From a virus, in IMG/VR virus record IMGVR_UViG_3300044858_004443, positions 1 through 52,184 of that record: DNA of 52,184 bases; one strand, 5' to 3'. Made by a program: the position numbers and the translations under genes. The notes below the pieces were generated by a model, which made no database searches, was not told the DNA's origin, and saw nothing but the letters and a program-made list of their open reading frames with translations. This document shows positions 1-52,184 of this stretch, piece by piece; the stretch's first letter is position 1; each line of letters starts with the position of its first letter.

Positions 1-1694
1 GAAGCATAGACCTTGACTGGGATGCTCCAGCATCAAGCAACTTAAATGTCTACGGCTACTCAGTTAGTTTTTACGACCTTGATGAAATTGGCGGAACAAC
101 GTCAGGTGGCTGGGGTGTGTGGACTAATCAAGGCACCAACTACTCGCTAAGTACTGGAATGTTTTCTGGAAGCAACCCCGTAACTACTGGATTTGGACCT
201 GTGCGCTTTGGCATTAAAGCGGGAAATCAAAGTTGCTTCTCCAGCGAAGGCATAGGTCCGTGTGTATACGGACCCGAAGTAACTGTTGATGCAACTGTTA
301 TTGACCCTAATTCAACTACAACTGCCACAACAACTACAACTGTTGCTCCTCAAACAACCTCAACGACTTCTTCAACGACTTCCACAACGACAGTCCCTGA
401 AACAACATCTTCAACCAGTACCACAACAACATCGCCTCCCCAGACTACTACTACAACCGTTTATGTGCCAACAGTCACGACAACAACTGAACCTGAGCCT
501 GAAGAGGAACCAGAAACTACTACAACGACTGAGCCAGAAGTTACTACGACAACTGAGCCTGAGTTTATTCAACCGGAGGATGAAGAGGAGGCTCAGCCTG
601 TTGAGCCTGAAACGACCCTTCCTGATTATCCAGAAGAAGAACAAGAAGGAGAACAGCAGCCAGAACCGATATCCCCAGAAGAAACGACAGAGCAAGATAC
701 AGAATCACAAGAGACTATAGTAACACAAGAAGAATTTGAAAGTATTATTGAAGATATATCTTCTGAAGAAATTCAGGCAGAAGATGTAATAGAGGTAATT
801 GATAATCTCAATTCAGAACAACTTACAGAAGTTTTAGAATCTATAGGTATAGAGCAATTAACAGAAGTAATTGATGAATTATCAGAAGAGCAAACCCTTG
901 ATCTTGTTGAAAATATTGAATCCGTAGAAGCTTTAGATAATGTTATTAATGCAATTGCTGATTCGGAAGAACCAATTGAGGCATCTGTTGCAGTAGCAAT
1001 TATTTTAAATGATAACTTTACAGAGATATCTACTGAGGCAGCCCAAGAGGTTTTTGCAAATGTTGATGCTGATTCTTTTACTGATGAACAAAAAGAGGAA
1101 CTCTCTGAGGCTCTTACGGAAGCTCCTGATGAAATCAAAGAGGCTTTTGAAGAGGAAATTGATGTTTATGGCGGAGGTTTTGATACTTATGTTCCAACAG
1201 GATCAAGCATTGATGTTGGCGCAAGAAAAACAGTTATCGCTGCAGTTGCAACATTAACAGCAACGGTTGCCGTTACTGGCGCTGCCGGAGCGTCACCAAC
1301 AGCACCAGCAGGAGGCTCAGGAGGCGGTTCTGGAGGCTCAGGAGGCTCTTCTAATCCAAGTTCTGGCTCAGAAGGTCGTTCACGAAAAGAAGAAGAGGGA
1401 AGCGAGCCAGCAGGTGAAATTGTTGATGCTGAAGGTGAGGATGATGAGCATTATGCTAAAAATAGCATTTACGAGTATTATATAAAGGAGGGAATTGAAA
1501 TGAAGAAATTTAACTGGTCTGGTTTTATAAACAAACTTTGGAATATAACTGCCGGGTTAGCATTTACTCTTGCAGGTAGCTATGTTGTTTATATTACCCT
1601 CTCTGGCGCAACGCAAAGAGCAGCGGGTATTGCTACCCTAATTGCAATATTTATCCACTATACTCACAATATCTTTAAAAACGATATTAACTGA
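1..1694 (+). CDS. Surface/virion-like protein with FnIII-like domain and membrane C-terminus (5' partial)
   Basis: The frame is open from base 3 with no stop, so the gene begins upstream of the window; the GTG at 117 is only an internal codon. The visible part starts with a beta-rich segment (WDAPASSNLNVYGYSVSF) that looks like a fibronectin type III fold with a Cys pair. A long Thr/Ser/Pro linker (about 306-600), a very acidic stretch (600-1160), a hydrophobic segment (about 1207-1290), a Gly/Ser linker and two C-terminal membrane segments (about 1540-1680) follow. Thr-rich linkers joined to FnIII domains are typical of secreted actinobacterial proteins and of phage adhesins. The exact role is unknown; adhesion or envelope interaction is inferred. 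It lies directly upstream of the lysis genes. Confidence 0.7.
   Translation, partial: SIDLDWDAPASSNLNVYGYSVSFYDLDEIGGTTSGGWGVWTNQGTNYSLSTGMFSGSNPVTTGFGPVRFGIKAGNQSCFSSEGIGPCVYGPEVTVDATVIDPNSTTTATTTTTVAPQTTSTTSSTTSTTTVPETTSSTSTTTTSPPQTTTTTVYVPTVTTTTEPEPEEEPETTTTTEPEVTTTTEPEFIQPEDEEEAQPVEPETTLPDYPEEEQEGEQQPEPISPEETTEQDTESQETIVTQEEFESIIEDISSEEIQAEDVIEVIDNLNSEQLTEVLESIGIEQLTEVIDELSEEQTLDLVENIESVEALDNVINAIADSEEPIEASVAVAIILNDNFTEISTEAAQEVFANVDADSFTDEQKEELSEALTEAPDEIKEAFEEEIDVYGGGFDTYVPTGSSIDVGARKTVIAAVATLTATVAVTGAAGASPTAPAGGSGGGSGGSGGSSNPSSGSEGRSRKEEEGSEPAGEIVDAEGEDDEHYAKNSIYEYYIKEGIEMKKFNWSGFINKLWNITAGLAFTLAGSYVVYITLSGATQRAAGIATLIAIFIHYTHNIFKNDIN
1500..1694 (+). CDS. Nested in-frame start encoding a 64-aa holin-like two-TM protein
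   Basis: Inside the preceding gene and in the same frame, an ATG at 1500 is preceded by a perfect AAAGGAGG at 1484-1491 with an 8-base spacer, better than most gene starts in the window. The product (MKKFNWSGFINKLWN...) is 64 aa with a short basic N-terminus, two hydrophobic segments (about residues 14-34 and 40-57) and a polar tail, the size and layout of a small holin. Two more small membrane genes and the endolysin follow directly. It could be an independently translated lysis protein, or the ribosome-binding sequence could be chance in a Lys/Glu-Gly coding stretch. Function is inferred. Confidence 0.5.
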   Translation: MKKFNWSGFINKLWNITAGLAFTLAGSYVVYITLSGATQRAAGIATLIAIFIHYTHNIFKNDIN

Positions 1695-1719
1695 TCCAGT
1701 TTCCTTATCACAAACAATG

Positions 1720-1740
1720 GGGTATAATAGAATTATACCC
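1720..1740 (+). promoter_or_regulatory. Palindrome overlapping a consensus -10 box upstream of the lysis genes
   Basis: Bases 1720-1728 (GGGTATAAT) and 1732-1740 (ATTATACCC) form a perfect 9-bp inverted repeat with a 3-base centre, and CAAT/ATTG flanks extend it after a one-base bulge. The left arm holds a perfect TATAAT at 1723-1728, so a protein bound to the palindrome would cover the promoter. No good -35 is visible. A start near 1735 would leave a leader of about 26 bases carrying the strong ribosome-binding site of the gene at 1761. There is no T-run, so it is not an intrinsic terminator. Confidence 0.55.
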
Positions 1741-1760
1741 ATTGGGGTAGGGAGGTGATC

Positions 1761-1991
1761 ATGTCTACTAAGTCACAAAACTTAGATCAAGCACTTAAGG
1801 GAGGCGCACTCGGCGTTTGGGTCTGGCTGGCTACTGTTCAGCTAAATCTTGACGGTGAAGTAGTTGCCGTATTAACACCGGCAATTGCCTACGGACTTGC
1901 ATGGTTATCAACAAGAGTTGGCGATCCAACAGTTGCTTCTTTCTTAGCAAAGAAGCCTGCGGAAAAGCCCGCTGTTAAAAAGAAGGCATAA
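1761..1991 (+). CDS. Small membrane protein, putative holin/lysis protein
   Basis: A 76-aa protein. I chose ATG 1761 over GTG 1755 because GGGAGGTGATC immediately upstream is an almost complete match to the 3' end of 16S rRNA, and the GTG lies inside it. Hydrophobic segments span about residues 14-33 and 37-52, followed by a lysine/alanine-rich tail (KKPAEKPAVKKKA), typical of holins and antiholins. It is the first gene after the palindromic promoter at 1720-1740 and is followed after 3 bases by a second membrane protein and then the endolysin. The holin assignment rests on topology and position, not on a recognised family motif. Confidence 0.6.
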   Translation: MSTKSQNLDQALKGGALGVWVWLATVQLNLDGEVVAVLTPAIAYGLAWLSTRVGDPTVASFLAKKPAEKPAVKKKA

Positions 1992-1994
1992 GCG

Positions 1995-2252
1995 ATGGAA
2001 CAGGTCAAAAATATTTGCCTTCGTATATTGGCGACCTTTTCTGCCTCGGGACTTGGAGTTATCGGGGCGGGTACAATTGCTGGCGTTCCTGTTTGGAAGG
2101 CGGTTTTTATGGCAGGGATTGCTGGCGTTGCTACCGTTGTTGAAGGTTTATCACGTGAGTTCTTAGATGATGGTAAACTAGATATGGATGAAATCAATGA
2201 AGTCTTCAGTAAAGTCGATAAGAAAGCAGTTAAGAAAGAGGAGGGATTCTAA
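1995..2252 (+). CDS. r1t-type holin-like membrane protein
   Basis: An 85-aa protein with two hydrophobic helices (about residues 9-30 and 34-50) separated by a short turn (AGVPVW), then an acidic amphipathic C-terminus (LDDGKLDMDEINEVF). The helical hairpin with ATFSASGLGVIGAG and AGIAGVATVV resembles the r1t-type holins common in actinobacteriophages. The Asp-rich DDGKLDMDE stretch resembles half of an EF-hand loop, as also seen in some actinophage holins. The gene stops one base before the endolysin start, and its end carries the endolysin's AGAGGAGGG ribosome-binding site. It likely forms the membrane hole or controls lysis timing with the gene before it. Confidence 0.65.
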   Translation: MEQVKNICLRILATFSASGLGVIGAGTIAGVPVWKAVFMAGIAGVATVVEGLSREFLDDGKLDMDEINEVFSKVDKKAVKKEEGF

Positions 2253-2253
2253 A

Positions 2254-3075
2254 ATGAGCGTTAAATGGAATATTATTGCACCAGTCAAAAAGCCTGCAGA
2301 TCTTGAAGGCATTGCACCTGGGAAGTTGCCAGAAAAACTTTTGAAGCCAATTAAGAGTGGCGGTAAGTTGCACTGGAGAGCTGCAGATGCATGGGAGGCA
2401 ATGGTTGAGGCTGCCAAGGCTGATGGCGTTGAATTAAAGCCGGTTTCTGCCGGGGATACATATCGCTCATTTGAATCTCAATTAATGGCATTTAGACAGA
2501 GATATCAGAAAGAACCAATTGAAGGTGCTCAGACAAGAACGTTTGAGGGAGTTAAGTGGTACAAGAAAGATCCTAAGTTAGCCAGCCTTGCTGCACCTGG
2601 TACATCGCAGCATAATAGCGGATTGGCAGTTGATGTTCATACTGCCGCTGAGCCAAAGCGCTTAGATTGGCTTATTGACAATGTTCGTAAGTTTGGATTT
2701 AGCTGGGAAGTTGTTCCAGAAGAACCTTGGCACTTGCGCTATACAGAGGGTGATAATCCACCTGCTGCTGTGATTGAATTTATTACAAAGAGAGATGGGC
2801 AAGCGCCCGCACAGCCAGCATCTGTCGCTAAAACTTCAGTTGATGAAGGTAAAATAAAAGAAGAGGCAAAAACTCTTCCTGTGCTTACAAAGGGCAATAG
2901 AGGGCAGGCGATTAGAAGAGCCCAAAGATTGCTCGACAAGCATGGTTTTAATTGCAAAGATGATGGAGATTTTGGAGCCAAGACGGAAGGCTTGGTCAAG
3001 AGCTTTCAATTAAGTCGTGGTATAGAATCTAACGGAATTATTAACCAGGCTACCTGGGAAGCATTGCTGGGTTAA
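2254..3075 (+). CDS. Endolysin: M15-family D-Ala-D-Ala peptidase with C-terminal peptidoglycan-binding domain
   Basis: A 273-aa protein. Start ATG 2254 has GAGGAGGG upstream; an in-frame earlier ATG at 2188 lies within the previous gene. Residues about 60-165 form a VanY/M15 zinc peptidase domain: SQHNSGLAVDVH supplies zinc ligands H120 and D127, and EPWH supplies E157 (catalytic) and H160 (zinc). A linker follows, then a PG_binding_1 domain (about 205-273; DGDFGAKTEGLVKSFQ and the final ATWEALLG). The enzyme should cleave cell-wall peptides at the end of infection, after release through the holins encoded just upstream. There is no signal peptide, which fits holin-dependent release. Confidence 0.92.
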   Translation: MSVKWNIIAPVKKPADLEGIAPGKLPEKLLKPIKSGGKLHWRAADAWEAMVEAAKADGVELKPVSAGDTYRSFESQLMAFRQRYQKEPIEGAQTRTFEGVKWYKKDPKLASLAAPGTSQHNSGLAVDVHTAAEPKRLDWLIDNVRKFGFSWEVVPEEPWHLRYTEGDNPPAAVIEFITKRDGQAPAQPASVAKTSVDEGKIKEEAKTLPVLTKGNRGQAIRRAQRLLDKHGFNCKDDGDFGAKTEGLVKSFQLSRGIESNGIINQATWEALLG

Positions 3076-3107
3076 TCAATCTTTGCTAATATCTTATAGG
3101 AGATATT

Positions 3108-3440
3108 ATGCCGGCAACTAGAAGTATAGAGATTTATCAAGGCGATACTTATGCCCATCAACTTATATTGAAGAATAATGCCAATGCGGTAATAAATATT
3201 ACTTCTAGAGCTTATTCTGGTCAAATTAGGAAGAGGCGGTCGTCAGACACAATAACTGCTACATTTAATGTAGAAATTACAGATGGTGCTAATGGAGTTG
3301 TTGTATTTACTTTATTGCCAAATATTACTGCAAATCTTAGATCAGGTGTTTATGTTTACGATTTTCAAGAAGTAAATGGATCAACAGTTACCACTATTTT
3401 AACAGGAAATGCTACTGTTACTGGTGAGGTAACTAGGTAA
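3108..3440 (+). CDS. BppU-like beta-sandwich structural protein
   Basis: A 110-aa protein with AGGAGATATT before its ATG. The pattern RSIEIYQGDTYAHQLIL, then a residue-modification-like central strand and a terminal ATVTGEVTR, resembles the N-terminal domain of phage baseplate or fibre proteins (BppU/DUF2479-like), where short beta strands follow an EQGDT-like motif. The first part of the adaptor protein at 5410 has the same look. The stop overlaps the next start (TAATG), so the genes are translationally coupled. It is probably a virion decoration, fibre-base or connector component; the precise place is unknown. Confidence 0.5.
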   Translation: MPATRSIEIYQGDTYAHQLILKNNANAVINITSRAYSGQIRKRRSSDTITATFNVEITDGANGVVVFTLLPNITANLRSGVYVYDFQEVNGSTVTTILTGNATVTGEVTR

Positions 3441-3679
3441 TGGCTGATATTACAACACTGCAATTAACAACTACGCAAGCCTCAAATGTCTCCATAACTA
3501 CCAATACTACCGTTTTAACACAAAGTAGTGGTACAATTAATTTAGCAAGTTTAATTTTAAGCAATACAGCACCAGCTGATGTAGCAAGAACTGCAAATGC
3601 TGGAGTAAGTAATGTTGCAGCTAGATCAGACCATGTTCATAGCGCTGCAGATTTATTGCTTGATGGAGGAAATTATTAA
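3440..3679 (+). CDS. Small virion protein with fibre-type DHVH motif
   Basis: A 79-aa Thr/Asn/Ala-rich protein. Its C-terminal half (ANAGVSNVAARSDHVHSA) carries the AAR-DHVH signature common near the ends of phage fibre and decoration proteins, where the histidines bind metal in trimeric beta structures. It starts on the stop of the previous gene and ends on the start of the next (both TAATG), so it belongs to a coupled fibre operon. The role is inferred from motif and context. Confidence 0.5.
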   Translation: MADITTLQLTTTQASNVSITTNTTVLTQSSGTINLASLILSNTAPADVARTANAGVSNVAARSDHVHSAADLLLDGGNY

Positions 3680-5142
3680 TGGCTAATAAAATTAGAATTA
3701 AGCGTAGAGCGTCAGGCAACGCAGGAGCGCCAACAAGTTTAGAGAATGCAGAATTAGCATTTAACGAAGTAGATGATGTTCTTTACTATGGTGAAGGAAC
3801 TGGCGGTGTTGGTGGCACAGCCACAACAGTTATTGCCATTGGCGGCTCAGGTGCATTTGTAACTCTTGCATCGGATCAAACAATAGCTGGCAACAAAACA
3901 ATTAATGGCAATGTAATTATTAATGGCACAACATCAGTTGCTACTCCAACAGCTAACGCCCATGCTGCTACAAAACTTTATGTTGATACTGCAGTTTCAA
4001 GTGCAAGTTCAACCTTTACAGCTGCCGGCGATACAGGTAATGTTTCTATTACCGGTGGAGATACATTTACAATTGCTGGTGGTACTGGATTAACATCTGT
4101 TGCTGCTGCAACAGATACTATTACAATTAATCTTGACAACACAGCAGTCACTGCTGCCTCGTATGGTGGCGCAGGTACTGTTGGAACATTCACAGTCGAT
4201 GCACAAGGTCGCTTGACAGCTGCTGCAAATGCAACAATTTCTATTTCTTCTTCGGCAGTTACGGATTTTACAGAAGCTACGCAAGATGTTGCTGCTGGAT
4301 TGCTCACTAACGGAACACACAGCGGAATTGCAGCAACATATGATGATGCAAATGCAAAAGTAAATCTTGACGTTGCAGACTTCACAATCACCCTTGCCGG
4401 GGATTTGACTGGTAGTGCAACTATTACAAATCTTGCAAATGCAACTCTTACTGCGACAATAGCCGCAGATTCAGTTGCACTTGGTACAGATACGACTGGC
4501 AACTATGTCGGCTCTGTTGCTGCTGGCACAGGCGTTTCCGTCTCCAACACCAATGTTGAAGGTGGAACATTTACGGTTGACTTGGCGAACACAGCGGTAA
4601 CTGCTGGCTCTTATGGATCAGCAGGTTCTGTTGGAACATTTACGGTTGATGCACAAGGTCGTTTGACAGCGGCATCTAATTCAACAATTTCAATTACTGC
4701 ATCACAAATCAGTGACAGAGCAACCAATCTTGTTACAGGTCTAACTGGAACAGCAAATGAAATTGCGGTGTCAAACTCAGGCGTTGGTGCTGTTACATTG
4801 AGCCTTCCAGCCAATGTTACTATTTCAAACAACCTTGTAGTTACTGGTGATTTGACAGTTAATGGCAATACTACAACGCTCAACACAGCAACTCTTGTTG
4901 TTGAGGACAAGAATGTTGTTCTTGCTAGCGTTGAAACGCCAACAGACACAACTGCCGATGGGGCTGGTATTACAATCAAGGGCGCAACTGATAAGACATT
5001 CAACTGGGTTGATGCAACAGATTCCTTTACGGCATCTGAGCATATCAATCTTGCTTCAACAAAAGTATTTAAGATTGCCGGGACAACTGTTCTTAGCGGA
5101 ACAAATCTTGACAATGTTACTGTCGATGGCGGTACTTTCTAA
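3679..5142 (+). CDS. Tail-fibre/structural protein with internal repeats
   Basis: A 487-aa Thr/Ala/Gly-rich protein of repetitive beta structure. The N-terminus (MANKIRIKRRASGNAGAPTS) is shared with the gene at 5153. Residues about 60-110 contain TIAGNKTINGNVIINGT and ATKLYVDTAV, usual in phage fibre shafts. Two copies of a TAVTA-SYG-AG-VGTFTVDAQGRLTAA block (nucleotides 4141-4245 and 4591-4695) follow. The final third contains LTVNGNTTTLNTATLVVEDK, found in many phage fibre proteins. It is probably a trimeric fibre or head-decoration protein. Its place upstream of the connector genes leaves both a head and a tail location possible. Confidence 0.65.
   Translation: MANKIRIKRRASGNAGAPTSLENAELAFNEVDDVLYYGEGTGGVGGTATTVIAIGGSGAFVTLASDQTIAGNKTINGNVIINGTTSVATPTANAHAATKLYVDTAVSSASSTFTAAGDTGNVSITGGDTFTIAGGTGLTSVAAATDTITINLDNTAVTAASYGGAGTVGTFTVDAQGRLTAAANATISISSSAVTDFTEATQDVAAGLLTNGTHSGIAATYDDANAKVNLDVADFTITLAGDLTGSATITNLANATLTATIAADSVALGTDTTGNYVGSVAAGTGVSVSNTNVEGGTFTVDLANTAVTAGSYGSAGSVGTFTVDAQGRLTAASNSTISITASQISDRATNLVTGLTGTANEIAVSNSGVGAVTLSLPANVTISNNLVVTGDLTVNGNTTTLNTATLVVEDKNVVLASVETPTDTTADGAGITIKGATDKTFNWVDATDSFTASEHINLASTKVFKIAGTTVLSGTNLDNVTVDGGTF
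4141..4695 (+). repeat. Duplicated 105-base block within the fibre gene
   Basis: Bases 4141-4245 and 4591-4695 align without gaps and are closely similar (for example TTGGAACATT and GATGCACAAGGTCG occur in both), 450 bases apart. They encode two copies of the VGTFTVDAQGRLTAA shaft module. This is an internal coding duplication of the kind that lets fibres change length by recombination. Confidence 0.8.
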
Positions 5143-5152
5143 GGAGCCCTAA

Positions 5153-5374
5153 ATGGCTAATGTTGTTAAAATTAAAAGATCAGGCACAGCGAATACTGCT
5201 CCAACATCTCTAGAATATGGAGAGTTGGCAATCAATTATGCTGACGGACTTTTATTTTTTAAAGATTCTTCCAACACTATTGTCTCTTTTGACATCAGTG
5301 GAACTTTTAACATAACTGAAATTGGTGGGGATTTAAACGACCTTGAAGTATCTGTCGCTATGCAAACCTTTTAA
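5153..5374 (+). CDS. Short protein sharing the fibre gene's N-terminal domain
   Basis: A 73-aa protein with GGAG 6 bases before ATG. Its N-terminus (MANVVKIKRSGTANTAPTS, then LEYGELAINYADGLLFF) aligns with the first 40 residues of the 487-aa fibre protein just upstream (MANKIRIKRRASGNAGAPTS, LENAELAFNEVDDVLYY). It is therefore a stand-alone copy of the fibre's probable attachment domain. It could occupy the same virion socket without a shaft, or be the remnant of a second fibre gene. The gene ends before the promoter-like sequence at 5393. Confidence 0.55.
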   Translation: MANVVKIKRSGTANTAPTSLEYGELAINYADGLLFFKDSSNTIVSFDISGTFNITEIGGDLNDLEVSVAMQTF

Positions 5375-5392
5375 GGGCTAGAACTCATTTTC

Positions 5393-5401
5393 TGGTACAA
5401 T
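5393..5401 (+). promoter_or_regulatory. Extended -10 element (TGGTACAAT) just before a start codon
   Basis: TGGTACAAT matches the extended -10 pattern TG-N-TATAAT. The ATG of the adaptor gene follows 8 bases later with no ribosome-binding sequence between, so transcription would begin at or next to the start codon. The same nine bases occur at 7421-7429 in the same relation to a gene. There is no recognisable -35. Confidence 0.5.
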
Positions 5402-5409
5402 TGAATATT

Positions 5410-6336
5410 ATGGATGATGTCAAAATCAATACAAGTAAAACTCTTACACTGACACTTCCAAGTGACCCTGTAAGCAATGTTGTTTCTGTAAGCCTTTATC
5501 ATGAATTTGGCTCACTTGTATCTGGTCCAACAAATGCAACAAGAACAGGTACTGGTGTTTATACAATAACATATGGTCAACAGGCTTCTGGTATTTATGT
5601 TTTAAATAGTGCCGGGAGGCATAGAGTTGATTTTACATACACAATTTCTGGAACGAGCTATACGCAATCTCAATATATTAATGTGTACACACCGTATGTT
5701 GATATCGACACCTTCTTTACAGACCATCCTGATTTAGAAAATGATTACTATGAAAAATTTGATAAAATGGAAAAACGTGTAAGGAACATAATTAATACTT
5801 TTTGTGGTCAATCTTTTGACTATTATCCAAATAAATATATTGAAATTTCTGGTTCCGGTAAAAACACACTTCACTTGCCGCATCCAATTAGCGGATTAAC
5901 AAAAGTAACAGTAAATCTTGGAGATGAAGATCAAACAGTAATTCATGATTCTACAGATGCTACTTTAAATAACATTGAAAAGTCTAAAGAACCTCACAAT
6001 TTTCAATCAAGCTACTATATTCAATTTAAGAGATCTTTTCTCGATAGTGTGCAGACTTTAATAGTTTCATCAAAATTTGATGAAGGTGATGATTATAAAA
6101 TTGAAGGTGATTTTGGATGGAAATATGTTCCTGACAATATCGTGCAAGCTGCTGATTTATTATTAGAAGATATGATGAATGGTGATTCTGATTATAGAAG
6201 GCATGGCATGACAACTGTTGATATGGATATCCTTAAATATCAAGTTAAGGATTCATTCTATGAATCAACAGGTAATATTGAAGCAGATGTATTGCTTATG
6301 GATTACACGCTTTTCGTGATGGATTATGTGGTTTAA
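5410..6336 (+). CDS. Head-tail adaptor (connector) protein with N-terminal beta domain
   Basis: A 308-aa protein. I chose ATG 5410; the TTG at 5401 overlaps the -10-like element, and neither has a Shine-Dalgarno sequence. Residues about 1-100 form a BppU-like beta domain (NVVSVSLYHEFG, SGIYVLNSAGRHRVDFTY). Residues about 100-308 resemble gp6/gp15-type adaptors that dock under the portal: an initial helical part (DKMEKRVRNIINTFCGQSF), an inserted beta region, then GWKYVPDNIVQAADLLLEDM and DYRRHGMTTVDMDILKYQVK. It is followed directly by head-closure and tail-terminator genes in the usual connector order. The portal itself is not in the window. Confidence 0.7.
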   Translation: MDDVKINTSKTLTLTLPSDPVSNVVSVSLYHEFGSLVSGPTNATRTGTGVYTITYGQQASGIYVLNSAGRHRVDFTYTISGTSYTQSQYINVYTPYVDIDTFFTDHPDLENDYYEKFDKMEKRVRNIINTFCGQSFDYYPNKYIEISGSGKNTLHLPHPISGLTKVTVNLGDEDQTVIHDSTDATLNNIEKSKEPHNFQSSYYIQFKRSFLDSVQTLIVSSKFDEGDDYKIEGDFGWKYVPDNIVQAADLLLEDMMNGDSDYRRHGMTTVDMDILKYQVKDSFYESTGNIEADVLLMDYTLFVMDYVV

Positions 6337-6726
6337 ATGTCCTACCAAACTTTTTTTCGCTTTGCGCACAAATGCGATATTTACACAAAAACAACAGCTA
6401 CAAATGCTGCCGGTCAAGAGTATGCAACGTTTACAAAATCGGCTACGATAGGCTTTCAATTTCAAGCCCCGACCACTCAATCTACATCCTCTAGCGATAG
6501 AAGATTGTCTCCGTATGTTGATAATTTTTCAAAATATGAAGGAATAGTTCCAGCGATGTATTCTGAGTATATTAATTATGATAATAGAATTACAAATATA
6601 ACAGATTCAAAGGGTGCTCAAGTTGATACGGACACATATGAGATCGTTGGCATTCAACCAAAATTTACTTTTTCCGGTAAAAAGCATCATGTTGTTGTAT
6701 CCCTTAGAAGGGTGGTTGAAACATAA
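6337..6726 (+). CDS. Putative head-closure (stopper) protein
   Basis: A 129-aa beta-rich protein starting immediately after the adaptor's stop codon. It begins RFAHKCDIYTKTTATNAAGQEY, the usual opening of phage head-closure/stopper proteins (a short strand, then a statement of the form 'cDIy...tn..Gqe'), and ends with HHVVVSLRRVVE. Such proteins close the capsid after DNA packaging. The stop overlaps the next start (TAATG). The assignment rests on sequence style, length and position between adaptor and tail terminator. Confidence 0.6.
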   Translation: MSYQTFFRFAHKCDIYTKTTATNAAGQEYATFTKSATIGFQFQAPTTQSTSSSDRRLSPYVDNFSKYEGIVPAMYSEYINYDNRITNITDSKGAQVDTDTYEIVGIQPKFTFSGKKHHVVVSLRRVVET

Positions 6727-6995
6727 TGTTTAATATCTCAATTAAAAGTAATTTTAATAATTTAATAAATAAAGTAGATATGATACCGATCGATATGCAA
6801 TCGGCAGTCGCTGAGGGTGTCGGGGCGGCGCAATCTGATATAGAAAATGTTATCAATACAAATTATCAGAGCGTTGAAATATCTGCATCCAGCGGTGGTG
6901 CGGAAGTAAAAATTGTAAATGGCTCTGAAGATAATTCTGATGAGATTAAAAGAATTGTAATGGAAAAAATAAAAATGTCGTACAGGGGGTTGTAA
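6726..6995 (+). CDS. Small neck protein (HK97 gp10-like position)
   Basis: An 89-aa protein between the head-closure and tail-terminator genes, coupled to both by TAATG overlaps. An N-terminal helix (NFNNLINKVDMIPIDMQSAV) is followed by a short beta hairpin (VEISASSGGAEVKIVNG) and a basic helix. HK97 gp10-type neck proteins occupy this position and have this secondary structure. No diagnostic motif is visible, so the family assignment is by context. Confidence 0.45.
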   Translation: MFNISIKSNFNNLINKVDMIPIDMQSAVAEGVGAAQSDIENVINTNYQSVEISASSGGAEVKIVNGSEDNSDEIKRIVMEKIKMSYRGL

Positions 6996-7411
6996 TGACT
7001 TTGCCAATTTACGATATCAACTCTCATCTTGCACAGGATCAGGGTATTGTGACCGCTGCGGGGAAGCAAATGAATTTTTATCCTGTCGTTGCTCCATCCA
7101 GTGCAACTGCTCCTTATGTTGTTTATTATTATAATCCATTGATACCAGATCCAGATCGCCATTGGATGAGAAAAGATGTTGTTAGATATTCAATATTTGA
7201 TACAGATGTAGAAAGACTGTTTTCAGTATCTGAATTATTTATAGAAATTCTTGGCAAGGCAGATACAGTAGCCAAGACAGGTGGTATAGAGGCTACCGGG
7301 CAAGACCGTAGGATATTATCATCAATGCAAACAGATTCCAGTCTGGCTGTGCCATTAGAAAAAGAGGGTTGGTATAGGATGAATTTAGACTTTAGAATAT
7401 GTAATGTATAA
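6995..7411 (+). CDS. Putative tail terminator / tail completion protein
   Basis: A 138-aa protein. It opens with a helical segment (IYDINSHLAQDQGIV), then APYVVYYYNPLIPD and VVRYSIFDTDVERLFSVSEL, and ends with WYRMNLDFRI. This alpha-beta order, with a 'pyvvy' strand and the final 'y....df.i' strand, is that of tail terminators (lambda gpU, SPP1 gp17, DUF3168-like), which cap the finished tail tube and contact the head. Its place before the tail tube gene agrees. Confidence 0.6.
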   Translation: MTLPIYDINSHLAQDQGIVTAAGKQMNFYPVVAPSSATAPYVVYYYNPLIPDPDRHWMRKDVVRYSIFDTDVERLFSVSELFIEILGKADTVAKTGGIEATGQDRRILSSMQTDSSLAVPLEKEGWYRMNLDFRICNV

Positions 7412-7420
7412 AAAAATATA

Positions 7421-7429
7421 TGGTACAAT
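7421..7429 (+). promoter_or_regulatory. Extended -10 element (TGGTACAAT) before the 7439 gene
   Basis: This is the same nonamer as at 5393-5401. The ATG at 7439 lies 9 bases after it with no ribosome-binding sequence, so the message would be leaderless or nearly so. It could drive the small gene at 7439 and the major tail protein gene, which has its own strong ribosome-binding site. Confidence 0.5.
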
Positions 7430-7438
7430 ATATGCTGT

Positions 7439-7660
7439 ATGGAATATATTACAATTACCTATGTCGGGAGAACTCCCGGGTATGTGGCGAAAGTAGGAAG
7501 TTCCATATATGAATTCGAATGGAATAAATCTCTCGGTATTGGCAAACGCCAAGGAGAGGTAAATCCAAAAGATATTTCTAAGATCGCTAATTGGCGTGAT
7601 AAGAAAGGTCGGAAAATATTCCGGCTTGATAAAATAGGAGGAAATACAAATGGCAGTTAA
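7439..7660 (+). CDS. Small basic protein of unknown function ahead of the tail tube gene
   Basis: A 73-aa protein, not recognised. It is rich in aromatic and basic residues (VGRTPGYVAKVGSSIYEFEW, then WRDKKGRKIFRLDKI), which suggests a compact SH3-like beta barrel. It starts 9 bases after an extended -10 element without a ribosome-binding site. Its last codons overlap the start of the major tail protein by 11 bases and contain that gene's GGAGG, which suggests translational coupling. Confidence 0.55.
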   Translation: MEYITITYVGRTPGYVAKVGSSIYEFEWNKSLGIGKRQGEVNPKDISKIANWRDKKGRKIFRLDKIGGNTNGS

Positions 7661-8234
7661 TGTCGCAAATATTGTCGTTGGTGAGGCAACCATTAAGCTT
7701 GGTCCATCGGCTAACGCAACAACGATCGCTGCAATGGATAACTTCGCTGATGTCGGTGCCACACAAAATGGTGTCGAAATTTCATGGGAGCCAGACATTG
7801 TAGATATTGAGATCGACCAATTCGGTGATGCCGCAAAGTTGATTCAGTCCAAAGTTAAGGTGATGGTGAAGACCACGCTTGCTGAGGCAACATTGAACAA
7901 CCTTGCAATCGCTTGGAATTATGATGATGTCGATGGTGGTGACGACATCAAGGCAAACTTAGCAGGTTCGGGTGCAAATACAAACACCTTCCTGTTCGGT
8001 TCGCAGAACGTGTACCCACGTGAAAAGGGTCTGGTCATTGTTGGCTCAGCCCCCGGATCGTCGGCAGCAGCAATCAAGACTCGTTCCTACTACACAAAGC
8101 GTGCGGTTTCGATGGAATCATCGATGATCAGCATGAAGCGTGCAGAGGCAACGATGTTCACTGTTGGTTTCCGTATTCTCCCCAAGACAGAGGATACAAA
8201 CTACGAGTACGGCAAGATTATCGATCAGCAATAA
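7650..8234 (+). CDS. Major tail (tube) protein
   Basis: A 194-aa protein with AGGAGGAAATACAA before ATG 7650. The order of elements fits tail-tube monomers of siphoviruses: VGEATIKLGPS, GATQNGVEISWEPDIVDIEIDQFG, a central loop with DIKANLAGSGANTNTFLFGS, then KRAVSMESSMISMKRAEATMF and a final strand. It lies after the terminator gene and before the chaperone pair and tape measure. Codon choice is noticeably more GC-ending than in neighbours (GGTGACGACATCAAGGC, CGTGTACCCACGTG), as expected for the most abundant tail protein. A hairpin terminator follows. Confidence 0.8.
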   Translation: MAVNVANIVVGEATIKLGPSANATTIAAMDNFADVGATQNGVEISWEPDIVDIEIDQFGDAAKLIQSKVKVMVKTTLAEATLNNLAIAWNYDDVDGGDDIKANLAGSGANTNTFLFGSQNVYPREKGLVIVGSAPGSSAAAIKTRSYYTKRAVSMESSMISMKRAEATMFTVGFRILPKTEDTNYEYGKIIDQQ

Positions 8235-8255
8235 TTGATTGAAAAATCGTGAAGT

Positions 8256-8317
8256 AGCCCTCGCAGGCTTCTATCTTGTGATAAACTTGATGGGAGAAGC
8301 GAGGGCTTCTTTATTTT
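8256..8317 (+). terminator. Terminator-like hairpin with a long loop after the tail tube gene
   Basis: AGCCCTCGC (8256-8264) pairs perfectly with GCGAGGGCT (8299-8307); adjacent GAAG/CTTT can add pairs, and a T-rich tract (TCTTTATTTT) follows. The 34-base loop is longer than usual. It also contains GCTTCT (8267-8272), which pairs with AGAAGC (8295-8300) and so competes with the base of the main stem. It probably lowers readthrough from the abundant tail tube message into the chaperone genes. Confidence 0.65.
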
Positions 8318-8340
8318 ACAAACAAGGTAGGTAAACAGTA

Positions 8341-8643
8341 ATGAGTGATAATAAGGACATTTTGGCTGGAACTGAAATTCTTTTTGCAGATGGAAAGAAG
8401 AGAGTTATTAAGCCTTTGACAATTCGTAATCTTCGTAAGTTTATGAAGATTGTCAAGAATCTTAAGAACGATGAAACTCTTGAGGATGCAGACATTGACG
8501 TAATGGTTGAGGCAGCCGCTGTTGCATTGGCTGTCGTCGATCCAGAACTCGCAGGCGATAAGGAGAAGTTGGAGGATGTTCTTGATCTCAAGTCATTCGG
8601 CGCTCTCATGACTGCCGCAATGGGGTCCGACCCTTCCTTCTAG
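8341..8643 (+). CDS. Tail assembly chaperone (gpG-like), zero-frame product
   Basis: A 100-aa acidic helical protein (TEILFADGKKRVIKPLTIRNLRKFMKIV and on). Proteins of this size and composition between the tail tube and tape measure genes are gpG-type chaperones that coat the tape measure during tail assembly. The zero frame ends at TAG 8641-8643. The -1 frame is open across the end of the gene and continues to 8969, so a minority of ribosomes should make a longer G-T product. A weak AAGG ribosome-binding sequence lies 12 bases upstream. Confidence 0.8.
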   Translation: MSDNKDILAGTEILFADGKKRVIKPLTIRNLRKFMKIVKNLKNDETLEDADIDVMVEAAAVALAVVDPELAGDKEKLEDVLDLKSFGALMTAAMGSDPSF

Positions 8644-8969
8644 GCGAGGAGAGTGAGGTATCTTCCGACACAAGTTGGGAAGACATTCCTCTCCTCAAAT
8701 ATGAGTCTGAAATATTTATAAAAACCGGAGCTTGGAACAGCATCGGAGAGTTGGAGTCATGTCTTACTCTCAATGAGCTGTTCCTTCTCTATCGTGCAGC
8801 TGTTAATGAAACAAGTACTGCTATGAAGATTGCTGCAGCCGCTCAGGGTGCTGATGTTGATTTTGATGAAGACTGGTATAATCCTGCGCCTAAGAGAATT
8901 GTCCAAGGACTTGATATTATGCAAATGGGAATTGGTCTTGGATATGAAGTTTCTCAAAAAACTGATTGA
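8625..8969 (+). CDS. T extension of the tail chaperone, reached by -1 frameshift
   Basis: The -1 frame is open from 8586 to 8969 and has no start with a ribosome-binding site until a TTG at 8751, yet its coding sequence is clearly protein-like well before that (EESEVSSDTSWEDIPLLKYE upstream of 8751). This is the standard G/GT arrangement. The likely slip is on GGGGTCC (8622-8628), where the glycine tRNA can re-pair perfectly one base back. CCCT at 8631-8634 is a second option. A 6-bp stem-loop (TCTTCC 8661-8666 with GGAAGA 8678-8683) lies downstream. The fusion would be about 209 aa if the slip is at GGG. Confidence 0.75.
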   Translation, partial: VRPFLLGEESEVSSDTSWEDIPLLKYESEIFIKTGAWNSIGELESCLTLNELFLLYRAAVNETSTAMKIAAAAQGADVDFDEDWYNPAPKRIVQGLDIMQMGIGLGYEVSQKTD

Positions 8970-8976
8970 TAAAACC

Positions 8977-9005
8977 TTGATTTTATCGACCTAATGTGTA
9001 ATAAT
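8977..9005 (+). promoter_or_regulatory. Promoter for the tape measure gene
   Basis: TTGATT (8977-8982), a 17-base spacer and AATAAT (9000-9005) give a near-consensus vegetative promoter, the best -35/-10 pair seen in the window. Transcription would start around 9012, leaving a leader of fewer than 10 bases before ATG 9021 and no room for a ribosome-binding site. The ATG at 9010 is out of frame with the tape measure. Confidence 0.55.
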
Positions 9006-9020
9006 TAATATGGCTGAACT

Positions 9021-12000
9021 ATGTCTGATACACCAACACCGTATGGGGATATAAAATTTACTGTCACTGCAGATACGTCTGAAGCTGCGATTTTACGTCA
9101 AAGTTTAGCTCAAGTATCTGCACAAATTAATAATACTGTAAGTACAGTAAATAAGCTTGCCAGTACACAAGCGATGCTTCAAAGAATTACTGCTGGTACT
9201 GGTAATAGCACAAAAGTTTTAACTGGTTTAATTGCTGCTAATAATAAAGCGCAAGTTCTTAATAATAAAATTATTAGCGATGCTGTAAGGCATCATGCTG
9301 CTTTAACAAAAGAGATTGATAGGCTCGGAACATCATCTCCAAAAGCAACTGCGGCACTAAATGCTCAAGCCAATGCAATGCAACGCCTGACTACCAGCTC
9401 GAGAGAGCTGACAAGAGCGCTGCAGGCAACATCTATCCAACAATGGGCTAACAGGGCTAAAGGCTCGTTGACTCAAATGAACATGAGTATTCTTAGGACA
9501 ACTGCTCAAACACTTGCATTTACAAGAGCCTTAAGAACAGCGTTCTTTAGCTTTGCAGACTTAGAGCAAGAATCTGCAAGAGTTACAAAACTTATGGTTG
9601 ACAACTTTGGATCTGGAGAGGAAGCTATTAGGCTTGCTTCTGAACAAACAAAGGAATTGGGTAAACTTCTTGATCAAGTAACTAGAAAATTTGGAACAAG
9701 CAGGGTGTTGGTTCAAAGTCTAGCAGGTGACTTTGCAGAACTTGGCATAGGTGATATTCAAGGTCTTAAAGATCTTGTTGAATTAACAACTACTGTTGAG
9801 AAATTAGGTAACGTTGATATTGAACAATCACAAAGATTTGTTGAATCAATGTTGCAAAATATTTTAAGAGTTAAGAGAGAGCAGTATGCAGCAAGAGGTC
9901 TTTCGTTAGATTTAACTGACCCTAAGCAATTTAGCAATATTATTGCTGAATTAAGAGGTCAGCTTGCTGAGTTCAACTTAGTTGAAAATAAAACTTCTCT
10001 ATCACTAAAAGATCTAGCAGACGCATTCCCAGAAGTCTCGGCTGCAGCAACAACATTCGGACTGTCAATGACAGAATCCGCAGCGCTGCTCGCTCCGATG
10101 GTTGCTTCTGGTTTCCAGGTCGGCGCATCTGCTAACTCTATCAAAGTTTCATTGCAAAGAATGGTTGCAATGACAAAACAAAATTCAGTAATTCTTGGTG
10201 AGCTTAATCAAGCGCTCGGACCAGATTTTGACTACTCTGCTGGTGTAAGTATGGAAAATATTCAAAAGCTTACAGATGGTTTTAATAATCTATTAAGCAT
10301 TAAGGGCGAGCAGGGAACACTGGAGCTGTTTGCAAGATTGTTCGGCGTTCGTCAGGGACCAAGAATGGAAACATCCTTTAGGCAGTTGGCAGTATTTCAA
10401 AAAGCGCTAGGAGAAATGGGAACAACAGAAGCCAGGATTGCTGAAGTAATTCAAAAAAATGTTAATGCGAGATTAAAGTCTGCCGGGTTTGCTGAGACTG
10501 AGCAGATTCAAGTAAAAAAAATGGTGGATATCAGTAATTTACACAGAAAAGCTACTGAAAATATTAATGGTCAATATACAAAAAGAGCTAAAATAATTCG
10601 TGAGGGTCAAAAGTTAGCTTTTGATGAATTAACTAAAATTTATGGAACAACAGGTGATGAGTCTAAAGATTTCTTAAGCAAAATAGGAACTGAGTCCGGT
10701 AAGATATTGATGTCTAGTGCTTTTAGAATTGAAGACGTAGCGCAAAAGCAATTAGAGACTGAATTGCAAATTGGTCTAGATACCACTATAACAAAATTTA
10801 GAATAATGAAGGAAGAAATATTGGCGATCGGAAGAGTGATCGTAACAGCCTTCAAGCCATTGATAGAATTTTTTACACCAATAATACAAAAGATTAGAGA
10901 TTTTGTAGAAAATCTTGGACCGCTCGGTAAAAAAGCTATAAGTTTTGGTGTTATATTTTTAGGTTTGATACCATCTATAAAACTTTTGACAGTTTCATTT
11001 AGATGGTTCTTTACAGGGGCGCTGTCGAGTATTGCAAGGCTTGCAACAGGTTTTGGCAAACTTGGGTCTAGGATTATTGATGTTACCGAACTTGTTGATC
11101 GTGGAGCTGGGGCTTTAAAAAATTGGCAAAAGGCAACATCCTTGCCAGGGACAACAAAAGTTCTCTTGTCTGGAAGAAAGCGTGGTGCTATAACAGATGT
11201 ATCTGGATTGGACCCGTCAGCTCAGCAAGTATTGCAACAGGGTTCAACGCCAACATCTGCTGACCTTAAAAATATTTTTAAACGAGCCATCGGGCTTCCT
11301 GTCGGTGGTGATGCATTAACTGGATTAGATGCTGCCATAAAAGCAGTTGATGCAACTGCAGAAACTGCAGCTGATGCTGCCGATGCTGCTGCAACGACTG
11401 CTAAATCTGTTAGCGATGGAGTTAGTGAAGCATTAAAGGCTGGGTTTAAAGGAACTGTATTCACTAGCAACAGATTCATGGGGAATACATTTACTGGTGG
11501 TCCCGGAGGTGGAGGCACAGGTCGTGGACCTAGAACACCTGGGTCTCCTAGAACACCTACCGATACAAGACCAACATATGGTCCCCCAGCACCTGGTCCT
11601 GTATATGGACCAGCAATGCCGCCTCCAGATACAAGACCAACATATGGTCCATCCCTGCCTTCAGATGCAAGACCAATTTATGGTCCATCGCTACCTCCAT
11701 CTGTAACTGGCACAAGCAAGATACCAGCCGGTGGTTTTAGAGTACCAACAACTCCTGTATTGCCATCAATTCCAGGTCCTGAGCCAGTTAAAAAAGCTGC
11801 TAAAGCCGCTAAAAAAGCCGTCAAGGAAACAATAGATACTGCAGCGGCATCAGTTGCCACAGCAACTGCAACAGTCGGTGCCGCAGTTGCTGATGTTAGC
11901 TCCACAGTTGCATCTGTGGCTGCTGGGGCTGCAGAAACGGTTAGCGAGGGTGTCTCTAGTGCCGTAAGTGCTACTAAAACAGTTGCTAGTGGATCAAAAG

Positions 12001-15000
12001 TTACAAAAGCTGCAGCTCAAATGACAACACTAAAAGTTTCAGAGATAGTTTCAGTTTATGACAAACTTGGTGTTGCTTTGCCAGATGAATACCAATTCTT
12101 AAGAAGTTTAGATAAAGAATGGCAGGTAGCGACAAAAACTAAGCAGAAAGTTCTAAAAGATATAGCTGCACAAGCAAAAGGTGGTGATTTAACAAATCTT
12201 GGTGGTCCACTCGGAAGAATCGAGCGCATCGGAAAATCAGAGGTTATCTTTACATCTCCAGAATCAAAGAGATCACTAAAGCCAACTTCAAAACAAATAG
12301 CTGAACGTGCTCTTCGACCAGATGTAATGGTTCCATTTGGTCAAGATGAGATTGTTAGCGATTTATTAGAAGAAAGACTGAAGAGGGTTCCGAAGGTCGG
12401 TTCAACTATTCCTGCAAAAGCAAAGCCATTAGCTGGGGTTATTGAAAATCTTAAAATTAGAGGCAAAAAAATACAAGAAAATATAAATCAATTAGCAGAA
12501 ACTGGTATGAAAGCAGCTGAGCGTGCGGCGGCTCAGGCTGATAGTGTTCTTAAATATGGTGCTACTGAAACAAAATTGTTAGCTGATGAATTTAAAGGTT
12601 TAACACTAACTCCTAAAGATACTGCAGCAGGGGTGATTGAAGTTGAAAGAGAAGTTAGGGTTCTTAGCGAGTATGAAAAAGCAGTTGAAGAGGCAAGAAT
12701 TGCACAAAAAGAATTTGAAGATCTTACATCGTCTGCATCACAGCAGGATGTGCAAAGATTGGCAAATAAAGCAAAAGCAACTAGAGAAAAAGTTGTCAAG
12801 CTTGAAAAGACAAAAAGGAATGTTGTTCGAACAGCAACAAAATTTGATATAGTACCAGCAGCTCCGGTATCTCAAGAGCTGCAAAATTTTAGAGATATAA
12901 CATCAAGAAAACTACAGCTCTTAGGACCACAAAGAACTCTTTTGCCAAAAGGTGTTAACACACAAGAGCAAGTTAGTAAAGCTCTAGCAAGTGCCGTTGC
13001 TCAAGAAAAGATTTTGCTCCCGAAGGGTGGTATTAATCAAAACTTAAAATTAATAGCTGGATATAGAGCTTTAATGGTTGAGAAAATTGAAGCTATAAAT
13101 AAAGCAATTGACAGTGGCGATGATGTGATTGTTAAAAATCTTAAACAAATCGGTTATAAGAGTAAGCAAGAAATTGCAAAAATGACTAGTAAAACATCTA
13201 AAACTCAGGCTGCAGCTCAGAATCGTGAATTGATAAGAAAACTCGCAGCAAAGTCTGTCCGTCTAGATGAGCTAGATCCAGAGTCGCCAGCTTATGATCC
13301 TAATGCTGGGCGTAGATTATTTACAAAAGGCATGGCTGATAAAGTTGCAAACGAGAGGATTGTGCAACAATCTGATAGTCAAATATTAAATAGAATATCT
13401 CCAACAACAGATAAAGCTAAAGCTAGTATAATTGCAGAAAGAAATGCTGCAAGAACAAGAAATGCTGCAAAAGAAGCGGATATATTGAATAAAACAATTA
13501 ATCAGATGACTTCTGATTACACTGTTGAAGCGCAGCAGTCTAGATCTAAAGCAGTTACAGCGTTTAAGAAAACACGTAACGCACTAATAAAGAAATTTGG
13601 AAGCATTGAGGCTGCAGAGGTAGCATTAAGTAATGCTGTAAATGCAGAGCTTGCAGTTCAAAAAGGAGCTCTTTCTGCACCAACTGCTGCTGTAAAGAAA
13701 ACGGTTTCAAGAACAACGTCAATAGTTGCATCCGGAACTGCGGCAGTTAAAGAAACAGTTGATACTGTAGCAAGAACTGCAAGCAGTGTCCCATTCATAT
13801 TGAAAGATTCATTGGGTGGGTTCAGAATGTTCCATTCAGCCGCCTCTGAAGCAGTCTCATCTTCAGTCGTTGCATCTACTAAGACAATTGGATCTGAGAT
13901 AAGCAGGTTGCTCGATGATGTAATAGTAAGAGCACTTCCGGCTGGATTTGATCCAGCAAAAGCTAAAGTCATGCGTTCTGTCATTGCAGAGGTATTGGCA
14001 AAGACACCAATAACAGCAGCAAGTGCGGCAACTCCGGCAGCTCAAAGTTTTATGTCCCATGTTCTTGGCGGCATGGGTGATGATATTGCAAGGGTTATAA
14101 ATTCACTTGCGCCAGATATTACTTCGGCAATATCTGCCGGTGGCATATCAGCAAAAGGTGGAATTGTGCAAACAGCAAAGGCAAGAGCTGTTGGTTCCTT
14201 TAATAAATTGAAATCATTAACTACTGCAAAAATTCTTGGTGATCTAGGAATGCTTAGAACTGGTATTGAGGCGGCAGTGTTTGATGCCGTAGCCGCTGCT
14301 GGCTATGCAATTGAGAGTACAACAAGTTCTATTGGTGAAGCTATTAGGGCTGGTACATATACGGAAGCAATGATCCCAGGGTATTTAGATGAATTGACCG
14401 CAAAGAGAGAAAAGAGGAGCGCTAGGGCGGTAGAGAGTGGGTCTGCTGGTGCTGCGGCTGCTGCTGAGGCTAGAGGTGAGCCGATATCGAGAGGAGAAAA
14501 GAATGCTGCTAGAAGAAGAAAAAGGGCTCTAGAGAGGCTTGTTAAGGAAGGCAGAGCGCCAGATCTTGAGGCAGCCGGCAGTCTTTATGATAAGGCTCTC
14601 GCAGGTGGAAAAGAAGAGCTAGACAAATTATTGCCAAAAACAAAAGCTAGCGTCGGTTCGGCGGTTAAGGAGGCGGTTGGTGATGCTGCTGAGGCTGCAA
14701 AGGAAACAGCATCTGAGGCTGTCGAAGCTGTTGGAGAAAAACTAGACGAAGCTGTTAAAACAGTTAGCGATGCTACAACTGGCGCAATAGATGATGCTAC
14801 TAAAGCTGTAAAAGATAAAGTTCGTGCACCATCGACAAAAGGGATGAAAGTCGAGGATATGGGGCGTGCTGAGCTTGTAAGGGAGAAAGGGAGATTGCAA
14901 AGTGCTATTAAGAAAGCACCTTTGGATATCTCTGTTCTTGATGAGGAGATAACAAAGAAGAAAGCCCTCATTGATGCTATGGATCCAGCGTCCAAGGGGC

Positions 15001-18000
15001 TTAAGACGAATGCAAGAATTATTGCTGAACATACAGCGTTGGTAGAGAAGAGAAATGCATTAAGTGCTAAGCTTGCTTCATCTGAAGCAAGGCTTACTGA
15101 GGTTAATAAGCGACTTGCTGAGACAAAGACCGCCGAGGCAGCATCTTCAAAGAAAGCAAAGCCAGCAGCTGCCGCAGCAGCAGCTGGTGCCGCACCAACT
15201 GGAGCCCCAAGAGCTCCAAGAATACCAACTGCTGCTGCGCCAGCCGCATCCGTTGCCGCTGTGACGAGCTCAGCAGTTGTTGAAAAACTTGATGAAGTTA
15301 TTATTGAATTCGATCGGTCCCTTGCAAACTTTTTTAAGGGACCAAACTTCTTTCAGGGACCAAACTATTTTGCTGGTCCAATAACAGCAATGCCCAATGC
15401 AAAATTTAAAGATGTAAAGAAGAGATTTTCTGATTTAACTGACGATGAAAAAAAGAAGGTATTGTCTGGTCATACTAAGAGAGCTGATGAAGCTAAGGCA
15501 AGAATTTTAGCAAGAAAAGCTGGCGCTACTGGTGCAGGCACGGTTGATGATGCTGCCGCAGCGGCAAGTGGTGCTACTGCTGCTACTGCCGCAAAGGCTG
15601 GGTTGTTGAGGAAATCTTTGTCCGGTCTTGGTGGATTGATGGGGAGCGGGTTGGTTCGTGGTGCACAAATTGGTAAAGCTGCACTGCAGGGGATGTTTGG
15701 AATAGTTGGCAAGTCTGCATCAGAGTTCTGGAAGATGAGTGCTGCATTTATCAATATGTATACAACCGCAATCAGCAGTGCATCATCAAGCTCAAGGCTT
15801 GCATCCATTTCTGCAATGATTGGGGCAAAAGCAATTGCAGTTGTTGGTAAAGCTGCAGCTATTACGGATAAAGCTATAAAGAAATTAGCAGGATCGTTCT
15901 TGGCTCTTGGGAGAACAATTGCCACAACAACAAATGCTGAATTGACAAGATTCTTTGCTTCGCTTCAAAAGAGTAAAATATTAAAGGCTTGGGGTTTCTT
16001 ATTATTTACCGGAATGTTGCCCTTGATCAAGGGTTTTAAAGTGCTGACAATTGGTGCAGTTAAATTCATTACAACAATGAAATTTAGCGCTCTCATTGGT
16101 GGATTTCAGCAATTATATCAGACGGTTTTAAGGACTGCATTAAGTTTCGCTGCTCTAGCTATTAAGCTAAATGCAGCAATGCTAATGATTGCGCCAATAT
16201 TGATACTGGTGTTTTCGATTATATCAAAAGTTAAAAGAGGCATCTCAGGTCTGTCGCCAGCTATGGACAATTTTAAAGCTGCTTGGGTGGCAATAAAAGA
16301 TGCGATATATATACTTGCTGCTCCTTTGGAAAATCTTATTGCTTCATTTGGCGGTATTGGGGCTCAAGGCGATTCGGTTAAAAGAACCGCAGGTGTAATT
16401 TGGTTGATATCTAAAGGTGTAAGGGCTGCTGCTGAAGCATTCCAAAGATTCGCTGCCGGTCCTGGTCTTAAATATATGAAGAGTGCTGTTGTTCCAATTA
16501 TAACAAGAATTGTTAATAGATTTATACTTCTTGGAAGAGCGATAAGTGCCGCATTTGGTGGTCGAAGCGGAGAGGCGGCAAAGAATTTTAAAGGCTTCTT
16601 ATACTCAATGCTTTATGAAGCAGTTGCATTTATTGGTAAATTTATAAGCTTAATAGCATCTGCACTAGAAATGTTTGCACCAACATTGGCTAAGATAATT
16701 GATGCCATTGTTGCTGCAACTATCACAGCATTTAGAAAAATTATGAATTTTGCAAAAGAAGTAATGCTGCTTCTAGGATCAATTATAACAGTTATTGGTG
16801 GAATATCTGGTCAAATTGGCATTGCCCTTGGTGGTGCAGCAATTGTTGCTGGTGGTGTTGGCATCGGACTTCTTGATATCAAATTAAAGGAATTTGAGGA
16901 AAGCGCTAAGAGTGGTGGCTTAGGGGCTGGGAAGGCAATTGCAAATGGAATTACTAGTGGTGCAAAAAAAGCTGCTCGTGGTATGGAGACTCTTAAAACT
17001 TTAGTTGGTGAAAAATATGGTGATTTGATGGGTGTCGGTATAAACACTGCTCTTGCTTCAAGAATTGCAAAAGACATGCCAAAAGATGTTAAGAATAAAA
17101 TTATAAGGTCTGCCGATGATGCAAGAGCTGGTGGAGAATCGCTCGGGCAAGAAATTGCAAAGGGCATTAAGAAAGGTCTAACAGATCTCAAATCAGAATT
17201 TACAGATAAGTTTTTTGGAAAAGCTGATTCTGAAATTGATAAATTTGTAGAGAAATTAAAAGATGGTTTAAATGAACAGAAAGATAAAGCGCTAGAGGCA
17301 TTTGATAATCAAATAGAAGCTATTGAAGCTCTTGGTGAAGCAGAAGAAAGGCTTACTGCGACTGTTGAATACGAAGAAAAGCGTCGTGAGATGATACGAG
17401 AGCGTGCTCTTGATAGAGAAAATTATTTGCGTGAAAGAAAAGTCGCTGCGTATGAGGGAAGGGCTGAAGATGTAAGGTCATTAGACCTTACATTTAGAAA
17501 GAGTAGTGTGGAGAAAGATAAGGAGATTAAAGACTTTGATCTAGATAGAGTTAAGACTCTCCAGGCTCAAAATAGAGAGGATGCTGTCAAAGTAATTAAT
17601 AAACAAAAAGAGCAATTGATCAAAGAATATGACAAGATGTTTAAAGACTTTGATCAAAGAATTGAAGACATAAAGGTTCGTGGATTTAGTAATGAACAAG
17701 AGTTTGTGCAAATGTTTGGCAATTTACAAAACGCTGCATCGGTATTTTCTGACGATCTCTCTTCAACTTTCATGAAAGCTATGGAAAGTCTTCCAAATGC
17801 AATAAGAGAATCAACAGATCCATCTATTGGAATGTTTAGTACATCAATGGATAAAATGGTTCAAGAAGCAAAGAGAACTTTCGGTATTGGAGTAACTAGT
17901 GCAAGTTCAGAATCAATACTTGGAGCTGCTTATTTCCTTGCTAAGGGAATGCCGGGTGCGTTTAGACAAGCATTTGATTCAGGTATTGTTTCACAATTTG

Positions 18001-21000
18001 TTACGCCATTCTCAACAAAAGTTAAGAATGAATTAAATAATACCGTCCCGGCTAATTTGTGGGTTAAGTCTGCTGGTGTTGCAATGGTTGAAATGGTTAA
18101 TGAAATGAAAAGAAAACTTGTTAGCCTCAAGGGAACTTTGTATGATGATTTTAAGAAATTGTTCTCTGAAATACCCGTAGCAGATTTAAGTACAATATTT
18201 GGTGACATGTTTAAAGATCTCGATTCAGAGGCTCTTAAGGATTATTTTGCCAACCTTTTCCCAACAGCAGAAGAATTAAAGGCAAAAATTATAACAATTG
18301 AAACAGTTCGATCCAAAGACGGATCTGGCGGTGGAGAAGCGCCAAAAGCTTCGCCCGGTTTTACTCCATCAGAGTTAGGACCAACTGACGTAGATTACTC
18401 AAAATATAAAGATTATGTTGAAAGAATGGCTGAGTTGAGAGAAAAGGCGGCAGAGCCTGCGCAGTCTGAAAAGCAGGATCCAAAACAAAGCTTCTTTGGC
18501 AAATTTAAAGATATTATTGTTGGCATAGCTGATTATCTTGGTCCAGTTAAAACAGCCATCCTGGGGGCGCTTGGAGTTGTTGCTGGCGCTGGTGCTGCAA
18601 TACCAATATGGACTGGAATAAAAGTTGCTGCTGTCGCAATTGGAACAGCAGTTGGTGGATTACCAATATTAATAGGAACAGTGATTGGTGTATTAATATA
18701 CTTGTACGCTAGATTTAAATCCGTAAGAGATATTGTAAATGGTATAGCTATGGAAATACGGGATGGTCTTGTTGCTGCATTTAATTTCCTAAAAGATATT
18801 GGAGTTAAAGCATTTGATGAAATTAAAATTGCATTTTCAAAACTATGGGATGGCTTTACTGGGGTTGCTTTGCCAAAAATTGGTGAAATTTGGAATGGTT
18901 TTATAATTGGTTTTACAATTGCATTTGATTGGCTAAAAGAACAAATTGGTAGAAGGGTATCTGTTTTAATTGATATTATTAAAGCTCTTATTGATCCATT
19001 AAAAGATTATTGGAAAACTTTCTTTAAAGCTAGTTTTGATTTAATTAAAAGTTATTTTGAAAATGTTTCGAATATAATTGTAGAATTATTTGCAACATTA
19101 AAAGTAATATTTGAACCAATAATTAAAATTATTGTTGGTGTATTTATTATAATAACTGAAGCTATTACAATTCTTTGGGAAAAATTAAAAACGCCAATAA
19201 TAACTATTGCAACATTTATTATTAAAACATTTACATTTTTACTTCCAATATTTTCTAGCATAGGTAGTTTTATATTTGATGTAATTGGTGGTGCAATAGT
19301 TGGTCTTCTTAAAATTATAAAATTTGTTTTTGAGGGATTGTATAAATCAATTGGCACAGTTGTTAATGTTGCAGTTGGTATAGCAAAAGCAATATTTAAT
19401 GTGTTGAATGCAATCTGGACAAACCCTGTTGTGAAGTGGATCAGGGACTTCTTATTCAGAGTCTTGATGCTTGGAATTTTTATAGTTGCAAGCTTGCTGG
19501 AAGCATTTGCAAAAACAATATTTAATGCATTTAAAACAGTATTTAATATATTTAAAAATATTGCAACATTTATATATAACACACTCAAGCCAGGGCTTGA
19601 ATTAATTTGGAATGTTGTTAAATTTGTTTTTACACCTGTTATATCAATAATAAAAGTAGTAATAGATATAGTTAAATCGCTGTATGATGAATTTGGGTTT
19701 CTCGGTCTAGCGTTAACCCCATTTCTTGCTGTTTTGGAATTGATAAGACGTATTTTTATGATTGTTTGGAATGTTGCTAAGTCTGTATTTAAAGGCATAT
19801 ACTCATTAATTGAAAGTGCAATTGTAATTATAAAAATTGTTGCAAGTGCTATATGGGACGGTTTAGGAAAAGTTTGGGGATTAATCTCACCAATTGTTAA
19901 TGCTTTCTGGGATGGTATAACAACAGCAGCAGGGTTTGTTTGGGATTTACTAAAGACAATGGGTAGTAGTATTTTGGATGTTCTTGGATCAGTATGGGAT
20001 GTAATAGGATCTGTCGCTACAAAATTCTGGGATGGCATAAAGATTGCTGCACAAACAGTTTGGGATTTCCTTAAGACAGTTGGAACAGGTATTTGGAATG
20101 CAATAGGATGGGTCTGGGATATGATTGCTGCAGCATCACAAAAATTCTGGGATCTTATTGTTGCAGGTTGGGGATTGGTCGGTCCAATTTTTGAACAATT
20201 ATGGGAATGGTTATGGAATGGTATTAATTATGCCTGGGATACATTAAAACAAACCTTGCAATTCTACTGGGATCTTTTCAAGGAGATGTGGGGTTGGGTT
20301 GAGCCAGTCCTGTCTCAGTTATGGGAGTGGTTGTGGAATGGTATTAAGTGGGCGTGGGATCAGTTGGTAGAGGTTGTGCAGTTCTATTGGGATTTGTTTA
20401 AGCAAATGTGGGGTTGGATTGAGCCTGTTTTAAGTCAATTATGGGATTGGCTATGGACAGGTATTAAGTTTGCTTGGGATAAGATAACAGATGCAGTCCA
20501 GTTTATGTGGGAAGGCGTAAAGGTTATGTGGTCGTGGATTCAGCCTGTACTGAATACTCTCTGGGATCTGTTATGGAATGGCATTAAGCTTGCATGGGAT
20601 GGAATTACAACTGCAGTTCAATTTGTTTGGGACAAGATAAAGGCAATGTGGGATGCAGTTTACCCTATTCTTAAAACAATGTTGGAGTGGATAAAAGATA
20701 AGATTGGTGCTGCTGTTGATGGTGTTAAGGGTGCATGGAATGGTCTGAAAGATGCGGTTAGCAATACATTTAATTGGTTTAAAGATAAATTCTCAAGTAT
20801 TGGTGGTTTTATAAGAGAAGGTATTGGTGGGGCAGTTGATTGGGTGTCTGATAAATTAGGGAATATTCCTAATTTATTCAAAGGGGCATTAAATGCAATA
20901 ATTAGAGGAGTAAATAATGTAACTGGATTTTCATTTACAATGCCAGATTGGTTGAAGTATGTTCCAGGGCTGGGCGGTGTAGCTGGCAAGACATATAGCT

Positions 21001-21512
21001 TTAGAGATGTCATTCCTGAGCTGCCGCAAGTTAAATACAATGGTGGAAAAATTGGCTCTTACATGAAGGGCGGTATGGCATATGGCTCTTACATGAAGGG
21101 CGGTATGGCATATGGATACGGCGGGATGACAGCAGGGTTCGCACAGCAGGCTGTGCCGGCAATTCTGCATGGCGGTGAATATATAATTAATCACAAAGCT
21201 GCGCAGAGAATTGGAACAGACACTCTTGATGCATTAAACAATTTGCGCTTGTCAAAGCCAAGATACCCAAGAATGCCATCGATTCCAGGCATTTCAATGC
21301 CAAATGTTAGAATCGATAATTCTACACAAGCTCCTGTTGGATCTTCAACATCAAATGTTAATATTTATGTTGATAACTTTATTGGCGAGCCAGAATGGTT
21401 TAATTCAATGATGAAAGATTATAATATGAAAGTTGCTCCAAGAAATCAAAAAGCAGCCGGTTTGGAAAATAGAGTGATAACAACCTACAATGGTCTTAAT
21501 AGAGGCATGTAA
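9021..21512 (+). CDS. Tape measure protein, exceptionally long (4163 aa)
   Basis: The uninterrupted frame of 12.5 kb encodes the tail-length ruler and DNA-ejection protein. A TP901-type tape measure domain spans about residues 170-460 (ADLEQESARVTKLM, GFQVGASANSIKVSLQRMVA). Pro/Gly-rich RPTYGP repeats lie near residues 850-895, long Ala-rich helices follow, and an FKGPNFFQGPNYFAGP repeat lies near 2100. A charged coiled-coil spans about 2730-2890 and hydrophobic helices 3170-3235. Tryptophan-rich 40-residue repeats span 3714-3894, and the C-terminal QQAVPAILHGGEYIINHKAA is typical of tape measures. At about 1.5 angstrom per residue the tail would be near 600 nm, less if the flexible parts are not extended. 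The gene follows the chaperone pair as expected. Confidence 0.95.
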   Translation: MSDTPTPYGDIKFTVTADTSEAAILRQSLAQVSAQINNTVSTVNKLASTQAMLQRITAGTGNSTKVLTGLIAANNKAQVLNNKIISDAVRHHAALTKEIDRLGTSSPKATAALNAQANAMQRLTTSSRELTRALQATSIQQWANRAKGSLTQMNMSILRTTAQTLAFTRALRTAFFSFADLEQESARVTKLMVDNFGSGEEAIRLASEQTKELGKLLDQVTRKFGTSRVLVQSLAGDFAELGIGDIQGLKDLVELTTTVEKLGNVDIEQSQRFVESMLQNILRVKREQYAARGLSLDLTDPKQFSNIIAELRGQLAEFNLVENKTSLSLKDLADAFPEVSAAATTFGLSMTESAALLAPMVASGFQVGASANSIKVSLQRMVAMTKQNSVILGELNQALGPDFDYSAGVSMENIQKLTDGFNNLLSIKGEQGTLELFARLFGVRQGPRMETSFRQLAVFQKALGEMGTTEARIAEVIQKNVNARLKSAGFAETEQIQVKKMVDISNLHRKATENINGQYTKRAKIIREGQKLAFDELTKIYGTTGDESKDFLSKIGTESGKILMSSAFRIEDVAQKQLETELQIGLDTTITKFRIMKEEILAIGRVIVTAFKPLIEFFTPIIQKIRDFVENLGPLGKKAISFGVIFLGLIPSIKLLTVSFRWFFTGALSSIARLATGFGKLGSRIIDVTELVDRGAGALKNWQKATSLPGTTKVLLSGRKRGAITDVSGLDPSAQQVLQQGSTPTSADLKNIFKRAIGLPVGGDALTGLDAAIKAVDATAETAADAADAAATTAKSVSDGVSEALKAGFKGTVFTSNRFMGNTFTGGPGGGGTGRGPRTPGSPRTPTDTRPTYGPPAPGPVYGPAMPPPDTRPTYGPSLPSDARPIYGPSLPPSVTGTSKIPAGGFRVPTTPVLPSIPGPEPVKKAAKAAKKAVKETIDTAAASVATATATVGAAVADVSSTVASVAAGAAETVSEGVSSAVSATKTVASGSKVTKAAAQMTTLKVSEIVSVYDKLGVALPDEYQFLRSLDKEWQVATKTKQKVLKDIAAQAKGGDLTNLGGPLGRIERIGKSEVIFTSPESKRSLKPTSKQIAERALRPDVMVPFGQDEIVSDLLEERLKRVPKVGSTIPAKAKPLAGVIENLKIRGKKIQENINQLAETGMKAAERAAAQADSVLKYGATETKLLADEFKGLTLTPKDTAAGVIEVEREVRVLSEYEKAVEEARIAQKEFEDLTSSASQQDVQRLANKAKATREKVVKLEKTKRNVVRTATKFDIVPAAPVSQELQNFRDITSRKLQLLGPQRTLLPKGVNTQEQVSKALASAVAQEKILLPKGGINQNLKLIAGYRALMVEKIEAINKAIDSGDDVIVKNLKQIGYKSKQEIAKMTSKTSKTQAAAQNRELIRKLAAKSVRLDELDPESPAYDPNAGRRLFTKGMADKVANERIVQQSDSQILNRISPTTDKAKASIIAERNAARTRNAAKEADILNKTINQMTSDYTVEAQQSRSKAVTAFKKTRNALIKKFGSIEAAEVALSNAVNAELAVQKGALSAPTAAVKKTVSRTTSIVASGTAAVKETVDTVARTASSVPFILKDSLGGFRMFHSAASEAVSSSVVASTKTIGSEISRLLDDVIVRALPAGFDPAKAKVMRSVIAEVLAKTPITAASAATPAAQSFMSHVLGGMGDDIARVINSLAPDITSAISAGGISAKGGIVQTAKARAVGSFNKLKSLTTAKILGDLGMLRTGIEAAVFDAVAAAGYAIESTTSSIGEAIRAGTYTEAMIPGYLDELTAKREKRSARAVESGSAGAAAAAEARGEPISRGEKNAARRRKRALERLVKEGRAPDLEAAGSLYDKALAGGKEELDKLLPKTKASVGSAVKEAVGDAAEAAKETASEAVEAVGEKLDEAVKTVSDATTGAIDDATKAVKDKVRAPSTKGMKVEDMGRAELVREKGRLQSAIKKAPLDISVLDEEITKKKALIDAMDPASKGLKTNARIIAEHTALVEKRNALSAKLASSEARLTEVNKRLAETKTAEAASSKKAKPAAAAAAAGAAPTGAPRAPRIPTAAAPAASVAAVTSSAVVEKLDEVIIEFDRSLANFFKGPNFFQGPNYFAGPITAMPNAKFKDVKKRFSDLTDDEKKKVLSGHTKRADEAKARILARKAGATGAGTVDDAAAAASGATAATAAKAGLLRKSLSGLGGLMGSGLVRGAQIGKAALQGMFGIVGKSASEFWKMSAAFINMYTTAISSASSSSRLASISAMIGAKAIAVVGKAAAITDKAIKKLAGSFLALGRTIATTTNAELTRFFASLQKSKILKAWGFLLFTGMLPLIKGFKVLTIGAVKFITTMKFSALIGGFQQLYQTVLRTALSFAALAIKLNAAMLMIAPILILVFSIISKVKRGISGLSPAMDNFKAAWVAIKDAIYILAAPLENLIASFGGIGAQGDSVKRTAGVIWLISKGVRAAAEAFQRFAAGPGLKYMKSAVVPIITRIVNRFILLGRAISAAFGGRSGEAAKNFKGFLYSMLYEAVAFIGKFISLIASALEMFAPTLAKIIDAIVAATITAFRKIMNFAKEVMLLLGSIITVIGGISGQIGIALGGAAIVAGGVGIGLLDIKLKEFEESAKSGGLGAGKAIANGITSGAKKAARGMETLKTLVGEKYGDLMGVGINTALASRIAKDMPKDVKNKIIRSADDARAGGESLGQEIAKGIKKGLTDLKSEFTDKFFGKADSEIDKFVEKLKDGLNEQKDKALEAFDNQIEAIEALGEAEERLTATVEYEEKRREMIRERALDRENYLRERKVAAYEGRAEDVRSLDLTFRKSSVEKDKEIKDFDLDRVKTLQAQNREDAVKVINKQKEQLIKEYDKMFKDFDQRIEDIKVRGFSNEQEFVQMFGNLQNAASVFSDDLSSTFMKAMESLPNAIRESTDPSIGMFSTSMDKMVQEAKRTFGIGVTSASSESILGAAYFLAKGMPGAFRQAFDSGIVSQFVTPFSTKVKNELNNTVPANLWVKSAGVAMVEMVNEMKRKLVSLKGTLYDDFKKLFSEIPVADLSTIFGDMFKDLDSEALKDYFANLFPTAEELKAKIITIETVRSKDGSGGGEAPKASPGFTPSELGPTDVDYSKYKDYVERMAELREKAAEPAQSEKQDPKQSFFGKFKDIIVGIADYLGPVKTAILGALGVVAGAGAAIPIWTGIKVAAVAIGTAVGGLPILIGTVIGVLIYLYARFKSVRDIVNGIAMEIRDGLVAAFNFLKDIGVKAFDEIKIAFSKLWDGFTGVALPKIGEIWNGFIIGFTIAFDWLKEQIGRRVSVLIDIIKALIDPLKDYWKTFFKASFDLIKSYFENVSNIIVELFATLKVIFEPIIKIIVGVFIIITEAITILWEKLKTPIITIATFIIKTFTFLLPIFSSIGSFIFDVIGGAIVGLLKIIKFVFEGLYKSIGTVVNVAVGIAKAIFNVLNAIWTNPVVKWIRDFLFRVLMLGIFIVASLLEAFAKTIFNAFKTVFNIFKNIATFIYNTLKPGLELIWNVVKFVFTPVISIIKVVIDIVKSLYDEFGFLGLALTPFLAVLELIRRIFMIVWNVAKSVFKGIYSLIESAIVIIKIVASAIWDGLGKVWGLISPIVNAFWDGITTAAGFVWDLLKTMGSSILDVLGSVWDVIGSVATKFWDGIKIAAQTVWDFLKTVGTGIWNAIGWVWDMIAAASQKFWDLIVAGWGLVGPIFEQLWEWLWNGINYAWDTLKQTLQFYWDLFKEMWGWVEPVLSQLWEWLWNGIKWAWDQLVEVVQFYWDLFKQMWGWIEPVLSQLWDWLWTGIKFAWDKITDAVQFMWEGVKVMWSWIQPVLNTLWDLLWNGIKLAWDGITTAVQFVWDKIKAMWDAVYPILKTMLEWIKDKIGAAVDGVKGAWNGLKDAVSNTFNWFKDKFSSIGGFIREGIGGAVDWVSDKLGNIPNLFKGALNAIIRGVNNVTGFSFTMPDWLKYVPGLGGVAGKTYSFRDVIPELPQVKYNGGKIGSYMKGGMAYGSYMKGGMAYGYGGMTAGFAQQAVPAILHGGEYIINHKAAQRIGTDTLDALNNLRLSKPRYPRMPSIPGISMPNVRIDNSTQAPVGSSTSNVNIYVDNFIGEPEWFNSMMKDYNMKVAPRNQKAAGLENRVITTYNGLNRGM
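20161..20700 (+). repeat. 120-base tandem repeats encoding Trp-rich 40-aa units in the tape measure
   Basis: Four consecutive units start at 20161, 20281, 20401 and 20521, with a partial fifth from 20641; the spacing is exactly 120 bases. Each encodes a variant of MWGW-EPVLSQLWEWLWNGI followed by K-AWD-L---VQFYWDLFK. Tryptophans recur at roughly 11-residue intervals, the pattern by which tape measures pack in the tail tube. DNA identity is high but not complete, so these are established duplications and not an assembly artefact. Confidence 0.9.
21054..21113 (+). repeat. Exact 30-base tandem duplication near the tape measure C-terminus
   Basis: Bases 21054-21083 and 21084-21113 are identical and encode GSYMKGGMAY twice, followed by GYGG. 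Absence of any difference, even at third positions, points to a very recent duplication, or to an assembly artefact. Confidence 0.95.
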
Positions 21513-21907
21513 TGACAATACAGAAACTATTGACTATTAATTCAACAGAGATAACGGAGCACAATAGAAAAATATCTGTTAGCGAACAAATTGCTGCTAA
21601 TGATATTGATTTAGCATCTGGGCATAGAAGGAGATATTATTCAAGAAATAAAAAGCAGTTTAGTCTGTCTTGGTCATATCTGCCAAGCCTGCAGGCTCAA
21701 ACTGCTGATGGTCGAGTTGGAAGGGATTTTTTAAACACTATAGCAAATAGCTCCGCTGCAGTCGTGGTGGGAATAGAACTCGAGCCAAGCGCTGGTTTAA
21801 CTTCCTATGATTGCTATATTGACTCCTATAGTGAAACTTTAATAAGGAGAGAGTATTCAACTCAATGCGCTTATTATGATGTTTCCTTAACGTTGACGGA
21901 GAGATAG
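21512..21907 (+). CDS. Distal-tail-like minor tail protein, short paralogue
   Basis: A 131-aa protein coupled to the tape measure by TAATG. It aligns along its whole length with the C-terminal 130 residues of the next gene: HNRKISVSEQ, a RRRYYSRNKKQFSLSWSYLP block, then QTADGRVGRDFLNTIA, and YSETLIRREYSTQCAYYDVS. The YSETL-RR and LSWSY-P motifs are shared. Position after the tape measure fits the distal-tail protein (Dit), which forms the hexameric ring at the tail tip. Function is by position and paralogy. Confidence 0.55.
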   Translation: MTIQKLLTINSTEITEHNRKISVSEQIAANDIDLASGHRRRYYSRNKKQFSLSWSYLPSLQAQTADGRVGRDFLNTIANSSAAVVVGIELEPSAGLTSYDCYIDSYSETLIRREYSTQCAYYDVSLTLTER

Positions 21908-21908
21908 T

Positions 21909-22979
21909 ATGGAGCTTGGATTCTATTCATTTTCTGAACCATTTAAGCAAGGAATAGATTTTTATACTGTTGATGAAGCAACAACAATACAGGCTTCACT
22001 GTCAGGTGACGCTACACTATCAGTTAATTTTACAATGCAAATACGATCCTCAACAAGTGTTGAGAGTAATGCTTCAATAACTGCAACAAAAATTGCATAT
22101 GCTCAATCTTCTATAGTGATTGATGGCGTTACCTTAACGCTTGGAACAGGAATAAAGCCAGCTGCTGTTTTGATTGAAAATTCCTCATCAATGACAGTAT
22201 CTGCTCAAAAAATCGCTTTTGCTGCGGTGTCGATTACTTCAGCATCAAATCTTTCTGCCTCAGCACAAGAAATATTAAATGCTACAGTATCTATTGCATC
22301 ATCCTCAAATGCAAATGCAACTATAATTAAACAAGCATTTGCAAGTGTATTGATAAACTCTACTTCTAATGTTTCAGCTCAATCAAAACTTATAAAGAAT
22401 ATAAGTGCTTCATTAAATGGAAATATAAATCTAACTGTTGCTGGTGATTTAGTATTAATCACAATAAGAATAGTTATAAATAATTTAGGTAGCGTTGCTG
22501 CCCAGGCAATTAAATTCTCTAATACATCTATATCTTCAGGCTCTCCATTAGATATTGGCGGGATAAGGACATTCTTGTTATTAGATGATAAACCATTAAC
22601 AAATCACAACAGGAAGTTTGATGTTTCTGTGGAGCCGATCTTTACAGAAAATGTTAATTGGAATAATAGAAAATCTAGATATTATAAATCTACATCGAGA
22701 GGTGCAAGAAAGACTTTTAATTTATCATGGTCATATGTTCCAAATACGCAAACTCACACTGTGGATGGTAAAAGAGGGCGTGATTATATAAGAGAGATAG
22801 CTGGAAAGCCTCAATACCACGTTTTAAAAGTTATAAATTTAGATGAAAATGGCAACACTCCACCTACAGAAACAAGTTATAATGTATTAGTGAAAGATTA
22901 TAGCGAGACTCTGGTGAGAAGGGATATATCTGAAGAGGTGTATTTTTGGGATTGCTCTATAAGTCTAGAAGAGGTTTAA
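21909..22979 (+). CDS. Distal-tail-like minor tail protein with repeated N-terminal domain
   Basis: A 356-aa protein. The C-terminal part (about residues 225-356) is the paralogue of the preceding 131-aa protein (HNRKFDVSVEP, KTFNLSWSYVPNTQTHTVDG, KDYSETLVRRDISE). The N-terminal 200 residues are Ser/Ala/Asn-rich with about four imperfect repeats of roughly 27 aa (SAQKIAFAAVSITSASNLSA and similar), suggesting a beta-solenoid or repeated beta arm. It may be an evolved distal-tail protein with an added arm for sugar binding. The gene ends directly at the hub gene start (TAA then ATG). Confidence 0.6.
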   Translation: MELGFYSFSEPFKQGIDFYTVDEATTIQASLSGDATLSVNFTMQIRSSTSVESNASITATKIAYAQSSIVIDGVTLTLGTGIKPAAVLIENSSSMTVSAQKIAFAAVSITSASNLSASAQEILNATVSIASSSNANATIIKQAFASVLINSTSNVSAQSKLIKNISASLNGNINLTVAGDLVLITIRIVINNLGSVAAQAIKFSNTSISSGSPLDIGGIRTFLLLDDKPLTNHNRKFDVSVEPIFTENVNWNNRKSRYYKSTSRGARKTFNLSWSYVPNTQTHTVDGKRGRDYIREIAGKPQYHVLKVINLDENGNTPPTETSYNVLVKDYSETLVRRDISEEVYFWDCSISLEEV

Positions 22980-25900
22980 ATGCTTACTAAAGGTAGATAC
23001 GATGTAGATATATCATCATCTTTCAATAACGCTATATCTTCAATATCACAAAGAGTAAAACCTCTCATTTTAATAGACTGGCTAGATAGTCGTCATATTA
23101 ATAAATCCGGCAATACGGAAATAGCATCAAGCAACTACACCAATTCTGCAAAAACAAATCAAAATATAATAGATAATGCAGCTGGGCTACTTGCTTCCGG
23201 CAGATCTTTATCGGATAAAGAAATTTTATTTAATAAATCAAGAAATAGAGATTTTTATTTTATACCAAATGAATCTGTTAACGGAATAGAAAGGCAGTCA
23301 TTTACATGGGCTGTTTGCGATGCTAAAGATACAAATGGAAATGTTATTACTGCTAATGGTCAATGGCATTGTATGCCAACAACAAAAGATGAGCATTACG
23401 AGTTTGGATATGAGTCGTCAGTTAAGAGTACAGCAAATACTCATGCAACATTAAATGGTTACGAATTGCAATCTCCGGTTGTCCTGACATATGTGTTTGA
23501 AGAAAGAAAAGTAAATTTAATAAAAATTATAACATCTGAATATAATGGTCAAATTTGTGCTTACAATATAAAAGCATATCATAATACAAATACTATTGTT
23601 TACAATCAAGATGGTGAGATTCCTATTGATTCATATTATTTTAATCATTATTTAGAATCAATTACAAATGATAATATTAATAAAATTTTATTAACAGTTT
23701 ATACAACAAAAAATCCAAATGATTATGTAAGAGTTAATGAAGTTGCTCCAATGTATAGGGTTGATATAACTGATTACATTATAAATTTTAATGTTTCTAA
23801 AGTTCGTGATGTGCACGAAACAAGTTTGCCAATTGCCGGTGGTGGTAGTAATACTGCATCATTGACACTAGATAACGCAAATAAAGATTTTAATTTGTTT
23901 AACTCAGCATCTCTATATGGAAAGTATATGAAAAAAGATTTACGCTGCTTTGTGTATGCAGGATGGGAGAGGGAGTCATACGATAGTGATCAAATTATTA
24001 CATCATTATCTTCAAATATTACAGCAGTAAGTAACACGATAAATGTCTTTAATATTAATGACTTCCCATCCGGGGGTTCCGGAGATGACTATGTTATCAC
24101 CATCAATCCAGGAAATATCAATCAAGAAAAAGTATTGGCAAGAAAGGGCTCTGGTAATTCTTTTTCTGCAATAGCAAGAGGTATCGGGGATACAAAGGCA
24201 AGAAGTCATAATACTGGCGCATCTGTCGTATACGATATATTTGAGTATGTTCCATTTGGAACATTTTATATTGATGAATGGCAGGCTACATCTTCCAGCA
24301 TGACTGTTTCTGCAAATTTAACTGGATGGTCTAAGTTTGGTCAAGATAAAGTGATAACTAAAGGATTTTTGCTTCAAGAAACAACAGTGGCGGAAGCTGT
24401 AGAGCACTTGCTATTAATGACAAATTTTCCTAGAAAAGATATAGATTATTTAATTAATCCTGATAAGTTTTATTTAAAAAACAATTCAGTTATGCATCTC
24501 AATTTTAATGAAAAAAATGTAGATAGATCAAATAATGCTCGAACAGCTTCTTCATCACTTAGGGCTAGATTGTATGCAGTCCCGGAGGGTGGTAATGCAC
24601 GTGATATTAGATTAGATGTTTTAGATAAATACCTTTCTACATATGAAAAAGCACTAGATATAAGGACATCAGTTGCTCCATCAAAAGTAACGGCATCAAA
24701 AGAGATATCAGATCAATCAGGGGAGAGCAAAGCTGTGAATTGGGTGTCGGGTCAATTTATTGCTAATGATGGAAGCACTGTTGATAGTTTTTTCAATGGT
24801 GTTTTTGATGGTTACTATATACCATCAAATACTGGAAATCAACGATTAATAGCCGGCATAAATAAAGGCGGGATCAGGGTTTATTTAAATGATGTAAAAA
24901 TTATAGATGAATGGAGATTTGTTGATTCTGGCACCAATACACCAGAATCTTTTTCTTCTGATTTATATGATTTAACAGCAGGTAAAGTCTATTCTCTAAG
25001 GATAGAGTTTTTTGCAGAGCATAAAATACAAAATGAGCCTTTTAAGATTTTTCTTAAGAAAGAATACGATTCATATTTAGATTGGGTATACAGTCATGAA
25101 TGTTATACAATGGTTGCTAATGATAGTTATGGGAATAGAACTTCAGATTCATATCTAACATTCTCTGCTAATAGCTGGACACCAACTGCTAATGTAAATG
25201 TCATAGAGAGATCCGGTCGGCAAAATAACGGTATTTTATTAGCTAACGTTAAAATATCAGAACAATCTGGTATTGTTTCTGATCTGGATAGTCGATCTGT
25301 ATTGCTTGAATCAAATGCTTATATAAGAATTCCTTATCATCAATCATTTGATATTTTTAATTCTAATAGTATTTCATATACTGGAGATTTTACTATTGAG
25401 ATTTATGCAAAAATGCACAATGGTGCATTCTCTGCAAATGGTGAATATATAAGTTGTTTTAACAATTCCTCTCCATCTAATGGTTTTGAATTTTATTCAA
25501 ACTCTTCATCTAATGGTTTTAAAATGGTTACTTCAAATGGTGTGCAAACAGTATCATCAAATATTGCACTATCAAATAACAGTTTTAGTTTAATAACAGC
25601 TACATATTCAGATAATACTCTTAAGTATTTTATCAATGGTGATTTAAAAAATACTGTTACAACAACTGGAACACTTGTTCCATTTTCTAATAAAGATATC
25701 ACTATTGGCGGCAGAGGTGCTTCCTTTACAGCAGAAACAGAAATTGACTTTGCTATAGAAAATGCTCCAATTACAATTAGATCTTTTTATATAGATGAGT
25801 TTGCAATTTCAAATATAAAATTTGATGATGAGATGGTTAAAGATAGTTATGTTCAAACGCAAATGCAACCAATTCAAGTTATGCCTTTTATATATGGCAA

Positions 25901-26996
25901 TGACCAATCTATAACTCAAGTGATAGATGAAATAAGTTTGGCTGATTTTGGCAGACTTTATTTTGATGAATTTAATAAGGCAAGATATGAGCATTTTAAT
26001 AGATTTTTTGAGTCCTCAATTGCTCAGCATGCAAATGTTCAATATACATTATCTGATTCTTCAAATATACTTGATGCAAGTTATAATGTTCAATTACAAA
26101 CAAATAAAGTTACAGTAAAGACACAAGGTGTTACAAATAACATAATTAGTAAACAAGGTCTGTGGAGAGCTGAAGATCCAACAAGCCTCGCTGTTGTAAG
26201 TTTGACAAGCTCAATGAGCAATTCTGATTTAAGCATGAATGTTACTTCAACGAATGATCCATTTTTTCCAAAAACTGGTTACATTATGATTGATAATGAA
26301 ATTGTTAAATATGGTAACACAACAAGCAATTCTTTTCTCTCACTAGAAAGAGCACAATTTGATACAGTTGCGGCTTCACATAATACAAATACAATTGTTA
26401 GAGAAGTAAAGGTTTATGATAGATTAAACTTTGATAAATCACCGGCTTATATGATTGAACAGCCATTGATTACAAATATAACCACCGTAAAGCCGGCGAG
26501 GTTGGAGTTAGTTAAATACAATCCAAGCCCATATGGTGCCGTATTAATTATCGCAGCGTCAAATAATAATGTTGCTGGAGATATCATTTATCTAGAAGGT
26601 GAAAATCCGTTGAATGGGGAAAAGCATTTTACTTCCATTGCAGGAATACCAGTGATAATAACAGATAATAAAGGTGATGTTAAAGAGCAAAAAGTTACAT
26701 TAGATGATAATATAAGAAGGTATGGTCTTAAGGAAATAATTATAGAAAATCAATTTATAACCAATTTAGATCATGCTACACGGCTTGCTAATTTTATAAT
26801 AAATAAAATGAGTGACCCCGTTCCTATTCTTAATTTAAATATATTAACAATTCCAAAACTTCAATTAGGTGATAGAATAAGAATATCAACTATGGATTCT
26901 TTTGATATAATTAATGGTGACTATTGGCTGATAAGTTCTGAGTTTTCATATGATAAGAGCTTGTCTCAATCTGTTGTTTTGAGAAAGGTAATCTAA
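22980..26996 (+). CDS. Large tail hub/tip protein with PA14-like and LamG-like domains
   Basis: A 1338-aa protein. Residues about 260-470 (ADFDxx-like hub features: YIINFNVSKVRDVHETSLPI, ASLTLDNANKDFNLF) and the C-terminus (IPKLQLGDRIRISTMDSF, DYWLISSEFSYDKSLSQSVV) resemble tail hub or Tal-type proteins. Residues about 587-697 look like a PA14 carbohydrate-binding domain (GIRVYLNDVKIIDEW, GKVYSLRIEFFAEHK). Residues about 800-915 look like a concanavalin/LamG fold (FTIEIYAKM, LKYFINGDLKN, ITIGGRG). The two lectin-like insertions suggest binding of cell-surface sugars. It is coupled by TAATG to the fibre gene that follows. Confidence 0.7.
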   Translation: MLTKGRYDVDISSSFNNAISSISQRVKPLILIDWLDSRHINKSGNTEIASSNYTNSAKTNQNIIDNAAGLLASGRSLSDKEILFNKSRNRDFYFIPNESVNGIERQSFTWAVCDAKDTNGNVITANGQWHCMPTTKDEHYEFGYESSVKSTANTHATLNGYELQSPVVLTYVFEERKVNLIKIITSEYNGQICAYNIKAYHNTNTIVYNQDGEIPIDSYYFNHYLESITNDNINKILLTVYTTKNPNDYVRVNEVAPMYRVDITDYIINFNVSKVRDVHETSLPIAGGGSNTASLTLDNANKDFNLFNSASLYGKYMKKDLRCFVYAGWERESYDSDQIITSLSSNITAVSNTINVFNINDFPSGGSGDDYVITINPGNINQEKVLARKGSGNSFSAIARGIGDTKARSHNTGASVVYDIFEYVPFGTFYIDEWQATSSSMTVSANLTGWSKFGQDKVITKGFLLQETTVAEAVEHLLLMTNFPRKDIDYLINPDKFYLKNNSVMHLNFNEKNVDRSNNARTASSSLRARLYAVPEGGNARDIRLDVLDKYLSTYEKALDIRTSVAPSKVTASKEISDQSGESKAVNWVSGQFIANDGSTVDSFFNGVFDGYYIPSNTGNQRLIAGINKGGIRVYLNDVKIIDEWRFVDSGTNTPESFSSDLYDLTAGKVYSLRIEFFAEHKIQNEPFKIFLKKEYDSYLDWVYSHECYTMVANDSYGNRTSDSYLTFSANSWTPTANVNVIERSGRQNNGILLANVKISEQSGIVSDLDSRSVLLESNAYIRIPYHQSFDIFNSNSISYTGDFTIEIYAKMHNGAFSANGEYISCFNNSSPSNGFEFYSNSSSNGFKMVTSNGVQTVSSNIALSNNSFSLITATYSDNTLKYFINGDLKNTVTTTGTLVPFSNKDITIGGRGASFTAETEIDFAIENAPITIRSFYIDEFAISNIKFDDEMVKDSYVQTQMQPIQVMPFIYGNDQSITQVIDEISLADFGRLYFDEFNKARYEHFNRFFESSIAQHANVQYTLSDSSNILDASYNVQLQTNKVTVKTQGVTNNIISKQGLWRAEDPTSLAVVSLTSSMSNSDLSMNVTSTNDPFFPKTGYIMIDNEIVKYGNTTSNSFLSLERAQFDTVAASHNTNTIVREVKVYDRLNFDKSPAYMIEQPLITNITTVKPARLELVKYNPSPYGAVLIIAASNNNVAGDIIYLEGENPLNGEKHFTSIAGIPVIITDNKGDVKEQKVTLDDNIRRYGLKEIIIENQFITNLDHATRLANFIINKMSDPVPILNLNILTIPKLQLGDRIRISTMDSFDIINGDYWLISSEFSYDKSLSQSVVLRKVI

Positions 26997-28129
26997 TGCG
27001 TAGAAGATCGAGCAGCGCTATATCAGAAAACTCAATAGTCTTTTTTGAAGGTGGTCACGATCATGATGGTGTTTCATCCTCGCTTATAGATACAGAACAA
27101 TATTCTATTTATGATTTTACGGTTGGCAAAACAGGTTCCAATGCTAGACAATTAAGGCAACAAAGAAATTTTGATAATTTAAAAACAGTAGTATCTAATA
27201 TAGTAATAAACGATGTGCTTGGTCCGTCTGGGGTTAGATTATTACCAAACTCTGTTCAATCTGTTCATATTGCAGCCGGGTCTGTTACTGCAAATGAATT
27301 GTCAGCAAATGTTGCTCTTATAAACAATATTATTAGAAGTAGCAATTTTGATGGCACAATTGCCGCTAATGGTGTTATAACAGCTGATGGCACTGCTGGC
27401 TGGGCAATCACTTGGTCTGGAGATGCTGTGTTTGATAGCACTGCAATCAGGGGTTCAATTCAAGCCGACAGTCTTTATATTAATAATTTAAACTATTGGA
27501 CATCTAATGGCACATTCTCAGTTGGCGCTGAAAACAACATTTTATTCTATAATGGTAATTCACTATCCCTTACTGGAACTGTTTTTGCTACAAGTGGTCA
27601 AATTGCTGGCTGGGAAATCAATGGTGATAATCTAAGAACTGGCGGTAGTTTTGCTGGGGCGATGGAGCTTGGTGAGTTTAATACCGCCCTGTATAATTCC
27701 GCTGGCATGGCTGGAGTTCTTATTGAAGGTCCGTATGATGCAAATGCTCAATATGCTTATGACAGCTATATGATCAATACTGAATTAGGAATGATCCTTA
27801 AAGACGGATTAGCAAACAACGCAGTTGTGCGCTCAACCATTATAAAAAGTTATGGGGTTCAATATTCTTATGGGTCTGAGTACTTTGAATTTTATTGGGA
27901 TCAAGCAAACACACAGCTTTACGCAGTTATTAATGGCGATTATTATTGCATATCTAACTGTGCTGACACCCCACCAGCTCCAGAGCCAGAACCGCCAGCA
28001 GTGGTCGTTGGAGTCGTTGTAGTAGGTACAGTAGTTGTTGGTGCAGAGCCACCGCCACCAGGACCAGTCTGTGATCCCGTCTGTCCTCCAGGTTTTACTT
28101 GCATTGCGGATAATATCTGTATTGGTTAA
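26996..28129 (+). CDS. Tail fibre / tip protein with Pro-rich, Cys-rich end
   Basis: A 377-aa protein. The N-terminus contains FFEGGHDHDGVSSSLID, a motif frequent in actinophage and cyanophage tail proteins, then a region (LINNIIRSSNFDGTIAANGVITADGT, AGWEINGDNLRTGG) typical of tail-tip proteins that follow the hub. The last 60 residues change character: proline runs (PPAPEPEPPAVVV, EPPPPGP) and a final knot-like CDPVCPPGFTC-8-C arrangement, plus CISNC further upstream. The end may be exposed and sugar- or receptor-binding. It closes the tail operon. Confidence 0.65.
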   Translation: MRRRSSSAISENSIVFFEGGHDHDGVSSSLIDTEQYSIYDFTVGKTGSNARQLRQQRNFDNLKTVVSNIVINDVLGPSGVRLLPNSVQSVHIAAGSVTANELSANVALINNIIRSSNFDGTIAANGVITADGTAGWAITWSGDAVFDSTAIRGSIQADSLYINNLNYWTSNGTFSVGAENNILFYNGNSLSLTGTVFATSGQIAGWEINGDNLRTGGSFAGAMELGEFNTALYNSAGMAGVLIEGPYDANAQYAYDSYMINTELGMILKDGLANNAVVRSTIIKSYGVQYSYGSEYFEFYWDQANTQLYAVINGDYYCISNCADTPPAPEPEPPAVVVGVVVVGTVVVGAEPPPPGPVCDPVCPPGFTCIADNICIG

Positions 28130-28136
28130 ATGGTTG

Positions 28137-28145
28137 TGTTATAAT
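28137..28145 (+). promoter_or_regulatory. Perfect extended -10 promoter (TGTTATAAT)
   Basis: TG-T-TATAAT is an exact extended -10 sequence, in the gap after the tail fibre gene. It is followed by AAAAAGGAGATTGTC and the GTG start of the 66-aa gene, so unlike several other promoters here it would yield a short leader with a good ribosome-binding site. Confidence 0.6.
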
Positions 28146-28165
28146 TATTAAAAAAGGAGATTGTC

Positions 28166-28366
28166 GTGGCAATTAGAAGATTTATTTTTATTGTAGAAGG
28201 AGATGCTTTTATGCAATTACAATTTGATGACGAATCACAAGGGCAAAAGTCACAGGGGTGGGCTGCAGGATTATTAAGTTCGCCAACAGTTATTGAGGTA
28301 ACAAATCAGCCAGAAGTTGTTCCTGGGTGGACTTGGGATGGGGTCCAATTTAGTCAACCCCAATGA
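28166..28366 (+). CDS. Small protein of unknown function
   Basis: A 66-aa protein starting at GTG 28166, with AAAGGAG 7 bases upstream and an extended -10 promoter at 28137. Not recognised. The C-terminal half (PEVVPGWTWDGVQFSQPQ) resembles the short 'GW.wdG..F..p' ends of phage proteins related to tail-fibre chaperones (a motif seen in T4-type gp38-like and DUF4376-like proteins), but the match is weak. The stop overlaps the next start (ATGA). Confidence 0.5.
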   Translation: MAIRRFIFIVEGDAFMQLQFDDESQGQKSQGWAAGLLSSPTVIEVTNQPEVVPGWTWDGVQFSQPQ

Positions 28367-28590
28367 AAAGTGCTTGGCAGGAGTTTAAAGAAAAGGTAGG
28401 GGATGCTAAACCGTGGCATTTGCTTAATCAATCAAATTATGCTGAAGATTCTGTTTCATCATATAGATATGAAATATGTAGCTCTTGTGATGAATTGATT
28501 AATCTTACTAAGCAATGTAAAAAGTGTGGTTGTGTAATGACCATGAAAACAAAATTGCAGGTTGCTTCATGCCCTCTGGGAAAATGGTAA
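28363..28590 (+). CDS. Zinc-ribbon protein (DUF6171-like)
   Basis: A 75-aa protein. Its C-terminal half carries CSSCDELINLTKQCKKCGC, a two-pair zinc ribbon (C-x2-C, C-x2-C), followed by MKTKLQVASCPLGKW, the conserved end of a small phage family with the same CPLGKW signature. It is coupled to its neighbours (ATGA at its start; the oxygenase start ATG 28584 is inside its end). The cellular role is unknown; zinc binding is inferred from spacing. Confidence 0.6.
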   Translation: MKSAWQEFKEKVGDAKPWHLLNQSNYAEDSVSSYRYEICSSCDELINLTKQCKKCGCVMTMKTKLQVASCPLGKW

Positions 28591-29183
28591 ATCCAATTCA
28601 TCTTGCACCTGGCATCTCCGTATATCAGATGCCAATGGGAAAAGTTAATGAGTGGTGCGAAATTTTTAAAACACATGGTGAGCCATTTTTGGGATATGGA
28701 AGAGTTGTCCATAATGACGGTGGGGATTATCATTCAGTAGTAAATTTAGACCATAGAAGGTGTAAACTTTTTTCAACGAGTAGTTTTTCTGAATGTCATG
28801 ATGATGATCCAATAAAAAAATTGTCTGCTGAAGTTGAAAATGCAGTTTGGGAAAATATTCAATTATTTTCAAGGCATTACAATGTTAGTAAGGTTGCCAA
28901 AAATCATGATATTATCTTTTTAAGATATGAGGCTGGGGATTTTTTTAAAGATCACAATGATGATTCTGCATCTCATCCAAGAACTGTTTCTGCTACTGCA
29001 TATTTTAATGATGATTATGATGGCGGGGAGATATGCTTTAGATATTTTGATATCAAATATAAGCCAAAAAAAGGGGATTGCATAATCTTCTCGTCGGCAT
29101 TTCCATATATGCATAGAGTTGAGCCAGTAACAAATGGAGTCAGATATGCAGCTGTAAATTGGTACAAGTATGTTCTCCAGTAA
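28584..29183 (+). CDS. 2-oxoglutarate/Fe(II) dioxygenase (prolyl-4-hydroxylase type)
   Basis: 199 aa if started at ATG 28584, which overlaps the previous stop; in-frame ATGs at 28569 and 28524 are alternatives and none has a clear ribosome-binding site. The iron triad is visible: HND gives H124 and D126, and MHRVEPV gives H177. R187 in GVRYAAVNWY should bind 2-oxoglutarate. FLRYEAGDFFKDHNDD and GGEICF are usual in P4H-like oxygenases of phages. The substrate could be protein (proline or lysine in fibre proteins), nucleic acid or a small molecule. Its position next to a Pro-rich fibre makes a virion protein substrate attractive, as inference only. Confidence 0.8.
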   Translation: MVNPIHLAPGISVYQMPMGKVNEWCEIFKTHGEPFLGYGRVVHNDGGDYHSVVNLDHRRCKLFSTSSFSECHDDDPIKKLSAEVENAVWENIQLFSRHYNVSKVAKNHDIIFLRYEAGDFFKDHNDDSASHPRTVSATAYFNDDYDGGEICFRYFDIKYKPKKGDCIIFSSAFPYMHRVEPVTNGVRYAAVNWYKYVLQ

Positions 29184-29219
29184 AATTCTATTCCCATCGT
29201 ATATTTAGCGAAAATGATG

Positions 29220-29225
29220 TATAAT
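29220..29225 (+). promoter_or_regulatory. TATAAT box 6 bases before a start codon
   Basis: A perfect TATAAT is followed by AGATAA and the ATG of the gene at 29232. Transcription normally starts 6-8 bases after the -10 box, which places it on the ATG; no ribosome-binding sequence is present. This suggests a leaderless message, a mode common in actinobacteria. Confidence 0.55.
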
Positions 29226-29231
29226 AGATAA

Positions 29232-29894
29232 ATGGCATACGAGAACTATATATTTGTTTCATGGACAGACGGAACGCCGATATCTTCAGACCGCTTAGCG
29301 CAGATGTCTATGAACATGGAACAAATTAGAGATGCCAATGATGCTAAGCCACAAGGTGTTCTAGAATTTATTGAAACAACTTCTGGAAATGTAGTTGCTA
29401 ATGTTGGTAGTTCTGATACTCAAATTTTAGCCCTGACCAATCCAGGTGGTGGTTCAGACCAAAGAGTTACTATTGATCAAAATAGATTTTATAAAATCAC
29501 ATGTGTATTTCCTGGCTTCACTGTGCAAGGCAAAGGAGCTGAAGATGCAATCCTTAAACTTAAAGTGTACAATGCGGTGTCTGCCGGCTACGGCTCGTCA
29601 GCTCCGCTGATGGTATGGAACTTTGCAATACCACCTTATGACTTTTATAATACAGCAGCAAATGCAAACACTGTTACATCTTCTATGAAGGCAAGTGATA
29701 CTGTAACTGTTGGTGCAGGAACATATTCTGTGTATTTAGAGAGTGGTGGTGGATTAACGGCAAACTCATTCTCTGCTGCCGTAGCAAGAGTCGGCGGCAC
29801 ATCGGGATTGACAAATGCTCCCACAATTTCAGTTAACCCCAGCGCTACAGAAAGATTGCAGCTAATAGTGGAAGATGTTGGTGCAAGTGTCTGA
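29232..29894 (+). CDS. Fibre/appendage-like structural protein
   Basis: A 220-aa protein. The N-terminus (IFVSWTDGTPISSDRLAQM, then NMEQIRDAN) is the common 'W.dGtPis..rLnqMe..i' virion-attachment motif of phage appendage proteins. The rest is a beta-sandwich rich in Ser/Thr/Ala (TQILALTNPGGG, FYKITCVFPGF, RLQLIVEDVG), like C-terminal jelly-roll or head-fibre domains. It has its own TATAAT box and appears leaderless. It is separated from the main tail operon, so it may be a late-added decoration. Confidence 0.6.
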   Translation: MAYENYIFVSWTDGTPISSDRLAQMSMNMEQIRDANDAKPQGVLEFIETTSGNVVANVGSSDTQILALTNPGGGSDQRVTIDQNRFYKITCVFPGFTVQGKGAEDAILKLKVYNAVSAGYGSSAPLMVWNFAIPPYDFYNTAANANTVTSSMKASDTVTVGAGTYSVYLESGGGLTANSFSAAVARVGGTSGLTNAPTISVNPSATERLQLIVEDVGASV

Positions 29895-30342
29895 TGATGT
29901 TCTTTTAGCTTCAAGAAGAAAAGATATAGAATGGACAGCTAAAACTGTTCATGGTGAAAACAACCCTAACTATGGTGGTGGAAAATATATAGATGATAAA
30001 GGGTATGTTAGGATATTAAATCCAGAACACAAGTATAATATTAAAGGCTATGTGTATGAGCATCGTCTTGTGTTTGAAACATATTTAAGTAGATATCTTG
30101 AGCCGTGGGAGACAGTTCATCATATAAATGAAATTAAAACTGATAATCGTGTGGAAAATTTATATCTGTGTACAGTTTCTGAACACAGCGCTATTCATAG
30201 AGAGGGAAGAAAGCCATCTGAGCAACATAGAGCAAAAATGAGGCAAACGATGCGTCGTAAAAATGATGAAAAAAGAGAGAAGTCTAAAATAAATCCAAAG
30301 AATGTTTCGGCTAATCCGGAGTCGCCAGAAAATAGTGTATAA
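29875..30342 (+). CDS. HNH endonuclease (free-standing, homing-type)
   Basis: A 155-aa protein. The core YEHRLVFETYLSRYLEPWET, then VHHINEIKTDNRVENLYL, is the HNH motif typical of phage homing nucleases, with the HH pair and DN-x3-N. The N-terminus has GENNPNYGGGKYI, a common DNA-contact segment of such enzymes, and the C-terminus is highly basic. The start is uncertain: ATG 29875 overlaps the previous gene by 20 bases, and GTG 29881 or 29887 are possible. It sits at the boundary between virion and replication genes, a usual insertion place for homing nucleases. It could instead help packaging, as some HNH proteins do, but the terminase genes are far away. Confidence 0.8.
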   Translation: MLVQVSDDVLLASRRKDIEWTAKTVHGENNPNYGGGKYIDDKGYVRILNPEHKYNIKGYVYEHRLVFETYLSRYLEPWETVHHINEIKTDNRVENLYLCTVSEHSAIHREGRKPSEQHRAKMRQTMRRKNDEKREKSKINPKNVSANPESPENSV

Positions 30343-30343
30343 T
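30338..30343 (+). promoter_or_regulatory. TATAAT box 7 bases before the phosphoesterase start
   Basis: A perfect TATAAT sits across the last codons of the HNH gene, followed by TGACCTT and ATG 30351. There is no ribosome-binding site and no clear -35. By spacing, the transcript would start at or one base from the ATG. This is the first promoter-like element of the replication region. Confidence 0.55.
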
Positions 30344-30350
30344 TGACCTT

Positions 30351-31517
30351 ATGAAAATTTGCGAAGCTAAGGGCTGCAATCAAGAATTTGAGCCCAAATC
30401 TGCCAATCATAAATACGCTGATAAAGATTGCCGAAAGTCAATTGACATTGGTGGTCTTTGTAAGTTCCGAAGAGAGAAAGGATTATTTGAAGTGCCGGTA
30501 GATCCAGTATCTGGCAAAAAGCCAGAATCAGAGGCGGAGGTAAAAGTCGCCTACACTAGATTGTTGCAAGAATACAATAAGTTAAAGAGTAAAAGTGATG
30601 ATTTAGTTTCTGCTGTATATCAAGCAGTTAGGGAAGACATCGCATCAACAAAAAGCAAGCCTGTCCCTAAGCCAAAGGTGGATAGAAGAAAAGGTGCAGA
30701 AGAGGTCGCAGTTGCTATACTGTCAGACTGGCAGTTATCAAAAGTGACTCCCGACTATAACTCAAGTGTATGCGAAGAGAGAATTTATAAATACGCAGAG
30801 AAGGTTATTAATTTAACTAACATACAAAGAAAAGACCATCCAGTAAGGGAGGTTAGAATATGGGCTCTTGGTGACATAATTGAGGGTGAGCTTATTTTCC
30901 CCGGTCAGTCTTTCTTGGTAGATGGCGGATTGTATCGTCAAATTACTGTTGATGGTCCAAGAATTATGAAAAATTTTATTAACATGATGCTTGAGAACTT
31001 TGAAAAAGTAACTTTTGTTGGTGTTATTGGTAATCATGGCTCCATAGGTGGCAGGGCAAGAAGAGATCATGATCCAGAAACCAATGGTGATAGAATGCTT
31101 TATCGTATAACTCAGCTAATGTTTGAAAAAGAACCAAGAGTCAAGTTTGTTATCCCAGATGGCAGAGGTGAACGCCATTGGTATGCTGTGGATAAAATTG
31201 GTCAATACAAAGCAATGCTTTGTCATGGAGACCAGTTTGGAAGTCTTTCATCCTTCTATGCTTTCCAAAAGAAAGCTTATGGATGGAAGATTGGAGCTAT
31301 AGGAGAAGATTTTGATGATATCTTTATCGGTCACTTCCATACTCCGACAAAGATGACCTTCAATACAGTTCAGTTAAGAATAGCAGGCAGTCCGGAATCT
31401 GTTAATACATATGCTGCCGAAACATTAGCTGCTGCTGGAAGACCATCGCAATCATTAATATTCGTACATCCCGAGAAAGGTATAGTAACAGCAGAATATA
31501 ACTGCTGGTTAGATTAA
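30351..31517 (+). CDS. Calcineurin-like metallophosphoesterase with N-terminal zinc finger
   Basis: A 388-aa protein. The first 35 residues have a zinc-finger pattern (CEAKGCNQEF ... YADKDCRKS). The phosphoesterase motifs are complete: D126 and Q128 (SDWQ), D175 with E178 (GDIIE), N228-H229 (GNHG), H292 (CHGD), H328 and H330 (GHFH). This order is that of Mre11/SbcD-like and related phage DNA phosphoesterases; no SbcC-like ATPase partner is seen. It opens the replication/recombination region and probably acts as a nuclease or phosphodiesterase in DNA processing. The stop overlaps the next start (TAATG). Confidence 0.8.
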   Translation: MKICEAKGCNQEFEPKSANHKYADKDCRKSIDIGGLCKFRREKGLFEVPVDPVSGKKPESEAEVKVAYTRLLQEYNKLKSKSDDLVSAVYQAVREDIASTKSKPVPKPKVDRRKGAEEVAVAILSDWQLSKVTPDYNSSVCEERIYKYAEKVINLTNIQRKDHPVREVRIWALGDIIEGELIFPGQSFLVDGGLYRQITVDGPRIMKNFINMMLENFEKVTFVGVIGNHGSIGGRARRDHDPETNGDRMLYRITQLMFEKEPRVKFVIPDGRGERHWYAVDKIGQYKAMLCHGDQFGSLSSFYAFQKKAYGWKIGAIGEDFDDIFIGHFHTPTKMTFNTVQLRIAGSPESVNTYAAETLAAAGRPSQSLIFVHPEKGIVTAEYNCWLD

Positions 31518-31765
31518 TGAAAAGTATCCATATTCCAGAGATAAAAAGTTATTATAAAAATAATGAATTGCTTTGCACACATTGTGCTGGCAAAATGATG
31601 ACCGGTGTTCAATATTATGCAATGAAAAGATCTTGGATAGATTTAACATGCATTATTTGTGCACGAGGTGTCGATGTTGAGGTTGGTGAATTAAATAGGA
31701 TTCTAACAGAATTTAATTTTAAACCAATAAAGGAAAGATATGTCGCTTCAGGACAAAATAATTAA
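31517..31765 (+). CDS. Small CxxC protein of unknown function
   Basis: An 82-aa protein, not recognised. It has two Cys pairs spaced like a zinc ribbon (CTHCAGKMM and LTCIICARG). The stop lies 26 bases inside the next gene's start region, so the two are coupled. It probably binds zinc and may regulate or assist nucleic-acid enzymes; this is inferred from the Cys pattern and location only. Confidence 0.55.
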   Translation: MKSIHIPEIKSYYKNNELLCTHCAGKMMTGVQYYAMKRSWIDLTCIICARGVDVEVGELNRILTEFNFKPIKERYVASGQNN

Positions 31766-32174
31766 GAATAAATTTTACAAGTATTCTGACACAATTGTAA
31801 AAATTAAAAAAATTGTAAAGAATATGAATCAGATCTATGCTGTAGATCTTGGAAGTAAAAAAGAAGTTATTTTTCCTCATCAAAATTCAGAATTAATTTT
31901 GCACAGAATCTACACAATAGGAGAGGTCGCAAAGATAGTTGAGAAACGACCAGACACTATAAGGAAATATGAGAAACGCAATTTGATTCCAAGTGGAAAA
32001 AAATTTAGCGAAAATTGCGAAGGTTATAAAAATTGGCGCTATTATGAGAAGCAAGATGTGTACGACATGGTGGAATTCTTTAACGGAAGAACACCTGGGC
32101 GACCATCTACAAGCAAACCAGTAAGTGCTAAAGTTATAAGAATGTCACAAAAAATCAAACTAAAAAGGAGCTGA
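31740..32174 (+). CDS. MerR-family-like DNA-binding regulator
   Basis: A 144-aa protein with AAAGGAAAGAT before ATG. Residues about 57-115 are a winged helix of MerR type: YTIGEVAKIVEKRPDTIRKYEKRNLIPSG, with the wing region NWRYYEKQDVYDMVEFF. The first 55 residues (KFYKYSDTIVKIKKIVKN...) form a small basic beta domain in place of the usual ordering, so the HTH is internal. The C-terminus is basic (GRPSTSKPVSAK, KIKLKRS). It probably controls phage or host promoters. The neighbouring WhiB-like gene makes this a regulatory cluster. Confidence 0.65.
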   Translation: MSLQDKIIKNKFYKYSDTIVKIKKIVKNMNQIYAVDLGSKKEVIFPHQNSELILHRIYTIGEVAKIVEKRPDTIRKYEKRNLIPSGKKFSENCEGYKNWRYYEKQDVYDMVEFFNGRTPGRPSTSKPVSAKVIRMSQKIKLKRS

Positions 32175-32176
32175 TT

Positions 32177-32392
32177 ATGGCACAAGTAAATAAAATTAAT
32201 GAAGGTCAAGTCGAAATTTGGGCATCTGTTGGGATTACAAAAAATCTTGGCAATTATGAATCATTAAGACTAGATGCCGGTGCAAGGGTTGTTTGTAGCG
32301 GTATTGAAGATGAAAGTGCATGGAAGAAGTTATGGGATGTAGTTGATTCCCAGATTGAATCCAAACTTCAAGAGTTGGATGCGGAAAAGTGA
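32177..32392 (+). CDS. Small conserved-looking phage protein of unknown function
   Basis: A 71-aa protein with AAAAAGGAG 6 bases before ATG. Not recognised. It reads as a single alpha/beta unit: VEIWASVGITKNLGNYESLR, then DAGARVVCSGIEDE, then a helix (AWKKLWDVVDSQIESKLQEL). A 'LGNYES.r...Ga' stretch is common in small actinophage proteins encoded near replication genes. The stop overlaps the start of the WhiB-like gene. Confidence 0.55.
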   Translation: MAQVNKINEGQVEIWASVGITKNLGNYESLRLDAGARVVCSGIEDESAWKKLWDVVDSQIESKLQELDAEK

Positions 32393-32682
32393 TATCAAGC
32401 TGGAGAAAGAAAGCGCTGTGTCTAATTGATAAAAACAGCAAGTATTGGTTCTCATATAAGCGTGACGAGGTTGAATATGCTAAATCGGTTTGTCAATCTT
32501 GCACAGTTAGAAAAGAATGTATACTCCATATGTGGGAGACAGAATCTTTTTATGGCGTAAATGGGGGTCTTTCTGAATATGATGTTATGCAAGAAACATG
32601 GAAGCAGGTGAATAAGGCAGATGATACCAACTGGAAACGAACTGATCGAGTTCTTCAAAGACTCTTGCAAAAAGTATCATAA
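32389..32682 (+). CDS. WhiB-family Fe-S transcriptional regulator
   Basis: A 97-aa protein starting at GTG 32389, overlapping the previous stop. Four cysteines have WhiB spacing: C11 (KALCLI), C35 and C38 (CQSC), C44 (RKECI), i.e. C-x23-C-x2-C-x5-C, which bind a [4Fe-4S] cluster. GVNGGLSE (56-63) replaces the family's G[VI]WGG turn; the W to N change is unusual. WhiB proteins occur only in actinobacteria and their phages and bind the principal sigma factor, so this is the strongest host clue in the window. It likely redirects host transcription. Confidence 0.85.
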   Translation: MISSWRKKALCLIDKNSKYWFSYKRDEVEYAKSVCQSCTVRKECILHMWETESFYGVNGGLSEYDVMQETWKQVNKADDTNWKRTDRVLQRLLQKVS

Positions 32683-32923
32683 ACTTTTTATACCAGATTC
32701 CCCTAGGCAGGAACAGGTAGCTGACGCATTAGCTTCTTTTTATAAGAAAGAAAATTTAGAAGGTGCAATAGAATATTTTGTAAAATCACGCCCAGGTCCA
32801 TTCTTGGTGTTTGATTTTGCTGTAGAATCTAGAGCATTCGTGGAAAGGGTTGAATTCGAGAAAAAGTCACAAGACAAATTTAAAGACATTGTACAGGAAA
32901 CTAAAAAAAGATTGGAATCTTAA
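32621..32923 (+). CDS. Small protein of unknown function before the helicase
   Basis: A 100-aa protein overlapping the WhiB-like gene by 62 bases in another frame; AAGG lies 5 bases before ATG 32621. Not recognised. It is helical and charged (ELIEFFKDSCKKYHKLF, EGAIEYFVKSRPGPFLVFDFAVE, KFKDIVQETKKRLES). The stop overlaps the helicase start (TAATG). A helicase-loading or accessory role is suggested only by position: small charged helical proteins next to a DnaB gene are often loaders, but no loader motif is visible. Confidence 0.5.
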   Translation: MIPTGNELIEFFKDSCKKYHKLFIPDSPRQEQVADALASFYKKENLEGAIEYFVKSRPGPFLVFDFAVESRAFVERVEFEKKSQDKFKDIVQETKKRLES

Positions 32924-34137
32924 TGAACTATGAGGTTAGGTTGCTTAACGCAATCATTGACTCTAAAGACTATGTATCTGCTGTAAATGGCGGTGTTGAG
33001 AATGTATTCTTAGAGCATAGAGACATATGGAATTTTGTTGTAAATCATTACGAGGACCACAAGAGAGTTCCATCAAAAGAGACTGTGAAGCAACACCATC
33101 CGGACTTTGAATTTATTTCTACACCGGAACCGATTGCTTATTACATTGATGAAGCAAAGAAAGAATCGCTTGCTTATCAAACAAGAAGTATTGTATCTAA
33201 GGCTCACACTTTAATTGGTGACGCTGGTGCTAGACAGGCGCTGTCATTTTTGATGGAGGAGACTTCTAAGCTTTATAAGTTCTCTAGTAATTTAAAAGAT
33301 ACCGATTTAGTTGGTGAGTGGAAAGATCGTGCTGACGATCTCAAAGAGAGGTCCAAAAATAAAAAAGATATACAAGGCATACCGTCAGGTATTAATGTAA
33401 TTGATAAAGTATTTGGCGGATGGCAACCGGGGGATTTTATTGTCCTTCTTGGCTGGACAGGTGTTGGTAAATCATTTATTGCAAGATTGTTTGCAGTTAA
33501 TGCTTGGAAGGCTGGTTATAGACCGCTCATCATTTCACTAGAAATGAATAAGCAGCAAGAAGGGCAAAGACTTGATACGTTGCTTAATAACGGTGAAGGG
33601 CATTTTACCAACACCGACTTGGTTAAAGCAAATCCAGAAATTCTTGAAACTTATGAAAAATGGGCTGAGGTAACTTTCACCGGTAAACATGCTATACATC
33701 TTGTTACATCAGAAGGTCTTGAAACTGCAGATCAAAACATGGTGCAGGCAAAGATTGACCAATATCATCCAGACATTGTGATTCTTGATTATCATGGCTT
33801 ATTTGATGATGCATCAGGTTCTAAAACAGAAACAGAAAAGGCTAAGAATCTTTCTAAAGCTTTTAAAAGAATAGCTGTTAAGAATGGTGTTCCTATAATA
33901 GATGTTGCAGCAGTAACAATGGCTGATGGTCATTCGGAAAGACCACCGGAGCTTGAGGAAGTCGCTTGGAGTAAGCAATTGGCATATGATGCTGATTTGG
34001 TGCTGGCTATACATCGAGAGATGTCGTCAGACTTATTTCAAGTGGTGTCTAGGAAAGTAAGGCGAGCTTCACACTTCGGCTTCTATCTTAGATGGAATTT
34101 AGAAACAGGTAAATGGTCAGAGGAGTGGGATATTTAA
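32923..34137 (+). CDS. DnaB-type replicative helicase
   Basis: A 404-aa protein. A short N-terminal helical domain (about 1-110) is followed by a RecA-fold ATPase. SGINVIDKVFGGWQPGDFIV leads into Walker A GWTGVGKS (177-184); IISLEMNKQQEGQR is the H1a/switch region; IVILDYHG is Walker B with D289; VAAVTMADGHSERPPELEEV and ADLVLAIHRE follow the DnaB H3/H4 layout. It should unwind the fork ahead of the DnaE-type polymerase encoded downstream. The primase is two genes later. The next gene starts on its stop codon. Confidence 0.85.
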   Translation: MNYEVRLLNAIIDSKDYVSAVNGGVENVFLEHRDIWNFVVNHYEDHKRVPSKETVKQHHPDFEFISTPEPIAYYIDEAKKESLAYQTRSIVSKAHTLIGDAGARQALSFLMEETSKLYKFSSNLKDTDLVGEWKDRADDLKERSKNKKDIQGIPSGINVIDKVFGGWQPGDFIVLLGWTGVGKSFIARLFAVNAWKAGYRPLIISLEMNKQQEGQRLDTLLNNGEGHFTNTDLVKANPEILETYEKWAEVTFTGKHAIHLVTSEGLETADQNMVQAKIDQYHPDIVILDYHGLFDDASGSKTETEKAKNLSKAFKRIAVKNGVPIIDVAAVTMADGHSERPPELEEVAWSKQLAYDADLVLAIHREMSSDLFQVVSRKVRRASHFGFYLRWNLETGKWSEEWDI

Positions 34138-34319
34138 TGAGTAAAAAAATAAACAAAGTTATCGTTTCCGGCGAGGTCGTAGACATTGAAACACTGTCTA
34201 GATTGAGACCTTGGATGGAAGATGAGGCAAAAAAGAAAAAAGGGAAGTTTGGAAAGACTAGTTTAATGACGGATTATGATGCGAAGCGTGATGTCTACAA
34301 ATTCAAAATTTACGTCTAA
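34137..34319 (+). CDS. Small basic protein between helicase and primase
   Basis: 60 aa from ATG 34137, which overlaps the helicase stop (TAATG); an in-frame ATG at 34113 lies inside the helicase and is less likely. Not recognised. It is rich in lysine (EDEAKKKKGKFGKTS) with short beta strands at both ends. It overlaps the primase start by 44 bases. It may be an accessory of the helicase-primase pair, on context only. Confidence 0.5.
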   Translation: MSKKINKVIVSGEVVDIETLSRLRPWMEDEAKKKKGKFGKTSLMTDYDAKRDVYKFKIYV

Positions 34320-35217
34320 ACAATTAGAGGAAGAGATATACGATCTATTTGCCAAATACTCAGTTCCTGTTCAGGCTGTTAATGGTCAAGAGTTAAACGT
34401 ATTTTGCCCTTTCCACAAAAATGTTCATAGTGCGGCTATGTATATAAATACCAAGACAGGATTGTGGCAATGCTTTAATCCTTCATGTGGGAAGAAGGGT
34501 AATTTTAGACAATTATACTTTCATCTTACAGGTAAGTCGTATGGCAAAGATTTTGCATTAGACAAGGTGTCTATTGAAAAACAATTGAATAGCTACAAAT
34601 ATGTAAAAGAAAATGTTGACGAGCTTGTGCTTGATAATATTTTAATTAACTATGATAATCAAGAAGATGTTGCAAAAATATCAACACTTGTTGAGCGTGG
34701 ATTGTCATTGCAAACACTTCAGTATTTTGAAGTTGGTTTCTCAAATGAGAAGAATAGAGTTGTGATACCAGTCAGAGCCCAAAATTATAAATTGACAGGC
34801 TTTATAGGTAGAGCTATTGAATCACATCAGGAACCAAGATATTTGTATAATAAAGGATTTAAAAGAGCGGATAATTTGTTTAATGTACAAAATGCAAAAC
34901 AACACCCAACATGTATAATTGTTGAAGGTAGTGTGGATTGTATGTTTGTACATCAAGCTGGTTTTCCAAATGTTATTGCTACGCTCGGCGCTGCTATTTC
35001 AGAAAAACAAGTCAAGATGATCAGAAAGTTCTTTGATAATATAATTATATTTTCTGATAACGATGACGCTGGAATCGCAATGCGGCGTGGTATTATAGAG
35101 ATGTGTCGAGGGAAAAATCTCTCGTTCGCAAGCATTCCTTCTGGATTGAAAGATCCAGGTGAAATGAGTAGTAATGAAATACAGCAAGCAATAAACAACA
35201 AAAATCAAATTATATAG
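34276..35217 (+). CDS. DnaG-type primase (zinc-binding plus TOPRIM domains)
   Basis: 313 aa from ATG 34276; ATGs at 34279 and 34291 are also possible and no ribosome-binding site decides. The N-terminal zinc finger has C44, H47, C66 and C71 (FCPFHKN and LWQCFNPSCGKKG), the CHC2 pattern of bacterial primases. The TOPRIM domain shows IIVEGSVDCMFVHQAG (catalytic Glu, Asp) and IIFSDNDDAG (the DxD pair). It is shorter than bacterial DnaG (about 600 aa) because it lacks the helicase-binding C-terminus, as in many phages. It should synthesise RNA primers with the helicase encoded just upstream. Confidence 0.85.
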   Translation: MMRSVMSTNSKFTSKQLEEEIYDLFAKYSVPVQAVNGQELNVFCPFHKNVHSAAMYINTKTGLWQCFNPSCGKKGNFRQLYFHLTGKSYGKDFALDKVSIEKQLNSYKYVKENVDELVLDNILINYDNQEDVAKISTLVERGLSLQTLQYFEVGFSNEKNRVVIPVRAQNYKLTGFIGRAIESHQEPRYLYNKGFKRADNLFNVQNAKQHPTCIIVEGSVDCMFVHQAGFPNVIATLGAAISEKQVKMIRKFFDNIIIFSDNDDAGIAMRRGIIEMCRGKNLSFASIPSGLKDPGEMSSNEIQQAINNKNQII

Positions 35218-35225
35218 GAGAAAAT

Positions 35226-35867
35226 ATGACATTTACATCAGTTAAAACATTAAAAGACCTTGAAAAGGCAGTAACACCAACAGGTGGAAAGAACGGTCCA
35301 AAACGGTTCTTCACTGTTCAAGCAGGGCAGTCATTCCGTATCAGATTCAGACAAGAGCTGACGGAAGACTCAAAAAACTATTCAGAAGATACTGGTACAG
35401 GAATTACTGTTCCGGTAGTGACTTCACCAATCAATTGGAAGTGGAGAGTCGCTTCAACATCTTCGTTACAAGAATTCAATTACAGATGCTGGGCTAGTGA
35501 GCAGGCTGTGGTTGATAAGGCTTGGAGACCAAAGCCGCATCTGTTGATCAATATTGCAGTTGAGACAGAGCCAGGTGTTTGGGAGCCAAGGGTGCTCGAT
35601 ACAACTTTTAATCAGCGTCATGTTGGTTTAACACTTATCGAGTATGCCAAGGAATTTAGCACTGTTACCGATAGGTATTACAAGTATTCACGCACAGGTT
35701 CTACTGCTGCCGATACAAACTACTCACTTATCCCGCTGGATGTATCTCCAGAGCCAAAGGCGATTACAGATTTGCCAATGCATCAATTGGACAATGTGTA
35801 TATGAAGTTGCCATATGAAAAGCAACAAGTGTTCTTAACTACCGGTGAACTAAAAGATAATTGGTAA
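35226..35867 (+). CDS. Probable single-stranded DNA-binding protein
   Basis: A 213-aa protein with TAGGAGAAAAT before ATG. It has a beta-rich core suggestive of an OB fold (RFFTVQAGQSFRIRFRQEL, PHLLINIAVETEPGVWEPRV) and aromatic residues spread along it. Position between primase and polymerase, with good ribosome-binding sequence and somewhat more GC-ending codons, fits an abundant ssDNA-binding protein. There is no acidic C-terminal tail like that of SSB or gp32. Confidence is moderate because no family signature is certain. Confidence 0.5.
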   Translation: MTFTSVKTLKDLEKAVTPTGGKNGPKRFFTVQAGQSFRIRFRQELTEDSKNYSEDTGTGITVPVVTSPINWKWRVASTSSLQEFNYRCWASEQAVVDKAWRPKPHLLINIAVETEPGVWEPRVLDTTFNQRHVGLTLIEYAKEFSTVTDRYYKYSRTGSTAADTNYSLIPLDVSPEPKAITDLPMHQLDNVYMKLPYEKQQVFLTTGELKDNW

Positions 35868-35874
35868 GAATAAG

Positions 35875-35945
35875 TGGGGGGTAGCTTAAGCAAAGCGCTA
35901 GTTATCCATAAATTAGAGATGGTGGTGCAAATCCATCCTCCCCAG
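35875..35945 (+). tRNA. tRNA-like sequence with reduced D arm (possible anticodon CCA, Trp)
   Basis: A cloverleaf can be drawn in the gap between two genes. The acceptor is TGGGGGG (35875-35881) with CTCCCCA (35938-35944), 7 bp with one G-U. The D stem is GCTT/AAGC (35884-35896) with only a 5-base loop lacking GG. The anticodon stem is CTAGTT/AATTAG (35898-35903, 35911-35916), 6 bp, with loop ATCCATA, placing CCA at 34-36. The T stem is GGTGG/CCATC with loop TGCAAAT. The discriminator G is at 35945. Oddities: no D-loop GG, a 6-bp anticodon stem, U instead of a purine after the anticodon, no encoded CCA. It may be a degenerate tRNA or another structured RNA. Confidence 0.45.
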
Positions 35946-35958
35946 CAAAAGAGGTAAA

Positions 35959-36510
35959 ATGAAAAAAATAAATGAATCTATTGTATTAGATTTAGACGGT
36001 GTAATAGCAAATATTGATGCCTCAATGTATCAGTTGCTTAATAGTCGTGGTGTGCCAATTGAAGAAATGGAATATGGCAAATGGTTGATATCTAATACTA
36101 ATGATAAAAAAGCATTGGAGATATTTAATGATCCATTGTTTTGGGCAAATATGAAACCATATGAAGATGCTTGGTATCAAGTAAATCACTGGTTTAGTAT
36201 TGGGTACAATATTTATATTGTTACAGCAAGAAAACAAGTGAATGCAGTTGAGCAAACTTTACCTTGGTTGGAAAAATGGAATATCAATTCGCAAGTTCCA
36301 CTTTTCTCTAATTTTGAAGAGAAAATTAACATTATAAAAAATATTAATCCAATTTTTGTCGTAGAAGATAATCCGGCAGAAATAGCAGTGCTTCAGTCAG
36401 CAGGGATTAAATGTTATCTCAGAAAACAGTGGTATAACCAGGAATTCTGGGGGAAATACGATACAATAGACACCTTATACGATATTGAGCCGCTACCAAC
36501 ACAGGAGTAA
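35959..36510 (+). CDS. HAD-family 5'(3')-deoxyribonucleotidase-like protein
   Basis: A 183-aa protein with AGAGGTAAA before ATG. The HAD motifs are present: DLDGVIA (nucleophile D11, acid D13), IVTARKQ (motif II Thr), a Lys in FEEKINIIK, and FVVEDNPAEI (acidic motif III). The layout and size match phage deoxynucleotidases of the NT5C type, which adjust nucleotide pools, though other small HAD phosphatases cannot be excluded. It is directly upstream of the polymerase gene, which starts 3 bases after its stop. Confidence 0.75.
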   Translation: MKKINESIVLDLDGVIANIDASMYQLLNSRGVPIEEMEYGKWLISNTNDKKALEIFNDPLFWANMKPYEDAWYQVNHWFSIGYNIYIVTARKQVNAVEQTLPWLEKWNINSQVPLFSNFEEKINIIKNINPIFVVEDNPAEIAVLQSAGIKCYLRKQWYNQEFWGKYDTIDTLYDIEPLPTQE

Positions 36511-36512
36511 AA

Positions 36513-39500
36513 GTGACAGATTTTGTCCACCTTCACTGCCATTCTGAATACTCATTGCTTGATGGGATGTCAACGCCAGATGAGATCGCCAAGATAACAA
36601 GCATAAATGGTCAAATTGCAGCAGCTATAACTGATCACGGCACAATGGGCGGTGTTTTAAAGTTTCAAGATTCCTGCAGTAAGCACAATGTCAAGCCATT
36701 ATTTGGCATTGAGGCATACTTTGTTCCATCGGTGCCGCAAGACTCAGAAGACACCAGCGAAAGATTCCATTTAATTCTTCTTGCTAAAAACAATGAGGGC
36801 TTGAAGAAGCTTTTTAAGATTAATGAAAAGGCTTGGGTCAAAAACTTTTATTATAAACCAAGAATAGACTTTGACCTTCTTGAGCAATTAGTTGATAATG
36901 ATGTCATCGCACTTTCCGGTTGTATGGCTAGTGCGATATCTAAATCAATAATGGCGGGTGATACAAATAGAGCCCAAGAATTATCAGAACGCTTTATTAA
37001 GATCTTTAAAGATGATTTCTATTATGAGGTTCAAGCTTGGAACCCAAAGGAATTAAATGATGGTCTTATAAGCCTTGCCCAAACATATGGGCGCAAGGTA
37101 GTAGCAACAGCAGATTGCCACTTCCCTTCTCGTAAAGATAAGGGGTGTGAAGAAATACTTCTAATGATCTCCCAATACCCAAGCCTTGGGGCAGCAGACC
37201 AAAGACACGCCAAAGAACATGCCGACTGTTTACATAATCCCAGCCTTGACATGGTGGCGAAAATCAACAATATGTATCCTAACAGGTCATTGCGCTTTGA
37301 TGAAATCAATCCATACTTGGCAGATGCAACAGAAGTGGCATCGTGGTTTAAAGATGCCGGTTATGACAGAACAGATATTCTGGAAAATACCGTTGAAGTA
37401 GCGGAAAAGTGTACGGCAAAACTGGAGAAGAGAAAGAATCTGTTGCCCAAGTATATGAAGTCGCTCAACTCTGATGATTATCTGAAAGAGATGGCGGAAT
37501 TTCGGCTCAAGGAATTGAATCTTGGAGATGAATATAAGGCTCGTCTGTATGAAGAATTGGCAATTATTCAACAGCTCGGCTTTGCGGATTATTTCTTGAT
37601 TGTATGGGACTTGGTAAAATGGGCGGATACAAATGGCATCGGGCGAGGCACCGGGCGAGGCTCTGTGGGTGGAAGTTTGCTGGCGTATCTGCTTGATATT
37701 ACAAAGGTGGACCCGCTTCAATACAAGCTGTTGTTTTCACGGTTTATCAATCCCGAAAGAAACGACTATCCCGACATTGACCTGGACTTTGAAGATAAAC
37801 GCAGAGATGAAGTGAAAAATTATCTTGCCACACGCTGGGGTGAAGATAAAGTAGCGGCGATTTCGATTTATGGTACATTTAAGCCAAAGAGTGCGGTGAA
37901 AGATGTTGCCCGAATTTTGCAGGTACCATATGCAGAGATCAATAATATCACTCCATACTTTGAAACAATTGATGAATTAAAGAGTACAGAAAAGGGCAAG
38001 ATATTTGTTCGCAAATACCCCGATGTGCCGATATTGGCAGAACGCCTACAAGAGCGTGTACGAACCGCAGGGGTACATGCTGCAGGAATGGTCGTATCTT
38101 CGGTTCCGCTAACAGAAGTCTGTCCGGTGGAATCCAGAAAGGACTCACAGGGTGGAGAAAGAAGCGCAGTTACAGCGTTTGCAATGGAGGATGCAGAAGC
38201 CGTTGGGCTTATAAAAATAGACGTTTTGGGTCTCAAGACCGTATCTGTCATTAAAGACGCTTTAGAAATGATTAGAAAGCGCTATGGCAAGGATGTGGAG
38301 GCTCTTTCACTGGGGTTGGATGACCACAAGGTGTACGAGAACTTTAATAATATCAACACAGTGGGCATCTTCCAAACAGACGCTGCAGCATACCGCAATC
38401 TTATTGAAAGAATGGGTATTGATAACTTTAACGATCTTGTGGTATCAAACGCTCTAGTAAGACCGGGAGCTTTGTTGTCACAAGGACAGAGATATATTGA
38501 CTGCAAAAAGGGTGAATCAAATCCAAAGTATGCCCATGAGGTGGTTCAGTCGATCTTAGAAGAGACATATGGCACAGTTATTTTCCAAGAGCAATTGATG
38601 CAAATGGCGGTGCTGTTGGCTGATTTCACATGGTCTGAAGCTGACTCTTTGCGCAAGATTATCGGTAAAAAGCGTGATGTTGCCGAATTTGATAAGTTTA
38701 AAGACAAGTTTATTAATAATAAATATCTTACTGAGGCGCAATCCGAAAAGATTTGGTCAGAATTTGAACTTTCAGCGTTGTATATGTTTAATAAATCCCA
38801 CGCTGTTGCTTACTCACTTATGTCTTATCAAACAATGTGGTTAAAAGTTAATTATCCACTTGAGTTTATGTGGGCTCTGCTGTATAACGAGTCTGCAACA
38901 GACAAGATTACAGCCTATCTAATGGAAGCTCAGAGGTTAGGGCTTAAAATCTATCCACCAGATATCAATAAGTCGCAAGAGTTCTTCTCGATGTCGCTTC
39001 CTGGTGAGGATGAAGGTATTAGATTTGGTCTTACCAATGTTACCGGTTGTGGTGCAAGTGCAATAAATGAAATATTTGGGAAGAGACCATTTAATTCTTT
39101 TGAAGAATTCAATAATAAGTGCTCTAAGAGTGCAGTTAAGGCTCCGTTGAGGGAGAACTTAGACAAAGTTGGTGCATTTGAGTCAATCGGTCATATTTCT
39201 CAGTTTGACCATCCAAGGTACTATCTACCAATTCTTGGTTTCCCAATTAAAGCAAGTGAATTCAAGACAGAAATAGATGAATTTGTAGAAAATGCTGCCG
39301 ATTTTCATGAGACAGCATCGAGTCTAACTCTCATTAAAGCCGTAGTTAGATCCACAAAGAAAGCACAGAATTATTTGCGTGTAGAGTTTGAAGATCACTC
39401 CGGCTCTTGTACCGTTTTTGGTGAGAGAAATACTGAATTGGCACAACGTGATTACGTTTATGCGCTCATTGGTGATAGAACGCTTCATGCATATTGCGAT

Positions 39501-39938
39501 GTTTATCAAGCGCAAGATTCAAAGCTCTACAACATTATGATGATGAAGAAATTAGGAACAGATCATAAATACTCATGGGTTTACAAGCATGATATTGGAT
39601 TTATAAGTGATCCAAAGACAATGATGTATGTCTTCAACATTAGAAGTTTTAAAACATCAACAGGTAAAGAAATGGCAAGCGTTTACTGCTGGGATGGGAA
39701 GCAATTCTTTAAAGTAGTTATATTCTCTGCAGTGTATAAGAAAGTAAAAAATCTTCTCAAAGAGGGTGAATGGTATGCAGCAAGACTATCAAGGATTGAA
39801 GATAAGGAAACTCTTAATCGACTTGACTCTTTCAAGCTTGATTCCGCTGATAAACTAATTACTATGGAAGATTACATCACTAGAAAACAAATAAAAGAGC
39901 TACAAAATGAAGTTAACTATATACATTCCGACATATAG
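36513..39938 (+). CDS. dnaE: DNA polymerase III alpha subunit (DnaE-type)
   Basis: 1141 aa, GTG start with AGGAG upstream; length is near that of bacterial DnaE. The PHP domain begins FVHLHCHSEYSLLDG and has ITDHGTMGG. The polymerase core shows GRGTGRGSVGGSLLAYLLDIT, the catalytic PDIDLDF (D421, D423) and KIDVLGLKT (D570). FNKSHAVAYSLMSYQTMWLK lies in the fingers/helix-hairpin region, and an OB-like domain is near the C-terminus. This is the replicative polymerase; a C-family enzyme is common in large phages of actinobacteria. Its end overlaps the next gene by 32 bases. Confidence 0.95.
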   Translation: MTDFVHLHCHSEYSLLDGMSTPDEIAKITSINGQIAAAITDHGTMGGVLKFQDSCSKHNVKPLFGIEAYFVPSVPQDSEDTSERFHLILLAKNNEGLKKLFKINEKAWVKNFYYKPRIDFDLLEQLVDNDVIALSGCMASAISKSIMAGDTNRAQELSERFIKIFKDDFYYEVQAWNPKELNDGLISLAQTYGRKVVATADCHFPSRKDKGCEEILLMISQYPSLGAADQRHAKEHADCLHNPSLDMVAKINNMYPNRSLRFDEINPYLADATEVASWFKDAGYDRTDILENTVEVAEKCTAKLEKRKNLLPKYMKSLNSDDYLKEMAEFRLKELNLGDEYKARLYEELAIIQQLGFADYFLIVWDLVKWADTNGIGRGTGRGSVGGSLLAYLLDITKVDPLQYKLLFSRFINPERNDYPDIDLDFEDKRRDEVKNYLATRWGEDKVAAISIYGTFKPKSAVKDVARILQVPYAEINNITPYFETIDELKSTEKGKIFVRKYPDVPILAERLQERVRTAGVHAAGMVVSSVPLTEVCPVESRKDSQGGERSAVTAFAMEDAEAVGLIKIDVLGLKTVSVIKDALEMIRKRYGKDVEALSLGLDDHKVYENFNNINTVGIFQTDAAAYRNLIERMGIDNFNDLVVSNALVRPGALLSQGQRYIDCKKGESNPKYAHEVVQSILEETYGTVIFQEQLMQMAVLLADFTWSEADSLRKIIGKKRDVAEFDKFKDKFINNKYLTEAQSEKIWSEFELSALYMFNKSHAVAYSLMSYQTMWLKVNYPLEFMWALLYNESATDKITAYLMEAQRLGLKIYPPDINKSQEFFSMSLPGEDEGIRFGLTNVTGCGASAINEIFGKRPFNSFEEFNNKCSKSAVKAPLRENLDKVGAFESIGHISQFDHPRYYLPILGFPIKASEFKTEIDEFVENAADFHETASSLTLIKAVVRSTKKAQNYLRVEFEDHSGSCTVFGERNTELAQRDYVYALIGDRTLHAYCDVYQAQDSKLYNIMMMKKLGTDHKYSWVYKHDIGFISDPKTMMYVFNIRSFKTSTGKEMASVYCWDGKQFFKVVIFSAVYKKVKNLLKEGEWYAARLSRIEDKETLNRLDSFKLDSADKLITMEDYITRKQIKELQNEVNYIHSDI

Positions 39939-40629
39939 AAGAGAATCACTTGATGCTTGCTTAAACAGCATTACATCACAATATAATGACCATGTTGAGA
40001 TTATTGTTTCTGACAATGATCAAGACGGATTTGCAAAAAATATAGTTTATAAATATGAAAAATATATATCTGAATATTCAATTAGAAAGCAAAATATTGG
40101 CTGCGATGGGAATTGTTTATATGGAATCACAGCCGGTGATGGAGAATATGTATGGGTTATTGGAGATGATGATGTTATCCTACCTGGGGCTTTGGATACT
40201 ATTTTATCAATGCTTGATGGAACAGATCGTATAATGCAATTTGCACCATATTCTGGTGAAGTAATACCTGCATTTTCTGGCGCAATGTCTGAGTTAATAA
40301 CTAAACTTAATGACAAATCATTTTTAATTGCTGCAACATTAGCAAGTATGAATGTGTGGAGAAGGGATGTTATGGACTTTAGAACAGGAGTAAAACACTT
40401 GGATTCTAGGAATGTGTTAGCTTGGGCTGGTCTTAATTGCAAGACAGTTAGTATTCCAATTTTCCCAACAGTTTTAGTCAATGACACTAATCAGTTTGAA
40501 TTTAGAGCGTTTGATCAAGTTATGTTTGAATATTCAGATGCATTAGCTGATGCTAACGGTGTTGAGAGATTTACTTTTTACAACGCTAATAAATGGAATT
40601 TTGTTAGCGCCTCGTTGGGGGCAAAATGA
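39907..40629 (+). CDS. Glycosyltransferase family 2
   Basis: A 240-aa protein starting within the polymerase gene. The GT-A fold is evident: LTIYIPTYRRESLDACLNSI at the N-terminus, VEIIVSDNDQDG, then the nucleotide-sugar and metal-binding VWVIGDDDVILPGAL. It is shorter than many GT2 enzymes and has no membrane segment. The sugar and acceptor are unknown. It is one of several glycosyltransferase genes scattered among replication genes and is coupled by ATGA to the TagD-like gene that follows. Confidence 0.85.
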   Translation: MKLTIYIPTYRRESLDACLNSITSQYNDHVEIIVSDNDQDGFAKNIVYKYEKYISEYSIRKQNIGCDGNCLYGITAGDGEYVWVIGDDDVILPGALDTILSMLDGTDRIMQFAPYSGEVIPAFSGAMSELITKLNDKSFLIAATLASMNVWRRDVMDFRTGVKHLDSRNVLAWAGLNCKTVSIPIFPTVLVNDTNQFEFRAFDQVMFEYSDALADANGVERFTFYNANKWNFVSASLGAK

Positions 40630-41138
40630 TTGTCTCTACAGGTGGCACATTTGATCTATTTCATTCCGGTCATTTCACTGGAGATAAGTTCACTGGAGAT
40701 AAGATGGTTGTGTATACAGGTGGTACATTTGATTTATTTCATTTTGGTCATTCAAGATTGTTGGAGAGATGCAAAAAAGCAGTTGGCGATAATGGCTATT
40801 TAGTCGTTTCGGTTAATACAGATGAATTCTGCTCTCAATACAAAGAACCTCCAATTTGCAGTCTAGCTGAAAGAATGGAAGTTGTTTCTTCTTGTAAATG
40901 GGTGGATAAAGTAATTGTAAATTCGGGCGGTGCTGATTCTCGACCTGCTATTATAGAGGCGAAAGCTAATCTTGTAATTGTTGGTTCCGACTGGCAAACT
41001 AAAGATTATTACAAACAAATGGGATTCACTCAAGAATGGCTTGACGAGCATAATATTGGTGTGATGTTTATCCCGTATACAGATGCTATCTCAACAACAA
41101 TTATTAAATCAAGAATACTAAACAGATCATTACAATAA
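40626..41138 (+). CDS. TagD-like glycerol-3-phosphate cytidylyltransferase with duplicated N-terminus
   Basis: 170 aa from ATG 40626 (overlapping the previous stop). The nucleotidyltransferase signature GGTFDLFH-GH occurs twice: HSGH and, 26 residues later, HFGH. The second copy, from ATG 40704, continues into a complete enzyme of 144 aa, the usual TagD length, ending with the family's ISTTIIKSRI. That ATG has GGAG 5 bases upstream, so both starts may be used. CTP-dependent activation of glycerol phosphate or a related compound is the family reaction. With the glycosyltransferases, it suggests a sugar or glycerol-phosphate modification pathway. Confidence 0.8.
   Translation: MIVSTGGTFDLFHSGHFTGDKFTGDKMVVYTGGTFDLFHFGHSRLLERCKKAVGDNGYLVVSVNTDEFCSQYKEPPICSLAERMEVVSSCKWVDKVIVNSGGADSRPAIIEAKANLVIVGSDWQTKDYYKQMGFTQEWLDEHNIGVMFIPYTDAISTTIIKSRILNRSLQ
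40674..40703 (+). repeat. Exact 15-base tandem repeat carrying a ribosome-binding site
   Basis: TTCACTGGAGATAAG occurs at 40674-40688 and again at 40689-40703, ending directly before ATG 40704. Each copy contains GGAG. The 48 bases before the repeat (40626-40673) match the 48 bases after it (40704-40751) at 41 positions, so the whole is a 78-base duplicated segment with a duplicated spacer. Confidence 0.9.
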
Positions 41139-41147
41139 AGGAGAAAT

Positions 41148-42068
41148 ATGTTAATAGTAGATAAAAGAAAAGGAGATCTGATGCCGGTGCATCAGATTAT
41201 TCCAACACCTAGCATTGGATTAAACCGGGCGCTTGGTGGGGGATTAAATACAGGAGCAACTCATTTATTCTGGGGTACTCCATCTGTTGGTAAAACCACA
41301 ATGTGCTTTAGAATTCTTGCCGAAGCTCAGCGCATGGGATATCGACCAGTTATTATTGATTCAGAATCGTCTTATAATGATGAGTATGCAATTAAATGTG
41401 GTATTGATGTTGATGACATTGTTGTTATTCAATCTACAATTGTTGAAGAGATATTGAAAAATATTCATCAATATCTCAACCATCAAGAGGAGAAGCACAT
41501 CTTTCTCTTCGATAGCTTGTCTAACATTATTAAAGAAGAATTCTATGACAAGCCGGAGGGCGGCAAGGCAATGGGCTTGCAGTCAAGATCGCAAGGATTC
41601 CTATTGCAAAAGCTAGTCAATTATTTGCACAAGGAAAGAAATATAATGCTCTTTGTAGCTCATCAAACGGTTGATCTTAGCGGAATGTTTGCAGTTACAA
41701 AAGCAAAGATGGGGAATACTGTTCATCATAATATGCATAATATTGTTAAACTTTTCTTATCAATGTCAAAGAGTGAGATGGAGAGGGACGAGACTAATCT
41801 TATTACCAGCCAACGTGCTACTTGGACAATTGAGAAAACAAAACAGCTTCCAAGTATTGGCACTACTGGTTACTATTATGTTCTCCCCCAGGAAGGTAAA
41901 ATTGATATTAATCGGGAACTCATTGACATTGCCGTTGAGATGAATGTGATTGAAAGAAAAGGCGCATGGTATACTTATGAAGATAGTAAATGGAATGGTC
42001 TTGGTTCAATTGACTTGACTGATAAGCAAAGAAAAGGGATTGAGAAGGTGATTCTAAATGGAGAATGA
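41148..42068 (+). CDS. recA: RecA-like recombinase
   Basis: 306 aa. Two starts both have strong ribosome-binding sites: ATG 41148 (AAAGGAGAAAT) and the in-frame ATG 41181 (AAAAGGAGATCTG). Walker A is GTPSVGKT (43-50), then GYRPVIIDSE, a Walker B-like HIFLFDSLS, and a C-terminus (RELIDIAVEMNVIERKGAWY) that matches the RecA pattern 'gelidlgv...iekaGaWys'. It is shorter than bacterial RecA (about 350 aa). It should drive strand exchange and recombination-dependent replication with the nucleases and RuvC downstream. Its end overlaps the MazG gene by 11 bases. Confidence 0.85.
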   Translation: MLIVDKRKGDLMPVHQIIPTPSIGLNRALGGGLNTGATHLFWGTPSVGKTTMCFRILAEAQRMGYRPVIIDSESSYNDEYAIKCGIDVDDIVVIQSTIVEEILKNIHQYLNHQEEKHIFLFDSLSNIIKEEFYDKPEGGKAMGLQSRSQGFLLQKLVNYLHKERNIMLFVAHQTVDLSGMFAVTKAKMGNTVHHNMHNIVKLFLSMSKSEMERDETNLITSQRATWTIEKTKQLPSIGTTGYYYVLPQEGKIDINRELIDIAVEMNVIERKGAWYTYEDSKWNGLGSIDLTDKQRKGIEKVILNGE

Positions 42069-42402
42069 AATGGATTTTTCTAATTATCAATTTAGGGCGT
42101 GTAAAACTGCAAAGTATCCTCAGAACCCCACCATTGGGGTTATTTATACTGCTCTTGGATTGGCTTCAGAAGCTGGAGAAGTTGCTGGCAAAATCAAGAA
42201 GATGATCCGTGATGATAATATGGAATTAACATTTGATAGAAAGCAGCAGGTGGTAGATGAGATTGGTGATGTCTTATGGTATTGCGCCATGCTCGCTACC
42301 GAACTAAACATTTCATTTAATGAAGTTGCAATCAGAAATCTTCAGAAACTTGAAGATCGCAATAATAGAAATGCAATTCATGGAGATGGCGATAATCGTT
42401 AA
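42058..42402 (+). CDS. MazG-like nucleotide pyrophosphohydrolase
   Basis: A 114-aa protein. EAGEVAGKIKKMIRDD and DEIGDVLWYCAML give the paired ExxE and ExxD metal-binding helices of the MazG/all-alpha NTP-PPase family. ALGLASEAGEV is typical. Such phage proteins hydrolyse (d)NTPs or ppGpp-like alarmones, keeping the host metabolically active. The stop overlaps the next gene's start (TAATG). Confidence 0.88.
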   Translation: MENEMDFSNYQFRACKTAKYPQNPTIGVIYTALGLASEAGEVAGKIKKMIRDDNMELTFDRKQQVVDEIGDVLWYCAMLATELNISFNEVAIRNLQKLEDRNNRNAIHGDGDNR

Positions 42403-43625
42403 TGCTATTTTCAATTCATACTGATCAGCACATTATTGATGCCAAAGGTATATTTGGGTATTCATATGGATACCATAAAACGATTGAAAACTTTAATAAG
42501 TTTAAGTATCGCAACGAAAAAATGAATGTCGTTAAAAACGACAAGGCTTCTCCAATTCAAATGTTCTACATGGAGCCTGAGTGGTATAACTTGAAAACGA
42601 TGACAAGTCTTCGTTCCCCTGAATTCCAAAAGTTCCATGATCACCAGTATAAAATCTATGGAACATACCTTGAGGCAACCCGCGTTTGGTCTCATTGGAT
42701 TGAGGCGATGAAGCAAGTTGATGAAATTTGGGTCGGTAATAAATTTTCTGTAGATGCAATTAAGAATTCCGGCATTGAAACACCTGTGTATATTTTTGAA
42801 TTGGGTTTAGATAAGATTTGGCAACCATACAAAAGAAAAGATACAGGTGTTGTCAGATTTCTTCATGTTGATTCAGGCAGTCCAAGAAAACGAGCTGACC
42901 TTGTAGAAAAAGCTTTTACTACTATTTTTGGAGACAGAAATGATGTTCAATTAACATTAAAATATCATTCTCATGAAGGCGATTCTGGTGGAAAATCTAA
43001 TGTTGTAAAACTGTATAAAACATTAAGCACTGAAGAGATGGTAAAGCTTTATCAGGATCACGATGTTCTTTTGTACCCAAGTGAGGGCGAAGGATTTGGT
43101 CTAATACCACTTCAGGCAATGGCTACAGGTATGCCTGTGATATCAACAGGGGTTTGGTGTGATTATGAAAGATTTTTCAACTCAAATATTATTGATTCAA
43201 CCATGGGTAAAACTCAACATACCGGGTATTTTGAAGGCAAAGTTGTGCTTCCAGACTTTGATTCGCTTGTTTCGCTTATTAAAAAAGTATACGACGATAT
43301 TGATGCGCAAAAAAAGTTTTTTTATGATCAAGCTCCTCTTGTCATTGAAGAGTATGATTGGAAAAATAAAACAGATAAGGTTCTTAATGCTCTCATAAAA
43401 AGAGTCGGCATAAAAAAATTTAATCCCATCAAGAAGTATGTTGTTGTAAAAGACTTCATCTACTTTAAAGGCAACAACCGCTACATAGCCCCAGATGGAT
43501 CTATGTTTGATTCAGAAAATAGAATTAGAGAGGTTGATAAGAAAGTTGCTGACAGCTTGGTGTATAATAAATCTTTTAGAAAAGCAACAGGCGATGAGAT
43601 AAGGGCGTTTAATGAAAAGAACTGA
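42402..43625 (+). CDS. Glycosyltransferase family 4/1-type (GT-B fold)
   Basis: A 407-aa protein. It has the GT-B donor-binding domain: GVVRFLHVDSGSPRKRADLV, then the diagnostic LLYPSEGEGFGLIPLQAMA with TGMPVIST. The C-terminal 70 residues (VVVKDFIYFKGNNRYIAPDG) form an extra small beta domain not usual in the family. The gene sits between MazG and a nuclease gene and overlaps both. It is related in style to the GT at 46993. Donor and acceptor are unknown; virion protein, DNA base or host envelope are all possible. Confidence 0.85.
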   Translation: MLFSIHTDQHIIDAKGIFGYSYGYHKTIENFNKFKYRNEKMNVVKNDKASPIQMFYMEPEWYNLKTMTSLRSPEFQKFHDHQYKIYGTYLEATRVWSHWIEAMKQVDEIWVGNKFSVDAIKNSGIETPVYIFELGLDKIWQPYKRKDTGVVRFLHVDSGSPRKRADLVEKAFTTIFGDRNDVQLTLKYHSHEGDSGGKSNVVKLYKTLSTEEMVKLYQDHDVLLYPSEGEGFGLIPLQAMATGMPVISTGVWCDYERFFNSNIIDSTMGKTQHTGYFEGKVVLPDFDSLVSLIKKVYDDIDAQKKFFYDQAPLVIEEYDWKNKTDKVLNALIKRVGIKKFNPIKKYVVVKDFIYFKGNNRYIAPDGSMFDSENRIREVDKKVADSLVYNKSFRKATGDEIRAFNEKN

Positions 43626-43911
43626 GAAGGAAGAAGCAAAAAGAGATGGCGCAAGAACCGTTAAGAATTCAGGAAGGGGTTTTAGAAAAGGTGATGCGAC
43701 AATGAATAAATTTTTGTTAGATTACAAACATAATGGTAAAAGTTTTACTTTGACTCAAAAATTTTGGAAGAAATTTAGTAAAGATGCTTGGAATAATAAT
43801 TACAAATATCCATGCATATCAGTGGTTATGGGTGATGATTCGGAAACAAAAGTTGCAATAATAGATTGGGAAGTTTTTAAAGATTTAATAAAAGGAAGCG
43901 AGTATGAATAG
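43612..43911 (+). CDS. Small nuclease-like protein (putative PD-(D/E)xK, Holliday-resolvase type)
   Basis: A 99-aa protein. The order KEEAKRDGARTVKNSGRG, then RKGDATMNKFLLDYKH, resembles small phage resolvase-type nucleases with a leading acidic helix, an S-G-R/G-D turn and a D-x-K or E-x-K strand (GDA and LDYKHN). The remainder (SFTLTQKFWKKFSKDAW, ISVVMG, IIDWEVFKDLIK) matches their end. Catalysis is inferred from this pattern. It lies among recombination genes, overlapping the GT by 14 bases. Confidence 0.55.
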   Translation: MKRTEKEEAKRDGARTVKNSGRGFRKGDATMNKFLLDYKHNGKSFTLTQKFWKKFSKDAWNNNYKYPCISVVMGDDSETKVAIIDWEVFKDLIKGSEYE

Positions 43912-44044
43912 AGTATCTATATACGCCGACAAGCTTTCATCCTGGGCAGCAATTGGTGTTCATTTCAATTGGGATGACGGAATATATTTTGGTTTCTATG
44001 TGCTAAGATGGTCGATCGGAATTCAAATTAGAAAGGGTATCTGA
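43904..44044 (+). CDS. Small 46-aa protein in a tight operon position
   Basis: A short ORF from ATG 43904 to TGA 44044. It has AAAGGAAG 6-7 bases upstream and overlaps the stop of the previous gene (7 bases) and the start of the next (TGATG), filling exactly the space between them. The product (MNRVSIYADKLSSWAAIGVH ... ending RWSIGIQIRKGI) is rich in aromatic and hydrophobic residues. It may associate with a membrane or be a small beta protein. Function unknown. Confidence 0.6.
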   Translation: MNRVSIYADKLSSWAAIGVHFNWDDGIYFGFYVLRWSIGIQIRKGI

Positions 44045-44367
44045 TGCCAGATATCATTATTAATAAAGACATCATTGCCGAACAGATGGGGGATAAATCA
44101 GAAGAGTTCATAGAATGCATCCGGGTCGTCCAGGATATTATTGAAAATCCAGATCACTATCTTGGTACTCAGGCTATAAAGTATGCAAATATTCTTGCTG
44201 CCTATAGAACGCTAATGATTGTTAAATCACAGGCTTTCAAGAGAAAATCTGCGATTATGAGTGATCAAGATAAGTTTGTTAATGATATTTGGAAAACAAT
44301 GTACGAGGCTCTAACAGAAAATATAAATGCACTAAAAATTGCCGGAAAGGGCGGTTATAACCAATGA
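44044..44367 (+). CDS. Helical protein of unknown function
   Basis: A 107-aa protein, not recognised. It is almost wholly helical and amphipathic (EEFIECIRVVQDIIENPDHY, ILAAYRTLMIVKSQAFKRKS, FVNDIWKTMYEALTENINAL), a common look for small subunits or adaptors of nucleases. It is coupled to both neighbours, the last overlap being ATGA with the Cas4-like nuclease, so a partner role for that nuclease is possible. Confidence 0.6.
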   Translation: MPDIIINKDIIAEQMGDKSEEFIECIRVVQDIIENPDHYLGTQAIKYANILAAYRTLMIVKSQAFKRKSAIMSDQDKFVNDIWKTMYEALTENINALKIAGKGGYNQ

Positions 44368-45089
44368 AATCATTAAAACAGTTGAGAAAACCAAAAGAGA
44401 CAGTGATTGTTCAATCCCAGTCGCCAGCTGATTTAGAGCAGACTTTAAATAAAGCAATAGATGAGCAACTGCTTAAAAAGAATGAGACTACCTATAAAAA
44501 GGTCAGTGGATTCCATCCTAGTTATACAAATCAATGCTCAAGATATTGGTATTATTTATTTGAAGGAGTAGAGGTAACACCCGATTTTAGTCCACAAACG
44601 CTTAGAATATTTGATAATGGTCATGCTGTTCATAGTCGTTTGTACAATTACTTTAGAGATATGGGTATTCTTGTAGATGAAGAAATACCAGTTACTTATG
44701 CTGATCCGCCAATTGAGGGCACAGCAGATGGTATCATTAATTGGTACGGAGATAAGTTAATAGAGTTAAAGTCTATTAGCTCCGAAGGATTCCATTATAG
44801 ACAAATTTACAAAAAACCAAAAGATGAACACTATCGCCAAGCGCAGATATACATGCAATGTCTTGACCTTGATGGTGGTTTCGTTATTTATGAAAACAAA
44901 AACAATCAAGAGATACTTCCAATTTATATAGAAAAAGATCAGGATTTTATAAATAAATTATTCAAAAAGTACAGAGAGTATTATGGAAACTTTGTGAGAC
45001 AAAGTATTCCAGACAGACCATACAAGAGGACATCTAAGAATTGCTCGTCTTGTGATTTGGCTGCTTTATGCTGGGGAGATAGTGAGTAG
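44364..45089 (+). CDS. Cas4/RecB-like PD-(D/E)xK nuclease with Fe-S cluster
   Basis: A 241-aa protein. Nuclease residues: GTADG with D122, then LIELKSIS with E134 and K136, and EHYRQAQIYMQ as the conserved motif III Q/Y helix. Cysteines C58 (NQCSRYW) and C227, C230, C236 (CSSCDLAALC) have the C-n-C-x2-C-x5-C spacing of the [4Fe-4S] cluster in Cas4 and AddB. It should be a single-strand exonuclease that prepares DNA ends for RecA. No CRISPR array or other cas gene is nearby, so a recombination role is preferred. Confidence 0.85.
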   Translation: MKSLKQLRKPKETVIVQSQSPADLEQTLNKAIDEQLLKKNETTYKKVSGFHPSYTNQCSRYWYYLFEGVEVTPDFSPQTLRIFDNGHAVHSRLYNYFRDMGILVDEEIPVTYADPPIEGTADGIINWYGDKLIELKSISSEGFHYRQIYKKPKDEHYRQAQIYMQCLDLDGGFVIYENKNNQEILPIYIEKDQDFINKLFKKYREYYGNFVRQSIPDRPYKRTSKNCSSCDLAALCWGDSE

Positions 45090-45393
45090 TGGTGTTTCTA
45101 GAGTTTGCAAAAACAACGAGTGTAAGAAAAAGTTTGAAGCAAAAGTCTACAACAGTATATATTGTTCTGCAGAATGTAGAAGGATAGTTACTAATAAAAA
45201 GCTACTAGCCAATTATTACGAAAAAAAACGTAATAAAGGTAAGAAGAGAACTTGTTCAACTGAAAATTGTACAACGATACTTTCTAGGTATAACAAGGAA
45301 GATATATGCGAAAGATGCAAAGACGAAAGGCTAATACAAAGACTAGTAAGTTGGGGTTGGGACGAAGCAAAGCTCCGAAGAGAAAAAATGTGA
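45082..45393 (+). CDS. Protein with two zinc-finger modules
   Basis: 103 aa from GTG 45082, chosen because GGGGAG lies just upstream; the earlier GTG 45052 is inside the nuclease gene without a ribosome-binding site. It has two similar Cys clusters: CKNNEC ... YCSAEC and CSTENC ... ICERC, separated by a basic helix. Such fingers occur in phage proteins that bind DNA or accompany nucleases. The C-terminus (RLVSWGWDEAKLRR) is helical. It overlaps RuvC by 88 bases if RuvC starts at 45306. Confidence 0.6.
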   Translation: MSSGVSRVCKNNECKKKFEAKVYNSIYCSAECRRIVTNKKLLANYYEKKRNKGKKRTCSTENCTTILSRYNKEDICERCKDERLIQRLVSWGWDEAKLRREKM

Positions 45394-45971
45394 GTATTAA
45401 ATCTATTGCTAATACTAACTTTACAAAAGTTCTTTCAATTGATCCATCATCACACTCTCTTGGTTGGGCTGTTATAGAGATCGGATTAAAACAACCTCGA
45501 TTGATAAAATGCGGAAAAATAAAATTCCCCAAGTCCCCGGAAATGCATATTAAATTTCAAGCAATAAATGATGGGCTGGCTGAGATATGTAAAGAGTACA
45601 AGCCAAATCATTGCGTAATAGAGCAATCAGTATATATTCAAAATTTTCAAACCAGCAGGGTGATTTCTTACATCATAGGTTACTCATGGGGTATTGCTCA
45701 GGGTTATTGCTCAAAAGTTATAGATATAAATCCAATGATATGGAAGCGTGGAGTAGGCTATAAAAATCTTTCTAAAGACGATAAAGAATATTTGCTAACA
45801 GAAGCAAGTCGAAAAAAAGAAAGGAAAGATAGGGTTAGAGATATCATCACTGGTTATTTTGAAATGCTTGATGATGACTTGAAAGATGATGATATTGTTG
45901 ACGCAATCGGTATTGGTCTATGGTATTATTTAATGTTGAGGAAAGATGGCACTAGAACCGTACAAAGATAA
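45306..45971 (+). CDS. RuvC-like Holliday junction resolvase
   Basis: 221 aa from ATG 45306, which has AAGGAA 5 bases upstream; GTG 45390, just at the previous stop, would give a shorter form without the basic 28-residue N-terminal tail. RNase H-fold catalytic residues: D46 in VLSIDPSSHSLGWAV, E106 in CVIEQSVYIQN, and the acidic DDDIVDAIGIG with D199. It should resolve branched DNA before packaging, working with RecA and the nucleases upstream. The unusually long overlap with the zinc-finger gene suggests coupled translation. Confidence 0.8.
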   Translation: MRKMQRRKANTKTSKLGLGRSKAPKRKNVSIKSIANTNFTKVLSIDPSSHSLGWAVIEIGLKQPRLIKCGKIKFPKSPEMHIKFQAINDGLAEICKEYKPNHCVIEQSVYIQNFQTSRVISYIIGYSWGIAQGYCSKVIDINPMIWKRGVGYKNLSKDDKEYLLTEASRKKERKDRVRDIITGYFEMLDDDLKDDDIVDAIGIGLWYYLMLRKDGTRTVQR

Positions 45972-46245
45972 AAGCTGGCTTTATGAGCATTATGTTCGTA
46001 AGAGAATGAATCTTACTGACATTGTAAAACTTTTAAAGCAAACTTATAACATGGAAATAACACCACAGGGCTTGTATAACTGGTGTGAAAAATACGATCT
46101 CCTTAGATTTAGAGGCAAGGGTCGAAATCTTGCATCTACAGCTAAGCGTAGACCGCAATCTCCAATGCAAAAGCAAGTAGAGCAGAGAAAGCGGCAGAAA
46201 AGAAAAGAAATACAACAAAAAAAGAAAGGTCTTAAAAGAAGATAA
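45946..46245 (+). CDS. Small HTH DNA-binding protein with basic tail
   Basis: A 99-aa protein with GAGGAAAG just before ATG 45946, overlapping RuvC by 26 bases. The N-terminal half is a helix-turn-helix (YVRKRMNLTDIVKLLKQ, then ITPQGLYNWCEKYDL), like those in transposase/terminase-type or small regulatory proteins. The C-terminal 35 residues are almost all Lys/Arg/Gln. It probably binds DNA; whether it regulates or assists packaging is unknown. The stop overlaps the next start (TAATG). Confidence 0.6.
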   Translation: MALEPYKDKSWLYEHYVRKRMNLTDIVKLLKQTYNMEITPQGLYNWCEKYDLLRFRGKGRNLASTAKRRPQSPMQKQVEQRKRQKRKEIQQKKKGLKRR

Positions 46246-47030
46246 TGCAGAGAAAAGTGGCATTAACTGATATTGCAATTTTTGGTGAACTTGATATGTT
46301 GTACAATCAAGTTCGTATTCTTGAAGCAAAGCAAAATGAAACTCAATACAAATGTCTTGGCTCTGGCAAATGTTGTAAAATTGGCATCACCATTCATATG
46401 GCTGAGTGTGCGAATATTGCATACAATTTAAATAAACAATACTATCTTCACCTAGAAAATAAAGGCGAGCAATTTGCAAAAGAGTGGTTTGATAGCGTTG
46501 TATCTTCTCTAAAGGAGGCAATGAATGACACTAGTTGGGAGTTTGGCGGTGAGACAGAGAGATGGTGTGCATTCTATAAAAATGGTTGCTCTATTTATGG
46601 ATATAGACCAATGGTGTGTAGAAGTTTTGGAACAATAGCCGGTGTTGATGATTACTGTCCACGAATTAGGAATGCTTATGGCAATATAGATTTTTACGCC
46701 GGTGAGCCAGTTGAAGATCTTGTTAGGCAATTTCAATTTTTAATGAAAAAGTACGCTAAAGATAAAGATTCAAATTACGATGTAGTTGTTTATATGCCAT
46801 TAGGTGTTCTTAGCTTTTTAATTTCAACAGAGGAATTAGAAGAATTGGCTAAAAACACAGATGACAAAATGTGGAGAGCCGTTCAGGGATGGTACAACTA
46901 CAGAGTTGAGTACACGAAGGTGCATGGTTTGCCACTGCCAAGGCTTAAAGAAGAAGCTGCAGCTGCTGGTGGTGTAATTGGATTTAACATAGATGAAAAT
47001 ACAGTGGACAACAGCGACAGCACCCAATAA
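46245..47030 (+). CDS. YkgJ-like cysteine-cluster (Fe/Zn-binding) protein
   Basis: A 261-aa protein. Cysteines C37, C43 and C44 (KCLGSGKCCK) and later CAFYKNGCSIYGYRPMVCRS with a further YCPR reproduce the YkgJ family pattern (CxxxxxCC ... C...C.IY..RP..CR.F). These proteins bind iron or zinc; some act in oxidative protein modification. It is embedded between an HTH gene and a glycosyltransferase, overlapping the latter by 38 bases. A maturation or modification role together with the oxygenase and glycosyltransferases is possible but only inferred. The last 30 residues are low in structure. Confidence 0.75.
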   Translation: MQRKVALTDIAIFGELDMLYNQVRILEAKQNETQYKCLGSGKCCKIGITIHMAECANIAYNLNKQYYLHLENKGEQFAKEWFDSVVSSLKEAMNDTSWEFGGETERWCAFYKNGCSIYGYRPMVCRSFGTIAGVDDYCPRIRNAYGNIDFYAGEPVEDLVRQFQFLMKKYAKDKDSNYDVVVYMPLGVLSFLISTEELEELAKNTDDKMWRAVQGWYNYRVEYTKVHGLPLPRLKEEAAAAGGVIGFNIDENTVDNSDSTQ

Positions 47031-48087
47031 ATCAGAAGGATACTCAGATGCAGCTGGGTATTTAAAAAATAATCTTAAAAAAGATTTTTCTATTATTGAG
47101 CACAATGCAACCAGCCCGGTCGAAGAGGATTCGGCTGAGGTTGGCAAATTAGCTAGCATGGGTATTGGGATATTCTATGAAAAATCTGAAAAAGATGTTG
47201 ACATTTATATCCATAATACATTGCCAATTCTGTTTAATAAAAAAAATGGCTACAATGTTTGCTTCACATACTGGGAGACATCTAGGATTCCTTATCAATG
47301 GCTAGATGTATTAAATAGCGCAGATGAGGTTTGGACAACATCTAGATGGGCTAGAGAGGTATTTATAAACTCTGGTGTGCAAATACCTGTATATGACTTT
47401 AAATTGGGGATAAATGATCAAATCTATACACTTCCGGATATGCCTAGGAAGCTTGCACGGGAGCCATTTACTTTTCTTTGCATTGGTTCCCCATCCACCA
47501 GGAAGAATTCTCAGATCGCAGTGAATGCTTTTCTAAAGTTATTTGGTCATGATGAAAGGTTTAAGCTTATATATAAATCAAATGGACCGCCAGATGCAAG
47601 GATTTATAATGACACTCTGGAAATGAAAATGATGTTAAGCGAGCATCCAAGGATAGAGGTTATTGATTGGCAAGTTAGTGAATCTGATCTTGCATCCATA
47701 TATAAAAGATCAGATTGTGTTCTTTATCCAACTAGCGGAGAGGGCTGGGGGCTGCTGCCGGTTCAGGGCATAGCATTAGGTATACCTACAATATGTACTA
47801 ACGCTACGGCATGTACTGAGTTTGCACACCTATCCGTACCATTAGGGTTTAAATGGGGAAGTAAAAATATGACTGGAATATATGAGGGGTGTGGAGAGTG
47901 GGCTGAGCCAGATTTCGATGATTTATGTGATAAAATGTTATATGTTGTAAACAACTATGATGAAGTTGCATTGAATACTTTTGATGGCGCTAAGTACGTT
48001 CACAAAAATTTTACCTGGGAAAAGGTCAGTATTGAATATAAGGAAAGATTATGTCAGATATCGAACAAGTTAAGCAAAAAAGTTTAA
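46993..48087 (+). CDS. Glycosyltransferase family 4-type (GT-B fold), second copy
   Basis: A 364-aa protein. The acceptor domain includes GYNVCFTYWETSRIPYQWLD and DEVWTTSRWAREVF. The donor domain has FTFLCIGSPSTRKNSQIAVNAF and the signature VLYPTSGEGWGLLPVQGIA with GIPTICTNATACTEF. It resembles the GT at 42402 in the same motifs (YPSEGEGFGLIPLQAMA), so the two may act in sequence on the same glycan. It lies immediately before the terminase genes and overlaps the small terminase gene by 37 bases. Confidence 0.85.
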   Translation: MKIQWTTATAPNKSEGYSDAAGYLKNNLKKDFSIIEHNATSPVEEDSAEVGKLASMGIGIFYEKSEKDVDIYIHNTLPILFNKKNGYNVCFTYWETSRIPYQWLDVLNSADEVWTTSRWAREVFINSGVQIPVYDFKLGINDQIYTLPDMPRKLAREPFTFLCIGSPSTRKNSQIAVNAFLKLFGHDERFKLIYKSNGPPDARIYNDTLEMKMMLSEHPRIEVIDWQVSESDLASIYKRSDCVLYPTSGEGWGLLPVQGIALGIPTICTNATACTEFAHLSVPLGFKWGSKNMTGIYEGCGEWAEPDFDDLCDKMLYVVNNYDEVALNTFDGAKYVHKNFTWEKVSIEYKERLCQISNKLSKKV

Positions 48088-48659
48088 TAGATAAAATTAA
48101 AGATGTGGAGCAGGTCGGATTGCTTCATGTTAAGGGATATAGCAATAGAGAAATTTCTGCTTTAATGGCTCTTAAAATTAATGAAGTAAAAGATTATATT
48201 GATGAATACAAAAGAATATTAAATAAAACTGTTGAGGATGATCCATATTTTCTTGAAAGAGTTCAATTCAATACAGTTAAAGCATTGCAGGAGTTTGATC
48301 AGTTAAGCAAAGAGGCTTGGGAAACTATTAATATTGCAACTGACAATGGAATGGTCGCTGCAAGAATACAGGCGATTAAATTAGCTGGGGAGATCGCATC
48401 TAAAAAAGCACAGTTGCATAAATTGCTCGGTGGAAATCAAGCCGATGGCGAATATATTGCAAGAATGCAAAAAGCAGAGAATGTCAATCAGATTCTTTCT
48501 AAAATCCTTAGAGATGTTATTGCGAAGCATCCATCAATTGCAGAGGAAGTTAGAAGGGAATTAGAAATAGCCTTTGAGATTATGTCGGGAGAAAGTGTCG
48601 ATCTGTCCGGTGATAGTCAAGAAGTGGTGGAGCATGAGGAGCCAGAATTTGAGAACTAG
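48051..48659 (+). CDS. Putative small terminase subunit
   Basis: A 202-aa protein directly upstream of the large terminase. An N-terminal helix-turn-helix (EQVGLLHVKGYSNREISALM, ALKINEVKDYIDEY) suits DNA recognition. A long central helical region (ERVQFNTVKALQEFDQLSKE, AARIQAIKLAGEIASKKAQL) suits oligomerisation, and the acidic C-terminus (SGDSQEVVEHEEPEFEN) suits TerL docking. The first copy of a four-copy DNA repeat lies across its stop codon, as expected if the protein recognises a packaging site near its own gene. The assignment is by architecture and location. Confidence 0.7.
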   Translation: MSDIEQVKQKSLIDKIKDVEQVGLLHVKGYSNREISALMALKINEVKDYIDEYKRILNKTVEDDPYFLERVQFNTVKALQEFDQLSKEAWETINIATDNGMVAARIQAIKLAGEIASKKAQLHKLLGGNQADGEYIARMQKAENVNQILSKILRDVIAKHPSIAEEVRRELEIAFEIMSGESVDLSGDSQEVVEHEEPEFEN

Positions 48660-48791
48660 AATTGAAGCCTTTATGTCAGAATTTGAGAACGAGTTTTACT
48701 GCCTTTATACCCTTGCTCAGAATTTGAGAACGGGTTTTGATGCCTTTATGACAAAGTACCAGAATTTGAGAACTGGTTTTGCTGCCTTTAT
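48643..48791 (+). repeat. Four-copy iteron-like array between the terminase genes (candidate pac site)
   Basis: The 14-mer CAGAATTTGAGAAC occurs exactly at 48643, 48677, 48718 and 48760. In each case GCCTTTAT follows 24 bases after the start of the 14-mer (48667, 48701, 48742, 48784), so the unit is two fixed blocks with a variable 10-base middle. Unit spacing is 34, 41 and 42 bases. The first copy overlaps the end of the small terminase gene and the rest fill the 153-base gap. Repeats here are a plausible TerS binding/pac site. The reading frame through them (48574-48810) gives QNLRTGF-AFM repeats, but lacks a ribosome-binding site. Confidence 0.85.
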
Positions 48792-48812
48792 GGTATATTT
48801 GGTGAAATAATT

Positions 48813-50552
48813 ATGTCTGAATATCTTGGAATAAATTTGGAATTTGCAGATTTTGATAGATTGCTTAGGCAAGATGAATTGATGGAACAACCTGTACCAA
48901 TTGAAACATTCGTACAAGAAAAGAAATATCTTGGTCTTCCGCCATTGTCTCCCATACAGCTTGAAATAGTAAGACATAGTACGCAAATCTTTAAACTGCC
49001 TACTTTGCAAAAGCTTATGGGTGAACATGATGGTCTCGAATACTATAAGAAATATACAGATAATGAAGTAATTTGTATGTTAGGTAAAGGTTCCGGGAAG
49101 GACCATTGTAGCAGAATTTCAATCGCATACACGGCATATTTGCTACATTGTTTGCGTGATCCTCTCAGTTACTATGGTAAAGCAAATGGGGTGTATGTTG
49201 ACCTATTGAATCTTGCCGTAAACGCACAGCAGGCTCAAAGAGTTTTTTTCGAACCTTTAAAGAATCTATTACTTGGCTCTCCGTATTTTAATAGCGTTGG
49301 ATTTGAACCCAGAGTGTCAGAAATATTTTTCTTTTCTAGACCTGTAAGACTATTCTCCGGTCACTCAGAAAGTGAAGGCTGGGAAGGTTACGAAGTTTTA
49401 ACAATAGTGTTAGACGAAATCTCTGCATTTAAAACAGATACAGAATTAAAGGGTGATACAAGAGCTAAAGGTTCAGCCTCTGCGATCTATAATATGAGTA
49501 AGCTATCTGTAATGTCAAGATTCCCGGAAGTCGGAAAGGTTATCTTACTTTCATTCCCAAGATATAAGGGGGATTTTATTCAACAAAGATATTTTGGTGC
49601 TCAAGAAAGAAGTGAGCCTAAAACTTGGTATATAAAAGCAGCAACTTGGGAAGTAAATCCAACAATTAAAAGATCAGATCTTGAATCTGAATATGTAAGA
49701 AATCCTATAGAAGCTGCATCAAGATTTGAATGTGAACCACCAACAATGGAAGACGCATATTTTAGAGATGAAGATTTAGTTAGAAAAGCATTTATGTATG
49801 CAGACAATCCGGTGGATGAAGATGGTCGTTATCATAAATGGTTTAATAATGCAGATGGTCATAGAAGGTTTATACATGTTGACTTAGGATTTAAAAGAGA
49901 CAGATCGGCATTATGTATGACACATTGCGCAGGATTTAAAGAAGTAAAAACCTCTATGGGTGTAGAAAAGCTTCCGGTGATTAATGTTGATCTATTACAT
50001 TCTTGGGAAGCAGCACCCGGTGAAGAAATTAATTTTGCATCTGTCAGGCAAATGATAGTTGATTTGTGTAGAAAATTTGATGTAGCTAAAGTTACATTTG
50101 ATAGATGGCAATCAATTGAAATGATTCAGAGTTTGAGAGCTCAAGGAATCGCATCTGATTTCCACAGCGTTAAGAAGAGTGATTATGATACATTAATGAC
50201 TGCTATATACGATACAAGATTAAGAGGTTATTGGAATCAAATATTGGTCAATGAGGAACTTCTTAAGCTTAGATTGTTTAGTAACAATAAAATAGATCAC
50301 CCATCTGGTGGTTCAAAAGATATGGCAGATGCTCTTGCCGGATCTGTTTTTAATTGCGTAGAGAATATTGCCGTTGAACAAGAAGTGGAAGTTGAAGTAT
50401 TAGACTTTTCAATTCAGTCGGAAATTGATGAGGATTTAGAAGATTTTGGAACCGTAAGCGTGTATAATCATAATTTGAGACAGTTCACTCCCGGATATAA
50501 AGAAATTAGTGTACCAAGTCAGGAGGTGGGAAAGTGGATAGAATCAATATAG
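48813..50552 (+). CDS. terL: Large terminase subunit (packaging ATPase/nuclease)
   Basis: A 579-aa protein. The ATPase domain has Walker A GKGSGKD (91-97), Walker B TIVLDEIS (D201, catalytic E202) and coupling motif VILLSFPR. The RNase H-like nuclease has D357 (HVDLGFKRD), D430 (TFDRWQS) and KDMADAL (D503, D506). The N-terminal LPPLSPIQLEIVRH resembles the adenine-binding Q region. It packages DNA into the capsid through the portal. Usually the portal gene follows terL; here small genes and a terminator follow instead. Confidence 0.93.
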   Translation: MSEYLGINLEFADFDRLLRQDELMEQPVPIETFVQEKKYLGLPPLSPIQLEIVRHSTQIFKLPTLQKLMGEHDGLEYYKKYTDNEVICMLGKGSGKDHCSRISIAYTAYLLHCLRDPLSYYGKANGVYVDLLNLAVNAQQAQRVFFEPLKNLLLGSPYFNSVGFEPRVSEIFFFSRPVRLFSGHSESEGWEGYEVLTIVLDEISAFKTDTELKGDTRAKGSASAIYNMSKLSVMSRFPEVGKVILLSFPRYKGDFIQQRYFGAQERSEPKTWYIKAATWEVNPTIKRSDLESEYVRNPIEAASRFECEPPTMEDAYFRDEDLVRKAFMYADNPVDEDGRYHKWFNNADGHRRFIHVDLGFKRDRSALCMTHCAGFKEVKTSMGVEKLPVINVDLLHSWEAAPGEEINFASVRQMIVDLCRKFDVAKVTFDRWQSIEMIQSLRAQGIASDFHSVKKSDYDTLMTAIYDTRLRGYWNQILVNEELLKLRLFSNNKIDHPSGGSKDMADALAGSVFNCVENIAVEQEVEVEVLDFSIQSEIDEDLEDFGTVSVYNHNLRQFTPGYKEISVPSQEVGKWIESI

Positions 50553-50710
50553 CAAAAGATATACAAGTAGAGGCTTCAGAAGTTGTAGCGATACTTACAG
50601 ATAAAGTGGCAGATTTAACTGCACAAAATGCAGTCCTTACTGCACAAGTAAATACGCTGGTTAGAAAACTGAATCAGGCACAAGAAAAAAACTCTTTGAA
50701 AGAAGTTTAG
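50534..50710 (+). CDS. Short coiled-coil protein after terL
   Basis: A 58-aa ORF starting at GTG 50534, with a perfect AGGAGG at 50521-50526, overlapping the end of terL by 19 bases. The product (MDRINIAKDIQVEASEVVAI and on) is a single amphipathic heptad-like helix (LTDKVADLTAQNAVLTAQVN, TLVRKLNQAQ), so it likely forms a small coiled coil. It could be a terminase accessory or scaffold-like peptide. It was identified from the ribosome-binding site and a clean coding frame. Confidence 0.65.
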   Translation: MDRINIAKDIQVEASEVVAILTDKVADLTAQNAVLTAQVNTLVRKLNQAQEKNSLKEV

Positions 50711-50798
50711 CGAGCGTCGTATAGTTTTTGACAAATGTGCTACTATCTCTCTTGTCGTCACGGTGACGATGAAATTACACAGTAAATAGGAGCATAAA
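50696..50798 (+). promoter_or_regulatory. Promoter and operator-like region before the 113-aa gene
   Basis: TTGAAA (50696-50701), 18 bases and TATAGT (50720-50725) form one candidate promoter. TTGACA (50728-50733) and an extended -10 TGCTACTAT (50738-50746) are further elements in the same stretch but are too close together to pair. A perfect 7-bp inverted repeat with a one-base centre, TCGTCAC-G-GTGACGA, lies at 50755-50769 just downstream, as an operator would. TAGGAG precedes the ATG at 50799. The gap is too rich in signals to be passive; which element is used is uncertain. Confidence 0.5.
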
Positions 50799-51140
50799 AT
50801 GCAAATCAATGAAGCAAGCAATTTCCCAGTTATTTCACGCAGTGGTCGCACATCTGCTGAATTACAGCAGATAATCGATACATTGGTGCAGTCATCTGAA
50901 AACGGTAAGGCATACAGTATTGCCGGGGTTCAGTCTGGAAAACGGTATAACTCAATGCAACAGAGAATCAGAGCGCAAGCTAAGAAGTTAAACCTTCAAG
51001 TTCAGATTCACTTTGATAAAGTTAATGAGACACTTTATTTCAGAGTACCCGGAAAAGATGACATGGAAGTTACTGTCATTAAGAATACATCAGTAAAGGC
51101 AAAAGATGTTAAGAACGTCAAGACTTCGGTTAAGGCGTAA
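50799..51140 (+). CDS. Small basic protein, possible DNA-binding protein, in its own transcription unit
   Basis: A 113-aa protein, not recognised. Residues about 20-80 (AELQQIIDTLVQSSENGKAY, KRYNSMQQRIRAQAKKLNLQ, VQIHFDKVNETLYFRV) have the look of a small helical-plus-beta DNA-binding unit, with a basic helix. A Lys/Val tail (VKAKDVKNVKTSVKA) follows. It is flanked by its own promoter/operator region and by a strong intrinsic terminator, unlike most genes here, so it is probably expressed at a high level or at a different time. It could be a regulator binding the palindrome upstream or a nucleoid-like protein. Confidence 0.65.
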   Translation: MQINEASNFPVISRSGRTSAELQQIIDTLVQSSENGKAYSIAGVQSGKRYNSMQQRIRAQAKKLNLQVQIHFDKVNETLYFRVPGKDDMEVTVIKNTSVKAKDVKNVKTSVKA

Positions 51141-51174
51141 TTAGCAGTTTTAGAAAAAAAAATAAATTTTTCGG

Positions 51175-51201
51175 GTGGGGCGAAAGCCCCACTTTTTTTT
51201 T
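51175..51201 (+). terminator. Strong intrinsic terminator
   Basis: GTGGGGC (51175-51181), tetraloop GAAA, GCCCCAC (51186-51192), then a run of nine T (51193-51201). This is a perfect 7-bp GC-rich stem with a stable loop and U tract, the clearest Rho-independent terminator in the window. It ends the transcript of the 113-aa gene; a new -10 box follows 3 bases later. Confidence 0.93.
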
Positions 51202-51203
51202 AG

Positions 51204-51209
51204 TATAAT
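51204..51209 (+). promoter_or_regulatory. TATAAT box 6 bases before a start codon
   Basis: A perfect TATAAT immediately after the terminator's T-run is followed by GTCCAT and ATG 51216. By spacing, the transcript would begin at the ATG with no ribosome-binding site. It is the last of the -10/start pairs seen in this window. Confidence 0.55.
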
Positions 51210-51215
51210 GTCCAT

Positions 51216-52034
51216 ATGGCATTATTTGAGACACAGCAAATTGAAATTAGTAAAGAACAAACAAGCAAGTGGAATGTGTTATTCGCAATACCTTGCTACG
51301 ATATGCAAATATCTGAACCAACAGTTTTATCATTGATTAAAACAATGATGTATTTTAGAGATCACGGAATAAAGTTCGGTTTGTGTACGATAACCGATAG
51401 CTTAATTAACAGAGCTAGAAATAGCGTGGTTGCAAAATTTATGGGCTTTGAAAAGGCTACGCATTTGATGTTTATTGATGCAGACATAGCTTGGGAGCCG
51501 GAGAGCATTATTAAGCTTTTATATCATGAAAAAGAAGTGGTAACTGCCGCATACCCTATTAAAGAAATTGATTGGAAGCGTGTTGAGGAAAATGTAAAAG
51601 CCGGCATGGACAATAACAAATTATTAGATAACAGTGTTCGATTTGTTGTAAATCCTGTTCGTGATGCTAATAATAGAACTATTAATGTAAGCAATGGTGC
51701 ACTGGAAATATTTGATGCCGGCACCGGATTTATGTTAATTAAGAAGGAAGCTTTCATAAAAATGATGGAAAAATACCCAGAGCTAAAATACAACGACGAT
51801 ACCAACTCGTTAAATGATGAAGAAAAGAAATGGACCTATGCTTTCTTTAATTCATACATTGATCCACACATGAATAGATTTTTATCTGAAGACTATGGCT
51901 TCTGTAGATATTGGCAAAATATGGATGGAAAGATATGGGTTGATCCATCAATAGAGCTTACTCATTTAGGAAGAATAAAATATAAAGGCACTATGATGTC
52001 ATTTATAGAAAAGCACGCAAAGATAACAGAGTAG
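51216..52034 (+). CDS. Glycosyltransferase-like protein (GT-A fold)
   Basis: A 272-aa protein. NVLFAIPCYDMQISEPTV at the start, LINRARNSVVAKFMG, and THLMFIDADIAWEPESI with the DxD-type metal motif give a GT2/Anp1-like GT-A fold. GTGFMLIKKEAF and LSEDYGFCRYW, with the acidic ED pair, are the typical acceptor/base region. Similar proteins recur in phages of freshwater and marine bacteria. It stands alone after a terminator with its own -10 box. The sugar target is unknown. Confidence 0.8.
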   Translation: MALFETQQIEISKEQTSKWNVLFAIPCYDMQISEPTVLSLIKTMMYFRDHGIKFGLCTITDSLINRARNSVVAKFMGFEKATHLMFIDADIAWEPESIIKLLYHEKEVVTAAYPIKEIDWKRVEENVKAGMDNNKLLDNSVRFVVNPVRDANNRTINVSNGALEIFDAGTGFMLIKKEAFIKMMEKYPELKYNDDTNSLNDEEKKWTYAFFNSYIDPHMNRFLSEDYGFCRYWQNMDGKIWVDPSIELTHLGRIKYKGTMMSFIEKHAKITE

Positions 52035-52061
52035 TTTGAAATCAGTTTGAAAAAGGGATTT

Positions 52062-52089
52062 TTTCTCAAAATCACGAGACCTTGAGAAA
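52062..52089. repeat. Inverted repeat in the final intergenic gap
   Basis: TTTCTCAA (52062-52069) and TTGAGAAA (52082-52089) form a perfect 8-bp inverted repeat with a 12-base loop, AT-rich and preceded by T-run sequence. It lies between the glycosyltransferase-like gene and the next ORF. It could be a weak terminator working on either strand or an operator. Confidence 0.45.
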
Positions 52090-52122
52090 TACATACTAAA
52101 ATTTGTAGAAAAAAAGAAAAGA

Positions 52123-52184
52123 ATGCGGGTAGTTCATTTATCGTATTCTTTAATAAAAGCTTTAATGCGTGGAAAGCGTGTATT
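52123..52184 (+). CDS. Start of an unfinished ORF (3' partial)
   Basis: ATG 52123 opens a frame that runs to the end of the window (MRVVHLSYSLIKALMRGKRV). The purine-rich AAAAAAGAAAAGA upstream could bind ribosomes weakly. 'M+vvHLSYS' is a usual opening of GT-B glycosyltransferases, which would agree with the neighbouring gene, but twenty residues are too few to decide. Confidence 0.35.
   Translation, partial: MRVVHLSYSLIKALMRGKRV

Follow-up and report, generated by a model that had tools for sequence, protein, structure and literature searches.

A single gene takes up almost a quarter of the window, by which we mean the whole stretch of DNA analysed here, an IMG/VR record of 52,184 bases. 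This raises the question whether its product of 4163 residues is a genuine tape measure protein (TMP) and, if so, how long a tail it would set. The record is classed as 'linear', and the window is therefore probably a fragment; the records of several relatives are 79-109 kb long. We argue here that the gene encodes the TMP of a long-tailed, non-contractile (siphovirus-type) phage and that, because nearly the whole chain would act as ruler, the predicted tail measures about 0.62-0.71 micrometre. We give this reading a probability of roughly 85%.

The open frame and its product

The frame (9021-21512 (+)) begins with ATG and runs through 4163 codons to one stop, with zero internal stops. It covers 12,492 of 52,184 bases (23.9%), exactly the single uninterrupted 12.5 kb gene of the preliminary description. 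An open frame of this length is far beyond chance. As the window is a metagenomic contig, at least two genes might have been wrongly fused into one frame during assembly. When viral contigs were scanned with residues 1-703, 33 loci came up, four of them 100% identical over that stretch; in three of these (L035, L036 and L037) the complete gene is a single frame of 4169 codons, while in the fourth the contig ends within the gene. The 4169-residue proteins are 97% identical to the window TMP. With 12 base differences between L035 and L036 and 69 between L035 and L037, these loci are not copies of one assembly. Equally long single frames occur in more diverged relatives. Compared with the relative L038, dN/dS is 0.27 overall and 0.09-0.65 across every segment, ratios that are rough, since almost every segment has a dS of about 1 or higher, but that point to purifying selection along the whole frame. 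Since independent records carry the same uninterrupted frame, the earlier doubt about an assembly join is answered. The artefact is refuted to a high degree, and we consider its probability close to nil.

Judged by homology, the product is a genuine and intact phage TMP. The Pfam family PhageMin_Tail (PF10145) matches residues 319-442 above the cut-off (E 4e-9), and 13 PHROG tape-measure families match the N- and C-terminal parts, among them phrog_5448 at residues 21-487 (E 9e-17) and phrog_58 in the C-terminal half (E 1.8e-47). In phmmer, residues 3412-3956 match the solved TMP of 80-alpha (6v8i/9mu2, E 4.9e-6). A tube protein and an overlapping chaperone pair lie upstream of the gene and distal tail genes downstream (Table 1). 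The long helical chain has hydrophobic segments and aromatic residues at regular intervals, although the helical models are of low confidence. Together with the repeats described below, these matches at both ends and the gene order bear out the earlier naming of the protein as a tape measure. A profile match to the designed coiled coil 8qae was set aside as coiled-coil composition, and a match to the lysis-labelled phrog_971 was rejected as well: it covers the Trp-rich helices and the C-terminal end, a region in which we see no enzyme domain. By Pfam, the window TMP contains no enzyme cargo.

Table 1. Features of the tail gene region, in window positions
Feature	Position	Strand	Basis
Major tail (tube) protein, 194 aa	7650..8234	+	37% identical to the major tail protein of StarPlatinum, E 1.7e-39; phrog_885/476 weak
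Tail assembly chaperone (G-like), 100 aa	8341..8643	+	35% identical to the tail assembly chaperone gp59 of StarPlatinum, E 5.7e-9
Second chaperone frame (T-like), overlapping in -1 frame	8586..8969	+	Open frame; overlap in relatives
Probable -1 slippery site GGGGTCC	8622..8628	+	Conserved surroundings (within 8586-8645)
Tape measure protein gene, 4163 aa	9021..21512	+	Open frame, Pfam, PHROG, phmmer
Conserved N-terminal block, residues 1-760, PhageMin_Tail at 319-442	9021..11300	+	Identity, dN/dS, Pfam, periodicity
Fast-evolving middle, residues 761-2090	11301..15290	+	Composition, identity, dN/dS, model
Conserved central blocks, residues 2090-2160, 2295-2550, 2650-3060	15291..18200	+	BLAST blocks, dN/dS, hydropathy
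Hydrophobic then Trp-rich amphipathic helical ruler, residues 3061-3960	18201..20900	+	Helix periodicity, model
Tandem 40-residue units, about 6-7 copies, residues 3617-3896, Trp/Phe spaced 11-11-18	19869..20708	+	Self identity, TRF, pattern
Conserved C-terminal block, residues 3961-4163, end motif AILHGGEY at 4047-4054	20901..21509	+	Identity, dN/dS, motif
Distal tail protein adjoining the TMP, 131 aa	21512..21907	+	26% over 130 aa to StarPlatinum gp62, E 3e-10

Anatomy of the chain and predicted tail length

The N-terminal block is 38-79% identical to relatives, with a dN/dS of 0.13 against L038 and a heptad-like hydrophobic period of 3.5. In the middle, a Pro/Gly-rich linker (residues about 850-925) is followed by an Ala/Lys/Glu-rich segment with almost no Trp, which is probably mostly helical. 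The middle holds no known domain, and its identity to diverged relatives falls to 20-36% with a dN/dS of 0.37-0.65. The AlphaFold model of residues 905-2090 is almost all helix (mean pLDDT 41) and that of residues 3060-4163 a near-continuous helix (mean pLDDT 30); at such low confidence both lend weak support only. Conserved central blocks, found by BLAST to be common to diverged relatives (dN/dS 0.12-0.17), lie in a region that also has membrane-like helices and, at residues 2688-2924, a charged stretch free of Pro. In the helical ruler that follows, the hydrophobic period is 3.63-3.66 at very high power, and in the Trp-rich array it is 3.63-3.64 (40/11) and extremely strong. The 40-residue units there have an offset-40 self identity of 44% and a TRF period of 120 bp. 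Their [FW]-11-11-18 pattern, at 7 positions in the region, arose in 1 of 1000 shuffles of that region, and its spacing is a published TMP unit (pattern 2; PMC3271669). The last 120 or so residues are 53-80% identical in the relatives compared, and dN/dS of the C-terminal block is 0.09. The TMPs with 11/18-residue Trp/Phe units, that of Lactococcus phage TP901-1 among them, resemble the window TMP in the 11-11-18 spacing, the hydrophobic regions and the conserved ends, but TP901-1 is much shorter, with a 118 nm tail. Set against L035, the window shows a synonymous difference of 0.069 in the Trp-repeat region (19821-20900), several times the 0.004-0.019 of the rest of the gene, as if the repeats recombine.

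The Pro/Gly-rich linker and membrane-like helices (by hydropathy residues 600-660, 2260-2620 and 3176-3618) had been noticed before and are present. For the further suggestion that they are ejection or fusion modules rather than ruler we find no positive evidence and no enzymatic domain, and published deletions speak against it. In TP901-1, removal of part of the hydrophobic region shortens the tail (PMC5099701), and in TM4 loss of a 114-residue peptidoglycan-hydrolase motif within the chain shortens it by 20 nm, about what the residue count predicts (PMC1796659). Hydrophobic helices and embedded cargo therefore need not be left out of the ruler; TP901-1 and TM4 say that residues inside the chain would be counted towards length whatever else they do.

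A different division of the chain is conceivable, in which the protein is still a TMP but its middle 1330 residues are excised or packed to the side, and the tail measures some 0.4-0.5 micrometre. The middle is indeed the least conserved part, and it lacks any match to the TMP profiles that flank it on the N- and C-terminal sides. However, its size is similar in relatives of the window type, it is under purifying selection, helix periodicity extends through much of it, and residues of other kinds inside the chains of TM4 and TP901-1 add length (PMC1796659, PMC5099701). Without residues 761-2090, 2833 residues would be left, giving about 475 nm. We consider this division improbable. Proteolytic trimming of TMPs occurs in other phages and would count against reading the full chain as ruler here.

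The length itself is a prediction from the gene by way of published calibrations. In TM4 a TMP of 1229 residues goes with a 200 nm tail and the mutant lacking 114 residues with 180 nm (PMC1796659); Katyusha has a 9,084 bp TMP gene (3027 aa) and a 500 nm tail (PMC4919401), Hotorobo a gene of 9,984 bp (3327 aa) and 540 nm (PMC4982279). The tail of P74-26, whose TMP gp95 has 5006 residues by the gene length in its record, is given as over 800 nm to 'nearly 1 um' (PMC9022992, PMC10034513), and the deletion series in TP901-1 yields 1.53 angstrom for each residue once about 127 residues are left out of the count (PMC5099701). By the TP901-1 rule, 4163 residues correspond to 617 nm, while single ratios give 665-688 nm with P74-26 taken at 800 nm and 832 nm with P74-26 at 1000 nm. 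A linear fit, for which the P74-26 tail was set at the literature value of 875 nm, gives 709 nm. Hence the earlier figure of about 620 nm stands as a prediction, at the low end of the 617-709 nm calibrations.

Neighbouring genes and proposed assembly

The two chaperone frames overlap in the -1 frame in the window and in nine of nine relatives inspected, which is the usual G/GT arrangement. The 30 bases around GGGGTCC are identical in the relatives L005, L006, L008 and L020, where the whole chaperone gene is 82-86% identical; this heptamer is the probable -1 frameshift site of the pair. Downstream of the TMP gene, the 131-residue protein has its counterpart in StarPlatinum gp62, likewise of 131 residues and annotated as a minor tail protein. 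The protein of the next gene (21909-22979) also resembles gp62 in its C-terminal third (residues 230-356), and by this similarity the two share a duplicated distal-tail domain. It is followed by a gene (22980-26996) for a tail protein of 1338 residues, probably a carbohydrate-binding receptor protein, in which PA14 and Laminin_G_3 (concanavalin-like) domains are found.

As TMPs are also found in myovirus-type tails, the ruler might belong to a contractile tail. However, the tube protein and G/GT chaperone pair upstream of the TMP are arranged as in StarPlatinum, and no sheath protein occurs among the neighbours scanned, albeit in a fragment whose sheath gene could lie elsewhere. A contractile tail is thus very unlikely.

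From what is observed, namely the gene, its homology, neighbours, repeats and conservation, we infer frameshifting, assembly order, length and ejection role of a non-contractile tail as follows. The chaperone pair, made via -1 ribosomal frameshifting, would coat the hydrophobic, Trp-rich helices of the ruler, and the conserved C-terminal end of the TMP would join the tail tip complex. Rings of the tube protein may then be added along the ruler, extended and mostly helical, up to its N-terminal end, where a terminator would cap the tube. With nearly the whole chain as ruler, some 155-180 rings, each taking up about 4 nm, would make up the tail. During infection the ruler would exit the tube, and passage of DNA across the membrane may be aided by its hydrophobic helices.

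Known phages, an uncultured clade and the host

Among known phages, StarPlatinum (Streptomyces; Stanwilliamsviridae, Karimacvirus) has the same order of tube protein, chaperone, TMP and 131-residue distal protein, so that the tail modules are syntenic at 26-37% identity, as far as the fragment reaches. Its TMP gp61 has a homologous N-terminal domain (28% over 222 aa, E 1e-11). In contrast to the window TMP, gp61 is half as long (2102 aa) and, by eye, carries a putative M23-like peptidoglycan-hydrolase cargo in its C-terminal part. Very long rulers with measured, very long tails are known from the Gordonia phages Hotorobo, Monty and Woes (Hotorobo 3327 aa, about 540 nm) and Katyusha/Benczkowski14 (3027 aa, about 500 nm), which also have a joined chaperone gene upstream of a TMP that is, however, shorter than 4163 residues. 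Similarity to the TMP of Hotorobo (Montyvirus) is weak and does not extend beyond the Trp-rich helices (20% over 534 aa, E 6e-8), and the first 2926 residues of the Hotorobo TMP have no similarity to the N-terminal block. Thermus phage P74-26, with the longest reported tail, shares a giant TMP on the same residue-to-length scale but differs by an annotated peptidase domain in gp95; sequence similarity to phages of the P23-45/P74-26 type (Oshimavirus) is unconvincing, with the best match in a low-information helical repeat (E 0.001). The preliminary description had seen few precedents, such as the P23-45 type: the Thermus giants hold as such, but Gordonia phages have tails of 500-540 nm too (PMC4919401, PMC4982279).

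The closest company is an uncultured clade, on which we found no paper in the open-licence literature. In twelve diverged relatives, whose N-terminal blocks are about 38-79% identical to that of the window TMP, the gene is complete as one frame, with lengths of 4144, 4214, 4269, 4375, 4398, 4409, 4479, 4514, 4587, 4647, 5358 and 6438 residues. A wider alignment search added frames mostly of 3.0-4.5 thousand residues and, in the most diverged, about 2050, counted from stop to stop and in some cases cut by contig ends. Since the frame lengths of relatives bracket it, 4163 residues is a middle value in this clade, where rulers of 4-6 thousand residues are, judged by these frames, the norm. The predicted tail is thus long by textbook standards and ordinary for its own clade.

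Two build plans occur. That of the window (also in L035, L038, L040-L043 and L046) has C-terminal Trp-repeat helices with 40-residue self-similarity over 4-10 units and one LHGGEY motif at the end. The other (L039, L044, L045, L047, L048 and L049) lacks the 40-residue Trp units; LHGGEY stands at residues 3044-3362 (4139 in L039) and is followed by about 1000-2200 residues and another LHGGEY. In this extra part, L048 (TMP at 791-14551 (+)) has a transglycosylase-like domain after the first LHGGEY (E 1.8e-7) and L047 (556-13992 (+)) a similar one below the cut-off, hence in these two, by domain similarity, cargo modules sit between copies of the ruler end motif. L039 and L045 contain HExxH sequences in the extra part, in which no Pfam family scores above the cut-off; in L039 a zinc-peptidase-like HELMH lies between its LHGGEY motifs, three in all. 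The L045 TMP is the single frame of 5358 residues, and that of L039 (128-19441 (-), IMGVR_UViG_3300020193_000009), at 6438 residues, exceeds the 5006 of P74-26. As a search for a second record of its extra C-terminal part found none, the L039 frame rests on one contig. It is a tentative idea, which we hold to be rather doubtful, that no other viruses have TMPs as long as those of this clade, nor perhaps tails as long, and that domain-bearing insertions between repeats of the end motif supply the extra residues. Should embedded cargo add to the ruler as it does in TM4, the L039 tail would reach about 1 micrometre and also deliver several enzymes. Very long tails are known from few isolates, and a clade with rulers of 4000-6400 residues, lengthened by 40-residue Trp repeats in some members and by cargo modules between end-motif copies in others, allows a test of tail-length evolution and a clear one of whether enzyme domains inside the chain contribute to ruler length.

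An N-terminal alignment against 84,980 bacterial and archaeal genomes yielded no relative, and the relatedness to Streptomyces phages gives no more than a hint of an actinobacterial host. The window also encodes a DnaE-type DNA polymerase III alpha of the bacterial kind (36513-39938), 38% identical to those of Streptomyces phages. Among the replication genes lie three glycosyltransferase genes of GT2 and GT1/GT4 types (39907-40629, 42402-43625 and 46993-48087) and a cytidylyltransferase-like gene (40626-41138), which perhaps serve glycosylation of DNA or of a surface.
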